NCBI RefSeq assembly: GCF_000149955.1
Contig: NC_030988.1
Span: forward strand, 4,500,642 to 4,564,641
Direction: 5' to 3'
Source: Fusarium oxysporum f. sp. lycopersici 4287
Taxonomy: Eukaryota > Ascomycota > Sordariomycetes > Hypocreales > Nectriaceae
Length of the DNA stretch: 64,000 nucleotides
Below, piece after piece: positions 1-64,000 of the stretch; positions within the stretch are counted from its first letter, which is position 1, and each line of letters starts with the position of its first letter. The position numbers and the translations under genes are program-made. Below the pieces are notes generated by a model. It made no database searches and was not told the DNA's origin. It was given only the letters and a program-made list of their open reading frames with translations.

Positions 1-453
1 CTGTTTTAGCCATAATGGTCGTTTGTCCAGTTTAAAAACACTTGAATACTGTGCTATAGAATACTTTCATCTGGATGAGAGTTGAGTAATCGGTAGGACA
101 ACACGGTATTGCAGAAAATACGATCATGAACAATAGAAAAGGTGATCATTGAGTCGAATAGAAAGAAAGAAGGAGACTATCCTGATTCTCTTAGTAAACA
201 AATCCAAGACTGGAAGCAAAAATGGCCGTAGGATAGTAGTAGTACACCTGGATGGGAAAGGTCCCTGAATTGCCATGTGCCGATGCTTTACGTAGACAAG
301 AGCCCCAAGCGGGCCCACAACTCGACGAGAAGATCCACTTATAGACAATGGAAGTAAAAGACTCCCGTAGCCATTTTTGGCCGGTCTAGGTTTTCTTTGT
401 ATTCTTGTATTCAACCCTAGACTACAGCTTCTATTGAAACATATTGCGCCGAT

Positions 454-462
454 TATATAAAT
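454..462 (+). promoter_or_regulatory. Possible TATA box
   Basis: A TATATAAAT match lies about 125 bases upstream of the ATG at 583, which is a plausible distance for a fungal core promoter plus 5' leader. It supports starting the small secreted-protein candidate at 583 rather than at the earlier in-frame ATG at 463, which would begin almost on top of the TATA box. Inferred from sequence match and spacing only. Confidence 0.3.
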
Positions 463-582
463 ATGAGCCCCATGCTGCTTCGTGCCCTGAGCCTGCCTTG
501 CCATCTGCTTGCTTCCAATAGGCACTCCTGTGGTTGCACGATAACAGCCAAGTTCGCGTGCGCCATCAATCCAACTCTCGCC

Positions 583-786
583 ATGAACTTTAAAATCCTC
601 GCGTGGAGCTTTATACTTATCCAAAGCGCTATGGCGCTGCCAATTTCCATCCATGAGCGAGAATTGTTAGCCAATCGAACAGATACAAAAGGCAAAGACC
701 AGTGCGCGGAAGAGTTGAAATTCTCAGAAGGTACTTCGGATGCATTCAAAGCTATTGCTTGTCTTCTGCATTATTCCTCCCCTTGA
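583..786 (+). CDS. Small secreted protein candidate (67 aa)
   Basis: No family is recognised. From the ATG at 583 (context cgccATGa) the product begins with a short N-region (MNFK), then a hydrophobic stretch to about residue 17 and a small-residue site (AMA before LP at about residue 19), the pattern of a cleaved signal peptide. The mature part would be under 50 residues, hydrophilic, with two cysteines, one in KDQCAEE and one in AIACLLH. A longer in-frame reading from 463 would bury the signal peptide inside the protein. A splice donor-like sequence (GTACTT, about 731) leaves open that the 3' end is spliced. It could be a secreted effector-type or antimicrobial-type protein, or a chance reading frame. 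The main support is signal-peptide shape, start context and an upstream TATA box. Confidence 0.35.
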   Translation: MNFKILAWSFILIQSAMALPISIHERELLANRTDTKGKDQCAEELKFSEGTSDAFKAIACLLHYSSP

Positions 787-1328
787 ATACAGGGGATGAA
801 GTCGCCAAATTAAGTGTCGATGCTGGAGAGAAGAAAAAGAAAAGAAAAGCTGGGAGTGAGGAATCTTTTTTGTACCAAATGGCGAATTTTGACACACAAC
901 TGATATGTACTTCGTATATTCCGAATTTGGTCTAAAATAGAATGCTATTGCTTTGTCCTCGCCCTTACGTAAGATGTATATTCCTACCGCTCCGAGGGTC
1001 TTGTGCTTGAAGGATTCAAGGTGGGAGCACACTTAGTCGGCCACTGGTTGCGGATTCTTACACTGAAATTGGCCGTTTGTGGTCAAATACGGGATCTTTG
1101 TTCCGTTACTTGGATATTGGCTGATCAGTAGAAAATGGCCAAATTTGATCCAAAATCTTAGATCAAATAAGGCCAGGAAGATGATATAATGATTTACAAT
1201 AAATACCCTTTTGCTGTAGAACTGCCGAATTCGCCACAGGTCCTTAACAACAACAAAGAAAAAACGAGCGTTCCCTCATTTTATTTGCAAGAAGCTTTCT
1301 TAATTAAGTCCCGAGGCTGTCAATCGCC

Positions 1329-1648
1329 ATGAAAACTCGATTACGGAAAAGTTTCGCTACCAAGAGCGACATTACTGACGCTGGTGGCCATTCATCCACG
1401 CAAAAGAAAGGGCCCAGCATTCAATGGGATTGTGCTGACATAGATCACATGGAATTTGACGAATCAGCAAGTACATATCACGTTTTTCTCAAATGGCCAA
1501 ATGGAGATGTATCGGAACACCCGAGAGAGGAGATTTATGACAAGTGTCCTCAACAGGTAGGTCAGAACCAATTCAGCAGCCTACGGTTACAATCTCATAG
1601 TTTCATCAGATGCTTAGATTCTACATAAGACACATCAAATTCGTTTGA
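1329..1648 (+). CDS. Stand-alone chromo shadow domain protein (HP1/Swi6-like C-terminus)
   Basis: Two exons, 1329-1556 and 1610-1648, are separated by a 53-base intron with donor CAG|GTAGGT and acceptor ATCAG. The joined product is 88 aa. Residues 1-30 are a basic Ser/Thr-rich lead; residues about 31-88 match the chromo shadow fold: an aromatic-containing first strand (SIQWDCADIDHM), then YHVFLKWPNG, SEHP, and the diagnostic CPQQ+ML+FY+RHI+F ending across the splice junction. Swi6/HP1 family proteins carry the same CPQKML-FYE-HL-F helix. That the intron restores exactly this motif is strong support for the splice. HP1 uses this domain to dimerise and to bind PxVxL-type partners in heterochromatin. 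Here the N-terminal chromodomain that reads H3K9 methylation is absent, and no chromodomain is seen in the 1.3 kb upstream. It is either a truncated duplicate of HP1 or a small dimerisation partner. The start at 1329 has context cgccATGa. Confidence 0.8.
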
Positions 1649-1751
1649 ATGAATGGGAACTTTGAGTAATTCTGTAGTTGACACAAGCAAGTCATCTACT
1701 TTGTGGGTCAGACGCACGAAGGATAGATACAACCGTCCTTCATCATTTGAC

Positions 1752-1848
1752 AGTACAATACAATATAATACAATTTATTCCGCCCGGCGGCTTGTGTTGA
1801 CCGATAGAATACTATTCACTAATGCTTACATACAATGCCTACTGTAGA
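1752..1848 (-). repeat. 3'-end fragment of the Tad-like LINE
   Basis: On the minus strand this matches the last about 95 bases of the LINE at 33.5-38.6 kb, including the ACAAT pentamer tail and the GCCCGGCGGCTT block seen near 38590 in the opposite orientation. It is more diverged than the copy at 23.3 kb (extra T in the tail, several substitutions). No clear target-site duplication is visible, so it is an old, 5'-truncated insertion. Confidence 0.75.
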
Positions 1849-1942
1849 CTCGTCAAATCATCCATACCCTAATCAGTCTCTGCCTAACATCCTATTCTCT
1901 CAATATCATTGTGTCTCCATACCATCCACAATTCGCTATCTA

Positions 1943-2755
1943 CTATAGTGTCCTTAACTCTCTTGGAGTGCATTTTGACTCTCGATTGGGCAAGCTTGGA
2001 TGATAAGGTGGTGGGCAAGCCTCGTGGCAAGATGCTTCGTGGTAAGATGGCAGGCGTACTTGGGTCAGGCCAGCTGCAGCCGTCGTTACCATTGTTGGTC
2101 CGGCAAAGCTGAGCGTTGGAAGCCGATTTGCATTCTCAAGACGACAGGAGCACCATGGGCCTTTGTGTACGTCATGTTTGCGTAAATCATGTGACTTATC
2201 CCACCATAGACATGCAGTAACCCCCATCACATTCCACTTCGACGTATCCTCAAGTAAAGGCACTTCCTGAACTTTCTCTAAGAAACCTATGACCTTTTCA
2301 CAGCGGCAGCGCCCGGTATGAACCTGAGTATCCTTGAGAAATTTAAGGATATCTTCAGGTGCAAGGACTCTCCTGTCTTCAAAGGCCACCGGGTTGCCCT
2401 GGTTATCCAATACCTTGTGTCTCCTCCAGAGCCACGCATGCCCCAGGAGTGAGATTAGCAGTCTTCGCCGAGCATAGTGTAGTCTCTGCTGTTCTTCCGG
2501 GACTTTTCGACTTGGCGAGTAAAAGAGATTGACCATAAATGAAGATACTTTCTGCATACCTATTTTAAGGGACCCTTCATCTATCACTTTAAGAGAGAAA
2601 GAGCCATCCTTATTTAAGAAGACTGTAGAGGCAACAAGCCATGGAACAGGCTTAAGGTTTTCTAACGACTCAAGTTCTCTTATGACAGCGTCTCTCATTT
2701 CTTGAGGGCCACAGTAGATAGGCGCGCAAAACACCTTTTTGGGGAGCGGTATCAT
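1943..2755 (-). CDS. Hypothetical protein (up to 270 aa)
   Basis: The family is not recognised. Residues 1-190 look like real protein: mixed composition with regular hydrophobic spacing, for example APIYCGPQEMRDAVIRELESL and RRRLLISLLGHAWLWRRHK, then LEDTSKWNVMGVTACLWWDK. The last about 70 residues are Pro/Ser/His/Cys-rich and low in hydrophobic order, which suggests the true end is earlier or that a 3' intron is missed. The ATG at 2755 follows a TTTTAG, so a short upstream exon (around 2923-2969, donor GTATGT) is possible, but I could not make its phase agree with this frame. The 3' end abuts an old LINE fragment. Confidence 0.45.
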   Translation of the reverse strand: MIPLPKKVFCAPIYCGPQEMRDAVIRELESLENLKPVPWLVASTVFLNKDGSFSLKVIDEGSLKIGMQKVSSFMVNLFYSPSRKVPEEQQRLHYARRRLLISLLGHAWLWRRHKVLDNQGNPVAFEDRRVLAPEDILKFLKDTQVHTGRCRCEKVIGFLEKVQEVPLLEDTSKWNVMGVTACLWWDKSHDLRKHDVHKGPWCSCRLENANRLPTLSFAGPTMVTTAAAGLTQVRLPSYHEASCHEACPPPYHPSLPNRESKCTPRELRTL

Positions 2756-3714
2756 CTCTAAAATGTAGCTACGACGAGGAGGTTAAAAAAGTATAAAGAA
2801 ATATCAGTAAGCTTAAGTTCAGTAGATAACTTGCCATCTGGTCATCTGGCTCTTTATATTGAGTTTTAGGCCTGGCCAACAGCGTGCATGTCATCTGAAA
2901 TATGACGACTAAAGAAACATACTGTCGCGGCCTCAACTTCCCGCATGACGGCACAATACCGCAATACATGACCTGTCTATCCTTCCCTATTCTGATTTTC
3001 AAACTTGAAATATACTACACCCACTTGCTCATTAATGCAATATGTATGCAAATTCGTTGATAGATGAATATGTCTTTCGATTAGAACTAGTCAAATCTTC
3101 TAGGAGACAGACGGTCAGAAGAAATTGGTCTCAAGAGGGGCTATTGATGGCCGAGCACAAAGGCACTCCCATGCTGTTGGGGCCGAAAGACGCCAGGGGC
3201 CGTACCTGTCGTACTAGTCATGCATGTACTAAAAATATCAATTTGCCAACCGAACTGGCATGCGATACCTTGCATTCAAGGACGTTGCGCGTGGGATTTC
3301 GCTGCAGCAAACTACCTTGAAGAGTCGTTTAGAAAAGAAGCTAGAAGAAAAAATGAGGACCGGACTTTCGACTTGAATTTCTCTACACGTCATTTCTTAA
3401 CTGCTGTTGCTGCCCAGGCGGCAAACATGTTATCATCCAACGTTGGTGCTCTAGAGTGACGTGCTTTTTTAGGCTTTTCTTTCATCTGCTACGGCTAAAT
3501 CTATAATTGCCTTACGTGATTGTGCATCGCAAAGGTTATTCATTGAACCTTTTGCACACGGTATCTTCTTTGCTTTTGAAAATGGCATCGTCGTCCTCAT
3601 GTCTTTACCCTCTCCTTTCCCGAGGTTCGCAGCAGCTACGCCCAGCGTCCGAAATTTCAAAGGCAAACTTTTTGGTTGGGCCGATGTGGCGAAATATAGA
3701 GCAGTTGGCCTGGC

Positions 3715-5052
3715 ATGATTTCCTCATTACCTACGGAGATTATCTGTATGATCGCAAAGGTATGCTCGCTTGGTGGTCAGGCTTCGCTCTCACAGTCGTG
3801 CCGCATGCTCTACGGCATTTGCAAACCTATACTGTACAGAAATGACGTCATGAACCACGGATCCTCATCCGTGTTTTATGCTATCGTCCACTGCCGAGAC
3901 CAGCATGATGCGTTGAGCATCCTCGCGGCTGCCAAAGAGGGAGGGGCCGATTTCACAAAATGCCAGGACACAAGGAAATCCCATCCTCTGTCCTTTTATC
4001 GCGTCGACGCAACTCTCTTCTCGCCACTTCATCTGGCCGCACGCAGAGGATTGGATGATATCGTTAGCTATCTCATCGACCAGGGTCTCGATGTCGATGA
4101 CAAAGAGGGCCTGCATCTCACCCGAAAGACACCACTAATGGAAGCGATCCTCAACCATCAAGAAACGACAGCTGTGCTGATAGTCCGGCGAGGCGCTTCG
4201 AGAGGCCTATCTCCTCCAAACTTGGAGGCATTCCAGGCAAGCATACGAGAAGGTCTGACATGCTTGGTAAGGATCATCGTGGAGCGGAACGGAGTGGATG
4301 TCAATGCCGACCTAGGATACGGATGCACTCCTTTGGTGCTGGCTGTCTGTCATAGAAAAGGACCGATGATACCGACTTTACTGGAACAGGGCGCCCGTGC
4401 GCTACCTGCGATGCGACGATTTTGCAGTGACAATGCATTTTTATCTATTCTTTGGTTGCTAGACTCGGGCTCTTCACTTTTGCGGGGATCCCTGAAAATC
4501 GACGAGACGTCGGAGCTTATCTTTTCGATTGCCACGGAACGGGTGTCACCATCCCAGAAGAATCAGCAGATTCTTTCTTTGGAGAGGCTTCTGAAATTAC
4601 TCTGCCATGATAGACAAAGTCTTGGAAATGTCATGGTATCTTCCGCCAGTGATTTTGAAGATTTCCTGGATGCCCTCTTGCAGACGGTATTATCCGTTGA
4701 TCACACAGACACTCATCTTGCCAGTCTGTTCCAGAGCTGGGGTGCGCGAATCCATACAGGAGTTTTCCTTCAATTATGCAGGATCTTGGGTTCTTCGCTC
4801 TTCACCGAAGATATCCGGCGTTGCCTCCGTCAAAATCCTGGACTGCTTCACTGTTTCGATTTCGTGCATCATTATTCTTTGCATTGTTCAGGCCCAGCAA
4901 GAGGCTGGGCAGTCAGCTACTTTCTCAGTCGAGTGCCTAGCTACGCGATACGGCTGGTGCAAGAACTGAAACAGCATGGTCTTCCGTTAACTCGGAGAGG
5001 CGTCGAGATGTTGGACCTATCCAGTTTGGAAAACGGAAACGCACCAGGATAG
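3715..5052 (+). CDS. F-box-like / ankyrin-repeat protein (445 aa)
   Basis: A single exon. The N-terminus (MISSLPTEIICMIAK, then LSQSCRMLYGICKPILY) has the fungal F-box pattern: LP-EI--I, a conserved hydrophobic helix and a Y/L-rich end at about residue 40. Ankyrin-type repeats follow: FSPLHLAARRGLDDIVSYLIDQG at about residues 102-124, TPLMEAILNHQETTAVLIVRRGA at about 139-161, and a weaker CTPLVLAVCHRKGPMIPTLLEQGA unit at about 206-230. The C-terminal 200 residues are helical and unrecognised. Known F-box/ankyrin proteins act as substrate adaptors of SCF ubiquitin ligases, with the ankyrin part holding the client; that role is inferred here. The frame is open throughout with no need for introns. 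Confidence 0.8.
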   Translation: MISSLPTEIICMIAKVCSLGGQASLSQSCRMLYGICKPILYRNDVMNHGSSSVFYAIVHCRDQHDALSILAAAKEGGADFTKCQDTRKSHPLSFYRVDATLFSPLHLAARRGLDDIVSYLIDQGLDVDDKEGLHLTRKTPLMEAILNHQETTAVLIVRRGASRGLSPPNLEAFQASIREGLTCLVRIIVERNGVDVNADLGYGCTPLVLAVCHRKGPMIPTLLEQGARALPAMRRFCSDNAFLSILWLLDSGSSLLRGSLKIDETSELIFSIATERVSPSQKNQQILSLERLLKLLCHDRQSLGNVMVSSASDFEDFLDALLQTVLSVDHTDTHLASLFQSWGARIHTGVFLQLCRILGSSLFTEDIRRCLRQNPGLLHCFDFVHHYSLHCSGPARGWAVSYFLSRVPSYAIRLVQELKQHGLPLTRRGVEMLDLSSLENGNAPG

Positions 5053-7260
5053 GGCAGCCCAGTCTGGATTTGTGGCTTAGCGCGAAGGCAACAAACATGG
5101 CCTCTGGCGCCGAAGGAACAAATACCCGTGGACTAAGCTCAAATTTGAGAGTTGAATATTAATCGAAATACGAGATACTGACTTCTCCCCTTATCATCTG
5201 CTTACAACTTGTATAGGGGTTCAAAAGTGCCATACCAGGTGATAGCGACTCGGTTCCAACGTTAGTGGGCGCTAGAAATCGACAAGCTCGCCAAGCACTC
5301 GGAAGGATGGCAAAGCCAAAATGGGCGTCAAAGCCAAAATCCTACACTAGGGGGTGTTGTTCGGAGAAAATAGCTGTCATCTGAAACTCTTCATTCCTGA
5401 TGCCACAAAGCCGTCATGCTTTCTATCTACAACGACATAAGGATAGTGACAGCACCTTCCACCAACTTCCAACGAGATGCTACTTGCCCTCATCCTCTGA
5501 ATCCGTCTGAGTAATCCTGTCTTCATCCACAGTATGCTCTTCGCTAGGTGTACAAGGGATGACTTGTGAACATGATAAATGTAGGTCATCCGATTCCATT
5601 GGTGCCGTTGGCGTATTTGGTGACTTATGGTGAGTGGCAAGCTTCCAATGTATACCGGGGCCCGGATGTGTCCGTAGCGAGTATATCTGGGTTTCTTGCG
5701 CCGGCGAACAAGGCGCTTGAGTATGCGAATTTCTCTGCTCAACTTCTTCATCTCCACTGCCAACTGCAGCAACTGCGCAGGTTCAATAGAACTTTGAGAG
5801 TCTCGCAAGGCTGGGTTGAGTACAGACCTTGACCAGCATTTTGAGTACTTTCAAGATAACCGCTAGAAGTTGGATCTGTTGCCGTTGAGCTGACATCAAA
5901 AGATCTATCGGCTTGGTCGGGACACGGATCTTCCATGAGCGAGGTCCACAGGATGTCGGATTGCTGGCTGAAACTCATGCCGGTATGATCGTTTGTAGGC
6001 TTGATTGCGCAGAATTTCAAGTGAATAGACGTAGTGACAGTAGATATAGTGATGGTAAAACAAGAGATGCATGGGAAACAGATCATGATCTTCTGCAGGG
6101 CCGACCGTTTGTCACCTTTTAAATAGGGCCAACCTTTTGCTGTATCTTTACACCCCCTGAGTCGAACTATCAGTATCAGCAGGATTGATCCTGCATATCA
6201 GCCCTTAGGTCGCGAGGACCTATATCCCCTTGCCTTTCCTATTACATTTCTCCCCCGCCAAGTAAGTCATGTTACTTGTATGGTGTGCTTCTACATTTGA
6301 AATTCACGCAACTACTTGAGTCACCTTCCCTTTACTACTTGAAACATACATCCATTCCGGAACCAAGCTATCCCTAGTACCCAAGACGATACCACATCAT
6401 CTCCCAGAGATTGAGGAGGCCCATGAAAACTGAAATTGGTTGAGCCTAAGAATCTTTCAGCCTGGCTCTGGTCTCGAGGCATACTTCGCTTATGGTGAGG
6501 ATTCGGCTCTGCATGAGACGGCACCTAGATGGGCTATGGGGTGAGCGAGGCTTAGTGCACCTGAGGACTTGGTTCAGCATCAGAATATCATTCACGAGAC
6601 AGCCAAGGATTCACAATGGTAACTGCTTGATGGGAAAGAGACAGTGGAGTCAGGCCGAGTGTTGTCCCGACCGTGGGTTTGACGCCCACTGCGGTACACC
6701 GAAGAATAATTTTTAAAGGCCTGAGAGCCTTCTTACCGGGATCCCTTGGAGCAAAGAGGTTCCTTACCGGTTATTGGAGCCCATCCATACAGCTTCATCA
6801 AGGGGGGACGTTGGGCTATTAGAAAGAAAACCTGACGGTACGATGCTGCGCCGTCGTATCCCTGGTTGATGTGGTGGGGCTTCCAATGAGATGCAGTCCT
6901 CCTCACTTGACTGTTAACTACATTCTCCTTTATCCTTCACCTGTAATCCCACACGATGTGTTGGATGTATGGCGGACCTGTTGAAGTCATCAAATCGGGC
7001 GCCCTGGACTGTTCCATCCCCGAACGGGATTGGTGATTACTCCTAGATCATAATCACTTCGGCCCCACCTGACCCCATCCCCGGCCCTTGCTAAGAGATT
7101 TGCTTATTCACCCAACATGTCAAGCGTACATTATACCCATACCGGTATCTTTGTTTCCTGATTCCTGAGTAACGTGGTGAAGTACATAAATATCTATTAA
7201 TACCCAGATTTCTCAAGATTTCGAGCAGTCCGGTATCTTTGCTGCTAGCAACATCTCGCA
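5053..7260. other. Mostly non-genic stretch
   Basis: No convincing gene. A minus-strand reading at 6086-5377 has a short coiled-coil-like segment (residues such as LQLAVEMKKLSREIRILKRL), but it needs a frame change near 5820 with no acceptable intron, so it is at best a decayed gene. A short direct repeat of GCAAAGCCAAAATGG-type sequence occurs near 5310-5340. The rest (6100-7260) shows no conserved protein, RNA or repeat pattern that I can recognise. Confidence 0.4.
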
Positions 7261-8265
7261 ATGCCTCATACCCAAGAAAACTATCGTGTAGGTTCGCCAT
7301 GCACCTACCAGCAACCTCCTTTTTTTCTACTGCCACCCATCGAACTCCAGCAACCACAGCCCAACGCGCAAGCTTACTATCCTCAACTGATCAGCTCTCT
7401 CTATGGAAATAATCTAAGTGAGTTCGCTACGCCGTCATGCATCGACCCTCGTTGGCTTCATGATCTCTCTTCGACAGTAGGGACGTATCGATCGGCCGCC
7501 TGCCACTTATTTCATCCTGCCGATCAAACGCAGACAGTTGGTTTCAGTTCAGACATTCCCGATATATCTACTTTCACTTTCTTCGATGCAAATGAGATTA
7601 TGCCCTCGGATTTGAGGCGTTCAGGGATCAACAAGTAGGAGCTAGTCGGTCACGGCCAAGAACCTCATAAAGCTGAATGCTGACCGACCAACCTTAGATT
7701 TCATTTATCGGTAATTTCGAAGAGCCCATCCCTTATTTCCAGAGTCCCAGTGACCACGCCAAGCAGTCACGGAGAGAACTCTTTTAATACCAAGCATCTG
7801 ACTTCTAACGCTACGCTCCGTGAGTACAAGAGGGGGTCGAGCACGGAAGAACCGCAAAGTACCAGGGCTCTCAAAAGGCGCAGGTTCAGTTTGCCTCATT
7901 CCGAGCTGGACGACTTCAAGCTTCCCTATTTAGGGAATTTTCGATACGGGGATATGGACAACCGCAGAAAGGTCGCACTTGTCGACAACTCGTCCTCTTC
8001 ATCACACCAGACGAACATAACAGATCAGGTGAGAGATTCCATATGCACCGCAAATGCATTAGACAGCTAATGATCAGAATATTAGGGACAAGGCGATAAG
8101 GTCGATACGTTCGCCCAGGATCCGCTGAGACCCGAAATACCAGCAGGAGATGCCACTTATGCCATACTTGAATTATCTAAGAGGTATCGTGTGGTCTCAA
8201 AGGAATCTATTGACATACTCTATGCGACAAAGGCTAGAGTTCCAGCGGAGACTGTCTTAAATTAA
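7261..8265 (+). CDS. Hypothetical nuclear-type protein, three exons (294 aa)
   Basis: Exons 7261-7634, 7698-8028 and 8086-8265 join in frame. Intron 1 (63 nt) has donor GTAGGA, branch CTGAC and acceptor TTAG; intron 2 (57 nt) has donor CAG|GTGAGA, branch CTAAT and acceptor TTAG. The N-terminal third is Gln/Pro/Tyr-rich (QQPPFF, LQQPQPNAQAYYP). The middle is Ser/Thr-rich and contains a basic cluster ALKRRRF that would serve as a nuclear localisation signal. The last 60 residues turn helical and charged (ILELSKRYRVVSKESIDILY). The composition resembles a fungal transcriptional regulator, but no DNA-binding domain is identifiable, and the end may continue through a further intron. Frame agreement across two well-formed introns is the main support. 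Confidence 0.55.
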
Positions 8266-9176
8266 TGTACTTACTGCGGGTGGAGGATCTCACTTGCTTG
8301 TGGATCAGACCTGGAATGACCTTCAATTCAATTGGGTTCTTTGATGCAATGAAAGCAGTCTTCGCTTCGGGACCCTTTGAAAAAGCAACGCCACAAAGGG
8401 TTGACGTTCATTTCAATTTATATACCTCTTAATGCTAGTTTCTACCCTTTTTGGCGATTACTTGTAGAGGAAGTGAAAGTCAGGTGCCCTTCCTCAGGTC
8501 TTTAAGTCATCTAGTCATCGCACTATATATACTCAGCCTTGATCATAAGAGCGCACCAGACTAGCTGAAGCTGTACGTGCTTAAATGGGTTACCGAACAC
8601 CGGGGACTTGGCTAGGCGCGTCGACAAGGACAACAAGATCATTCGCGATAGGCAGAACTAGGGTGGCGTTCCATTCCGATATCCTCCAAAGCGGAAATCA
8701 GTACGACTCATATCAAGCAAAAGACTTGGCCGCTAGATTTCCAATTGCTTCCGCGGGGAAGCTAGACCGGGTTTGAGAAAGGCAAAGCGAGAACACTGGA
8801 ACGTGACAGTCAAGGTGTAGGAAAATATTCTCGTATGTCGAGATCACGATACTGGTAATTTCAAAATTATTATTCATCGAGAGGCAACTGAGAGATATAT
8901 CTTTACCTATCTTAAAAGATTTCTTGGACTCTCGGCGGAGACAATTACCACGATCCTGCACAAATGATTGATGATAGTTAGCAAAATCGCCTTGTGCTCC
9001 TTGTGCTAGGCTCCTCTTTCGTGTTAGGTCTTGGCGTGCAGAACCGTTGTTCAGAGGTGTACAGAAGTTTCCACAAACCCCTTTTTTGTTTCCCTCTCTG
9101 TCAACCATATCTCATCAACTTAGCAGTTAAATTTCAAAGGCAAAAAAAAAGGATTGAATCGATTGTGTATTATGTG
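8266..9176. other. Intergenic, nothing recognised
   Basis: Only short chance reading frames on both strands. No domain, splice-consistent gene or repeat was found between the three-exon gene and the broken gene starting at 9177. Confidence 0.4.
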
Positions 9177-9697
9177 CTATACCGCTTGACTAGTTGTGTT
9201 GTCAAACTGTTCGTTGCTTTCGGAGAATATGATCGATCGGGTCAACTCCGAAAGCACTGAGAATACATCGGTGTCTGAGAGGAACCTATTGAAGGAATCC
9301 CGCTCTGTGGCGACGTCCTCCACTTCCACGATGCTGTAAATCCTATCGTCGAGTTTCGTCCATCTTTCCTTGGCACTTCCTTGTGGTTGTGTCTCGTATC
9401 GAGCGACAATTGATTTGCGCATTTTTTCAATCGGATCTCCATCTGCAGACCTAGGTTGGAGTCCGCAGACGAGCACGGCATACTTGGAAGTCATGAAACA
9501 CCCGAATCCCTCGCTCATCACTCTATGCAGGGTTTTTGCCTGCAGAGATTCTGAATTCTTCCAACCGAGATCTTTTTCGTCGTCAAACTCTAAGGATAAG
9601 TTGTCGTCGTTTTCGCGAACAAACAACACCCCTCCATGTGGTGCCCTGTAATTACCACGCAGCTGGTAACCATTGCTTTCGAGGACTGTGCTAATTG

Positions 9698-9705
9698 GTA
9701 CCCAG
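9698..9705. repeat. hAT target-site duplication, left copy
   Basis: GTACCCAG directly precedes the left terminus TAGGGATGGGC. The identical octamer follows the right terminus at 12320-12327. Eight base pairs is the duplication length typical of hAT elements. Confidence 0.9.
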
Positions 9706-12319
9706 TAGGGATGGGCACGTGCATAATACACATGTGTATTAAGCTGCTTTTTATTATAACGAAGCAGCATTTTATTCCTAATAAAAAGCGCGCTTTTTAT
9801 TGCAATATTACGACCCATTTATGAAGCTGCCCATGGGCCATATCATACAAACAACCAAGCAAAATTAGGTCAATTTTTCCCCCGCTCCTTCGCTCTCTGA
9901 CCCATCTTCGACCTCAAGTGTGTCCACCACTGTCTCTTCTCCGTCGGAGGCGGGTTGGTGAGTGAACTCGCCGACAACAGCGTCAACTTCCAGATTTGAT
10001 GCGCAATGAATTTCCATATACGTATCTTCGAGTGTAAGCCAACCGTCTTCTGTCAAATCTTCCCAGCTGACCACCGTAGAATGATCATTGCGATGATCAA
10101 GAGGTTGATTCTGAGACTGCGTTATCCTCTCTAGCACCCGTTCGTTCATGTAGATGAACGCCAACTTGTCAGCGTTGGCTGGTGTGAGTCTGTTGCGTGC
10201 CTTGCTGTGGAGGAAGTTAACTGCCGAGAATGATCTCTCTGAGGGAACTGAATTGGCTATGGTTCCAAAGATCCGGACTGCAAGTGCAGCCAGCTTGCTG
10301 CCTTGGTTATCAAGAAGCATCCAAGCATCTAATGGAGTCCATTCTTTTGAATAGACTAAGCCTCCTGCAGCAAACCGGCCGCCCGATTGTGCTCGGAAGT
10401 GGTTAAATTCTCGAACAATATTGATGTAGTCAGCAGGATTGACTGCTGACTTAAAGAACTGCAGCACTTTCATCATCAGCTGTTCTTCAAGCTTAGTCCC
10501 GACTGTGTCAGGCCGTAATGCAAATCCCGCATAATGAATATCATATGTCTGTTTATCCATACGGTTTAACCATACGGAATACAGCTCGCTGAAATTCACG
10601 TCTTGATGTTGCTGAGACTCGTCAAGTGCTTTCCATTCTGCTTTAATCTCCAGCCAACGAGGAATCACATGGCCGATGTGAGCCCGATCGGCTTCTGAGG
10701 CACGCTGACGACTGTTGACAGGCTTAATTATGGCCAAAACAGTCTCTAGGCGTATCCAGAAGTGAGGGTTATTGACAGACTCCAGCACCTTTGGAAGAAG
10801 CTCGAGAGAGCCGGAGGCTAGCTCTGCCCTTACGTCAGGACGGCGAGCGTATGCTTGGAGAGGCTCTTTACAGCGTAAAACTGACTGTAAAGCATTGAAC
10901 TGACTGCCCCAGCGTGTGATTACACTAAAGCGAGCAGTCAGCTATAGCTAGGAGTCAGAAAAACTGAAAGACGCACGCAGATAAAAACGCCTTATGGTGG
11001 CCCCAAGCTGCCTTTTGTGCTTCTCTCAATCGAGCCAACTGCAGTTTCGACTTCTTGAAGAAGGTGACAATTAATGTAGCGCTTTTGAATGCCTCCTCAA
11101 AGAACGGCTGCTCTAGGATGTCCTTGATGAGTAGCTGTAGCCCATGTGAATCGCAGAGGGAAAAGAAGCAATGTTGGAATTCCTTTCTTGCTGCCAAATG
11201 CACATGAGCTTTCCTCATCACGCTATCCGTATCTGTGCAAAACGAGTTAATTCGCAAGAAGTTGCCCTTGCAAATTATCTCCAGCTCAGGATACAAAAGA
11301 TCGATGTAGTGCTCAGCCGTGTGTTGAATCTGTCCTGTATCAAACGTCTTCCAGTAGAACGCCGTACCATTTGCCACCTGTATCGAGATATTGATAATTC
11401 GATGACTTGTGATGTTGTCTGAGGCGTCAAAGATTACGTTGATATGTTCTGCTTGGTCGAGGATAGCCTGGACTTGATTGTGGTACTGAGAATAAGTCGG
11501 GGCTAGCAGCCGCTGTACTCGGCGACGAGACGGTGGTTGCCAGGCAGTGTTTAGCTTGCTCAACAGAATCCGCATTCGTTTGGACTCAAAGAGGTTAAAT
11601 GGACGGCCATCAGCAAAAATTGCTATAGCAGCAAGCTCATCAAGCATCTGCTTAAAGGTCTTGTCCACTACAGGAAAGTGATGAGTAAGTTGAGGCTGCT
11701 GAGACTGTTGCTGCCTTTTGTAATTGGGACAATGGCGAAGTAAGTGCTTCTTCTGACGAGTAGTGCCCTTGGTTATCTCGTGGCCGCAGTGCTTGCACTT
11801 GACTCTAGAGTTCTTGAAACCCGAACTAGCGTCGGAGGCAAGCGTGATAAATTCTCGGTGGACCTGGTGATCGGCTGGCCTTCCAGGGGTTCTGGGCATT
11901 GTAGAAGACACACGGAGGGTCTGAAGGTAGTGGGGAGTCGAATTGAGAAGTTTCAGGGGGATACATCGACAGACGGTTGAAGGCTGTGGAGAAAAGGAGG
12001 TCGGAAAAGGACTTATATTGTTCCTATGCACTAAACCTATTATAGAAGGCGCTAAGCCTAAGATAGAAGAGGAAATGTCGCAGGGTAGGCATTAGTAATC
12101 TAGCTATATGCTTTAAGTAACTGTGCGGGATGGAATACCCCGCACAAGAGAAAACTTAAGACATCAATCAACACATTTGCTGCTGCTCATCATATTCACT
12201 CTAACCCTTTAAGCACGCTCAGTGCGACAGGAAATAATGCATACAAAGCGCGTCTTGCTTTAAATATTTAATGCAAAAAGCGCATTTTATGTAATGATGC
12301 AGCATTAAATCCATCTCTA
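9706..12319 (-). mobile_element. hAT-superfamily DNA transposon (2614 bp)
   Basis: The left end begins TAGGGATGGGC and the right end, read inwards, begins TAGAGATGGAT: imperfect terminal inverted repeats of hAT type (T/CAGRGATG). Both subterminal regions are A/T-rich and share an AAATGCGCTTTTT-like word. The element is flanked by an exact 8-bp duplication (GTACCCAG) and carries a minus-strand transposase with a BED-type zinc finger and a C-terminal hAT dimerisation domain. The transposase frame is broken, so it is probably non-autonomous now. A stretch of its 5' untranslated region (12092-12187) recurs at 53888-53987. Confidence 0.92.
9865..11899 (-). pseudogene. hAT transposase, broken in the middle
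   Basis: The N-terminal part (ATG 11899 to stop near 10955) starts MPRTPGRPADH and holds a BED-like zinc finger (CKHCGHEITK, then KKHLLRHC) followed by the first part of the catalytic core (VIFDASDNITSHRIINISI, CDSHGLQLLIKDI). The C-terminal part (10788-9865) holds the dimerisation domain with SKLAALAVRIFGTIANSVPS and ERSFSAVNFLHSKARNRLT. Between them, TRWGSQFNAL lies in a second frame at about 10900. A 31-nt GT...AG stretch (CTGAC branch, TATAG end) would restore the frame but is shorter than any usual fungal intron, so a small indel is the likelier reading. The BED finger binds element ends and the RNase H-like core cuts and pastes. Confidence 0.85.
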
Positions 12320-12327
12320 GTACCCAG
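12320..12327. repeat. hAT target-site duplication, right copy
   Basis: GTACCCAG, identical to 9698-9705, lies immediately outside the right terminal inverted repeat. Confidence 0.9.
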
Positions 12328-12966
12328 TCGTTCTTTCGGGGAATGATGATTCTGAGAGGAGGGCGCTTTAGACGCTCCGGAAAGGCTTTTTCGCCACTAA
12401 CGAACGCCGAAAGCGTCCAAAAACCATCGACGATAGCGTTCGATTCGTCTAGCGCCTTTCTGAGGGCGCTTGGGTCACTAACATAACGTTCCAATGGGTC
12501 GAATGCGTTTACGCTCTCGCTCATTTTCGGATAATGCTGAATAGTTTCGTGGGAAATCTTAGGCAAAATTTTATTGTGGTCGATGGTCTCAATGAAAGCT
12601 AGTATTGTGTATGTAATATGTTGGCCTTTATCGGAAGAAGTTTTTTTTTTTTTGCCCCGCTCCATATCTCTCCGATTGGAGCTCGCCCCTCGACTGGGTG
12701 ACCCACCATGAGATTACAGGACGAATCGATTGACGGTCTGATGTGGGGCAGCTGTAGGAGGTCATAATTATGATGAGATGTAATCAACTCCCCTCTCAGG
12801 CCTTTATCAATCTGGATTTACTACCCTCAATGTCTTCCCGTCTTGGGGACGCATCACCATTCTCCGTACCTTTAAAACTTCCGTATGAAAGAGGAGCTCG
12901 TGGCGTTGGAACTCGTACGTACTCAGGAGGCTGCACATCACCGCCTTCATCTCAGCCTCAGATATG

Positions 12967-13704
12967 TTATGTTATGTTATGTATATTTTTCGTCCGGGGG
13001 GCCGTAGGCATCTCAGCCTCAGAGACTTTGCGACTAATAAAGTCTAGGGTAAGGCGCTTCAACCAACAAAGTGCCTCAACGGTTGTGGCGTTGGGTCGAC
13101 CACTTGCGTTCGTTTCCTTCCAACATTCACCCAGACATAATGATATTGTCCAAATTACAGGGACCAAAGTCTTGATGGATTGTACTGAAAAAGCCAAAGC
13201 TAACGCGCTGGAGCTGTAGTCGTGCTGGCTACTTTGATCAAGCAACAAGCCAAGCCGGAGGGTTCTGCCTATCAAGGAGTGCGCCTGTGATGGCTTAGCG
13301 CAGTTTCCGACGTAAGTTTTGGGGCAGTCGAAAGCCATGCGCTGCAACGCGCCCCTTTCGGCAATCGACAATCTCTCCGACCCAAAGGGGAAGAAGTAGC
13401 GAACGACAGGGCCATACTGATGATGCCAGAGTCGTTGTGGAGTCCCGTATTCTTGTGTGATGACGTCGAAAAACTGGCCCCAGAGAGGGAATCCAGGAAC
13501 CGTAGGGATATGGCGAAGCTCTGATACGTAGCGTGGAAAGATCCAGCTCAGCCAGACCACGAGATGCACGAATAATGCAAAGGTCCACGAGGCGATGAGG
13601 ATGGGTAATAATTGGCACTGTAACTGATGGGACGTGAGGAGCGCGTACGCTGTGCTTGAAGCGAGGAAACAAGGCAAAGGCGACTCCAACAACAGTTCGG
13701 TCAT
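12967..13704 (-). pseudogene. Truncated cytochrome P450 (N-terminal half)
   Basis: From the ATG at 13704 the product (245 aa) has two hydrophobic segments (about residues 5-55), the proline-rich hinge with HIPTVPGFPLWGQFFDV, then LWHHQYGPVVRYFFPFGSERL and GLLLDQSSQHDYSSSALALA followed by FSVQSIKTLVPVIW. These are the B- and C-helix landmarks of microsomal P450s. The reading stops after about 240 residues at TLDFISRK. The I-helix, ExxR motif and haem-binding cysteine loop are missing, and no continuation was found in the 300 bp beyond. The usual W/HRxxR C-helix is degenerate (HDYSSS in place of a basic run). I read it as the 5' half of a deleted P450 gene, divergently oriented to the intact P450 at 14491. 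An additional upstream in-frame stretch to 13938 is probably leader. Confidence 0.75.
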
Positions 13705-14490
13705 AGCGGACGGAAACAGATGCGGCTGACCTGAAGCGGTAAGTAGGTGGGTAAGTAGGTATAGGACCAAGAGGATATCAGAGATGGTAACTTGTGCAGT
13801 CGTTAGGTATGGTCCTGCTACCTTCGGGGAGACCTCGTTTTTCGTTGTAGCAGATGATGCAGAGGTGAGGTGAAGTAGATTACTGGAAACTACAAACAAT
13901 ATGCGAGTGATACTGTAATGCGCAGTATAGTGTTCCACAGTGACAGCTAGCTGAATAATCTGATAGCTCGCATAGCCAAGATAGGTGAACTCTGCCTTGC
14001 CAGCCCGTATTGGCCGGTTCTCCCTGTTCAGCCAAGAGTCAGAATACTGGGCAGCGGCAGCAGCACTAGCAGCAACATTATCTATAATGGATTCTGCGAC
14101 ACAGTTGGTAAGCTAGTAAATATCGCTAAGGTGGCCACTAATAACCACTAACACGGCCGTTTTCCCCCAGCTTTCATCTCAAATAGTACTGTCTTGCCCC
14201 TTAGACCTGCTAAATAAGCCTGCGTCACCCAATATTCTATGAGCCCCATGCAGCTTATCCAAACGCGATTGTTCCGAGACAACAGTATAGTAATAGTCCT
14301 CTGAGACACCATATCTGAACACCTGGTACCCACGGACTGTAAAGCGTTCGGTCACAATCCTGCAGTATTCCTCATTGCCCGCCCCCCCCCCCGGGCCTAT
14401 CCAGACGCTGGGACTTCACCTGCCAGGCAGGACTCTGTCAAGTGTCGGCGCGATTGTCCTTAGTGCCGCCACTTCCATTGCAATACGGTT
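13705..14490. promoter_or_regulatory. Divergent intergenic region between two P450 genes
   Basis: About 790 bp separate the divergent start codons of the truncated and intact P450s, so both promoters must lie here. A run of 11 or more C residues sits near 14382-14393. No specific operator or binding site can be named. Confidence 0.35.
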
Positions 14491-16498
14491 ATGGAGAGCT
14501 TCCTTGGTTCGCTGATGAAGCATGTACCTCCTAGCCTAGATCACGCCGTGACCTATATGGCTTTTCTTCTTTTGCCTATTCTCCTCCTTTTACTAGGTAC
14601 AATATACACTCGACTTCAATCCAGACCACATTCTCATAACGATGACTCGACGAAAGCCCCTCCCCAGCCTTCGTGGGGGCTTCAGGGGCTAGGCCATCTA
14701 CTCTCTCTCACTCTGCAGCCAGAGAGTTTCTTGACACGCCTCACGTATGTTGGAGACCCCCTTCTGCAGACTTATTCAACTTCGTATTACTGGATCCACC
14801 GTTGCTTGCCGGCTTTGACGGTCGTTGCATCACCGCATCGCTAACTGAACTGCGCATCAGCCACGAATTGCGGGGAGCTCCAGCTTATATTCCGCTCATC
14901 GGTCGGGAGATATACTTGGCGGTGCCTGGAAAACAGATCGAAGGACTGTTCAGACGGAGTAGTAGTCTGGTGCCGACGCCCAGTTTATTCGATGCTCTGA
15001 CCATTTTCTTCGGCTTATCCGGCCGTGATATCCACATCTTCAACCATGACCGTATTTCCGCCTACGAGGCCAGTGTAGGATTCTACACGGATCATCCAGA
15101 TGTCTCCCGGCGTATCATGGAGCACCAGAGACAAGACTTTGCTCATTATCTTCAAGGGCGAAATCTAGTGTTTGTGATGGAGAGATTCAAGAAGAATTTG
15201 GCGTCAGAGCTATCCGCAGCATCGGAGGTCAGACACGATTGGGGCCGTATTCCTGATCTCTTCAGCTTCCTATCAAATCTCATCCTTAGAGCTAATGTAG
15301 AAGCCTTGTATGGAGAGCATCTCCTCAGAATTTGTCCAACTTTCTGCCAGGACTTTTGGAACTTCTACAAAGCATTTCCGAACATCTCCAAAGGTCTGCC
15401 GCGATGGTTGGTACCGTCAAGCTACCAGGCGCGTGACGAGATGCACAAAAACTTCGATCGTTGGCGCACCTGGTGTAGCGAAAATTACAACTGGGATAAT
15501 GACGGGCTTCGCGATATCGAGTACGAGCCTATTTGGGGGACCCAATACGTCGGCAAGATGATTCAGCGCCACGAGGCTCTCGGGCTCAGCAACAACGGAG
15601 TAGCTGTGGTGATGCTGGGATATTTTTTCGTGTACGTCCATGTTCACTCCCTCTCTCGCTCAACCTTTGCTCTACTCTTCCGCCACGAGGGATGCAGAAG
15701 CGAGAAGCGACCGAGAGATCGCTGCTTACCCAATACAGTGCTATGGCAAACACCGTTCCCGCAGCTTTGTGGATGATCGTGCACATCCTACTTGATGCAA
15801 GTCTGCTCCGTCGGGTTCGCCACCAGATCAGCCCTGCCTTTCAATCCACAGAGGTTGGAGAGCAACCAGATATCAAAGTACTGATGAAGGATCCCCTCCT
15901 CAACTCTATCTACTACGAAACACTCCGGTTGCGTGTTGCAAGTACCGTTGGTCGCACATCCCTCGACGACCAGTTGTGTCTCGCTGGAGGCTGGAAGGTC
16001 AAGGCGGGTGTACCCGTCATGTTCACTGGCTGGCTTGCGGGACTGGATGTGTCATGCTGGAACACGGGCCAGGATCTGTCAAGTGGCAAGCCTCAGCATC
16101 CTCTGGAAGCTTTCTGGGCTGAGAGGTTTCTCGATTGTCCAGGCAGCTCCAGTATCAGCGGCCCGGCGAAAAAGAAGCGCGTTCAACCCGCACGAGAATC
16201 TCCACAAAGGCCAACAACACATATGGGGGCGGAAGATGCGCGCTCCAGAGCCTCCGTTGCTGGCTTGCGGGGACATTTCTTCCCTTTTGGAGGAGGAGCA
16301 TTCCGCTGTCCGGGCGAGACGTTGGCTAAGCAGGTCATCTTCGCCTCGGTCGCCATGGTGTTGCAGAGTTATGACCTGAGGCTTATCGATCCAGAGGAGG
16401 CCAGAAAGATAGAGCGTGGTCACCGGGAACTGCCATTTGGTCTCCATAGTTTTGACAGGCCTGTTCCGGTCGAGATTTGCAAGTTATCTGAGACATAG
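14491..16498 (+). CDS. Cytochrome P450 monooxygenase (607 aa, three exons)
   Basis: Exons 14491-14744, 14861-15629 and 15698-16498 join in frame. Intron 1 (116 nt) has donor CAC|GTATGT, branch CTAAC and acceptor ATCAG; intron 2 (68 nt) has donor GTGTAC and acceptor TGCAG. Residues about 20-42 form a membrane anchor, placing the enzyme on the ER with its catalytic domain in the cytosol. The I-helix region reads ANTVPAALW, the K-helix ExxR is in YYETLRLR, a PERF-like FWAERFL follows, and the haem loop is FFPFGGGAFRCPGE with the thiolate ligand at about Cys545. The ANTVPA I-helix lacks the common A/GGxxT form and resembles CYP7/CYP8-type fungal P450s. The region between FWAERFL and the haem loop is longer than usual. 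The substrate is unknown. Two genes away lies an HMG-CoA reductase-like enzyme, so an isoprenoid or polyketide substrate is possible but unproven. Confidence 0.88.
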
Positions 16499-18747
16499 AA
16501 AACTTTTGCCTATGTATCGCGTGAATCTAAAACTAAACAGCTTGTTAGACGGAGCAAAAGTCAAAGACGGTTGTCTGGGGTCCGAGCCGCCTGCGCGAAA
16601 CTCACGTAGAGATGAGGAAGGTTCACCACGTCGATGTGCTAAGTCAATTTCCTGTCGCCAATTGCTAGAAATTTATTAGTAGTTAGTTCTAATAACAACA
16701 CGATATACTCAAGCAGGATCGATGGCTTGAAACTGTATCATGAGACCCCCATGCATGAATGAATTGTATTGCCATCTCTGAAATCGCCCCTGCGTGCTGT
16801 CAAGCCTAGATTATCTCATTGTTCTTTGCTCTGACCAATTACAGCATTTATTGTATGCAGCTCATCCGCTTCTTACCACTTCGAGCTTAGAGGATGCATG
16901 CTGACCGGACTAAAGCCTCCGGGGAAACCGTCAGAAAACCATCTAACCATGCCAAAACAGGACATTATCCAATCAGACTCTTTCGTACAGGAACCCTACT
17001 CAGCTCTAGGGTAATCAGCTTGCTAATTCTCTCTTTTGCAACTTCGTAGGCTCAAAATATGGTCTAGCAATATAAAAGGCTTGGGAAGATGGGACGTTGA
17101 TTGGTTGGAAAGGGTTAGAAATGATTAACATTGGCCTGTCGCAGCTTTTCACGTTTTACCATCTGTTTCAACAATAGGTGGCCAAGAGCGAGATAATGGA
17201 GTAAGGGGAATAGGTAAAAGTCAGAAACTCAGAAACGATAAAATCTTATGTGTCACGCTGAATCACTCTACCTCTCAATCATGCTACTGTACACACATTC
17301 CAATTTGATATTGCTTAAGGGCACAAACGCGACTTCATGCCACCACCTTGGCTTTAGTCACCTGGCGATTGTTACAATTCACTGCACCCAATCTCCTAGG
17401 ACACATCATATCTCTCAAGGGCAACCTAGGGTAAGCTGGCAGCTAGGGTATAGCGAGACAAGAAGGTGATTCGGCAGGTTATGATTATGCACAAAGACAT
17501 GAAGAAACATCCAAATCGGCTCTGAAACCTCGGATTTGTTGATGACTCAGATACTTCTGGACCTTTCTCGCCACTGTGTCGCGAGACATGCGTATCCATC
17601 TGTCTGACCTATCGCTTCGACCTGGGGATCTCCATCTCCGGGCACCACTAGGCGATGAGGTTCAGTCATAGAATAATCATTCTTTTGTCAGGTCATCCGA
17701 ACCACGGATTCAGCATCAAGTGTATAGCCATATGAATCGTCAGTCGGGGAGAAACTGTGGGCTCCAGAATCGCTACTTGAGAAGATATGCCCGGTGGAGC
17801 TATGCACTAGCCCATCATGGTCCGATAGAGGTGAACGATTAGGACAAAGATTTGAGGATGAGGCGCACTTGCTGCAACGTAGCGACTCGTTGGACCTTCC
17901 AATATGGTTCTCTTCTGATGGCGTTCCATGTTGTATGTTAGAGCCGTGTAGCTTCCATTGTGACCGTGCTAAGATGTCACATTCCAGACAGTACGCAGAC
18001 CAGCGTGGAATGAGGCGTGAATCTGTTCCTACTAAAGACATGAAACTCATATAAGCTTCGTAGTTGAACTATGTACTAATGCTCTAGGGCAGCCATTGGA
18101 CTCTTATAGCATCTCAACTTCAGGCTCGCGATGATAACTGCCGTTACAGTTGGCCTGTCTAGGCCGTCGTCTCGGTTGCTGGGCTTGGGCAGGGTACGAG
18201 CCATCCACAACTTCACAATGCCGATGCAGAAGAAACAAAACCGATAGGTCTACGCTCCTAACTGCAACTCGACTCGAAAACCGACGTACATCCTCGATCT
18301 AGTTTATCATAGACTTAAAAGTCATGAACGGTATTGCGGAGCCTAGGTGTGAATGCTTTGGTGGAGCGCTTGCTGCGCTTTCTCATACAGAATCGCAATG
18401 TATCAGTCCCTAGCGGCCAAATATGCTAAGAAAGCCAGGTGCGGTCTCACGCTTCATGATCGTCTTCCTTATTCAATATAGTTCTTCCTCAATTCATAAC
18501 AGGCTGTATATTACTCTCCTTCAGACAAATCTAGACGATTACGTGATAGAAGGTCTAAAGTTGGCCGATGTAGACGTTAGGCTAGGCATGGTACACAGGC
18601 AAGTGACGGCAATATCAGAGTTCTTTTCTATCGAAAAGAACAGATATACTGTACTTGACTCCCCCTCCTCGATCTGGATAACTCGATATCTCTCCAGGGA
18701 ATATCAATCATCACTTTAAAAGAAGCTTTTGCCTCGAGAACACCGCT
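16499..18747. other. Intergenic; one weak minus-strand ORF
   Basis: No recognisable gene. A minus-strand frame at 18050-17688 (120 aa) has two CxxC pairs, YCLECDIL and LRCSKCAS, that could bind zinc, followed by a Ser-rich tail, but no family is recognised and it overlaps an equally long plus-strand frame. Nothing else is supported here. Confidence 0.3.
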
Positions 18748-19908
18748 ATGGCTCCTGATTCACGCGACAAGGCCCAGGTTTTGCATGATTTAGCGGACAG
18801 GTTCAACCATGCCGCAGACTTGCAATCAGGGAACCTGGAAAACGTGCGTATCGAGAATTGCATAGGGTTCTGCAAAGTTCCGCTTGGCATTGCAGGCCCG
18901 TTACGCTTAGCCGGAACACCGGTGCTCGACGATATCTATGCCCCTTTAGCCACATACGAAGCTACCCTTATCGCCAGCTACTCTAGAGGATGCAAGGCCT
19001 TTAATGCCTCTGGCGGCATACATATTGAAACTCTGAGCAATGGCATGTCTCGCGGTCCTGTCTTCGTTTTCCAAAATCCGAGGCGGGCAGTCATCTTTGC
19101 CCAAGCGCTACCGGGTATGCAGAACGCATTCGCTAGGTGGGCAGAAGCGACTAGCAAGCATCATGTTAGGCTCAAGACTATCGAACCTTCCATCATCGGT
19201 TCGCAGGTTCATCTTTTGTGCACCTATAGCTGTGGGAGCGCGGCGGGACAGAACATGGTCACCAAAGCCACACAGTACGCCTGTGAGATGTTGCGAGAGT
19301 CATTCGCCGATCAATACAACATCTTGGACTTTTTCATTGAAGGTCAGCTAGCTTCCGACAAAAAACCCTCCTGGGGAAACGTGAAGAAGGCTCGTGGTGT
19401 TGAGACTTTAGTCTGGGGAACGATTTCACGGGAAGTCTGTCAGAAGATCCTCGGCTGCACCACCGAGCGCCTCTACATGGCCCAGAAGACTCTCAAAGAA
19501 GGCGGGATCAGGAACGGTCAGTTTGGTTCCAACATAAACACGGTCAATATCATCGCAGCCATGTTCATTGCGACCGGTCAGGACACTGCCAGCACCGCCG
19601 AAGCATCCTGGAGCCATCTGACCTCGGAACTTGACCCTAAGACTGGTGCGCTTTGCATGAGCCTCTATTTCCCGTCCCTGCCTGTAGGCACTGTCGGAGG
19701 CGGTACAGGATACCCGATGCAGAAAGAGGCTCTCAAGATGCTGCGATGTGACGGAGACGGGCCAGACCAGAAGGAACGGCTGGCCGGGCTCATTGCAGCG
19801 TTCAGTCTTGCACTCGACGTCAGCACAAGCTCAGCTGTCGCGAACGACACCTTTACTGCCAGTCATATGAGGCTTGCTCGTGGAGAAACGCCGCAACCGC
19901 ATTTGTGA
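18748..19908 (+). CDS. HMG-CoA reductase-like enzyme, catalytic domain only (386 aa)
   Basis: Class I HMG-CoA reductase landmarks appear in order: ENCIGFCKVPLGIAGPL (residues 36-52, substrate/dimer motif), YEATLIASYSRGCKA (Glu71), SDKKP (Lys205), IATGQD (Asp279), VGTVGGGTGYP (313-323) and ASHM (His373). All four catalytic residues of the family (Glu, Lys, Asp, His) are therefore present. The usual DAMGMNM cofactor motif is altered to SAAGQNM at 164-170, losing the Asp. The N-terminal membrane and sterol-sensing region of standard eukaryotic reductases is absent; the ATG at 18748 lies only 35 residues before the first motif, and no upstream exon is seen. A soluble enzyme is expected. Canonical enzymes reduce HMG-CoA to mevalonate with NADPH. 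This may be a divergent, pathway-specific paralogue, perhaps serving a metabolite cluster with the P450s at 13-16.5 kb. It could instead use another acyl-CoA. Confidence 0.85.
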   Translation: MAPDSRDKAQVLHDLADRFNHAADLQSGNLENVRIENCIGFCKVPLGIAGPLRLAGTPVLDDIYAPLATYEATLIASYSRGCKAFNASGGIHIETLSNGMSRGPVFVFQNPRRAVIFAQALPGMQNAFARWAEATSKHHVRLKTIEPSIIGSQVHLLCTYSCGSAAGQNMVTKATQYACEMLRESFADQYNILDFFIEGQLASDKKPSWGNVKKARGVETLVWGTISREVCQKILGCTTERLYMAQKTLKEGGIRNGQFGSNINTVNIIAAMFIATGQDTASTAEASWSHLTSELDPKTGALCMSLYFPSLPVGTVGGGTGYPMQKEALKMLRCDGDGPDQKERLAGLIAAFSLALDVSTSSAVANDTFTASHMRLARGETPQPHL

Positions 19909-20423
19909 TTGAACATCGCTATTGTCCTATGTATTTTGAGATTAGGACAGCAATATCGCTTGGTCAGTCCAATAATATATATATGTAACTAGAGAAAGTG
20001 AGTTTTTTGCAGCAGATAAATCGGCAGCTGTGACTGGACTTCCCCTTTCTTAGCCGCCTTCTTCTCCTTCTATGTCGAGTAACGAGTGCGTGGTATAAGC
20101 TTTCTTTCATTCTCTATATTTTAGCCTCTTGACCCTTTCATATCTCGCAACCTGAAGCTAGTTCGCGAGCTATAAAGGGGGCTACGCATCGACTCATGTT
20201 GAGGTCGGCTCTCTGCAGTACCTGGACAAGCTTATGGAGACACTAGCAGTAAATGAAAGAAAAGAGAGGTGGATCGTTGCGATAATGATTATTCTGCATC
20301 ACACACTATCATATAAATACATATCGGAAAATACTAGCCCCAGACTGATATAGTAAATAGGCAGAGTATGAGCGACTTGCAGATTGGCTCGCTCGCGCCC
20401 AACCTCTTCAACAGTGAAGAATC

Positions 20424-21919
20424 TCAAGTAACCCAATTGATTCGGAATTGTCCCTTATGCACAGAAGTCAGAAGGGCCACTAGATCCACAGTCTTGTATA
20501 TATGGCCATCCTTAGGTAGGAATGCTAGGATTCCACTTTCTGACTGTACGAAAAGCAGAGACTCTCCCTGCACGACTTGTACCTCGACCTTTGAGGTTTC
20601 TCTCGGATAAGCTTCGAAGTCAAATGTAAGCAGAATCATCGCAAGATCCGGCAGCTTGATCGTTGCATCGCGGTGCTGACCCGCCAAAGTGACATTTCCT
20701 TCCGCTACCTTGAAAGGGTCTTCGCCACGATTGAAACATAAGATCCATCTTGCAAGACTGAAAAAGCCATTCTCTTCCAGTTTGTAGAATGAGAAAGAGA
20801 TTGATTGGGATGTGTGAGTCGGAACAGCAACAAAATTGCGAAAGAGATGCGAACTATCTAGCACATATGCAGCGGACTTCCCGAGCGTGTTGTTCGCGCA
20901 AAGGGAAGTGGTGGACATGGTTATTTTGGGTGTACGGACCCGCTGGAGGATTTGTGCCTGGCGGATATCCTGTCGGAGAAGGGGAAGGGAGACATACTGC
21001 TTGTACAACACAGTCGATCTTGGCTGCTACGCCTGGCTCATCAACAAGACGACGAAGCAGGTTGAAGGATGCCCCTTCAGTAAGCATGGCGCCTTCTGCG
21101 GCCATAATCCGTTCCGCCAAATGACGGAAATCAAGACAGCCTACATCGATGCTGGAGTTCTGCAGCTTCTCATCGGCTTCTTTGATACGGTTTTTGTACC
21201 ATTGCCTGATCTCTTCCTGCCTTTAGAGACGAGGCAGGTTCATGAAACCATAGAATTCACTGATCTCTTCCGGAGTGCGGTTGAACAGCTGTTCTTGGGC
21301 GTGACACTTGAGATTCACAGGACTCGTATCAGACAGTGCATCCATATCCACCAGGATGGTTACTTTGGCCTGGCTTCGAGATGTTCCTGGCAGTTCGTTG
21401 AGGCACCTTGCGAGGTCCCTGGCCATGAGTGAAGCATGTAGCTCTGAGTCCAGGCGCCTGGCCATGAGTGAATCATGTAGCTTTGCGTCCTCTAATGAGC
21501 TTTTGGAGGGCTTGACTGCCATACTCAACTAGTTGTAGTTTCCAGCTTTAGCCAACAGAACTAACTCGAAAGGACGGAAAAATAAAAGCTTCGAAACTTA
21601 CCAAAGCCCGGTCTTCTTCGCTGAGGTTTGTGACCTGGCTTATAGCCTGCTCTGTCAACAAGCCATTTAGGCGAATCTTGAGGGGATTTCCGAGTTCAGG
21701 GAAGTGACGCTTGAGTAACCTGTCCAATTGTTTTTGGTCATCAGGTTCCAAAATTGCCAGGCTAAAGTCAACAGGCCGAGGCTCAAATATGATAACCAAT
21801 TCGACGTCAGGCGCGTTTTTTGCCCATTGTAATAGAAGCATAAATGCTGCTATGTTGTCGGCATCCGGGGCGTCATTGCGGACTATCACCAGCTTCTTGG
21901 TGCCTCGTTGGGCAGTCAT
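20424..21919 (-). pseudogene. Decayed nucleoside-hydrolase-like gene
   Basis: The N-terminus (ATG 21919) reads KKLVIVRNDAPDADNIAAFM, resembling the Asp-rich first strand of inosine/uridine nucleoside hydrolases (DTDxGxDD), with the Asp pattern shifted. Exon 1 (21919-21602) ends at a good donor TTG|GTAAGT, and a 73-nt intron leads to exon 2 at 21528. The frame is then cut by an in-frame TAA at 21225-21223, after MNLPRL, and goes on in the same frame as QEEIRQWYKNRIKEADEKL and IMAAEGAMLTEGASFNLLRRL. A frame change near 20980 is needed to reach the last part (SHLFRNFVAVPTHTS, then ILCFNRGEDPFKVAEG), ending at 20424. A 28-nt GTATGT...ACAG piece at 20997-20970 would restore frame but is too short for a normal intron. 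The family call is moderate; the premature stop is plain. Confidence 0.5.
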
Positions 21920-23330
21920 TTTGGCGTTTGAGTGAGGAGCGAAGGAAGAATGGAATGGCCGAAGCGATGGCAGGATAGGTATCTAGTTGAAGGTGAAGAA
22001 GGCTATGTACATGAGCCCGAGGAAAGCATTCCTACGCCATATATATAGTAAAAGATCGTGCAGATCCTCTGATTCAGGCCTCCACATTTTCGATGGCTCA
22101 GCTGTGATTCAGATCTGGCTTGTGATATGCCTTAGCGATGGTGTTGACCTCAGCCACTGGTCCGAGATTACGGCCCACATGGCCCAGTTTGAAATCAGGG
22201 TCCAAATGTATCCGGACGTCCGAGGGTGTGCTCTCTTGAACCTCATTTACTACAATACCTCATCTGCTCGTCAATTCACCAAATGTTTTCGTAAATAGTT
22301 ACAGGCCCTGAGATCAATCTGCCTCTACCGCAACCGTCATCGTCATCTTCGCAGCACTGAAGAGGAAGTCATGGAACAGACCAAGATCATACTTGTCGCG
22401 GTTGTCGCCATTCTTTTTTGGGCCGCTCATGCATTTCTCCTAGTCTGCATACTCCTCAAGCGCACCTTTTGTAGATGGCACGAGCGCATGTCTCTCTCTA
22501 GCACTCTGTTAGCTCGTCGCACTGTTGCTACTACGCCTGGCAGCGCTCTTTGCGCCTTCATCATCTCGTTTACCTAGAAAGAACCAAAGAAGTGGATAAA
22601 AACTTCGTCTCAATCTACACATGGGTACTTTGCTCGCTTATGCGGACATAAAGGTTCCAAGGCGGGAAGTCCTTCAAGAACATGGGATATGGAGGCCCAA
22701 ATCTGGACCATAGCAGGATCTTTGTCGACCGTCCAGCATAGCAGCAGCCGCGAGGCAGTGGAACCGTATGACAACACGAGGATGAGCAATAGGAATCACG
22801 TTCACCTAGGAAGTGATATGTACCTCAGCAATAGAACAAGTCAACTGTCGGCACAGCCAAGTGGTATACAACACCATGGACTCGCTTGCTGAGTATCTAG
22901 AGGCCGCAGGGAACAGAATTTTCCAGCTTCCAATACCAGGTGCGCCACCGTCTGTCTACAAAGTCTCATCTTAACGGAGCAGCGTCCATACTAGGACTCT
23001 TCAAGCATCAACCCCATCCTACATGTTGAGCACAGGGCCGACTCAAATGACGTATGGGTTGTACGAGCTTCATGCCTGATATTTCGTGCCCCACCTTGGA
23101 ACACCTGAGATGCGCGTAACTCAAGCCGATGAGATAACCGGAATATCCATGCATGATGAGTTATATATTGTCGTTTAAGGGTTACTCTCACAGTAAATAG
23201 TATCAAGAAACGATATCAAAATATATAACAGAGAAAAATGAGGAAGGGAAAGCAATATATCACATTCTCTCAAATGGCTATTCTTACTGGTGTCGACTAA
23301 GGCTAGCCTTCGTGAAGACACCCGTAATGG
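21920..23330. other. Intergenic; one possible small membrane ORF
   Basis: At 22371-22577 (plus strand) an ATG in fair context opens a 68-aa frame with one strong hydrophobic helix (about residues 6-28) followed by a basic segment (KRTFCRWHER), the shape of a small single-pass membrane protein. There is no homologue I can name and coding support is weak. A second short frame at 22689-22892 is not convincing. The rest holds nothing recognisable. Confidence 0.25.
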
Positions 23331-23343
23331 TGGTGATGCTACA
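23331..23343. repeat. Target-site duplication of truncated LINE, left copy
   Basis: TGGTGATGCTACA is repeated exactly at 23606-23618 and brackets the LINE 3'-end fragment. Confidence 0.85.
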
Positions 23344-23605
23344 ATACAATACAATTTATTACGCCCGGCGGCTTATTTTGGCCGATAGGGCACTAATCAC
23401 TAATGCTTACGTACATTGCCTGATTTTCGTCCTCTTCTCCCCGAGCCCATGCTGTGCTACACGTTGCTCAATCTGTGTCCGCGATTCCTAGAGCCCAAAC
23501 TGTACCTTGCTTTTCACCATATGAATTGAAATAGGTTTCCTCAAGCCCATAATGCGCCTGTTCCTCGATTGTGCTTTTCCTTCTACCCTATTGCTCCCTG
23601 CGTCA
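23344..23605 (-). mobile_element. 5'-truncated copy of the Tad-like LINE
   Basis: On the minus strand, about 260 bases match the final 3' segment of the LINE at 38.36-38.62 kb nearly base for base, including the GGAACAGGCGCATTATGGGC and GCCGCCGGGCGTAATAAA blocks and a shorter ATTGT tail. The 13-bp flanking duplication and 5' truncation are the hallmark of target-primed reverse transcription. High similarity points to recent mobility of this family. It lies about 360 bp beyond the 3' end of the NLR gene. Confidence 0.9.
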
Positions 23606-23618
23606 TGGTGATGCTACA
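23606..23618. repeat. Target-site duplication of truncated LINE, right copy
   Basis: TGGTGATGCTACA, identical to 23331-23343, follows the 5'-truncated end of the LINE fragment. Confidence 0.85.
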
Positions 23619-23963
23619 GTGGGGTGCGGGTTCAGCGTCAGTAATCTGTCATTGTAAATTTACTGAGAATAGCCAAAAATGGACTAAACGTGGCGCATGC
23701 ACAGTGTACCAGCAGCCCCAATACGATCCCTGCCCTCCCTTAGCACTAACAGCACAAAAATGCTTGGAAACTCGGGCATCAATGGCCCCGTCTAATGACC
23801 AACTTCATTCATCCCGGTTTCTATTTCTGACAACCTATTTTTACCTAATGATTATATGTTTATATGCACCCCATTCACAAATACAGAAAATACTCGTTGA
23901 TTACTATGGCAGCTAGTTCGGTATACACTACGGCGGATATAGACCTTCAAGTAGAAATGGAGA

Positions 23964-26168
23964 TCAATCAAAGCCCCAACTCTTATGGGATCCCCATTTA
24001 CGAAAGCGCCCAACCTTCCCGCGCATAACCTCTCGTAACGATCTATCCCGCAGCTTTCCTTCTTCCGATTCGTGAACTTGCGTGACCGCCAAAGACTGGG
24101 CTGGTTCTATAAGATACGGTAATTGTTGTAGCGCCTCCCGTGTGGAGGCGAGGTATGCCACGCTCTGCATTGTATCCGGATGGTTTTCTCCAAGCACAAG
24201 GCAGCGAAGGTGGAAGGCGGTTTGGTGAAGCTGAAAGGCTTCGTCATATCGGCCCTGCTGATGGTACGTCGCCGCGAGGTCCGCCATGCTGCTGATCGTA
24301 TCTGGATGCTTCCCCCGAAGCACCCCTCGTCGCATTTCTAGTACTTCTTGGCAAATGTTTTCGGCCTCGGCATAACGGCCCTGCTGATGGTACGTCGTCG
24401 CAAGGTCCGCCATGCTCCTGATCGTATTTGGATGCTTCTCTCCAAGCACCTCTCGTCGCATTTCTAGTACTTCTCGGCAAATGCTTTGAGCCTCATCATA
24501 TCGGCCCTGCACATGGTATGTCGCTGCAAGGTCCGCCATGCTTCTGATCGTATGTGCATGCTTTTCTCCAAGCACCTTCCGTCGAAGTTCTAATGCCCTT
24601 TTATCAACCGGCTCTTTCTCCCTCCACCGTTCTCGATCGTAAAGAAAATCCGATACTCTCTGGAATAAAGTTGCTGTCTCGATCTCCGTCCTGCTCACCT
24701 CCGCCCACTCCCCTACTCGTACAGCATGCGTCACATACTCCTCGCATTGTGCCCATGAAGTTGGTTGCGATGGCGGAAAAAGATCATCTACTATCTGTAG
24801 AGCTATGCCAGAATAGTATGCTTCGCTGTTCTCCGGTTCATTTACTGCACCTGGCGCCTTGCCCGTGGTCGTCTCTACCGAGCTGCTTATCCTCAACCCA
24901 AATCGTACGGCTTCTTGCACAAGCTTATGCATCTCATAACTTCGCCTGCTATCCTCCTTCCGACGTAGGCCAAGGAAAGAAAATTCGGTCAGACGGGTGA
25001 CTGCTTCTAGAACCTCAAGCTCCGTAGCCTCTCCAGTTGACCTCTCGCCGCCAATGTTGTATCGACTAGCAGCTGCCGCCATCAATTCTTGCGTTATGTC
25101 CTGACTATCCAGATACGCAATCACATGGAGAATGCCGTACGACATCTCGCTCTCCGCTCGAATTCGCTCCGTCGAGATCCTCCAAGTCTCAAGCACGCTG
25201 TTCGATACCTCTGGCCGTCGGTGTCGGTCCGTGCCGCTCATTCTTAGCACTTCCCATCGGGTCTTGCCCTGCCTGAGGAGGTCTAGGTACTTCTCGGCTG
25301 ACATTGACATACGCCTCATGTATACGCCGCCTTGCGAGATCGCTAAGGGTAAGCATCGTAACTCCTCCAATAGAGCGTCCACACTTGCCTCCCTCAAAGT
25401 CGACGGCTCATCTCTAGCTACTGCGAGAAGCGTCGTCGCCTCATCTATAACCATAGATCGCACCTCGATACCGCGACGCGATCCAACGAGCGTGCCGGCG
25501 ATACGCGCATCTCGACTCGTCCATAACACCGTCCCTTGCGATGTGCAAGGTACATATCTGTATAGATTCTGGTTCTCGTTCGATCCTTCTCCCTTGAATT
25601 GTCGGCCCACTCCAAACAACCTCAGGTTATCAGCGTTGTCGAGGACCAGCAGCCATTTCGGCCGCCTTTCGATCTCATTGCGCACTGCATCGAGCAGATC
25701 CGTCCCGTCAAGCTGCTCGTCGACCCCGAGCTTCTTGCCGATCGTCTTATAATCGGCTAGAAAAGTCGTCTCACTGTCGGCATGCACCCAAAATACGCTG
25801 CATTCCTCGTCGGCGTCGCATCGTCGATATGCGTAATCTAGCGCGATCTGTGTCTTGCTTGGTTCGTTCCTCTGTTAGCCCTTTCGCTACACCGTAGTGT
25901 GCCGAGTGGAGACCTACCCTGATCCTCCCAAGCCCCAAAGCGCAGCGCTACGGGATCCCGGCGTCGGTGGCAAAAGCTTATCTAGTCTGTCGATGAAATG
26001 CCGACGATGGACCAGATCCTCGTTGCGGGGATACGGAATGACGCGAACGACTTCGGCATGGGCCGCTGGGTGGGGCAAGTGGTAATGGATATCCCCCTGG
26101 TTAATTCTGGCATTGTCGCCAAATCGGCTGCAAGTGACGCCGCGTCGGTGGAACGCTGGCTGATCCAT
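23964..26168 (-). CDS. NOD-like receptor: N-terminal motif, NB-ARC, TPR (714 aa)
   Basis: Exons 26168-25918 and 25857-23964 are separated by a 60-nt intron (donor GG|GTAGGT, branch CTAAC) that splits the P-loop GLGGSG|KTQIALDY. The order is: residues 1-14 lead; a short motif at 15-31 (FGDNARINQGDIHYH); linker VRVIPYPRNEDLVHRRHFI; Walker A at about 79-87; Walker B KWLLVLDNADN with Asp near 157; GTVLWTSRDARIAGTL and LPLAISQGGVYMRRM, typical of NB-ARC; then four kinesin-light-chain-type 42-residue TPR units (RREVLGEKHPNTIRSMADL and variants), the last degenerate. Fungal NLRs of this plan act in nonself recognition and programmed cell death: TPRs sense a ligand, the NB-ARC oligomerises and the N-terminal motif seeds a partner. 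The divergent neighbour at 26360 carries related motifs, so it is the likely partner. No stop or frameshift is seen. Confidence 0.9.
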
Positions 26169-26359
26169 TTTGTTGCTAATTATTTTACAGCACCAATCTT
26201 CTGGAAGTCGCCAAATTTGTACAGTCTCACGTCCGGAGAGGGGTAGCAATAAGGCTGAGAACGTGACGAGACACAGCCTCACTGATTGGTTAAAGACAGA
26301 GCGCATTGCCATCAGATGACCATAATCGTACTTTTACCTACCACCAACAGACTACAACA
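26169..26359. promoter_or_regulatory. Short bidirectional promoter between NLR and SesA-like gene
   Basis: Only 191 bp separate the two divergent start codons (26168 minus, 26360 plus), so both core promoters overlap and co-regulation is likely. No specific factor-binding site can be assigned. Confidence 0.5.
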
Positions 26360-27735
26360 ATGGTACTCACCTCTCGGCCTAGCTCTGATATAGGCTTCAT
26401 TCGCTGATTTTTATCGCGCAGGCAGAGGCAATAGGAGCAGCGGCTAGCATCATCGGCATTATCGGTGCGGCATTTACTGTCATCCAGGAGATTCGAAGCG
26501 CGCGGGGCAGGGTCCAAGGCACATCCGAGACGCTGGATAATATGTCTAAGCATCTGGACGCTATCGATGAATCACTTGGTCTTGTTCGCGAGGAAGAAAA
26601 GCTGCAAACGGCCAGGGTCGAACTGCAGGTGAAGGCCATCACCAACATTGCCACTGAGCTTAGATCATTCCTGGATAACCTTGCTGCCAGGCAACGAGAG
26701 AAGGCCGTGTCACAGTTCTTCCACGCCCTTAAGTCGGGCGACAAGGACGACAAAAAGTTGCAAGGCATCCTGGACCAGCTTGACCGGGCTCGTAATGAGC
26801 TCGGGTTGCGGATCTCGGTGGCTCAAGTCGGCTTGTTGGGAAACCTCCAAGACGGCTTTCGAGTTGCATTCGGCGTTCTCGAGCAGACAAACACTAGGGT
26901 CAACAAAGTGCTCGGGATCAACTTGGCTCTTCTGGATATTGTGAAGAACCGAGCGCTGCAGCAGACAGGTCAGACATATATGTTAGTGATCGCACAAAAC
27001 AGACCTACTGACGAGATTTCATAGCGGATGGATTCATACCAGTTAATGTTGCTGACATACTAGCGATGGGAATGTCCGCCCCCGATAATACGACGAGCAT
27101 GAGCAGCTCCAACGAGGTGAGGGAAACAAATATTTATGGCAATGTGACGCTTGGTCAGGCCCGAATAATGACGGGCAATATTGGGGTAGAAGGTTGGCAG
27201 AAAATGGCAGGTCGCAAGACGACGATTGCCAACAATCAGTTCGGTCACGACGTCCGAATCATCACTGGTGACATGGGAGGGGAGGCGGCGAGGGGCTTCA
27301 ACGATTCCTTCTGGAAGTGAGATTATTAAAGTCTACGTTCGAGCATTGCTATTGAACCCGTTACCACTAGTCATTTCCATCCGGAACTACTGTATCAGCA
27401 TCGATCGCCCTGAACTATTCACAACGATAACTTTCTCCATGAGAAGACCACTGTCTCCGCAAAGCAGTGATTGCATAAGGTGCCGCAATAAATGCTCATA
27501 GAGAAAGGGATTCCACAGCGGTGCCCTCGAACTTAAGATAATCCAGGTAAGTCTCGAATTTTGGAATATGTAGCAGTATCGCTGTAAAATCACCTAGAAA
27601 GGCGCTGACGAACCAAGTATGCAGGCAGGTCAAAGTCATTCAACCGAGCGTGGCGTTGCGGACAACTTATTGGGAGATAGAGTTTGGATCAACCAAGGTG
27701 ATGTGGGAGGAAACATGACATTTGGGCCTACGTGA
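26360..27735 (+). CDS. SesA-like domain protein with three C-terminal amyloid-type motifs (327 aa)
   Basis: Five exons: 26360-26362 (the ATG alone), 26422-26968, 27064-27316, 27504-27546 and 27598-27735. Phases agree throughout. Donors include ATG|GTACTC, CAG|GTCAGA, AA|GTGAGA and CAG|GTAAGT; branch CTGAC precedes exon 3. Residues 2-180 form a helical domain starting AEAIGAAASIIGIIGAAF, with LDNLAARQREKAVSQFF and ISVAQVGLLGNLQDGFRVAF, which matches the SesA-type N-terminal domain found on fungal STAND/NLR proteins. The tail holds three related motifs: about 205-226 (LGQARIMTGNIG), 239-257 (NNQFGHDVRIITGDMGG) and 303-325 (DNLLGDRVWINQGDVGG). They resemble the neighbour NLR's FGDNARINQGDI. In the HET-S model the globular domain is the executor and the tail the amyloid switch. 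If exon 3 is not spliced the protein stops at 268 and lacks the third motif. Confidence 0.75.
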
Positions 27736-27895
27736 AGCGTCTGATTTGACAGTTCCCTGAGGTCCGTTGTTGACTGTATATTCCGGTCAAAGTATGGCTT
27801 CGTCGAGAAGGTACGCCATTCCCTTCATGCAGTGATTATCTAGGGCTGAGTGTGGCTGAAGTCGGGCGTGTGGCTGGTTAAAGTGGTTTAGGTTC

Positions 27896-27932
27896 GTCAT
27901 CCTGTCATCCTGTGATCATGTCATCCTGTCAC
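27896..27932. repeat. Short tandem repeat, CATCCTGT unit
   Basis: Imperfect tandem copies of an 8-base unit GTCATCCT, with one variant unit (GATCATGT). Low-complexity sequence, no function inferred. Confidence 0.6.
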
Positions 27933-28031
27933 CCTAGCACCTGGCCCCGCCTTTATGAGTAATATTTAGCCTTGTAACTCAGGCTCACATACTTACACAA
28001 GCCAGGGTAGTTTGGGACCGACCACTTCTTT

Positions 28032-28343
28032 GTGTTTCCACTTTTCCCTCTTTTGTCTCGTTACCAACATCCAGGAGCCATAACCTGTGACGAGGCTGGC
28101 GTGAAGCTGGAGATGACAGCACCGTACACGCCCGACACTAACCCGATTGAAGAGTACTTTGCTGAGATGAAGGCTTATGTGAAGCTGCGGTGGGATGAGC
28201 ACATCAGTCTCATCCAGAGAGATTTTGGATCCTATGTCAGGTCATGCGTGCAAACTGTAGGGGAACACAGGCGAGCGCTGAGGGACACTTTCGTAATGCA
28301 GGACTGGCGGTTGAGCAACCTCTGTAGAGGCACGAGCCACTAG
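28032..28343 (+). mobile_element. Remnant of a Tc1/mariner-type DDE transposase
   Basis: Only the C-terminal part of the catalytic domain remains. It reads LEMTAPYTPDTNPIEEYFAE followed by a helical RWDEHISLIQRDFGSYVRSC. The PYSPDLNPIE-type motif with its last catalytic acidic residue (here in NPIEEYF) is diagnostic of the Tc1/mariner (DDE_3) fold. The upstream two-thirds, including the first two catalytic aspartates, and the inverted repeats are not seen, so this is a dead fragment. Confidence 0.75.
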
Positions 28344-28451
28344 ACCTTAGAGACCACGCTAGACATTGTTTGTAGTTTAAGCTAGAGGGAAAGGAAATAA
28401 GGTGTGAGGCATAAAGCATGGGAGAGAAAACAAAATATGATCATCATTCTG

Positions 28452-29810
28452 CTACCCTAGAGCTTCCTCAATCCAACGTGGCACATCATTCATGAACGAA
28501 AGCGCAACCCCCAATTGAACTCCTCTGTCGGTGTAAAACTCAGCACCTACTTCAGAGTGGACATGCCTAAGATCGAGGCATGCCTCTCTTGTGATTTCGT
28601 AAGCACATCGAATGTTTTGCTGCCAACGAGGGCTATCCACTTGATCCTGTTGCCATTCGTGGTATCTTTCTAGAGCCTGGTTTCTCCGCATGGGGATGAC
28701 AAGGTCGATCGGTCGCTGCCGAGTCGCCACCGACCCCTGCACTTCTCCCCGCGCTTCAGCATTGGACTCGTTAAAAATCTCACCCTGATGCTGACCAGGA
28801 TGACCAGGACAGGTGACGTTGATATTAATTGGAGACGAACTGTCAGATCTCTTACGCTTTAGCCTTCTTCGCTCCGAGCTCTCCTCTTCATTCTTGTAGA
28901 TCACCTGGCGGATGTTTTCAGGCACGTCATCGTGCGTCCTCAGCAGATTTCCTTCCTCAGCAAAGTCAACAAGCATGCTCAGGATGTTAGTATCGAGCTT
29001 GTAGTGCTTCTTGCTCTCCGGATCACGCCAGCAATAGAACTGCGAGTTCACGCAAGGGACACCGGTGCAGTGCAGAAGCTCGTAGACTTCTTTCCACACG
29101 GGACGAGAGCCCGTCGACTCTTCCTGATCAGCAAGCAGTTGGTCTCTGGCAATGAGCTGTCGGCCTGTAGCCCCACGGCCGCGACTCCGGATAGTCGCAG
29201 CTGCCGGCTGCATGACCTCTTTATAAACAAAAGAGATATAAATTCTTAGCTTATTACCTTCACGGAAGAGAGGAGCCCAGCCTCTCAGCTTATCTTCTAT
29301 CGTCCTTTAGTCCACAACGAGGCCATCAAAGCGCTTCCTCATGTTACGTTCACTACGTTTCTCTACGCTCACAATAACGGTTGTCTCATCAGATTCGTAC
29401 CTCGGCTCGGGAAGTTTGTCCTTAACGGTCGTCGCTAAGTCGAGGCTTAGAAACTTGTCCCAGTAGGCACCGGGGGCAAGGGTCAGATTCTCCTCCGTGA
29501 TCTCGACCAGCTTGGACAGTCTGCCCTTCTTAAGCTGAAGCTTCCATTCGATATCGTAGTGAATGCACGTTGGATCGTCTTCGTCGTCTCGGAAGTTGGG
29601 GTCCCAATCACTTAGCCCAAGCAATGGCAGGCGTCTGTCTTGGAGAGGGGTGCCATAAGCGCGCGGAGTTTCGCAGGTCCGAAATGGCGGAGTTCGGCCA
29701 TCAAGGTCAAACTCGCCATCCAAAGAGAAGGGGCTGTCGTTGGCACGGCGAGGATCGTAATCTGGCGCATACATGTCAGGCGAGAAGGAACATCGAGGAG
29801 GCAAACTCAT
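28452..29810 (-). pseudogene. Conserved fungal hypothetical protein, one premature TAA
   Basis: One frame runs from the ATG at 29810 to the stop at 28452, about 450 codons, broken only by a TAA at 29309-29307 (FDGLVVD, stop, then TIEDKLRGWAPLFREG). Sequence on both sides is in the same frame and has the order of a widespread ascomycete family of unknown function: CIHYDIEWKLQLKKGRLSKL, then PVWKEVYELLHC, FYCWRDPESKKHYKLDT, THDDVPENIRQVIY, a basic cluster RRRLKRKRSDSSS (likely nuclear), and a C-terminal ALERYHEWQQDQVDS helix. The family residue at the stop is expected to be Trp, so two G-to-A changes would explain TAA. Family members occur in multiple copies near mobile elements in other fungi; that is my recollection, not something shown here. 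A loss-of-function copy is the simplest reading. Confidence 0.7.
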
Positions 29811-30286
29811 GGCGACGGCTGGCAGCGAGAAGGTGAGGAAGGACACTGGGCGAGACGAGGGGCAACCAGTAGGTGGGCAGGCCATTGCCAACAAAGAACA
29901 AAGGACACATTTCCTTCACGGTTGCCTAGAACACGTGACCATAAGCTCATCAGCAGGATGGAATGTTCAGACCTTGACTCAGGGCAACGGCGTGTTAAAC
30001 GTTGGGGAAGAACCAACGGTGCGGCAAAAGTACAGTATCGAAATTGTTTTATTATTAGTACATATGGGTTCAAGCTGAAGACCCCGACACCTTAGACGAG
30101 ATATGGTCATGCGCCTTGAAGCCAGGGCGAACAAAATCGAAGATGATGCGATGACGTAGGATCACGTGAGCGGCTGAAGTAAGGAATGTTGGTCTTTCAG
30201 CTTTCTGTGCTTTGTGCAATTGCAAACAATGCCAGAACCCCTCCTGTAAAGGTCCGTGGACCGATTGCAATTAAATCGACATCAGG
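29811..30286. other. Intergenic, nothing recognised
   Basis: Region between the divergent hypothetical pseudogene and the NLR paralogue. Only short overlapping frames on both strands. No SesA-like partner gene or motif repeat was found here, unlike the arrangement at 26.2 kb. Confidence 0.4.
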
Positions 30287-33153
30287 ATGCCAGCACATTC
30301 ACCGCATGAGCAACGCGAGGTCAGCCATAACCAGTTCCGCGACCATACTGTCATCCACCAGGGAAACGTTCAAGGGAACGTCTACTACGGCGCGCCCCAC
30401 CCGGCGGCCCGCGCCGAAGTCGTCCGCGTCATTCCATATCCCCGCAACGAGGATCTGGTCCATCGACGGGATCTCATCGACAGACTAGATAAGCTTTTGC
30501 CATCGACGCTGGGATTGCGCAGTGCCGCGCTCTGGGGCCTAGGAGGATCGGGGTAGGTGTCCGCTTTCGGCATGGTACGATTGTCGCGAACGGGCTAACA
30601 GAGGAATGAATCAAGCAAGACACAGATCGCGCTAGACTACGCATATCGACGATGTGACGCCGACGACGACTGCTACGTATTTTGGGTGCATGCCGACAGC
30701 GAAGCGACTTTCCTAGCCGATTATAAGACGATTGGCAAGAAGCTCGGGATCGACGAGCGGCTTGATGGGACAGACCTGCTCGATGCAGTGCGCAACGGGA
30801 TTGAAGCTCGATCGAAATGGCTGATGATCCTCGATAACGCCGACAACCTGAGGTTATTTGGAGTGGGTCAAGTGAAAGGGGAAGGGATGGCCGAGAACCT
30901 ATATAAATACATTCCTCATGCATTGCAAGGGACGGTGCTGTGGACAAGTCGAGACGCGCACATTGCAGGCACGCTTGTTGGAGCGCGACGTGGTGTCGAG
31001 GTGCAGTCCATGGCTGTAGATGAGGCAACAACACTTCTCGCAAGGGTCCGAGATGAGCCAATAAGTACAGAGCAGGCAGTGGAGGAGGCAGGAGTGGATG
31101 CTCTTCTGCAGGAACTACAGTGCCTCCCGTTGGCGATCTCACAAGCCGGCGCATACATGCGGCGGATGTCGATGACAGCCGAACAGTATCTGGATCTCCT
31201 CAGACAAGGCAAGACCCGATGGGAGGTGCTGAAGGTGAGCGATGCCGATCGACATCGACGACCGGAGGTATCGAACAGTGTGCTTGAGACGTGGAGGATC
31301 TCGATAGAGCGGATCCGAGTGGAGAGCGAGACATCATACCGGATATTACACGTGGTTGCGTATGTGGACTGTCAAGACATACCTCACGAGCTAGTAGCAG
31401 CGACGGCTCGTCGATACGATAAAGAGGATGAAGAGGATGTCATTTCAACCGGACAAGTCTCAGACCTTGAGGTTTTGGAAGCAGCCACACGCCTGACAGA
31501 GTTTTCTTTCCTCAGCCTTCGCCAGACAGAGGATAGTGGGAGAAGGTACGAGATGCACAAGCTTGTGCAAGAGGCTATACGATATGGGCTGAGGGTGAGA
31601 GGCTCTGTAGCAACAACCATTGGCAATGCATTGAGGGCAGACGAGGGGCCAAAAGAGGATGAGGGATACTACTGTGGCAAGGCGCTGCAGGTAGTGGGCG
31701 ACCTCTTCCCGTCATCAGAACCTACTACATGGGCACGATGCGAGGAGTACCTGACGCATGCCATTCAAGTAGGGGAGTGGGCGGAGGTAGGCGGGACAGA
31801 GACGGAGACAGCAAATTTACTTCAGAGAGTATCATACTTTCTTTATGAACGAGGTCGGTGGAGAGAGAAAGAGCCGGTAAACAGTCGGGCTTGGGGTCTG
31901 CGACGAGAGGTGCTCGGGGAGAAGCATCCTGATACAATCGACAGCATGGCAGACCTCGCGGCGACATACCATGCGCAGGGTCGATATGAGGAGGCCGAAG
32001 GGCATCTACCAAGAAGTACTAGAACTCCGACGAGAGGTGCTCGAGGAGAAGCATCCTGATACGATCAGCAGCATGGCAGATCTCGCGGCGACATACCATG
32101 CGCAGGGTCGATATGAGGAGCCCGAAGGCATCTACCAAGAAGTACTAGAACTCCGACGAGAGGTGCTCGAGGAGAAGCATCCTGATACGATCAGCAGCAT
32201 GGCGTCACTCGCGACGATATACCATGCTCAGGGTCGATATGAGGAGGCTGAGAAACTGAAAGATAAAGTACTGGAACTCCGACGAGAGGTGCTTGGGGAG
32301 AAGCATCCTGATACGATCAGCAGCATGGCGGAACTCGCGGCGACATACCATGCTCAGGGTCGATATGAGGAGGCTGAGAAACTGAAAGATAAAGTACTGG
32401 AACTCCGACGAGATGTGCTCAGGGAGAAGCATCCTGATACGATCAGCAGCATGGCGTCACTCGCGACGATATACCATGCGCAGGGCCGATATGAGGAGGC
32501 CGAAGGCTTCTACCAAGAAGTATTAGACCTCCAACGAGATGTGCTCGGGGAGAAGCATCCAGATACGATCAGCAGCATGGCGGAACTCGCGGCGACGTAC
32601 CATAATCAGGGCCGATATGAGGAGGCCGAAGGCATCTACCAAGAAGTATTAGACCTCCAACGAGAGGTGCTCGGGGAGAAGCATCCAGATACGATCAGCA
32701 GCATGGCGGAACTCGCGGCGACGTACCATAATCAGGGCCGATATGAGAAGGCTGAGAAACTGAAAGATAAAGTACTGGAACTCCGACGAGATGTGCTCGG
32801 GGAGAAGCATCCAGATACGATCAGCAGCATGGCGGAACTCGCGGCGACGTACCATAATCAGGGCCGATATGAGGAGGCCGAAGGCATCTACCAAGAAGTA
32901 TTAGACCTCCAACGAGAGGTGCTTGGGGCGAAGCATCCAGATACAATACAGAGTATGGAGTATCTTGCCTCAATCCAGGAGGCTCTACAGCAGCTACCAA
33001 GTCTCAGAGTCAGTCCAGTCTCTAACAATCACAAAAGCGGACGAAAAGGAAGCCGAGTCTAAGACAGGGCTCAGACCTCTGTGGAATGATCTACGTAAGA
33101 CAACTGACAAGTTTTGTAAGTCGAGGTTCTTACGATCGCAGCAGGGGCCTTGA
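30287..33153 (+). pseudogene. NLR paralogue with about nine TPR units and two frameshifts
   Basis: Exon 1 (30287-30552) and exon 2 (from 30616) are split by a 63-nt intron at the same P-loop position as the NLR at 24-26 kb (GLGGSG|KTQIALDY). The N-terminal motif at residues 14-35 reads NQFRDHTVIHQGNVQGNVYYG, then VRVIPYPRNEDLVHRRDLI, Walker B KWLMILDNADN, GTVLWTSRDAHIAGTL and LPLAISQAGAYMRRM. The TPR array begins near 31,890. One extra G at 32000-32002, compared with the other repeat copies (GAAGGC), shifts the frame inside the first repeats, and a second shift near 33000 is needed to reach the tail homologous to the other NLR's C-terminus (SLTITKADEKEAES). As read it cannot give a full-length product, unless the shifts are assembly errors in near-identical repeats. 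It shares most of its NB-ARC sequence with the 24-kb gene. Confidence 0.85.
31890..32985 (+). repeat. Tandem 126-bp TPR repeats
   Basis: About nine head-to-tail units of 126 bases (42 codons) with consensus EVLGEKHPDTISSMAELAAT and YHAQGRYEEAE. Units are almost identical at DNA level and fall into two spacer types, IYQEVLDLQRE and LKDKVLELRRD, arranged in alternating blocks. This indicates recent unit duplication and exchange. The paralogue at 24 kb has only four, more diverged units. Confidence 0.9.
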
Positions 33154-33529
33154 CGAGTCTCTCCATTCCTACCTGATCGTCCTCACTTAGATTCATTTGA
33201 CTCGGGGTAACAGATGGGAATTGATTAGCATTCTCTGTACAGTATTGTAGTTTTTCTTGGAATGATGCATAAGTATTATTGCGGATGACTATGGCTTCAG
33301 GTCAAAAGTGGGCGTTGTGATAATTTAGAATGGTAATCTGGAGCAAATTAGCCTCTGGATAAGTTAAAATGTCACCTGTAGAGGGTACGTACATGCTGTT
33401 ATTGCTAGCTGACGACAGGGAGTATATCGGCTTCAGCTGTTTACTGTGCATGCGCCACATCTAAGCCTCTTTCGGACATTCTTAAGAAAACTTCAATAAA
33501 AGATTACTGACGCTGAACCCGCACCCCAC
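33154..33529. other. Intergenic, nothing recognised
   Basis: A/T-rich stretch between the NLR paralogue and the LINE insertion. No gene or repeat seen. Confidence 0.4.
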
Positions 33530-33541
33530 TGTATATATTTT
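33530..33541. repeat. LINE target-site duplication, left copy
   Basis: TGTATATATTTT, repeated exactly at 38622-38633 just after the ATTGT tail. A/T-rich, so some chance of coincidence, but it falls exactly at both element borders. Confidence 0.65.
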
Positions 33542-33549
33542 AGCTAGAT

Positions 33550-34404
33550 ATGCTGAACAAGACTGAAACACCACGGTCGTCGGTTCAATCGTATGCAGAC
33601 GCAGCCAGGATGACATCCACCAGCATGTCCAGTCAATCTTCATCTGCAGCCCGATCGGCAACTCCAGAACCGGTGTTCTGCACAGTCGACACATCCAGAG
33701 TTCCTGAAGACCATCTTGGAGACGCTACACCAACAATGATTCGCAAGACCGTGGAGCAGGAGATGCGACAGTCAAGTGACCAACCTCACTGGCGATGCGT
33801 CGCAGTGACCAGAGATGGACGGAATGCCAACCGCCTCAGGATTATAGGTAGGAACGAAGAAGAAATACAGAAGATCAAGACTATCCTTGAAACCAGGAAA
33901 GCTCCAGGTGCAAGAGTCCTTCGGGACCAACTATATCCTATCAAAGTTGATAGCATGAATCGTATGGCCGTCTTTGACCAGGCGTTTAACATCCTCCCTG
34001 GAGCAATAGAAGCCTTAAACCAGGAGAATGAAGTCCAGATTGCCAAGGTAGCCTGGCTGAGCCGGAAGGCCAACCCCAAGTCATATGGATCCATGGTGGT
34101 GTACCTCACTAAGAGCAGCGACGCCAAGAGACTACTGCAGGAACACTACTTTCTCGTCGCAGGTGAATCGGCATATACGAGTGTATTTGAGCAGACTACT
34201 GGACCGGAACAATGCTATAACTGCCAAGAGCTCGGCCACAAAGCATACGCATGCAGCAAGCCTCGAGTATGTGCAAGGTGCGCCGCTGAGGGTCATCATC
34301 ATAGTGAGTGCCAGGCGCAGATACCAAAGTGCGTCCTCTGCAGTGGTCCGCATGAGTCATTCAGTAGAAATTGCCTGAAACTCCACCCCAGGCGGCATGA
34401 GTAA
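33550..34404 (+). CDS. LINE ORF1, Gag-like nucleic-acid-binding protein (284 aa)
   Basis: The N-terminal 60 residues are Ser/Thr-rich. The middle (about 60-205) is a mixed alpha/beta stretch including [20 protein letters not shown] and [20 protein letters not shown]. The C-terminus has tandem CCHC-type zinc knuckles: [30 protein letters not shown] and [15 protein letters not shown]. Such proteins coat element RNA to form the ribonucleoprotein. It is shorter than many fungal LINE ORF1 proteins, consistent with a 5'-truncated element. The stop overlaps the ORF2 start by 8 bases (34397-34404). Confidence 0.88.
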
Positions 34405-37400
34405 GTTGTTCCGGGTGATGCAACTGAATGTGAGAAAGCAGGATGCGGTGCACGAAAGCCTTATGAACGATAAGAATCTTCGAGAATACACAGCGATCGC
34501 GATCCAAGAGCCTCAGGCACACCAGAAGGACGGCAAGCTACTGACGATTCCTATGAGACATCCGAGATGGGTCAAGATGGTCCCGACTGTTTGGAGGGAG
34601 GGAAGATGGCCGATCCGAAGCATGTTATGGGTGAACAAGGATGTGGAGGCGGAGCAGATACCGATACAGACGGCAGATATGACGGCAGCCATCTTGCGAC
34701 TTCCTGGACGCCTAGTACTGGTTGTGTCCGTTTACGTACCGGGACGAGACGATGAGGCGTTGCAAGGTACCTGCAACCTGCTGCATCAGGTCATTTCAGG
34801 CACAAGAAGACAAGCCGGTGGGCTGGTGGATGTGGTAATTGTTGGAGACTTCAACCGACACGACCAATTATGGGGAGGAGATGAGATATCCTTGACGAGG
34901 CAAGGCGAAGCGGATCAGATCATCAGCCTTATGACTGAGTTTGATCTAACGAGCCTGCTTCCAAGGGGGACGAAGACGTGGAGTGGCGGAGATTTCGAGA
35001 CAACAGTCGACCTGGTCCTTGCTTCGGCAGACCTAGCGACCTCGACTGTCAAGTGTATGATACACGGCACAGAGCACGGATCCGATCATCGTGCTATCGA
35101 GACGGAGTTCGATGTCTCTGTTCCGATGCCGCAAGCCCAGGAGCGACTTTTGCTCAAGAACGCACCATGGAAGAAGATCAACGCCCGGATTGCCGAGGCG
35201 TTAGAGTCCATTCCGGAACAAGGCACCGTACAGCAGAAGACTGACAGGCTTATGACAGTGGTGCTGGAGGCAGTCCGCGCGCTAACACCCAGAGCTAAGC
35301 CGTCACCATACGCAAAGCGTTGGTGGACCTCAGACCTCACGCAACTTCGGCAGATATACACACACTGGAGGAACCGTGCCAGAGCATCGAGACGTGCGGG
35401 ACGAGCATGCGAGGAGCTTGAGGACACGGCGAGAGGAGCAGCAAAGCAGTACCATGATGCCATCAGACAGCAGAAAAAGACGCATTGGAACGAGTTTTTA
35501 GCCGATAACGACAACATATGGAAGGCAGCAAAGTATCTCAAGTCCGGAGACGATACAGCATTTGGCAAAGTACCCCAACTCACGAGGGTCGACGGCACAC
35601 GTACGACCAACAATATCGAACAGGCCGAGGAGATGTTAGTCACGTTCTTCCCTCCATTGCCGCAGCACATCGAGGTGGAAGGGGATCGACCCCAGCGCGG
35701 ATCTGCTGTCGTCATGCCAAATATCACTATGGAGGAGGTAGAGCGACAGCTTTTCGCGGCGAAATCATGGAAAGCACCCGGCGAAGATGGGCTACCAATC
35801 GCAGTCTGGAAACAGATCTGGCCTTCTGTCAAGCACCGAGTCTTCTCACTTTTTCGTGCTTCGTTGGAAGATGGCGTGCTGCCGGATCAATGGAGACATG
35901 CCAAGATCATTCCTCTGAAGAAACCAAACAAGGAAAACTATTCGATCGCGAAGGCATGGAGGCCCATCTCGCTTCTATCTACCCTGGGCAAAATACTAGA
36001 GGCGGTCGTCGCAGAAAGGATCTCGCATGCTGTTGAAACACACGGATTACTGCCAACAAATCACTTTGGAGCTCGTAAACAACGTTCCGCTGAGCAGGCT
36101 TTGATGCTGCTGCAAGAGCAGATCTACGCCGCCTGGCGAGGTCGATGGATCCTTAGCCTGGTGAGCTTTGACGTCAAAGGAGCTTACAACGGGGTGTGCA
36201 AAGAGAGACTCATCCAAAGACTGAGAGCAAGGGGCATACCAGAGGATCTACTTCGCTGGATCGAAGCTTTTTGCTCGGATCGCACAGCGACTATTCAGGT
36301 CAACGGACAGACATCCGAGAAGCGAGAGTTGCCACAAGCCGGGTTGCCGCAGGGCTCCCCTCTGTCCCCGATCCTGTTCCTCTTCTTCAACGCGGACCTT
36401 GTCCAGCAACGCATCGATTGTTATGGGGGAGCGATAGCGTTTGTGGATGACTTAAACTGCGTGGGTGACAGGTCCAACCGCAGAAAGTACCCACAAGAGG
36501 GGATCAAAGGGATCATTAAGAAAGCTCTAGACTGGGAGAGAAGAAGTGGCGCGACGTTCGAGACAGAAAAGGACGGCGATCATACACTTCACGCGGAAAG
36601 CATACAAGTCCGACGAGGAACCTTTCGCGATCAGGGGACAGCTCATTCGGCCCAAGTCTCAGGTCAAGGTTCTGGGAATGATCATGGATGCCGGCCTCAA
36701 ATATAAAGAGCACATTGCACGGGCAGCGGCTAAGGGATTGAACGCTGCGATGGAGCTGCAAAGGCTCAGGGGTCTTACTCCGAGGACAGCGAGGCAGTTG
36801 TTCGCAGCCACGGTGGCCCCGGTCGTGGACTACGCCTCAAACGTATGGATGCATGCATGCAGGTATAGAAGAGCCAGCCCTATCAACCGGGTTCAGAGGA
36901 TTGGGGCAAATGCAATCGTGGGGACATTCCTCACAGTGGCTACAAGCGTAGCAGAAGCAGAGGCACATATCGCCAGTGTACATGAGCGGTTCTGGAAACG
37001 GGCCATCAAGATGTGGACTGATCTACATACCCTTCCGACAACCAACCCTCTCCGAAGCTCTACATCTCGCATTCGAAAGTTCAGAAGATACAATCGCTCG
37101 CCATTCTACGAGGTAGCAGTGGCACTCAATGAGATCCCGATGGAAGAACTAGAAACGATCAACCCTTTCACGTTGGCACCCTGGGTAGAACGGGTGCAGA
37201 CTATAGTAGATGATGGGGATAGTTTAGGGACAACACAAGCAGATCTAGGATGGGCGGTACGGGCAGCAGTGAGCAGTTCGGCGCGGAATGGGGTAGTCGG
37301 AGTTGGCGGGGTCATCGAGATCCCCACCTCGGTGCGAGGAGGACCGAAGCTTGAGCGCTTTTCCTTCACGCTCGGCATGAGGACGGAGCAGAACCCATTT

Positions 37401-38171
37401 TCCGGACAACTAGCAGCGATGGCTTACGCTTTGAGACACTTACCCGACCTTGAGTATCGAAGCGTGGCACTGTTGGCGAGCAACAAAGCCGCCGTGCTCA
37501 CAGTCCGAAACCCTCGCCAGCAGTCCGGTCAAGAGTATGTTAAATGCATATATGATTCCATCAATGTATTGAGGGTCAAAGGAAACGTGGTGGCTGTCAT
37601 ATGGATGCCCACCAGTGCTGAACACAGGCTCCTGAAAATGGCTAAGAAAGAGGCGCGAAGTGCGAGCCAAGACGGTGCCGTCCCGGCTCAGAAGTTTCCC
37701 CAAATGCGATCGACGACCCTGAATATAGCCCGATCGAGCCAGCGTGCAAACCAACGGCTACCAGACAATGTTGGGAAGTTTTCGAAGAAGGTTGATGCTG
37801 CGCTCCCGGGTAAGCACACTCGATTGCTCTATGATGGCTTGTCACGGAGAGAAGCCAGCGTGCTAGCACAACTTAGGACAGGCATGGCCAGATTAAATGG
37901 ATACCTCTTCCGGATCAGCATAGCAGCGTCACAGAAATGCGCATGCGGACAAGCGACAGAGACAGTAGAGCACTTTCTCTTTCGATGCACGAAATGGACA
38001 GCGCACAGGACTGAGATGCTGCAGTGCACGGAGACATCGAGAGGAAACCTCTCGTTCTACCTAGGAGGAAAGTCACCATCAGATGACGCAAAGTGGACGC
38101 CAAACATGCAGGCAGTCCATGCAACTATACGATTTACAATGGCCACAGGCCGACTCGACACACAATACTGA
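34397..38171 (+). pseudogene. LINE ORF2 polyprotein (EN-RT-RNaseH), one frameshift
   Basis: Frame 1 (34397-36706) has an AP-type endonuclease ([39 protein letters not shown]), then reverse transcriptase with [65 protein letters not shown] and the active-site FVDD. At about 36571 a surplus G (GAAAAGGACGG where GAAAAGACGG would keep frame) moves the reading to another frame, which continues to 38171: thumb region, an RNase H-like domain (NGVVGVGGVIEI, ASNKAAVLTV, where the usual Asp in SDNQAA-type motifs is absent), and a C-terminal CACGQATETVEHFLFRC zinc finger. ORF2 nicks target DNA and reverse-transcribes element RNA. The endonuclease GDFN and SDH residues and the RT aspartates are present, so only the frameshift disables this copy. 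Confidence 0.92.
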
Positions 38172-38621
38172 AACCAGATTGCAAGAATCTCACCTACTTA
38201 CTCTTACTAACTTACTTACACTAAACACCCAACACCCAACACCCCGTCTCATACAAGCGGACGTCGCTTCAGCCGCCGTAGATAGGACGTTGAACACTTG
38301 AAGAATAGCCTTCAAGCTAGTTCGCTGGCTATACTAGTAAATCAGGGGAAAACGCAGGGAGCAATAGGGTAGAAGGAAAAGCACAATCGAGGAACAGGCG
38401 CATTATGGGCTTGAGGAGACCTATTTCAATTCATATGGTGAAAAGCAAGGTACAGTCTGGGCTTTAGGAAATGCGGACACAGATTGAGCAACGTGTAGCA
38501 CAGCATGGGCTTGGAGAGGCGAGGACGAAAACTAAGCAATGTACGTACGAATTAGTGACTAGTGCCCTATCGGCCAAAATAAGCCGCCGGGCGTAATAAA
38601 TTGTATTGTATTGTATTGTAT

Positions 38622-38633
38622 TGTATATATTTT
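38622..38633. repeat. LINE target-site duplication, right copy
   Basis: TGTATATATTTT, identical to 33530-33541, follows the last ATTGT unit of the tail. Confidence 0.65.
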
Positions 38634-38976
38634 GTCTAACGACCCTAACTTCTATAAGACCATCGCGTGGTTCAGATTCAGCTTTACTCCGATGGGAAGT
38701 GCAATAGTATATTGCTACACCTTGTTATGTGCCCTACAATACCACATCACCTTACAAACCGCCTTGCACGGATAGTCCTGTTTAATACCTTACATCACTC
38801 CAGAGACGAAATCGGACGCCTGCAGCATTCGAATACTACTTAACCAAGGGGCATTTTCCCTTTCTGCTTGAACCCCAAACGACATGACACTCTTCTCACA
38901 CCTAAGGAAGACCGATGGCGGTATAGAGTAGAAGATTGTATAGTAACAACCACAAAACACCTGAGCATCAAAGGCC
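38634..38976. other. Intergenic, nothing recognised
   Basis: Flank of the LINE and leader of the 2EXR gene; no gene or repeat seen. Confidence 0.4.
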
Positions 38977-39723
38977 ATGTCGTTCCATCTCTTTCCCCTT
39001 CTACCGCTCGAATTGCGAGTGCAGATATGGGGGATCGCTCTGCGGAGTGCGGCCATGTCAGTTGTCTCCCTTAGCTTGGACACCATCTGCTCCTCGAAAA
39101 GCGGATTATCCTGTGCTTCTGAGACAGTTCGGCAACCTGGGTCATATCGTATTGCGCTATCATGCAAAGAGGCCTTAGCTGAATGGGAGAGAACCACAAG
39201 TCTCTTCTCGGAGTGGGCCTCTGTCAGGTTCTGCGTATCTCGAACCATCTTCTTGCTGCTTGACCTAGTGCAGCTGAAGTCTAACTCAGTGAGCGAGACG
39301 CTTCTATTCACAGGCAGGATTTCGTGTATCCAGCATGTCGCTTTCTTTGCAGAATCAGGAATCAACCTGATAGAAGTCCTGACGATCCTCACCAATCTCA
39401 ATCATCTAGAGACCATCTTCATAATTGTTCCGCAATGCCCTGTCAAAGATATGCCATCTGTAGATCGCCACAGGATCCAGTCAACAGCACAGTTTTTGGC
39501 CAATCTGACGACTGAGTCACCTCCGACTACAGGTTGTATCGTGACTGAACCAGTCGACCTTTATCTAGAAGGCAGCTTTCCCGATCCCAAATTCGAAGCG
39601 TTCTATACCGGCGTCAATGCTCCTTCCGTAGAACTTGTAATGTCACGGTGTAGCAAAGACTGTCAACACGACCGGAAACCTGCCAAATGGTCGGTTGGTT
39701 GCTCTCTGCTTGACTGTACATGA
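38977..39723 (+). CDS. 2EXR-domain protein (248 aa)
   Basis: A single exon. The N-terminus FHLFPLLPLELRVQIWGIAL (residues 3-22) is the signature of the fungal 2EXR family (F--LP-ELR--IW), a large F-box-resembling family of unknown function in ascomycetes. The central part (TGRISCIQHVAFFAESGINL, EVLTILTNLNHLETIFIIV) has the leucine-rich pattern typical of these proteins, in which the segment after the second EXR describes a conserved hydrophobic fold. A cysteine-rich end (MSRCSKDCQHDRK) is unusual. It lies just downstream of a LINE insertion but is intact. Confidence 0.8.
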   Translation: MSFHLFPLLPLELRVQIWGIALRSAAMSVVSLSLDTICSSKSGLSCASETVRQPGSYRIALSCKEALAEWERTTSLFSEWASVRFCVSRTIFLLLDLVQLKSNSVSETLLFTGRISCIQHVAFFAESGINLIEVLTILTNLNHLETIFIIVPQCPVKDMPSVDRHRIQSTAQFLANLTTESPPTTGCIVTEPVDLYLEGSFPDPKFEAFYTGVNAPSVELVMSRCSKDCQHDRKPAKWSVGCSLLDCT

Positions 39724-40397
39724 TATAGATACCTTGTCTCTGCACAAAGTGGCGTCGTTCGTTATTACATCCTTGTATCACCGAGGGTCGGGCGTAAGTG
39801 GATGCAAGCTGGGCATAGTCCTATGGTAACAAGCATAGGTTTCATGGGCCACTGTGAATCCTGCATTTGTCAGGTCAGTGATGCTTTTCAGTTTCGAGGA
39901 GCAGAACTTACGACTGGACAGTTTCCATAGACCGAGGTAAAGATATACCCGAATAGATATCCCTTGGAACTAAGATCCATAAGTCAGCTCAGGAGAAACA
40001 TTGTGTAGCACAAATATCGGGCATTCTCTTGGCCAAAACCGTGTATAATTTCGCCATTGTATCCTGGAAGCGTCCACGACGCTTGCTTCTTACAGGCAGA
40101 GAGCCATACACCGTATACTGTGCTCCCTCCCTACTTGCCAGCACAGTAGGCCGATTTGAAATATTCCCCGTTCTGGAAGATGTCCATTTCAACAGCGTTC
40201 AAATTCGAGGGCTGTTTCTCTGCTTTCCAAATGATCCCGTAAACAATCCAACAATGGCTCTGTCATTTTCTTTAAAGGCAACTAGACAGCTTAGAAGCTC
40301 CTCCAATGTCTCGCAATATTGACTGTATATCACTCCCCTACTTACAGAACGTCAAGAGGAATCACCGCAAAGCCATCGAGAAGATCATCATATCAGC
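39724..40397. other. Intergenic, nothing recognised
   Basis: A 97-codon plus-strand frame at 40029-40322 has no recognisable domain and no start context of note. The 5' leader of the acyl-CoA oxidase-like gene lies at the right end. Confidence 0.35.
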
Positions 40398-42248
40398 ATG
40401 TTCCAATCCAAGCCGATCCTTAGCCAGGACATCTGGCGCAGCGACCGTGACATTGTGGCGTCTACTTCCAGACGAGATGTAGCCCTGCACTACGAGCGGG
40501 CAAGGTCGATATTCCGTCATAGTGGTACGTCCGAAGCCTTTATTGGAGAGCGTCACTAAACAGTTTGGCAGGTCTGTCACAACAGGATATTGAGAATCTA
40601 ACCCCGAAATTCTGGGATTTCCAATTCGATTGTAAGTCTGGCAGATCTGAGCGCATACCTGTAGCATACTGATCAAGGCAATGGAGTGATTGCTGCTCGC
40701 GACATGACGGCCTTCATCATCGTAGCGATACAGGTAAACCTATGTATAAGGACACTTTGTTCCTTCGTCAAAGGGCGACCCGACCTACAAGACTTGGTTG
40801 ATAAGCTCCTGAACTTTGATATCTGCGGTGGATTTATGCTGACCGAAGCCGATCATGGTTTGGACGCTCGTAACTTGGAAACGACGGTCACACTACTGCC
40901 TGATGGCTCCTACGATCTACATACCCCCCACGTAGGAGCTTCAAAGGCAATGCCTCTGACAACGCCCTACTGTGGCATGCCTCGCATAGCTATAGTATTT
41001 GCTCGTCTCTTAGTTGACGGGAAAAGCCATGGCGTGAAGCCCTTCCTCGTTTGTCTCAGCGACGCTTGCGGACTGCGGCCTGGAGTTACATCACGTATTC
41101 TGCCCACACGGCCGGGTACGAAACCGTTGTACCACTCTCTGACGGCATTTAACCATGTCGATTTGCCCTTCAGTGCTCTGCTCGGCTCATCCTCAGAACC
41201 GGAAAACGATCGTCTTGATTTTCTACGCCAGATTTGGCGGGTGTCAGCTGGAACGCTGTCCCTCTCTATAATGGGCATCTCCGCCATCAAGGTTGGAACG
41301 CGTGTAGCTGCTGTCTACATCGAGCGAAGGACAATCACGGCACCCGATGGGCCTGTACCCGGAGAGATCATGAGCTTCAGCACCCAGCAGCGTCCAATTG
41401 TCGAAGGATGGGTGCAAGGCAAGGTCTTGCATGCATTCGCTCGTTGGACCATAGGGATGCGCCCTAATCTTAGCGATGCGACGCAGCACGCGCTTGCCGC
41501 AATTTTCAAGGCGACAGTAATGAAAGCCTCCCAAATCTTGAGACCCCTCACCGAAAGGTGCGGGTGGCAGGGCCTCTGTGCATATAATCAAATAAGCGAG
41601 CTAGATTCAACATTACAGGGAATCTCGATTGCCGAAGGAGACACACTACTGTTGTGCATTCGTATGTGCTGAGCTGATTTTTACCTGCTGACATTATCTT
41701 GACAACTGACGATTTATTTCCTAGATTTTATGTCAGAGCTCCTGGGAGAGAAACTGGGGCTCCCACAAGCGCGCAACAGATTGTCACCCTTGGCGCAACG
41801 CGAGGACAAGTTAATGTTAGATATGAAATCACGACTCGAAATGATCGGGGGGTATAAGGAACATCGCGGTCCCGCCTTCGATCGTCACATTCTCCCTCGA
41901 TGTCGATTACTGGCTGAAGCGATTGGAAATCGCATGGCTTATGAGGCCGCCGAAACCTCGGGGCTCTCACCAGATGTGCTCACATTGTATGAGGGCATCT
42001 GCATGTGCGAGGATCTAAACCATTTGCCGGTGATGGGGCCACAATGTCGAGCAGATGCCCAGTCTCAATCCTCTGAGCCGTACAATAATGTCTTGGCCCA
42101 GATCAGATCGGAATCTGCTTCTCGGTCTGACTTGGATGATTATGTGACGGCACCTATCATGTCTGAAGAATCGTGGGGGTCTTTCACGAACAGTTTACAT
42201 GCCTTCAAGCACCCGCACGATGTCGCGATCCCTTGTTCGAAATTATAA
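40398..42248 (+). CDS. Acyl-CoA oxidase-like flavoenzyme with peroxisomal signal (564 aa)
   Basis: Four exons, 40398-40524, 40572-40631, 40678-41661 and 41725-42248, join in frame. Introns are 47, 46 and 63 nt; the last has donor GTATGT, branch CTGAC and acceptor CCTAG. The N-terminal helix bundle has LHYERARSIF and DIENLTPKFWDFQFD; the flavin/substrate region has FDICGGFMLTEADHGLDARN (about 108-127), LVDGKSHGVKPFLVCLSD and FNHVDLPFSALLG; the C-terminal helices include SIMGISAIKVGTRVAAVY and LCIHFMSELLGEK. The last three residues are SKL, the canonical peroxisomal targeting signal 1. Acyl-CoA oxidases catalyse the first, H2O2-forming step of peroxisomal beta-oxidation with FAD. At 564 aa it is shorter than housekeeping enzymes of about 650-700 aa, resembling accessory fungal oxidases. 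The substrate is unknown. The match of both ends to the family supports the exon model. Confidence 0.9.
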
Positions 42249-43360
42249 ACATCCGCTGGTTTTTAGTCTACCCTCACTATCGGTAGTCTGTGGCGCTTTA
42301 TCACGTTTGGTAGCTTGCGACAACAAGTGCCAGGTTTTCCCCCGGAAAATCGATTTATAGAAGATCCTTATCGCCCGACCAGAAAACAATGATCAGTGCG
42401 GATGAGGCTTTGGACAGACGCGCAAATCCAGATGGAATATTATTTCCACCATCTTACACACACCTGGATAGCTCTGGTAATGAGCAGCGACCTTACACGT
42501 ACCAGTTGAGTTCGAATTTAGATCTTATAACAACACTACTGGAGTTGGCTCAACGCTCAGGACAGTAGAGAAGTGAACCAGGTGCCGTCATCTATTGGTG
42601 TGATGAAGCAGGTCAAGGAGGCAAGGCTCTGTCAGCAGTGTAAGCGGTCGTGAACGTGCCTTGAGCTATAACTGCGGAAATGTACAGCAGACCCAAGCCG
42701 TCTCTTCTCTTCTGATATGCTCAAATGTGAGTGATGAGTATTTACACGTGCGAGAGATAAGAAAGAGGGGGGGGGGAGATAGCATAGGACAGAGACGATT
42801 CATCAACCGTGTTTTTACCTTCAACCGATACAGAAGATGAGATTAGGAGAAAAGAATAATGTGCAGTAAAATTGTATTTTCCTCTACTCGCCCATGGGAA
42901 CTGTTTTGATGACCATTAGCCGGACCTATGCACTCGGCGTACAAGAGGCTCAACTAAGGTTCGATTTCGGTGCTTTTCCTGAAAACGCTCTAGAGTTAGG
43001 GATACGTCCAAAATTGGGAGAAAGATATTCCAACTCCATTTTTTCAATGAAGCTGAAGATGAAGGCTTGGGTTGGCGACAGACACGGGAAGCAAGACACA
43101 ACAAAGTTACAGAAAAAAAATAGAAGAAAGAATGAAATGTGAGAGAAGAAGAAAAAGTCCTATTTCCGCCTAGACAAACCGATGATGCAAACAAGTAATA
43201 TTCATAGGATAATTAACCTGCCATCGCCTACTCGGCCTGTACTGTACAACCGTGTATGTCAACACTCAAGCACATGATCCTGGAGCTACCATACAAGCTT
43301 TACCACATCAGCACCATTATTCTCATTTGATTCTTCGAAACTTCTGGCCTCCACTTCGAT
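42249..43360. other. Intergenic, nothing recognised
   Basis: Contains a G-rich run near 42768-42776 and an A-rich purine tract near 43110-43160. Short frames only; no gene, RNA or repeat recognised. Confidence 0.4.
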
Positions 43361-44503
43361 ATGGCGAGCATAAGCTGGGCCTCTTCGCTGAGGGCTTCTA
43401 TCATCTCCTTCTGTCAAGAGCTCGAACATATCAAAGATCCAGATGCCGTGTTCAGAGAACAGCTGGCTGATTTTGAAGATCGTTCGAGGAGAAGACTGGA
43501 AAATTTAGTACGGGATGGAACGTTCGGGTGCGTACCTAGCCTCCAACAAGAGCTACTTGCAGATAATCGGCAAATGATAGAACTCGAGCTAGCGCACGTG
43601 GCTTCAAGGGCCCAGAGGCTTGAGCAATATGGCGAGACAATGGAAGAACTGGCCAGAAGGATGCTAAGAGCACAGCTGAATATCCTGGGCCTAGAGGCGA
43701 TACAAAAGTTGGTACCAGAGTTATCTGCAGCCATGAATTTGGATGAAGGCGACTCTATCCTTCTACGTCCGAACGATGAGCAACCGTCAGCCTCTGAGTA
43801 TCAACCGAACAATGTAGCGGCTGGGGATGCACATGTGCAGGCTCCCAATCATGAAGAAAAATGGGACGACGAGTCCTGTCAGACGGTTCGACGAGAGGCC
43901 AATACATCCGTGACGTGGTGTACTTTGGTAAGACGACCAAGATACTGCTCCTCAGATTACAATTTTCCATGTATTAATCCAATTGTAGCGCAGGGGAGGT
44001 CGAGTTGATCCCCACGGCAATAGCAATCGGGAGCAGCCTTATCGCGCGATGACGAGACGAGCACCGCCCAGACAGAATTCGCCATCGCCACTCGCTACCG
44101 AATTTCACGTGTTACATGAACACGACGATTCTGAAAAGGCCCTGATCCGCAAGAGAGGTAACACCTTATGCAACAAGACTATGAACATGGGAGTTGATGG
44201 ACACACCACCTGCATACTGGTCTTTAAGAATCCAGTTCACGACGAGTGGGTGTCTGCGGGACACATACCGGAAGGTCAAACGATCCCAAGCCTTGACGCT
44301 ATAGTAAGTATTGCCGTAGCCACGCTCTTCCTGTCTTTGACTTACAATAGAAACAGGTAGCCGAGCATATGGGACGTCGTCAAGAGGCCGGAACAGACTC
44401 GCCCTCCATCAAAGTTGAGAACAGTAGCCCAAACACCGCAATGGGAAGAGGACGGGATTACATGAACATGATTGTACACGAAGGCATAGGTTGTGCAAAG
44501 TAA
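43361..44503 (+). CDS. Coiled-coil protein of unknown function, paralogue A (342 aa)
   Basis: Exons 43361-43927, 43989-44303 and 44357-44503 join in phase 0. Intron 1 (61 nt) has donor TTG|GTAAGA and acceptor TGTAG; intron 2 (53 nt) has donor ATA|GTAAGT and acceptor AACAG. Residues 10-120 are a long charged helix with HIKDPDAVFREQLADFEDRS, LLADNRQMIELELAHV and ARRMLRAQLNILGLEAIQKL, likely a coiled coil. The second half is polar and ends in a compact segment (CILVFKNPVHDEWVSAG) that may fold. The first 120 residues align with those of the next gene (45531), so the two are tandem duplicates. No known domain or function is recognised. Confidence 0.7.
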
Positions 44504-45530
44504 TGATGGATGGATCATGCTCACCTGGAGAATGGGCGAGCGGCCCACAATTGATTGAAAATTATTGAAATTCCATATTTCTACATGTCACCATCTTGAA
44601 GGAACGTTACCTAGTACTACCTTGTAGGAAATACCATTGCAATTTAAGTTCAGTCATTTCCGCTCTGCTCACTGGTCCTCGACAAACAGAGACGTCTTGG
44701 CCAACTATATTGTATCATCATCGCCGAGTTCAACGAGCTTTGTCCCACGACAGTTCCAAGTGCTAATTACATGTAAATGTCCCTTAGTCTATATTTTAGT
44801 TTGTGAACCAATTTTTTAGTGTTGTTGCACTTCTTAAAGCTATTTCAAAGTTTTTACATGCAAAGGTTAAAACCTGGAACCCGGAACTCGGAGCTTGACA
44901 TTGATTATTGATTATTGATTATTGACAAGGCATATCACGGGTGTACAGTATAAACATCTCACCTACTACAGTACACATACCGTCGATCTCTCATGTTCCT
45001 ATGTTGTCAGATCCCCAGTGCTTATCGACCCGCGTCTTAGAACGGGATAGATGAGTACAGCAGCTCATCTTTCCGTTGAGATTTGCGCAGTACATGATAA
45101 TAGAGACCTTCCCGTTCCATACTGTACGTACACCAATTGTCCTTTGCGACCTATTTCGAGACGCAGATTCATCTGCAATCGCAACTTACCCATAGGTTAT
45201 GTCCAACTAGTGAAAGAACCATTTTTGGCCGTCTGAACTGGCTTTCGCATACACGCTAATATTGCCTCGCCTAGGGGGTTTAGGATTTTGGTAGCTTACG
45301 TCCTCCTCCAGACGTTGAGTCGAGGCAGAATATGGACTACCTTCCCGTGTGTGATCGAGATAGGTGCATTCGAACCAAAATGACTTCAGACGCAGACATG
45401 TCTATTAATCATGGAGAGTGCAGTCTGCTATTCATAAAATGTGAGAATTCATCTCTCAGGGTAAAAGCATCAAACTCAATCTCATAATCACACTGCTCCA
45501 TTATCCTAGGCTTTCTACCTCCTGTACGGC
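44504..45530. other. Intergenic with ATTGATT microsatellite
   Basis: A TTGATTA-type tandem repeat at 44901-44926 (three and a half 7-base units). No gene seen. Spacer between the tandem paralogues. Confidence 0.5.
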
Positions 45531-46866
45531 ATGGCTTGCCCCGACGTAAATATAACCACCCGCCTACGCGAAGCCATCGCCAATTGGAATACGCATCTTC
45601 AAGGTATCAAAGATCCGGACGATGTCTTTCGCCACGAGCGAGCCCGTATAAGCGACGCATCGAAGAAACGAATCGAAGAGTTTTATCTCAACACCCTGCG
45701 GGACAATGGCAACAACAACAATAACGATAATGTTGCCCTTCTTTTGCGAACCCTCCTCTCTGATGGCCAGCAGCTGAAGGAACTTGAGATGGAGCACGAA
45801 GTTACCCGAACCAAGAAGCAAGAGCTACAAGATGAAGTAGCTAAGAGTGTAGGGAGAAGGATTGTCGCAGATGTAATCGACATCCTAGGCCTCTCTGCAG
45901 AGCAGCATCTGATGCCTGCAGTACCTCCCCCATCAGAAGAGGCTACATCGACCACCAAAGACCACGTCGACAGCGCGAGCCTGCCAGTTCCCGATGATTC
46001 GGACGCACCAGCAGCTACAATGGGGCTTACCACGCGAACCCGAAGCTACAACAGACGGAAGAATGGTGGAGCCCGTCAGAAGGTGGCGCCATCGATAGGC
46101 CCATCCGTAAGCGAGGGTGATAGCTCGGTAAGTCATCAAACAGTCAAGGTTGTCATTAACCTAGTTATGTATTCGTCTGTCTTTTCTTCCTTACTGTTCA
46201 GGATTCTCATCTTGTTGTTCCGTACTGGTGCTTCACAGTGGTGTCTTTGCTTTCCTTTTTTTTTCTTTTTCTTTTTTTCTTCCCCTTTTCGGTCTTTGTT
46301 CTATCCCACTGACGGTGCCTTAGCTCAAGAGAAAGCGCCAGCCAGATAAAGACGACGGGCGGAATATAAAGCAGGAAAAGAAGACACCCCGGGTCTCAAC
46401 CAGACAAACCCCGTCTTCTCCTGGAAATGCCAACTTTGAGAGCGTAAGATCATTGCCGGCGCCTTGTACTAGATCGGGTGATTTACTTCAGCATAGCAAT
46501 GAGAAAGATGTCATCTCCCGCAGGAAGGCGATAGAGTCACAGTACAAGAACATCAGACTTGATGTCAGCCGCCCCTCTGCTCGTGTAATGCTCCGGAGAC
46601 ATCCCTCTCGACGCGGTCTGTGGACTTGCTTGATATTCGTTCCGCAAGTCCAGGCGGATATGAGCTTTGATACTATGGTCAACCGATTTATCATGCCTGC
46701 ATTCGTCCAGCTCGCCAATCGCCGACGAACGGGAAATATCCGGGAGGGCCAAGCAGCTCTGGAAAATGCGCAGCCACCTGTGAATACTCGCAGTAGCCTT
46801 AACAGTACTGGAGAGGGAGAAGGAGAGATGGAGAAGGAGCAGTTTGAAAGTACGGGAGAGCAATAG
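45531..46866 (+). CDS. Coiled-coil protein of unknown function, paralogue B (379 aa)
   Basis: Exons 45531-46127 and 46324-46866 join in phase 0 across a 196-nt intron with donor TCG|GTAAGT, a long T-rich tract, branch CTGAC and acceptor CTTAG. Residues 8-125 match paralogue A: LREAIANWNTHLQGIKDPDD followed by VFRHERAR, LLSDGQQLKELEMEHEVTR and RRIVADVIDILGLSAEQ. An Asn repeat (NNNNND, from AAC/AAT codons) at about residue 63 separates two helices and is absent in A. The second half differs from A: basic clusters LKRKRQPDKD and RRKNGGARQK suggest a nuclear protein, and it ends in a Glu-rich tail. A further small intron near 46443 (GTAAGA) cannot be excluded. Confidence 0.65.
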
Positions 46867-47968
46867 CTTCGGTGTGCCGTGGAAACGATATAGCGTCTGT
46901 AAGCTCAAACGAGGAGTAATATTGAAAAGCGTTTTACGACCCAGTCCATCTACTATCACGTGAGAACTAAATGCGAACTGGGAAGGAATATAGATTTATC
47001 GGCAGTTACTAGGTCTGCGCTCTGTTCAGCACCAAAGACACTATGACGCGCCACGGTCCTGGGCCAGCCGATTACATGGCGCATCAAATCCACCACTGCA
47101 CGTAACTGCAGTTCCATTAGAAATTTTTGGATTCTGACACTACTGTCACTTAGCCTATAGTGTTCGTTATTGAGCCATATCAAGTACAGTACACACATTA
47201 CCTTGTGCTTGTCACCTTTCCAGTCACGAACAGTGGGGTTGGGTAGAGCCATATGTGGCAATTAGACTTGACGTTCAGAGAGTCCAGGAAGGTACACCAG
47301 GCGTGACTCGTGCTCGCGCTTTAAATATCAATTCCAAAGAGGAAGGTTTATGATATGTACCAGATTACAGCATCAAAGTTACCAATACAGCATAAAATTC
47401 ATTACCAAAGCTTATCATATCTGATATTTAAATTTTGAACTCTATGCATCACAAATTTGCTGGCTAGAAACGAAATAGTTCATGACAGAATTGTTGAAAA
47501 TTGTGAGCCGCCCACCAACTTGTCCACTAAGCTTTTAAGATAGGAAGACTAGCGTGCAGAACCTTATCGAACAGGAAGGATCAACATATCATCGGTGCTG
47601 CGAACAGCTAATGCTGTATCACTTACAACATGCACCATGCGTGAAATATAAGGATGACCTTGTGAATCCCGAAGTCAACTAAGAAGAGCAGCCATTCTTG
47701 GATGGGAAGTCAGATATTTACGATGGTACCGTACAAACACGCATAATCCATCCACATCACTCGAAATTGGCAAATAATCCAATAGGCGATTTTGCAACGT
47801 TGTTTCATGCTGAATTGTACACCAAGAGCCAATAAGCTGTGGTTTCAAATAATATAAAATAGATGACTTCTCTCATAATGGCGTTTGTTTTTGTGTTTAG
47901 GCGCGAAAGAGCGTTGATACTTGCTCCTGACCTCAAGTATCTTCCCCCAGGTCCTGCTTCGACTATCA
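46867..47968. other. Intergenic, nothing recognised
   Basis: A/T-rich sequence with short frames. An ATAATATAAAATAG stretch near 47850 could be a promoter element for the next gene, 120 bases from its ATG. Confidence 0.35.
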
Positions 47969-49306
47969 ATGAAGGAACATGTCAGATACGGGTCTTGTCC
48001 CAACTACAACAATGAAGTCGCGCAAATTTCTCGTAGAGTAGATCATCAAGTGCAGCAGCTTGGGGGTAGAACCAGCGTTTCCCACAGTTCCATCACTTAT
48101 GTGAATCGAGGTGACGATCAGGTGTCGCTTCGAAGAAGGATCGTAGAACTCAACCGAGAGAACGGGAGCCTGCGTCATGAGGATAAGTACTTTGCTACAC
48201 TGGCTAACGATGTACTAGTATCTCTTAAATCCTCGATCCAGTCTTGTCTATCCAAAATCCCTGACGCTCTGCTCTATGGTAACACAGCTACCTTGCACGG
48301 CAGCGAAATGGGGAGTAGCATCTCGCAAGCGTTCAGGCGCCAACGCCCGCATACTGACCCTCTCTCGAGCCCCAACCAGCGTGAGGCTCAAATTGGCGGT
48401 TTCGCTGATGCACAGGACCCTCAGGTAAATTTGGTGTCTTCCTGGGGTCAAGGTGCAAGAAACCGTCCATTACCGCCGACTCCACACCTAATGTCGAAGT
48501 CTATGCTCGAGAAGTTGGAGATTAATCTCATAAGAGAAAATGGGATGATGAGACAATCAATCTCATTGAATAGAAAGCTCGTTTATCGGGTGCTGCTGCG
48601 TTTAGTTTCTCAGATACGACAATTGGCTTCCGCGCTCCGATCGGTTGTCACGGAGGCAAACCTCTTGATTGAGCAATTGAATACCGACTGGCGACAGTAC
48701 ATTGAGGATGTTATCAAGGTGGAAACAGATCCAGAAATCTTGGGCTCAGGTATCGATTTAGCCTACAGCTTAGATGCCAAATATCACGCCGGCAACATTG
48801 ACAATAGATCAGAGTCAAGACTACGGGATTCGGATCTAAGTTCGAGATACGAGCCAGACTCGATGGAGCCAGACTATAGAATAAGTGATCATATACCTCG
48901 TTCCGCTACACAGGCAGGTGGCAGAGATTTCAATTCACTGAACAGCCCATCCATGAATCGAGGAAGTTTGAACACGGGAAAGAGCAAGGAGGATCAAGGT
49001 CAAAGCTGGCCTTATGTAGAACCTCTTCGAATAGCTCATCAGCAATCTCAGCCTTCCCCTGGTTGTGATACTGCGTCGACGAAGGCTAAATTAAGGCAAC
49101 GCCTCGCCATGCTTCATTATGAGCGCATGTACTACAGGAGACTGGCCAACGAGGCAGTCGTCCGATTTGTACGTACAATAAAACACCACGTTCACGAGGT
49201 CCGGAATCTTTTGCACGAGTATAGCGCGGAGGAGAATAGACTCAGGGGCTTACTCCAGCAGCAGATAAACCTTCGAACCACTCAGCATCCTAATGGTGAT
49301 GGATAA
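47969..49306 (+). CDS. Triple coiled-coil protein of unknown function (445 aa)
   Basis: A single exon from the first ATG. Three helical blocks share the order L-+-I/L---ENG, Y/R--LA, then a long amphipathic helix: LRRRIVELNRENGSLRHED (about 54-97), LEKLEINLIRENGMMRQSIS (about 180-240) and LRQRLAMLHYERMYYRRLAN (about 375-435). They look like internal duplications of a roughly 50-residue coiled-coil unit, separated by disordered Ser/Asp/Arg-rich linkers. No known family is recognised; the repeated E-N-----------L pattern suggests oligomerisation. It lies in a run of coiled-coil genes between 43 and 52 kb. Confidence 0.65.
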   Translation: MKEHVRYGSCPNYNNEVAQISRRVDHQVQQLGGRTSVSHSSITYVNRGDDQVSLRRRIVELNRENGSLRHEDKYFATLANDVLVSLKSSIQSCLSKIPDALLYGNTATLHGSEMGSSISQAFRRQRPHTDPLSSPNQREAQIGGFADAQDPQVNLVSSWGQGARNRPLPPTPHLMSKSMLEKLEINLIRENGMMRQSISLNRKLVYRVLLRLVSQIRQLASALRSVVTEANLLIEQLNTDWRQYIEDVIKVETDPEILGSGIDLAYSLDAKYHAGNIDNRSESRLRDSDLSSRYEPDSMEPDYRISDHIPRSATQAGGRDFNSLNSPSMNRGSLNTGKSKEDQGQSWPYVEPLRIAHQQSQPSPGCDTASTKAKLRQRLAMLHYERMYYRRLANEAVVRFVRTIKHHVHEVRNLLHEYSAEENRLRGLLQQQINLRTTQHPNGDG

Positions 49307-50095
49307 AGACCAGACTTGTATGCGTCATATCAAGATAGCACTCTATGTCAATACTGTACTGTACTGATAATCGCCTAGATAAGGTCTCGTTTCGAAATCC
49401 ATCACCTCTCCCTTTCTTTGTTCGTTTTGCTATTTCTTTTTTCTTCCAGAATTACGTTCTTTATGGTGCTGCCTCATCAGTAATCAGAGAGCATTCCTAT
49501 GGAATATAACCTCCGAATGGAACAGTAGTAAGGGGAATACAACGTAGTAGCGATGTTAAGCGTATAGATACTCATCAGTAGAACTTCGTTTAGTGCAGGA
49601 TAGTGGAAAGTACCCTACAGTCCATCATCACAATCAACGTCAATGTTTTCGTAGAGGTAAGGGCAGGTTTGGAGCTACAATGGAGAGGGAGCCTCAAAAG
49701 GCCGTCCAGTTTCGAATTCACACTAAAAAACATATCCGCTGCTATTGTGCTGCTATTGTCACGCCCTCAAGTTTCGTGGAATGAGTGAGAAAGGACCATT
49801 GCTTACATCTCCGAGTCAAGTCAATCTTGCCACTACCCTCGACAGCACCTAACTTTTCGGAGAGCCTGGCAATTCGAGTTCGCGCTCAACAGAAGAAAGC
49901 AGCCGTTCACATGAGACAGAGAAGTCGAGTACGTAAATGGACTCCTGGGTAGAAGTCGACTACATATCACATTCATTGCGCGCGGGGATGAATATTTATA
50001 CCGTCTCTTGACCTTCAACGTCAGTGCCTTGAACCGAACTGACTTTGTTAGTTTTTTTCCGCTTCTATCTTTCTCGTCCGCCAGCCAGCGATCCA
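49307..50095. other. Intergenic, nothing recognised
   Basis: Two short overlapping plus-strand frames around 49600-49790 show no domain. Nothing else is supported. Confidence 0.4.
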
Positions 50096-50608
50096 ATGGG
50101 AAGCAGCTCGCTCCCTAGCGTTCCTTCGCCACCGCGCGTTGCGCCACCGCACGCAATGACGGTTGAGCAGCTACTCCATTTCTTACAAGAGAGGAGCCAT
50201 CTTCTTACGCTGGAAAATGAAAGATTGCGCCCACAGTACGAGTTTCTCCAGGCCTTAGTCGATCAGAAAGAGGCTACGTTGAAATGGCAACAGTGGCTCA
50301 TCCGCTTAGGAGAGGAGCATGTGACCTTGCTAGAGAGAGTACTTCAAGGGCAGTCAACTGAGACGGTGTCCGCGACGGAATCGCCGCCACAGTTCATGGA
50401 GCATCAGTTTCGGCAACAGACCTGCAGCTCACCTCTGAACACACCACCGAACCTGAGACTTGAATCGAATCAAGACGGCGACAGTACATCGTTTGCGGCC
50501 GGCGTGACAGATGATGATGGCAGACGAGGGATCATTCAAGACGATTTGGAAGTGATGCAGCGATGCGCCGAATCAGAAGCCCTGGCTTATTTAGCATCCT
50601 ACTGTTAG
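50096..50608 (+). CDS. Short coiled-coil protein of unknown function (170 aa)
   Basis: The ATG at 50096 (context atccaATGg) is preferred over an in-frame non-ATG extension whose residues look like a T-rich leader. After a Ser/Pro-rich lead, residues about 21-85 form a helix with LLHFLQERSHLLTLENERLR, FLQALVDQKEATLKWQQWL and EEHVTLLERVL, like the coiled-coil units of the gene at 47969. The rest is polar and acidic, ending in LEVMQRCAESEALAYLA. It may be a short relative of the 47969 gene. Confidence 0.55.
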   Translation: MGSSSLPSVPSPPRVAPPHAMTVEQLLHFLQERSHLLTLENERLRPQYEFLQALVDQKEATLKWQQWLIRLGEEHVTLLERVLQGQSTETVSATESPPQFMEHQFRQQTCSSPLNTPPNLRLESNQDGDSTSFAAGVTDDDGRRGIIQDDLEVMQRCAESEALAYLASYC

Positions 50609-51458
50609 CTACATTTGAATTGAGTGGACAGAGATTGCTTTTTATTGTTTTCCCGGTACAGTAACCGCCTGCAACGTATAAACGTACATACCGGCGCTTC
50701 CTGCCGGCGTGATCATTGAATACAGCCTACGTATCCGTCTCTACCCGCGCGACCTATTCAATCTAACTTAGCTTTTGATAAGAAAACTCTTGCTTTTCTC
50801 CCCAGCTGGCAAAATGCTCCATTCGCCTAGCATCGATATTGTTTTAGTTTGGGCCTGCCCTAGGAGGTCGTCATGAGGGGACCGAGGTCTGCATTCCGTC
50901 TCTGTCCGGCCCAGCAAAAAGCGGTTGTAACTTTGCTTTGCAGCTTAGAGATTCACCATGTTATTATTGCATCACCATCCAATTGTCTTTACGAACTGAA
51001 ACGTGACTCGGTATAATATTTGTATGTTGAGCCATGTCATTAAACTTATCCCCCCGTCGTAACATGGTACCATTTCGTCTCTCCATGCATGTATAGATAC
51101 ATATGTATACATAAATATGTGTAGATATCCATTCCCAGTGCGTCCAGCTAGACCTGAGAATCGCCTTCGGAACTTTGCCTTTACGAGCCGTTTATTTCGG
51201 TTCCTCTGGTATTGCTCATCAGATTGGAAGGGTCCACGGTAGAGTCCAATCCCATCTGCAAAGGAGCACCTCGGCCTGTGGCTCCCTGTGCATGGAGGTT
51301 GGTCTGGCCACTAATCGCGCGTACTATGGTCTCACTTATCCGTTGCGGTAATTGATTGTTGCTGTAGATCCTGTTAGCTATACTAGAGGGAAATTAGGAA
51401 GAAGAAATGCTACAAAGGGTAAAAGGAACAGAAAAGAGAGAGAAGAAATCCCTAGTGA
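50609..51458. other. Intergenic, nothing recognised
   Basis: Contains alternating TACATATGTATACATA-like sequence near 51090-51130. No gene or RNA recognised. Confidence 0.4.
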
Positions 51459-52416
51459 TCAGGTTAGGACTAAAACGTACTCTGTTCTAATTTGCTTCAA
51501 GGCTTCCAAAAACTCTTTTCTCGTTTGCTTCATGCTTTCAGAAGACTCTGTTCTCATTTGCTTCATGTTTTCAAGAAACTCTGTTCTAATTTTATTAATG
51601 CTTTGGAACAAGGATTAGCCAAGGAAGAACGATAGAAAATGAAGAAGAAAGAAAAGAAAAGAAAAAAAAGGCTCGACAGATACGCCGACTCACAGTGTCA
51701 AGGTTGCTTTCGATCTGCGGTAGAGCTAAGGTGTCAGCTTCAAAGTGGTGCAATGGTGTAAGGCTGACTCACTGCTGGTTTATTAGGGCTTCCAGAACAT
51801 AACGGTCGTCGTCTTGCGGCTCTTGCGGCTCTTGCGGGTCTCCAAATTCTTCATCGTAGCTAGGTCTGTACTTTTTGTCAGTCTAACTTCGTTTGCGTGG
51901 TCCGTGTGATTGACGTGGCAAGGCGAGCAAAACGAAGGATTACGTCAAACAGTGTGGAAGAAGGCAAATATAGATGGGATGAGAACAAGTACAGTGACAT
52001 TGAAGAGAATAAAGGCGGAACGAATGGAAAAAAAAGAGAGAGAAAGTAAAAAGGGTCAAAGAGAGAGGGTAAGAGGGAAGGGGGAAGGGATGGGGGGAAG
52101 ACAGAAATAGGACAAACTCTTCATCATGGTAAACCATCTCGTCATCTTGCTCGTCCTCGGGAGTAGCGACAAGCTGAGGCTGCCGATCATACATACGATC
52201 ACGAACTGGCATCATTCGACTTTGCCGAATGTGATCGACCGGCCGCCGATAGCTCCCCAGTGAACTAGATCGGACATCCTGAAGCGCCTTACGAGCAGCC
52301 CGTTTAGGCCTGCACCGGGTGGCCCTCCTAGCAATACGCTGAGCCGGCTGCGGTGCTAGCACTGGACGGCGCGACTGGATATAGGCTTGCGATGGTCTGG
52401 GCTGTGAAGACTCCAT
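51459..52416 (-). CDS. Small protein with 11-residue coiled-coil repeats (182 aa, four exons)
   Basis: Exons 52416-52118, 51859-51773, 51714-51694 and 51600-51459 join in frame. Introns have donors GA|GTTTGT, CA|GTGAGT and CT|GTGAGT; acceptors CCTAG, CGCAG and CAAAG; branch-like CTGAC or CTAAT before each. The N-terminal 100 residues are Arg/Gln/Pro-rich (RRATRCRPKRAARKALQ), then acidic (EDEQDDEMVYHDED, DPQEPQEPQDDD). The last exon encodes near-perfect 11-residue units IRTEFLENMKQ, MRTESSESMKQ and TRKEFLEALKQ, then IRTE. Hendecad periodicity favours a right-handed or straight coiled coil. The 33-bp units are also visible as a DNA repeat at about 51478-51597. The end at the TGA is the simplest; a donor GTACGT just before it could extend the protein. 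Function unknown. Confidence 0.55.
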
Positions 52417-52960
52417 AGAAAGAAAATTAGATAGAATAGATCAAGGCACTTGTATAAAAAAGAATGACAGAAGGAGTAGAGATAGATGGGGAAAGCAAGA
52501 GCTGGCCGGTAAGGAGACTGATCGAGTGACTGAGGGACTGTGCCAGAGCTTACCGTGCAGGTGCAGCGATGAATGTATCAGCGTCCAGTTCTTCCCTTCA
52601 ACGCAGCTTTATATGTAGGGAATGGCTGTTACCGACAGTCTGGTTCAGCGCAGGCAGCTGCAGCCCTCCTGTTGGGCGGCCGACGGGTCGAGTAAGTACC
52701 CAGCCATCGTGGGAGGAAGATACTGTAACCTTTCACAAATATTGTGTACCTTCCGAAAGACCTCAGCAACATGCCCCTTTTGGACTTTGATCGTTTTTGT
52801 TGAAGCCATCCAGAAATCGACAATATACAGTCGCGATGCACCCGTCCGTTTTCCACGCTTGCCTACTGTCCTACAAGTTAGCACCGTTTGGCACCGTCCA
52901 GACTTTGGCGTCATTTCGCAGGTGCTACCAAAGCGTACTTTCTAGACCTAGGTACTCGCG

Positions 52961-53000
52961 CTCTCTCTCTTTTTTTTTTTCTTTTTTTTTTTTTTTTTTC
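52961..53000 (+). repeat. Polypyrimidine tract
   Basis: CTCTCTCT followed by long T runs interrupted by single C residues. Simple sequence. Confidence 0.7.
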
Positions 53001-53887
53001 TGAAATCGGACATTTTGTCCGTCCGCCCTGGGACGACAAGCTGATCGCTTGCTTCGTTAGCGGAAAATCGCAGCTGCGTCTGGTATGGCTGTTGAGGTTG
53101 AAGAACAACAATTTCGGGGGACTCGTCCGCTCACTCCTAGCGCATGTGTGGTAGCGGACTTACTGGCATCCACCTTCTATGGACCTAATCTCTCATCTCA
53201 ATGTTGGGATGTTGCTGCATGCAGCAAGCAGCATGTTACCGTAGTGGATAACATAGGGCAATGGCGCTTTGACAAATACAATTAACTACCCCATTTCTCA
53301 ACGGTGGAAGCGGCTCCGAAAATCTTCGGACGCGCACAGGTAATGCTGAAAGCTTTCGGGGCCATCCTATTCTGCTGACTCGTTTCGTTGCAGATCTTGG
53401 GGCCGCAATTCACTTCCGGCCCGCCTGGCTTGACCCCACATGTACAACGTCAACCAAAACTGGCGGGGGCGGTTGAAGCCAAGTGCGTTTTCTAAATCCA
53501 ATTTTGGCTTGGAAACTACTGCACAAGGCAACGCGCACAGTTTAAGCATGTCATCCCACGTTGTCAAGCGGCATGGACCCATCCATTACCCAATCACCGC
53601 CAAAAGAGACTTGGCTATCAGCATGCTAAAACAGCAGGATGTACTAGAACCCCCGATCTTTGATAGACTCAACCAACGGCTCACAACGGCCCAGGACCGA
53701 GAGGGCAGGTAAGAATAACGATGACAAAATATAAATAGATATAAGTAAATATAAGTAAATAAATAAAAAATAAAAAAAAATAAAACCCTCCGGATTCTTT
53801 CACGCTGGTGTAGGAGGGCGCGCTACAATGCCGATTGATATGTGTCGCAGGATAAGGCATGATCTACGGCCTCAGAAAACAACTGCG

Positions 53888-53987
53888 TTAGTAATCTAGC
53901 TATATGCTTTACGTAACTCTGCGGAATGGAATACGCCGAACGAGAGAAAGCTTGGCAACAATCAATCAATACATTTGTTTGCTGCTG
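53888..53987 (+). repeat. Fragment of hAT element sequence
   Basis: About 100 bases starting TTAGTAATCTAGCTATATGC match 12092-12187 inside the hAT element, in the same orientation, with scattered substitutions and small indels (including TGTGCGGGATGGAATACCCC versus TCTGCGGAATGGAATACGCC). No terminal repeats or transposase accompany it, so it is a decayed relative or an internal fragment. Confidence 0.75.
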
Positions 53988-56642
53988 TACAGGCCATTCT
54001 GACACCAGAATAAACGTGTGATACCTTGTCCAGCGTTGACACCATGAATCGAGAGGTTATGAAGGTTAAAATAAAGCTCAAGGTACTGTAAGGGAAGACA
54101 AAACCCAACGCCAAGTGGAGACGAGGAGGCACGCGATGTTTGGTAACCTACGACAACGTCTTGACACCTCTCCTACCCCAAGTTAGTTGATTTTCTAGAA
54201 GGTATCAGAATTCGAGGTTCTTTGAGACCGTATCATTCTATCACACAATTAACGCGAGATAGTCCTTGGTGTATTGTCAAGTCGATGGCTGGTCACTCTT
54301 GTCGTTGTTTTACTGTTCTTGTGGTGATGTCCTATCACGGCGAATACGAGCCTTCCTGCCCTTCTCCAGTGGAGTTCATCATTAACTCCGCAAATCAAGT
54401 GTTCCACCAGCGAGCGACAGCTGACAAGCCCGTATAGAGCCAGCAACGGTTTCGTTATCTCCCCGCCCAGGCCATTCTTAGGTCAGCATCGGGGCCGCTT
54501 GATTTTGCTTGTTGACACAGATTCTGACAGCCATGATACCCCTGTGCTAGTGCGCGTGCTGTCATTCCGGATAACTTGCCTAGCTTCAGTCTAACCTAGA
54601 CGATCTACGTGGTCCGGCACCAGTTCTTCAGCGCCTCGCTTCGTTCGACCTCGGTCGCTAGTCAGTGTCAAATTTTAGCTTCTCTGTATTTCACATGATA
54701 TCCCGCAATGTGGGGGCGACATGCAGTTCATTCATGATTCACGTGAAGCACATCATCGAGCCATGAAAGCATGAAGGTGGATAGATAGACAAGCAGGAAA
54801 GCACAGACGCAGACAGGGATATTACGAAACTAAAGAAAGGGAGCGACAATAAACATAATAAAAAAATAATAAAAAAATAAAGAAAGAAAGAAACAAAAAG
54901 AGGGGAGGGAAAGCCGGAGACCGGGGGAACCGGGGAACCGGAATCACTTTAGCATGCGGAGTCATTTCGCAAGTTATTTTACGCGATCCAATGAAACGAG
55001 GTCCCCGCAAGAGTTTCTTCTGCTCTAAGAGTAAAGCTTCCTTCAACGGTGCGTGAGTCAGGGCCTTCGCGTCGACACTAAACCAAACGCCACCTGAAAA
55101 TAGGGCGCTACGCTGTGCCATAAACGCCCTAGATCATCAGTGCAATGGTGCTTAGTCTCCGAGCGACAACGTCCGCTTCCGCCGCGTCAATTTTCCGCTC
55201 CTCTGATCAGTGACAGCTCCAAAAGTAAAGTGGATCAAGAAGCCGTTTTCGCTACTCAGGTCGGGACTTTACCTGCATCGCGGCGGAGCCGAGCGACATC
55301 CTAAAAACAGTCACCCAGCAAGAAAGACGGAAAAGTCGAAATAGAACGAGGTGTAATGGAATCTCTACCGCACACACAGTTCTCAAAAACAGTCATTGCT
55401 GCTGGCAACTACAGTTTGAGCATGCGATTTTTCCTACCTCACAACGGACTTGCAAACTGCAGTAAGCCCCAATAACCAATCATTATGCTTGGGTTTACGG
55501 CTTGTAGAAGGTCACTGTAAGGCTGACTCGCATTGAACGCAACTACATTGGGACTAGTGCTTATGCTCGCATATACTTTCTAGGTACATCTCCTTTGCGG
55601 CTAGGAGTAGGCTTATCGGCCAATTCTGCCACCTAAAGTGGACGATATATCTGTCTAAAAGGTAGATATATGTACCTCCAAGACACAACTATCTTAGAAA
55701 TAAAGAGAATGTTGTCGCAAGGAGGAAAATGCCTATGCACTATACTATACATTGAACTGTAGAACATCCAGTAGCGCATCGGACTTGACCATTGGACAGC
55801 AACGAAACTACAGGTTACCTACCCTACACTAGCTAGTATCCAACAGCGGCAGAAATGTGCCGCCGCCAAGAGCTCAAGGGCCCGGCCACTAGATCGGTTA
55901 AAAGTCCGTTTTGGCAGTTATTGTGCCACGTGATGTGGGTTCAATGCAGAGCACGTCGATCGCAACTGCCGATGTAACCTTGGCGCTGAGCGGGACTGCA
56001 ATAGGTGGGCGCAAGCAATATACGGAAGAGCGGAAGGCGGAAATAGGACGTTGAAGAACACGATCGACAACGGCATCGTGAGATTGGATCCACAACCAGG
56101 GATTCGAAAGAGGTGTTGGCTTTAGCAGACACTTGACCCACCTCTTTCATGGGTTTGCGTCTCATATTCCTCATCCATCTCCCTCGCTTCATCTTTTCGA
56201 CCTATCTTGACGTTGCTTTCGTCCCGACACTCTGGTACGCGATGGAGAGGTTGAAATTGGACCCAGATTGAATGAGGATTTTTGCAACGACCATGGAGTA
56301 ACACCGACATGACCCGTTCCGCTGCACGACGACCGACCAACAGTCCTTGGCATGGCAAGTCTGGAAAGTTCGGCAATGGCTCGACGACGAAAGAAGGCCG
56401 AAAATGAACTCGAATCAAGACATTGGCCTGGCAAGAAAGCATAGCGGGCGAAATGGGTCGTTCTGTGCTGCAAGAGAGTCGCGAGTCCGGTTCGGGACAG
56501 GACGATTCATCCACTTAATTCCGCCGTTCGTTCAAAAGATAGTGTACGTTCGATATATACACAGCTTCCATATCTTGGAACAACATCGAGACCAAGACGA
56601 TACTGTTTCGTCTCTGCTTCCTTTCCGGCTGAAGAGGCAGAC

Positions 56643-58368
56643 ATGGCGCCTCGGAAGACTCGTTCCAGGTCCCCCCACCCAGAAGATCGAGGATGGGTGA
56701 GCCAGACCATGCGCAAGAGAGGCATGACGGCGATCAAGAAGAACTATCAGTTTGGCAAAGACTGCGGTACGATCGCCGTGCTTGCGTTCTACAACAAGAT
56801 CCATGGATTCTGGGACGGCTCAGTGTACACCCCAGACGGGGAATCGCTGCCGGAAAACACGAACGACGTGGTAGGTTCAGAAGCGCAGAAGCATGGAGCC
56901 TGAAGAAGCCGATTGGGCGAGTCGCTGACCGGGATGGTGGTTACAGATTCACGATATTTGGCGGAGGCAGGTTGTGTCTAATGGCGAGCTTGTTCTGAGG
57001 CCAGCGAGACAACGGAAGCAGGCGGCCAATACGAAGCCGTGCCGGGTCACCAAACCAGCGCCGAAGCCATCACCCCGTGTGCTCAGTCTTCGCAGCAGAG
57101 GTCGTCAGGGCGATGGCTCATCAGGGTCTGGCGCCTCGCCGACCCAGCCGCAAATCATCGTCGCCGGCGACGGCGAATCCGAAGCCGAAGACGATGGTGA
57201 GAGTACCCGGGACGTTCCAGCCAGTCCAGCGCCGAGGGTGACCCGACGCCGGGGTCGTGACAATGCCGGCCCCGGAGAGACCGAGACAAGAATCCGAAGG
57301 GAAGCACGCCTCGACGCTTGCGCGGATCATGCTGTTCGCGGTATTGACAGTACCGATGGTCATATCGACGGTCATATCGACGACAACGACAGCGGCAACG
57401 GCAACGGCGAAGATGATGACCATAACCACGGTTACGGAGGCGGTGGTCGTCGTCGTGAGGTTCCCGATCGAAGCGAGCCGGCGGAACTGAACAATGCTGC
57501 CTCGAGTCATCTTCATGATGATGTACCAGATGATCAGCACACCGTGATGCCATACACTTCTATGGCAGACGAGGATGCGGAAGGCGAGCTGTGGTGTGAG
57601 CCGACCGCACCCTTTGCTTCCATGGCTATGAATGGCCAGTCGGATGATGCAGTCCAGCGTAGTCACGGCGATGAGCCAGGATCTGTCGATCTGACGACGG
57701 CGATGGCAGAAGATGACTGGATGCAGTCGGCTATGATGGACTTTGGCCAAGTGACAGATTTCCCTGGCGCACATCACTGGGGTGACATGCTGGAGTTTGA
57801 TCTAGACAACATGGGTATGGACATGAACGTGGACTTGGGCATGGAGATGATGGATCAACTTGACAACGGTCACCTGCCCATCGATATGATGCATCTTCCC
57901 TCAACCGACCCACATGTCGTCCGTCAGGCTCCCATCGAAGCCGAGGGAGGTCTGGGCGACGGTGGACTGGCGAACCGCGACACCGACGCTATTGCTGATG
58001 CTGGCAATGGAGCCGCAAAAGTTACACAGTCCACGGCTGCGGCAGCCAGCGACAGCCACATGCCCTCCGCCCAGTCGAAGAGTGACATTGAGATGCAAGC
58101 GCGGACTCTATCAGACGAGACTCATCCTAGCCCGCGGTCGGCCGCTGCGACAGGTTGGCCTGACAGTTCGAAACATACCACGACGACGGCAGAGGACGGA
58201 CCGCAGCCGGGTCAATTTGCTGGAAACCCGCTGTTATCGATCATCACTAGAGCATTGTCTCAGATGAATTGTTACGAGGATGCTGGACCAGATATGAACA
58301 ATAATACAAGTTGGCCAATGGGAAGTCAGGGCATGATCGGTATGCCGCCCGCGATGCCGGCCTGTTGA
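56643..58368 (+). CDS. Divergent MADS-box-like transcription factor (549 aa, two exons)
   Basis: Exons 56643-56870 and 56947-58368 join in phase 0 across a 76-nt intron (donor GTG|GTAGGT, branch CTGAC, acceptor TACAG). Residues 20-70 read VSQTMRKRGMTAIKKNYQF followed by GKDCGTIAVLAFYNKIHGFW, the pattern of a MADS domain: an R/K-rich helix (T--KR---L-KK), then a cysteine and a hydrophobic strand. It is shorter and more degenerate than SRF or Mcm1. The long C-terminus is acidic and low-complexity, with His/Asp/Gly runs (DGHIDGHIDDNDSGNG) and Met/Asp-rich segments (MLEFDLDNMGMDMNVDLGME) that resemble activation domains. It is probably a nuclear regulator; targets are unknown. Kozak context gacATGg at 56643. 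Confidence 0.65.
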
Positions 58369-58504
58369 GTATGAACTTCAAGCGTACACCGGTCTTCTTG
58401 ATCGGCCTTCTCTGATGTGCTCGTAGTTGTACTTTCTTTCTCCTCTCTTTTATTTATTCAAGAACGAAAATGAAGAGGGCAGAAAAGGAACAGCACGATA
58501 AATT

Positions 58505-58545
58505 TTGATGGATGTCTTGATGATGTCTCGATGGATGTCTTGAGA
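58505..58545 (+). repeat. Short tandem repeat GATGGATGTCTTGA
   Basis: A 14-base unit TGGATGTCTTGATG appears twice with a variant between (GATGTCTCGATGGATGTCTTGA). Simple local duplication. Confidence 0.5.
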
Positions 58546-58860
58546 GAAAAAGATGACGAGATGCGTAGAAGAAGAAAGAAAGGAACGATAGATCAAATAG
58601 ACTTATTTATTGGCCTAGGTACTGTAAAACTAATGCGCCTGGCGTTGTTCCATAATTGCTCCCACTACCTGGGAAGCTTCTTACCGTTTAAGGAAGAGCT
58701 TGATTCTGCATCTGGTTTGGTGAGAAGTGCACGTGCACAGACGGTCGTCGTAGATGTCCCAATACATGTGAGAAATTAGCAAAATCTAATTCATAATGTC
58801 GGAAACACCCTTACGTCTTTATGCCAAGTACTCATACTGAGAGCTGACAGAACATAGACC

Positions 58861-59432
58861 ATGGATGGCATGAATGGGAGGAAGAAGCCAGAACCAGACG
58901 AACATGACTGCAGCATGTACAGGATGAACGGTATCAAGCTCATAGTGTTAGAAAGTAAGAAAGGTCGTCAGCTCCGTCTCGTTTCATGTGGACAAAACAA
59001 AGTCACTCGTTTGCTATTTAAGCCCTGCTCGCCCTGCCGATGTGAAACTTGTCACCTCCGCATCCTGTCCGCTCTCAACCTGGCATGCATATAATTGGTT
59101 TGATGCGAAAACAGAACGTAAGGTCACTACCTGCCCTACAGTCACTATTTCCGCGGAGAGAAAATCCTCAGGCGCTTCGTCAGCAAGAGAAGACCGAGAA
59201 ATTGGAAGCTAATCAAAGACATGGTACACAAGTGACCGGACAAGCGATGGACACTGGCGCTCAGTTCGAGCCGATGGATATAGACAATGAAGAGGCGTCG
59301 AGGGACAACGAAATGTGTATTCCGACGATCGTGTTATGGCCGCCGCCGGATGATGATTTTGATATGAAGGAGGACGCAGAGGATGTGGAGATGACTTGTA
59401 CTGAGAGGAGCACCATTACAAACAACCACTAA
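58861..59432 (+). CDS. Uncertain small acidic protein locus
   Basis: The 3' part (frame ending at the TAA at 59432) has protein-like sequence: an acidic tail with FEPMDIDNEEASRDNEMCIP, then PPPDDDFDMKEDAEDVEM. An upstream ATG at 58861 opens KPEPDEHDCSMYRMNGIKL followed by a donor GTAAGA. I could not find a pair of splice sites that joins these two parts in a single frame, so gene limits and start are not established. It lies between two other short acidic-protein genes, so a small multi-exon gene is likely but unresolved. Confidence 0.3.
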
Positions 59433-59991
59433 GCGCTACAATACTGTATATGAATACTTCCGACTCTATTGTCATCATAGGCTTCCTGAATTTCCTGCTC
59501 CCCACTGAAACACTGGTATTTTAAAGCGCCATAGCGAATCTGGATCGTCAGTATTCGTACGTGACAGATTAAAGTCACCCTTGACTTGGGGGATGCATAT
59601 TCCGCAGCTCTGTGTCTAAGCCCACTGCCGACTTGTATTGTGACCCCAGCCCGCCAAAGCATTATCGTCTCGAAGGCTCTACACTGGATAGATTGCTCAG
59701 ATCAGACGGAAAGCGCAAGATGCTGGACCAGGTTCTGCTATATCTGCCGCAGAAGCAAAGGAAGAGAGATTTGCGAACAACAGAAATTATCCAGAGGCTA
59801 AAATAGGATGAGACCCGGCTCAATCGAAAGAACGAATCTTCAAAGTGTCGCGTATCAAAAAGGGAAGTACTTACTGTACGACCAGCTAGGCTCAGAAATT
59901 GGAAAAAGGCCTCTTGGATCCCCTTGGAATGCTTAAATATGCACTATTGCCATGTTCGGCGATGTTCGTATCCATCACTCTCTAGGAATCG

Positions 59992-60438
59992 ATGATTCGT
60001 AGTGAATACACTAGAATTGACAAGAAAAGAACGCTGCGACGCCGCATTGTGGATGAGACGTATGGCCCTACGAAAGAAGTCAAAGCATGGGAGAGGATCA
60101 AGAAGCTAGTGAAGGCACCAGATAAATCGCCAAATCTTTACGTTCAGGTACCCAGTAGTGAATCCATTCACAGGATCGATGACTCCGTGATTAGCCATAC
60201 CCTCGACTCGCTATCACATGCCGTTCAGAGCAGGGTCGAGCCGAGAACTACGAATGATCGTAAAGAGGATAATCACATATCCATATCCATCGAGTTTACC
60301 CATAATCATCCATGTCGAGAAGATGGGGAGGATGAGGACCTCCGCTGTCTGTGGATCCCCTCAAGTGACGATGAGGAAGATGAAGAAGCGGCGCATGCCG
60401 ACGCGGTGTCCGTGACGACGTGGCCTAGGCGGACTTGA
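59992..60438 (+). CDS. Small acidic-tailed hypothetical protein (148 aa)
   Basis: The ATG at 59992 opens a frame with a basic N-terminus (RIDKKRTLRRRIVDETYG, then KAWERIKKLVKAPDK), a polar middle with SLSHAVQSRVEPRT and an acidic C-terminal block (SSDDEEDEEAAHADAV). The basic-then-acidic layout suits a nuclear protein. No domain or family is recognised. An upstream frame at 59612-59806 (LPQKQRKRDLRTTEIIQRLK) may be the end of another short gene. Confidence 0.4.
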   Translation: MIRSEYTRIDKKRTLRRRIVDETYGPTKEVKAWERIKKLVKAPDKSPNLYVQVPSSESIHRIDDSVISHTLDSLSHAVQSRVEPRTTNDRKEDNHISISIEFTHNHPCREDGEDEDLRCLWIPSSDDEEDEEAAHADAVSVTTWPRRT

Positions 60439-61164
60439 ACTGTATGTACTTGGTCTAGTTATGATGAGTCTTTTTTTTGTATAAAACTAGATGGTTATAT
60501 CTATATGTTAGCTTGGTGAAGTTCGTCTTTTTCGGGACTGGTTAGATCGATTATCGCTTAGGGAGCATACGTGCTTCAATTTTCCATGCCGGGAGAGAGG
60601 GCTGGTAGCCAGAACTGCTGAATATAGAAATCTAGGATTGGCCTTTCCTTTCTATGGGAGAATTGATCCTAGTTTGTCGCAAAACATCTGTTCCCTTTCA
60701 TAAGAAATAAACCCTCCCTTCCTTATGTCTTTGGCAGTAGCATCATCTCTTTCCACTTCTCATTCTCCAAAGCACTACCCGAGAACTCTGGAATCCGAGA
60801 AGATAACACGAGAGCATGCCACGGATTTCTCTGGATCTGCCGACACATCTTATTGATGTCCCGGCTGGTCGTAGTAGTGAACGCTACTACATTCCCATAT
60901 ATAATGTAAACGATTTCTGAGAGCGATTCCTATACCTATACTCCGCCACAGTGCCTCAAATCACTTACAAACTATTAGATTACCTTTGGCGGGGCACGAG
61001 AGCTCATAAGTTACTGGTTACAAGACTGTGGCGTTATAGATTGGCAATTTCACAATGACGCCCGCTCAGGATGGATTTGTTTCGAGTACGAGAGGGACTT
61101 TGGAATTGCACTTGGTCCGTCTTCACTTTGCACCTATCACTTTTGTTCGATGATGCCTAATTAG
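60439..61164. other. Intergenic, nothing recognised
   Basis: CATATATAATG near 60895 is a TATA-like match upstream of possible start codons at 61055 or 61071. No gene is seen. Confidence 0.35.
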
Positions 61165-61785
61165 GTGATTCTAGAGATTCTACAAGAAGTGAAGCAACTT
61201 CACCCAAAGCTGGAATACTCAGCCGTCAACAAGCTGAGGAGCATCAAGCTCGAGGTTATAGATTGCACGTTGACCCAGCCCAGGTTTGCCAGGATATACT
61301 CTAGCCACGTCAAAGGATCACTGCGACGCTGGGACGATCTGATCGACTGGATCAGGTTGGACCTGCCCAAAGCTAAGGTCGAGAGGACGCAGAAAATAAT
61401 GTTGACAGGACTATCGTCCCGTCCAAACATCCATGAACTCAATCACTGGATGCGTTCGAGACTCGGGTCAGACTGCCTGCTGATTGTTGCATCACGCATC
61501 GCCCGCATAGGCATGTGCCGCGCGCTGGTCTTCGTCTGTACCCTCGCTATGGTAAAGGGCTTGTCCGAGGATAGAATACATAGCCGTCTCGAAGGAGCGA
61601 TGTTTGGCAATGAGACCTTGAGAATTCTGGTTGAGCGGTCTGATGGTCAGGCTAGTGCAACGAAGTACCAACAAGAGGCGGCACCTCTGGTCGTGCTGGG
61701 ATCGTCGAGACTGCCACCTCACTGGCCTAGTATAGTGTCCAAATGGAATCACAGCATGGAGAAGATAGACGAGGATACTACTTAG
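61165..61785 (+). CDS. Hypothetical helical protein, probably missing a short first exon (206 aa)
   Basis: The open frame begins just after TAATTAG, an acceptor, and not at an ATG. A first exon at 61071 (ATG GAT TTG TTT CGA, donor GTACGA) would join in phase and give MDLFR before VILEILQEVKQLHPKLEYS. The body includes VNKLRSIKLEVIDCTLTQP, SLRRWDDLIDWIRLDLPKAK, IHELNHWMRSRLGSDCLLIV and RALVFVCTLAMVKGLSEDRI: well-formed helices and no stops. The family is not recognised. It resembles the all-helical uncharacterised proteins common in fungal accessory regions. Confidence 0.45.
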   Translation: MILEILQEVKQLHPKLEYSAVNKLRSIKLEVIDCTLTQPRFARIYSSHVKGSLRRWDDLIDWIRLDLPKAKVERTQKIMLTGLSSRPNIHELNHWMRSRLGSDCLLIVASRIARIGMCRALVFVCTLAMVKGLSEDRIHSRLEGAMFGNETLRILVERSDGQASATKYQQEAAPLVVLGSSRLPPHWPSIVSKWNHSMEKIDEDTT

Positions 61786-62312
61786 GAACACGCGATGAAT
61801 AGTGTGCCACACCTTGATGTCCGGTGTTAGGGCGAAACCGTTTCAGATCCCCAAGTACAGTTCTGAAGATGCCGGTACAAGTTGGGAGCAAGAGCAAACC
61901 CGACTACCACGATCTCTCGGTCGAGGAAATCTCTCAGAGGGCAGGTAGTCTTGCTGTAGAATCCTGTTGTTTTCCGAAATCCAAAACTTGCTGTTTGCAG
62001 TACGCATCGTCCAGAATGGACCAACCTGTATCTTTCACATGGATAGAGTCCGCCCCACGTCTAAGACTTCGCTACATGTATCGTCCAAAATATACCTCTA
62101 CGGTTCTGTGTCCCATAGGTATCGTATTAGAGTCAAATATATACAGCTGCGCATATAGATATAATAGGCTATACTGCAAGATAACTTCGCCATTCAATAG
62201 CACCACAAAGAAACTGTATCGATTGTCATATTCCTATGCTTGCGTACTGTATGCTGCACACACTGCCAACACTTTTTATCACTTGCAAGAAGAAGCTGAA
62301 AGACTTTATACA

Positions 62313-63081
62313 ATGGCAGCACCCCATTCTTCCGTACATCCTGGAACTCGCCAGCCTCACCCTCTGAGCATTCAAAACATGGTTCACTCTGTGGGAGACC
62401 AGGGGTTCTCATCTTGTAGCAACACTATGGTGCAGCAGTACGGGTTGATTCCTGCCGCGAGCATGTATATCAATCCCGCTGTCTTGCAATCCGTGGATGT
62501 CCCTTTAGAGAAGCATCTGCATCCAAAACCAGAAATGTGTCAAAGGGTCATGACAGGACAAGGGCAGCACAGTCAAGAACACCAAGAGCCAGGACCGTTC
62601 ATGTCCGCTCCTATCCACGAACCAGAGGTACCAGTGTCGGCTCCAGCCTGGACCAGAAACACCAAACATAGGCGGCTGAAGCCAGGATGTGCGCCTGCGA
62701 TATTCGGCCAACAAAGATCAAGGTCATGCCACGGACAATTACAAATGATGTCCACATGGCGGTTTCAGGATCATCAGGGAAACCAGCCACAGGGAGGCTT
62801 ATCAACCCATTCTGTCAAGCATCGGGTTACTCGAGCCTTGGTCTCGCACAGAAGCGGTGCGCCGAGAAGCCCCGGGGTTCAGAGAATAAATGTCGAAACC
62901 TATTGCCATGGAGAATGGCTTCAACGTCCACTGGTACGACGCGTACCTCCAGCCCTTCAACGTCGACTACCCTCGATTCGATCGCTTATTCCCGAACTCC
63001 CCGAAACCTTTGCAAATCAAACAGAGGTGTCGACAGGACATCAAAGTTAGTATGGTGCAGCAAAACGGCAAGAGTAGATAA
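62313..63081 (+). CDS. Uncertain hypothetical protein, intron unresolved
   Basis: From the ATG at 62313 (caATGg) a frame reads a Gln/His/Pro-rich sequence (HSSVHPGTRQPHPLSIQN, MVQQYGLIPAASMYINPA). A different frame at 62890-63081 has a well-ordered segment, NGFNVHWYDAYLQPFNVDYP followed by RFDRLFPNSPKPLQIK, that looks like the true end of the gene. An intron between about 62700 and 62890 is needed to connect them, but I could not choose its borders. Composition suggests a regulatory or disordered protein; no domain is recognised. Confidence 0.3.
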
Positions 63082-63636
63082 GATGCAGCCGCTAAGCAGG
63101 CATTCGGTTACAGAAGCGACCCATCTGCGGTTATCTTGTTGATGCGCCGCCTGTATCCTCCACGATGGGGCTACCTGTACAATCTACTCTATACTATAGA
63201 CTCTAGGTCGATATGGAAGTAATTAATTATGCTTCCAGATTCTGAGAAAACTGAAGAATAACAATTCCCTCGAAACGGTACTGTAGCATTCGTTCTGGCG
63301 TTGGGAGACCAGCATCTGGAGGTGGTAAAGTAGGGGTTGATGACAATCTGCGGTGAAGCCGCATTGCATTTTTTGAACATGCACGTACGTCATCAGAAGG
63401 TGAGTATGTAGATACCGTGCCATTAGGTATGAAATACTTAGAAGCAATAAAACAAAGTCCAAAACGTCTATACGGTATAAACCAATGACTGTCAAGGGGG
63501 GACATTCGATTTTAATCTTTACTGTACAGTATAGCATAACTGGTCACTACCGACTCAGCTGACCAAACACGTCTTCTATATACGTGGCTTCCATATACAT
63601 ACCAGCGATATAGAAAGCTATCGACCTAGCCGCCCG

Positions 63637-63858
63637 CTAGTACTGCCAGGAATGCTTGCTCCCGCCCGGACACCCAGGCGTGCCATACACGCCACCTACC
63701 ATCCAGAGAACAACGTCGACAAACCACCAAATCCCACCGGCACCGAGAGTTAACAGTTTGAACACAGCTAGAGGCCAGTGGTGGGCGTAGAACTGATCGA
63801 TACCGAACGATCCCAGAAAAAAGCAAGAAGCATTGCCGTTCGCTCCTGTCGATAACAC
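63637..63858 (-). CDS. TM2-domain membrane protein (partial model)
   Basis: The segment reads ANGNASCFFLGSFGIDQFYA, then KLLTLGAGGIWWFVDVVLWM, which matches the TM2 domain: FLG-FG-D-FY- in the first transmembrane helix, a glycine turn, then KLLTLG--GIW---D in the second. TM2 proteins are small two-helix membrane proteins of uncertain function. The C-terminus is a short Gly/Pro/Trp tail ending at 63637. No ATG opens this frame; the frame likely enters by an acceptor such as CGACAG just upstream, with the first exon at or beyond the right edge of the window. The start is therefore unknown. Confidence 0.7.
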   Translation of the reverse strand: MLSTGANGNASCFFLGSFGIDQFYAHHWPLAVFKLLTLGAGGIWWFVDVVLWMVGGVYGTPGCPGGSKHSWQY

Positions 63859-64000
63859 TTGGCGGTCGTTGGACGCTCGTCAAATCCTCCCCAAGACCTC
63901 TTTGCCAAGTCGAAAAGGCCTCTCGATGGCAACTGTCCATTCCATGATTAGTCACAAGATGGTCGCGCTTATTGAAGTCAGTCAGATCAAAACAACGTAC

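Follow-up and report, generated by a model that had tools for sequence, protein, structure and literature searches.

A candidate amyloid-signalling module in Fusarium oxysporum: an HRAM-like motif common to two NLR receptors and one effector

Background

The described systems to which the locus presented here is most readily compared are HET-S/NWD2 and HELLF/FNT1. HELLF is an HRAM5 protein, and its receptor FNT1 has an NB-ARC/TPR architecture (see PMC7885112); sesA proteins were included in the 2015 HRAM survey (PMC4518210). An earlier note on this DNA saw the known architecture realised with other domains, NB-ARC/TPR and a SesA-like domain; both had thus been described before. According to the main text and tables of the survey, only 38 of the 155 published HRAM proteins pass the Pfam model PF11558, and the loops are unconserved, with a length of 6-18 aa in 154 of the 155 (PMC4518210). 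The core positions 8 and 18 are in general described as hydrophobic in HRAM. The nomenclature requires some care: a Podospora HeLo-like protein is assigned to HRAM4 in the text and table of the survey (PMC4518210), and HELLF is assigned to HRAM5 in papers of 2017-2021. That several receptors may feed one death protein has been named as a possibility in a review (PMC5485727).

Results

We analyzed a stretch of 64 kb (the window) of NC_030988.1 from Fusarium oxysporum f. sp. lycopersici 4287, which holds the receptor gene FOXG_16268, the effector gene FOXG_16109/16269 and a second receptor gene. NLR1 has one N-terminal motif copy (r0), the divergently oriented effector of 281 aa has two C-terminal copies (r1 and r2), and NLR2, at 30.3 kb, has an r0 of its own. 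The features are as follows.

26168-25918 and 25857-23964, minus strand: NLR1 (FOXG_16268), NB-ARC/DUF7779/TPR receptor, 714 aa; spliced model, identical to public protein P0081
26088..26150, minus strand: r0 motif of NLR1, HRRGVTCSRFGDNARINQGDI; 46.0 bits with the r0 profile made without the window copies
26360-26362, 26422-26968 and 27025-27320 (exons), plus strand: effector (FOXG_16109/16269), 281 aa; model identical to public protein P0001 (FOXG_16109)
27120..27182, plus strand: r1 motif, effector residues 216-236, RETNIYGNVTLGQARIMTGNI
27213..27275, plus strand: r2 motif, effector residues 247-267, RKTTIANNQFGHDVRIITGDM, followed by GGEAARGFNDSFWK
27619..27735, plus strand: orphan r0 reading frame, 38 aa and stop, with the motif LLGDRVWINQGDV at 27643-27705
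27754..28343, plus strand: Tc1-like DDE transposon remnant, about 20 bases past the orphan r0
30287..33062, plus strand: NLR2 (public protein FOXG_06903, 887 aa), exons 30287-30552 and 30616 onward
30308..30370, plus strand: r0 motif of NLR2, EQREVSHNQFRDHTVIHQGNV; 53.8 bits with the r0 profile made without the window copies, the top site of the window

The divergent NLR/SesA-like pair that the earlier note had proposed is present, and both gene models agree letter for letter with public proteins, which include the exon that carries r1 and r2. The description as a pair nevertheless overlooked the second NLR, from 30287 onward, which carries the strongest motif copy of all. NLR1 is an NB-ARC/TPR NLR: both NB-ARC (27.4 bits, cut-off 23.5) and TPR_10 (145.9 bits, cut-off 27.5) exceed their Pfam cut-offs, and DUF7779 scores 28.7 bits. 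For NLR2 (30599-32056) TPR_10 scores 44.4 bits, with DUF7779 (25.2 bits) and NB-ARC (22.8 bits) both slightly below cut-off. A literature search by the locus names FOXG_16109, FOXG_16268 and FOXG_16269 returned no paper.

The effector consists of a helical-bundle domain (approximately residues 1-175), a linker and the tail with the two motifs, which are separated by a loop of 10 residues; GGEAARGFNDSFWK comes after r2. The SesA-like label of the earlier note finds weak support in sequence, as the window effector scores 16 bits with Pfam SesA, under the cut-off of 26.3. In the set of 21 aligned effector sequences SesA is matched by 12 and PigL_N by 6 at E<=0.1, with a best E-value of 1.6e-4, and the domain is therefore only weakly identified as sesA. 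AlphaFold2 predicts a helical bundle and two equal sets of strands, the latter at low confidence. The structure matches of the bundle include MLKL-like ones, tied with unrelated bundles, and Foldseek gave no match at E<=0.001. The HET-S HeLo and HET-s fibril structures were absent among the structure matches listed, an absence that carries no weight against them. A search of solved structures with the effector profiles yielded nothing relevant, with neither HET-s nor HELLF among the matches listed. The weak matches in that search were coiled coils and one putative acyltransferase (E 1.4).

The presence of a common motif in receptor and effector, as claimed in the earlier note, is far above chance. 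The original pattern, widened after the fact to admit one further copy, has 5 six-frame matches in the window, whereas 300 residue shuffles gave 0.05 on average and never more than 1. An ungapped r0 profile of 21 columns, derived from 102 distinct NLR N-termini, ranks the r0 of NLR2 (54.0 bits), the r0 of NLR1 (46.8), the orphan r0 (23.6) and r2 (17.5) as the top four sites of the window, the next site having 12.6 bits; without the two window NLRs in the profile the same four sites score 53.8, 46.0, 23.5 and 17.6 bits. Missing from the ungapped ranking, r1 attains 9.4 bits when a gap of one residue is allowed, a score reached by 4 of 500 shuffles, and 19.2 bits with the r2 profile (0 of 500). 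Conversely, the r0 of NLR1 scores 15.9 bits with the effector r2 profile, which none of 500 shuffles reaches.

The motifs also align between the relatives of the receptor and those of the effector. With the receptor profile only 3 of the 21 effectors exceed the best of 1050 shuffles and 14 lie above the 95th percentile, counts that are not independent, given the homology among the receptors and among the effectors. A local HMMER search with the receptor motif gave partial matches, with a median best score of 8.6 over 38 tails (some tails score below 0); of 6800 shuffled tails one attained this median. A pattern search recovered both repeats in 33 of the 79 effector matches, many of the others being short. 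Over the 21 effector sequences the mean column identity is 0.80 for r1 and 0.76 for r2, as compared to 0.46 for the linker. The loop between the repeats is conserved as well (0.69), and the repeat period is 31 aa in 18 of the 20 sequences in which it could be measured.

The earlier note had counted the motif at 27643-27705 as a third copy in the effector tail. However, it lies in a separate frame of 38 codons past the effector stop, and it fits the receptor profile (23.6 bits) better than the r2 profile (10.4 bits). A third copy after r2 is lacking in all 33 effector relatives with two repeats. On these grounds LLGDRVWINQGDV is rejected as part of the tail. The orphan r0 probably represents the N-terminal end of a receptor that has otherwise been lost. 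The translated pieces of the neighbouring transposon remnant match the transposase part of P0003 in a comparison by eye; DDE_3 scores 16.3 bits, under its cut-off of 28.6.

Judged by locus tags, the gene pairing recurs in further Fusarium strains and species: 11 effector/receptor pairs have consecutive tags, and five effectors are flanked by two receptors. The r0 motif is present in many of the listed Trichoderma receptors; among the effector matches with a named source none is from Trichoderma.

Gly19 is invariant in both repeats of 16 effector tails and is found in 118 of 122 receptor copies; these copies were drawn with a pattern that constrains positions 5, 8, 10, 16, 19 (G, N or S) and 20, and leaves 18 free. 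Positions 5, 10 and 16 follow the hydrophobic rule of HRAM, whereas in most of the 122 receptor copies position 8 is S or N and position 18 is Q (102 of 122); most effectors have T at 18. In r2, N predominates at position 8, where r0 has N or S, and r1 fits there only with a one-residue gap. The window copies agree with 5-7 of 8 HRAM rules versus 6-8 for six HRAM1 copies from the same genome, where random 21-mers reach five rules in 5% and six in 0.7% of cases. The six HRAM1 copies gave no clear match to the receptor or effector profile. In the opposite direction, a profile of these six selected 19 of 157 receptor N-termini (13 expected by chance) and 12 of 21 effector tails (4.1 expected by chance).

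In a genome search with the Pfam models PF11558 and PF17108 (E<=1) no match was obtained at the locus, and elsewhere three places pass PF11558 and one PF17108; likewise, neither the tails nor the N-termini matched the Pfam HET-s models at E<=10. The r0/r1/r2 motif seems to be absent from the main text and Tables 1-2 of the HRAM catalogue (PMC4518210), as far as considered, and from the parts considered of PMC9815663 and PMC12261475, and those of PMC12258605 add nothing further on it. In PMC9815663, r0 could correspond to NLR40 or NLR34, two receptor-only motif classes, or to the HRAM3-like NLR12. The motif has the layout of HRAM, and hence does not come from nowhere, but seems not to be part of the HRAM catalogue, direct comparison being with HRAM1 only.

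Discussion

We consider it likely that the locus encodes a cell-death module that signals through amyloid, as HET-S/NWD2 and HELLF/FNT1 do. The evidence consists of a motif present once in each receptor and twice in the effector, the recurrent divergent gene pairing, the second receptor with its own r0, and the predicted helical bundle with two equal predicted strand sets. Points that count against it are the small number of effectors above the best shuffle with the receptor profile, the unclear HRAM1 comparisons, the missing Pfam HET-s matches at the locus, the lack of HET-s and HELLF among the solved structures listed, the tie of MLKL with unrelated bundles, and the Trichoderma receptors with r0 for which no named Trichoderma effector match is known from the search. 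The amyloid-signalling reading of the earlier note is retained in its motif alignment, its gene pairing and the exon with r1 and r2, and loses the third tail copy. Probably r0/r1/r2 is an HRAM-like amyloid-signalling motif that forms an uncatalogued subfamily. We tentatively put forward a more specific reading, which we rate slightly below an even chance: the motif would define an HRAM class missing from the catalogue, polar at core positions 8 and 18 and with rungs spaced rigidly at 31 residues. It would serve a receptor-executioner-receptor triad where two receptors with diverged r0 share one executioner, amplified on duplicated chromosome blocks of this wilt fungus.

For the set of effector and receptors we infer amyloid formation and cell death along the following lines. 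The TPR repeats of either receptor would sense a ligand, and the NB-ARC domains would oligomerise in response, which would gather several N-terminal r0 motifs into a stack of beta-solenoid rungs. This stack could then template r1 and r2 in the effector tail, upon which the SesA/HeLo-like helical bundle would move to membranes and kill the cell.

The same working could also have been reached by convergence, in a new superfamily that arrived at the HET-s layout with an ancestry separate from HRAM. The polar residues at 8 and 18, the unclear outcome of the HRAM1 comparisons, and the near-fixed period and conserved loop, as opposed to the unconserved HRAM loops of variable length, would all fit such an origin. 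We regard it as unlikely, considering that Gly19, Arg15, the hydrophobic residues at 5, 10 and 16, N or D at 20, the diglycine and aromatics after r2 and the copy numbers in receptor and effector all obey the HRAM rule, that HRAM4 has been published with Q at 18 (PMC4518210), and that the HRAM1 profile prefers the effector tails. Somewhat less probable still is a beta element for docking or oligomerisation that associates receptor and effector without prion-like templating. The strands are predicted at low confidence only and amyloid is deduced here, which leaves room for such an element; the two copies at a near-fixed period rather suit a solenoid, and in the accounts considered the tested systems of like layout, HET-S and HELLF, act through amyloid templating.

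We attach an equally low probability to a decaying, functionless locus in strain 4287, carried along in a segmentally duplicated block. Indeed, the orphan r0 lies near a transposase remnant, the frame of the window copy of NLR2 changes near 31.9-32.1 kb, inside the TPR repeats, the NLR2 frame is shortened in the copy at 1.66 Mb on C3, and the block is present in three near-identical copies. However, NLR1 and the effector both have open frames and are identical to public proteins, the stretch 24922-28485 of the window is identical in all three copies, NLR2 is open in the C6 copy (820 codons from exon 2 on), and the effector tail is better conserved across species than the linker.

Catalogues of natural variants are a route to the number of fungal amyloid alphabets and to what prevents cross-seeding between them. 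With the present family they would gain a class that is polar at positions where hydrophobic residues mostly make up the known core. HET-s-type copies occur in the same genome, so that insulation is testable within a single species. Moreover, one executioner between two receptors with different r0 would offer a way to see whether several receptors feed one death protein.

In the same species, strain Fo5176 has the GDQN motif pair, likewise a SesA-domain effector with a probable NLR, for which the published pattern NxxxGxQYxxxGxGDQNxVSxxxxQxN does not describe the window motif (PMC12261475). HRAM4, as described in 2015, shares the Q at position 18 with 102 of the 122 receptor copies, whereas most effectors of the window family have T, and the species table lists no F. 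oxysporum HRAM4. The NWD2/HET-S system (HRAM1) is alike in its single receptor copy, two effector copies, Gly at 19, neighbouring genes, and diglycine and aromatic end after r2, but differs in its NACHT/WD receptor and HeLo effector. A pair of this HET-s type is found elsewhere in the genome (C12, 1.786 Mb, 79.3 bits with PF11558), with no clear match to the r0 and r2 profiles. In the FNT1/HELLF system of Podospora anserina the effector is HeLo-like (277 aa), whereas the window effector (281 aa) reads as SesA; HRAM5 has Q at position 16 in the 2015 description, where the window family has I, with Q or T at 18; and the window family often has two receptors per effector. Both systems nevertheless combine an NB-ARC/TPR receptor that has one N-terminal motif with an adjoining effector that ends in two pseudo-repeats.

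The shared motif and its carriers

The receptor NLR1 runs leftward from 26168 (714 aa; spliced P-loop GLGGSGKTQ; Pfam domains NB-ARC, DUF7779 and TPR), whereas the divergent effector (281 aa, three exons) is read rightward from 26360. Both are letter for letter identical to F. oxysporum f. sp. lycopersici 4287 proteins. A second receptor, NLR2, runs rightward from 30287. The features of the region are the following.

9865-10941, minus: hAT-type transposase ORF (24.5 bits)
18682-19908, plus: HMG-CoA reductase-like ORF (PF00368, 291.7 bits); nearby ORFs resemble cytochrome P450 (judged by eye)
23964-26168, minus: NLR1 (FOXG_16268)
26360-27320, plus: effector (FOXG_16109/16269)
27619-27735, plus: ORF with an orphan motif copy (27643-27705)
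28452-29306, minus: open frame of 284 codons, with the transposon remnant on one side and NLR2 on the other; no Pfam match at E<=0.01
30287-33062, plus: NLR2
34379-36706, plus: LINE-type reverse transcriptase (RVT_1, 87.4 bits)

In the numbering of the HRAM papers, the motif at the receptor N-terminus (r0; 122 copies taken from 157 receptor matches by a pattern that itself constrains positions 5, 8, 10, 16, 19 and 20, with 18 matches lacking the anchor used and 16 falling outside the pattern) has I/V at 5 in 119 copies, S/N at 8 in 120, F at 10 in 116, D at 12 in 103, I at 16 in 110, Q, L or M at 18 in 102, 13 and 5, G at 19 in 118 and N or D at 20 in all 122. The two copies in the effector tail have the consensus RKTTIAxNxFGxDVRIMTGD (r2) and, shorter by one residue, ETSIYDNxTLGQARIMTGN (r1). 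Their period is 31 in 18 of the 20 measurable sequences and 30 in the remaining two. The loop between the repeats is as conserved as the domain (mean column identity 0.69), against 0.46 in the linker.

A profile of 102 distinct receptor copies found its best place within the last 70 residues in 20 of 21 effectors, and an r2 profile (20 distinct copies) within the first 60 residues in 142 of 157 receptors, where chance predicts about 13; because the receptors form one homologous set and the effectors another, these counts are non-independent events. Permuted-column profiles matched these placements in 1/300 and 0/300 trials, and a control block chose the effector tail in 4/21. The absolute scores are modest; with the receptor profile 3/21 effectors exceeded the best of 1050 whole-protein shuffles and 14/21 the 95th percentile. 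The placements bear out the proposal of the earlier note that receptor and effector share a motif.

The earlier note had also placed a third copy in the effector tail, which proved incorrect. This orphan r0 lies 0.3 kb past the effector stop, in a 38-codon ORF with its own ATG that resembles an NLR start, and scores 23.6 bits with the receptor profile versus 10.4 with the effector profile. Tc1-like transposase pieces (translated, by eye) start about 20 bases behind it. In the 33 relatives with both repeats (among 79 effector matches) no such copy follows r2, and 32 of them have at most 20 residues there. In protein P0003, with 187 residues after r2 and a transposase fused in the gene model, no r0-like window was found in that extension (best 4.7 bits).

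Conservation of the arrangement

The expected gene pairing was recovered in relatives: for 11 of the 79 effector matches an r0 receptor bears the next locus tag, the pairing being based on tags and lengths as recorded, not on DNA. The effector/receptor pairs are FOXG_16269/16268, ACKAV7_001922/1921, AU210_016179/180, AU210_016215/216, FOCG_17620/17619, NW760_012661/662, FDENT_1167/1168, FRV6_08857/08856, BFJ70_g17222/17223, FOQG_18567/18566 and FAUST_9267/9266. For the effectors P0001, P0010, P0011, P0014 and P0033 (Pleurostoma) the longest contig is equally long as for a receptor match. The other 63, many of them short or metagenomic, have no partner among the best 120 of 326 and of 319 receptor matches. 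Since r0 receptors flank the effector on both sides in five of the 11 pairs (AU210 twice, FDENT, FRV6, FOQG), the window looks like a disturbed receptor-effector-receptor triad.

A decayed effector relative at C1:1483902-1484618 (L008) keeps the r1-like stretch ESSVYDNITLDQARAMAGEVGVQGW, and no r2 was seen by eye. A further r0-bearing NLR occurs in two copies, at C1:5987191 (L016) and C15:1693468 (L017); because a genome search with the effector (E<=0.1) found none nearby, it would have to rely on an effector located elsewhere. Many Trichoderma NLRs among the matches listed carry r0, and Trichoderma is absent from the named effector matches; the partner there may have another domain or be too diverged.

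On C9 there is apparently a sister module within the same genome, around 87 kb.

C9:83000-92900 (L027), local 4072-4920, minus: second SesA-like effector
C9:83000-92900 (L027), local 5444, plus: r0

This effector is deeply diverged (28% identity, one TAG inside the match) and has two motif-like repeats. It scores 22.9 bits with Pfam SesA, under the cut-off of 26.3, and its tail reaches 12.5 bits with one of the two profiles (0/500 shuffles) and 10.0 with the other (1/500). Beside it, in divergent orientation, lies a reading frame with a NACHT match (28.4 bits against a cut-off of 26.7), and the ORF in between has HDFVLTGINFGNHARLHQGNI (receptor profile 25.8 bits, 0/500 shuffles); we infer that ORF and frame are a single gene. 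The C9 locus is a more independent case of motif sharing.

Genomic setting

The LINE-type reverse transcriptase and hAT-type transposase ORFs place the locus among mobile elements. In the genome examined (61.2 Mb, 71 contigs) the NLR1-effector-NLR2 block occurs three times, on C3 at 4.53 Mb (the window) and ~1.66-1.67 Mb, and on C6 at 2.79 Mb. Window 24922-28485 (3564 bases), which takes in the effector together with the orphan r0 and over half of NLR1, shows no differences among the three copies. A 3246-base stretch around the NLR2 start has 44 and 43 differing positions among copies; between window and C6 all 43 are confined to the final 52 bases, starting at about 32.0 kb. It is there, in the TPR repeats, that the NLR2 copies diverge (window; C3:1658500-1664500; C6:2797000-2803000), and these repeats seem to be the first part of the recently duplicated block to diverge. 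The window copy shifts frame in these repeats near 32 kb; the open frames from exon 2 count 486 codons in the window, 654 in the C3 ~1.66 Mb copy and 820 in the C6 copy. FOXG_06903, a public protein of 887 aa, begins as NLR2 does and further on matches a different frame of the window.

Comparison with known HET-s-type motifs

HRAMs are described as 21-residue repeats, of which the effector carries two and the receptor a single one, with Gly at 19, Arg/Lys preferred at 15, positions 5, 8, 10, 16 and 18 hydrophobic in general, a loop of 6-18 residues and an end often with aromatics and diglycines (PMC4518210). The window locus shows most of these features but deviates at positions 8 and 18; its motif family also has the conserved loop and the period of 31 (18/20). 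A search of the genome with the Pfam HET-s model did not find the window locus; it found a divergent HET-s-type pair on C12 (79.3 bits) and two more effectors with 36.8 bits apiece, one at 34 kb on C3 and one at 4.45 Mb on C6. All these copies are called HRAM1 here from their Pfam match. In a profile comparison with these copies the window effector was not clearly HRAM1-like.

Table 1 of PMC4518210 gives 22 HRAM1, 3 HRAM2 and no HRAM3-5 for F. oxysporum. Since the effector is present in many named F. oxysporum strains, is not clearly HRAM1-like and lacks both the N (HRAM1) and the Q (HRAM2) at position 3, we infer from this table that the survey overlooked it, perhaps because of a SesA score under the cut-off. 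Alternatively, copies of the window type may already be counted, hidden within the HRAM1 or HRAM2 totals. A 2025 scan of strain Fo5176 reported 17 sigma and 6 HET-s motifs and a new GDQN pair (PMC12261475); the six may or may not include the window motif. The first 90 residues of the Fo5176 receptor P0080 are those of NLR1.

The motif likely belongs to the HRAM superfamily. Q at 18, found in 102/122 receptor copies, is the mark of HRAM4, but the Podospora HeLo-like protein was HRAM4 in 2015 (PMC4518210) and HRAM5 in later papers (PMC5485727, PMC7885112), so that the nearest class is not fixed. NB-ARC/TPR receptors with HRAMs are already known (FNT1; PMC7885112), and different receptors serving one effector have been proposed (PMC5485727). 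By analogy with the HRAM family, of which the locus would be a new member with variant features, the window system would form amyloid and kill cells, and its mechanism would be the known one.
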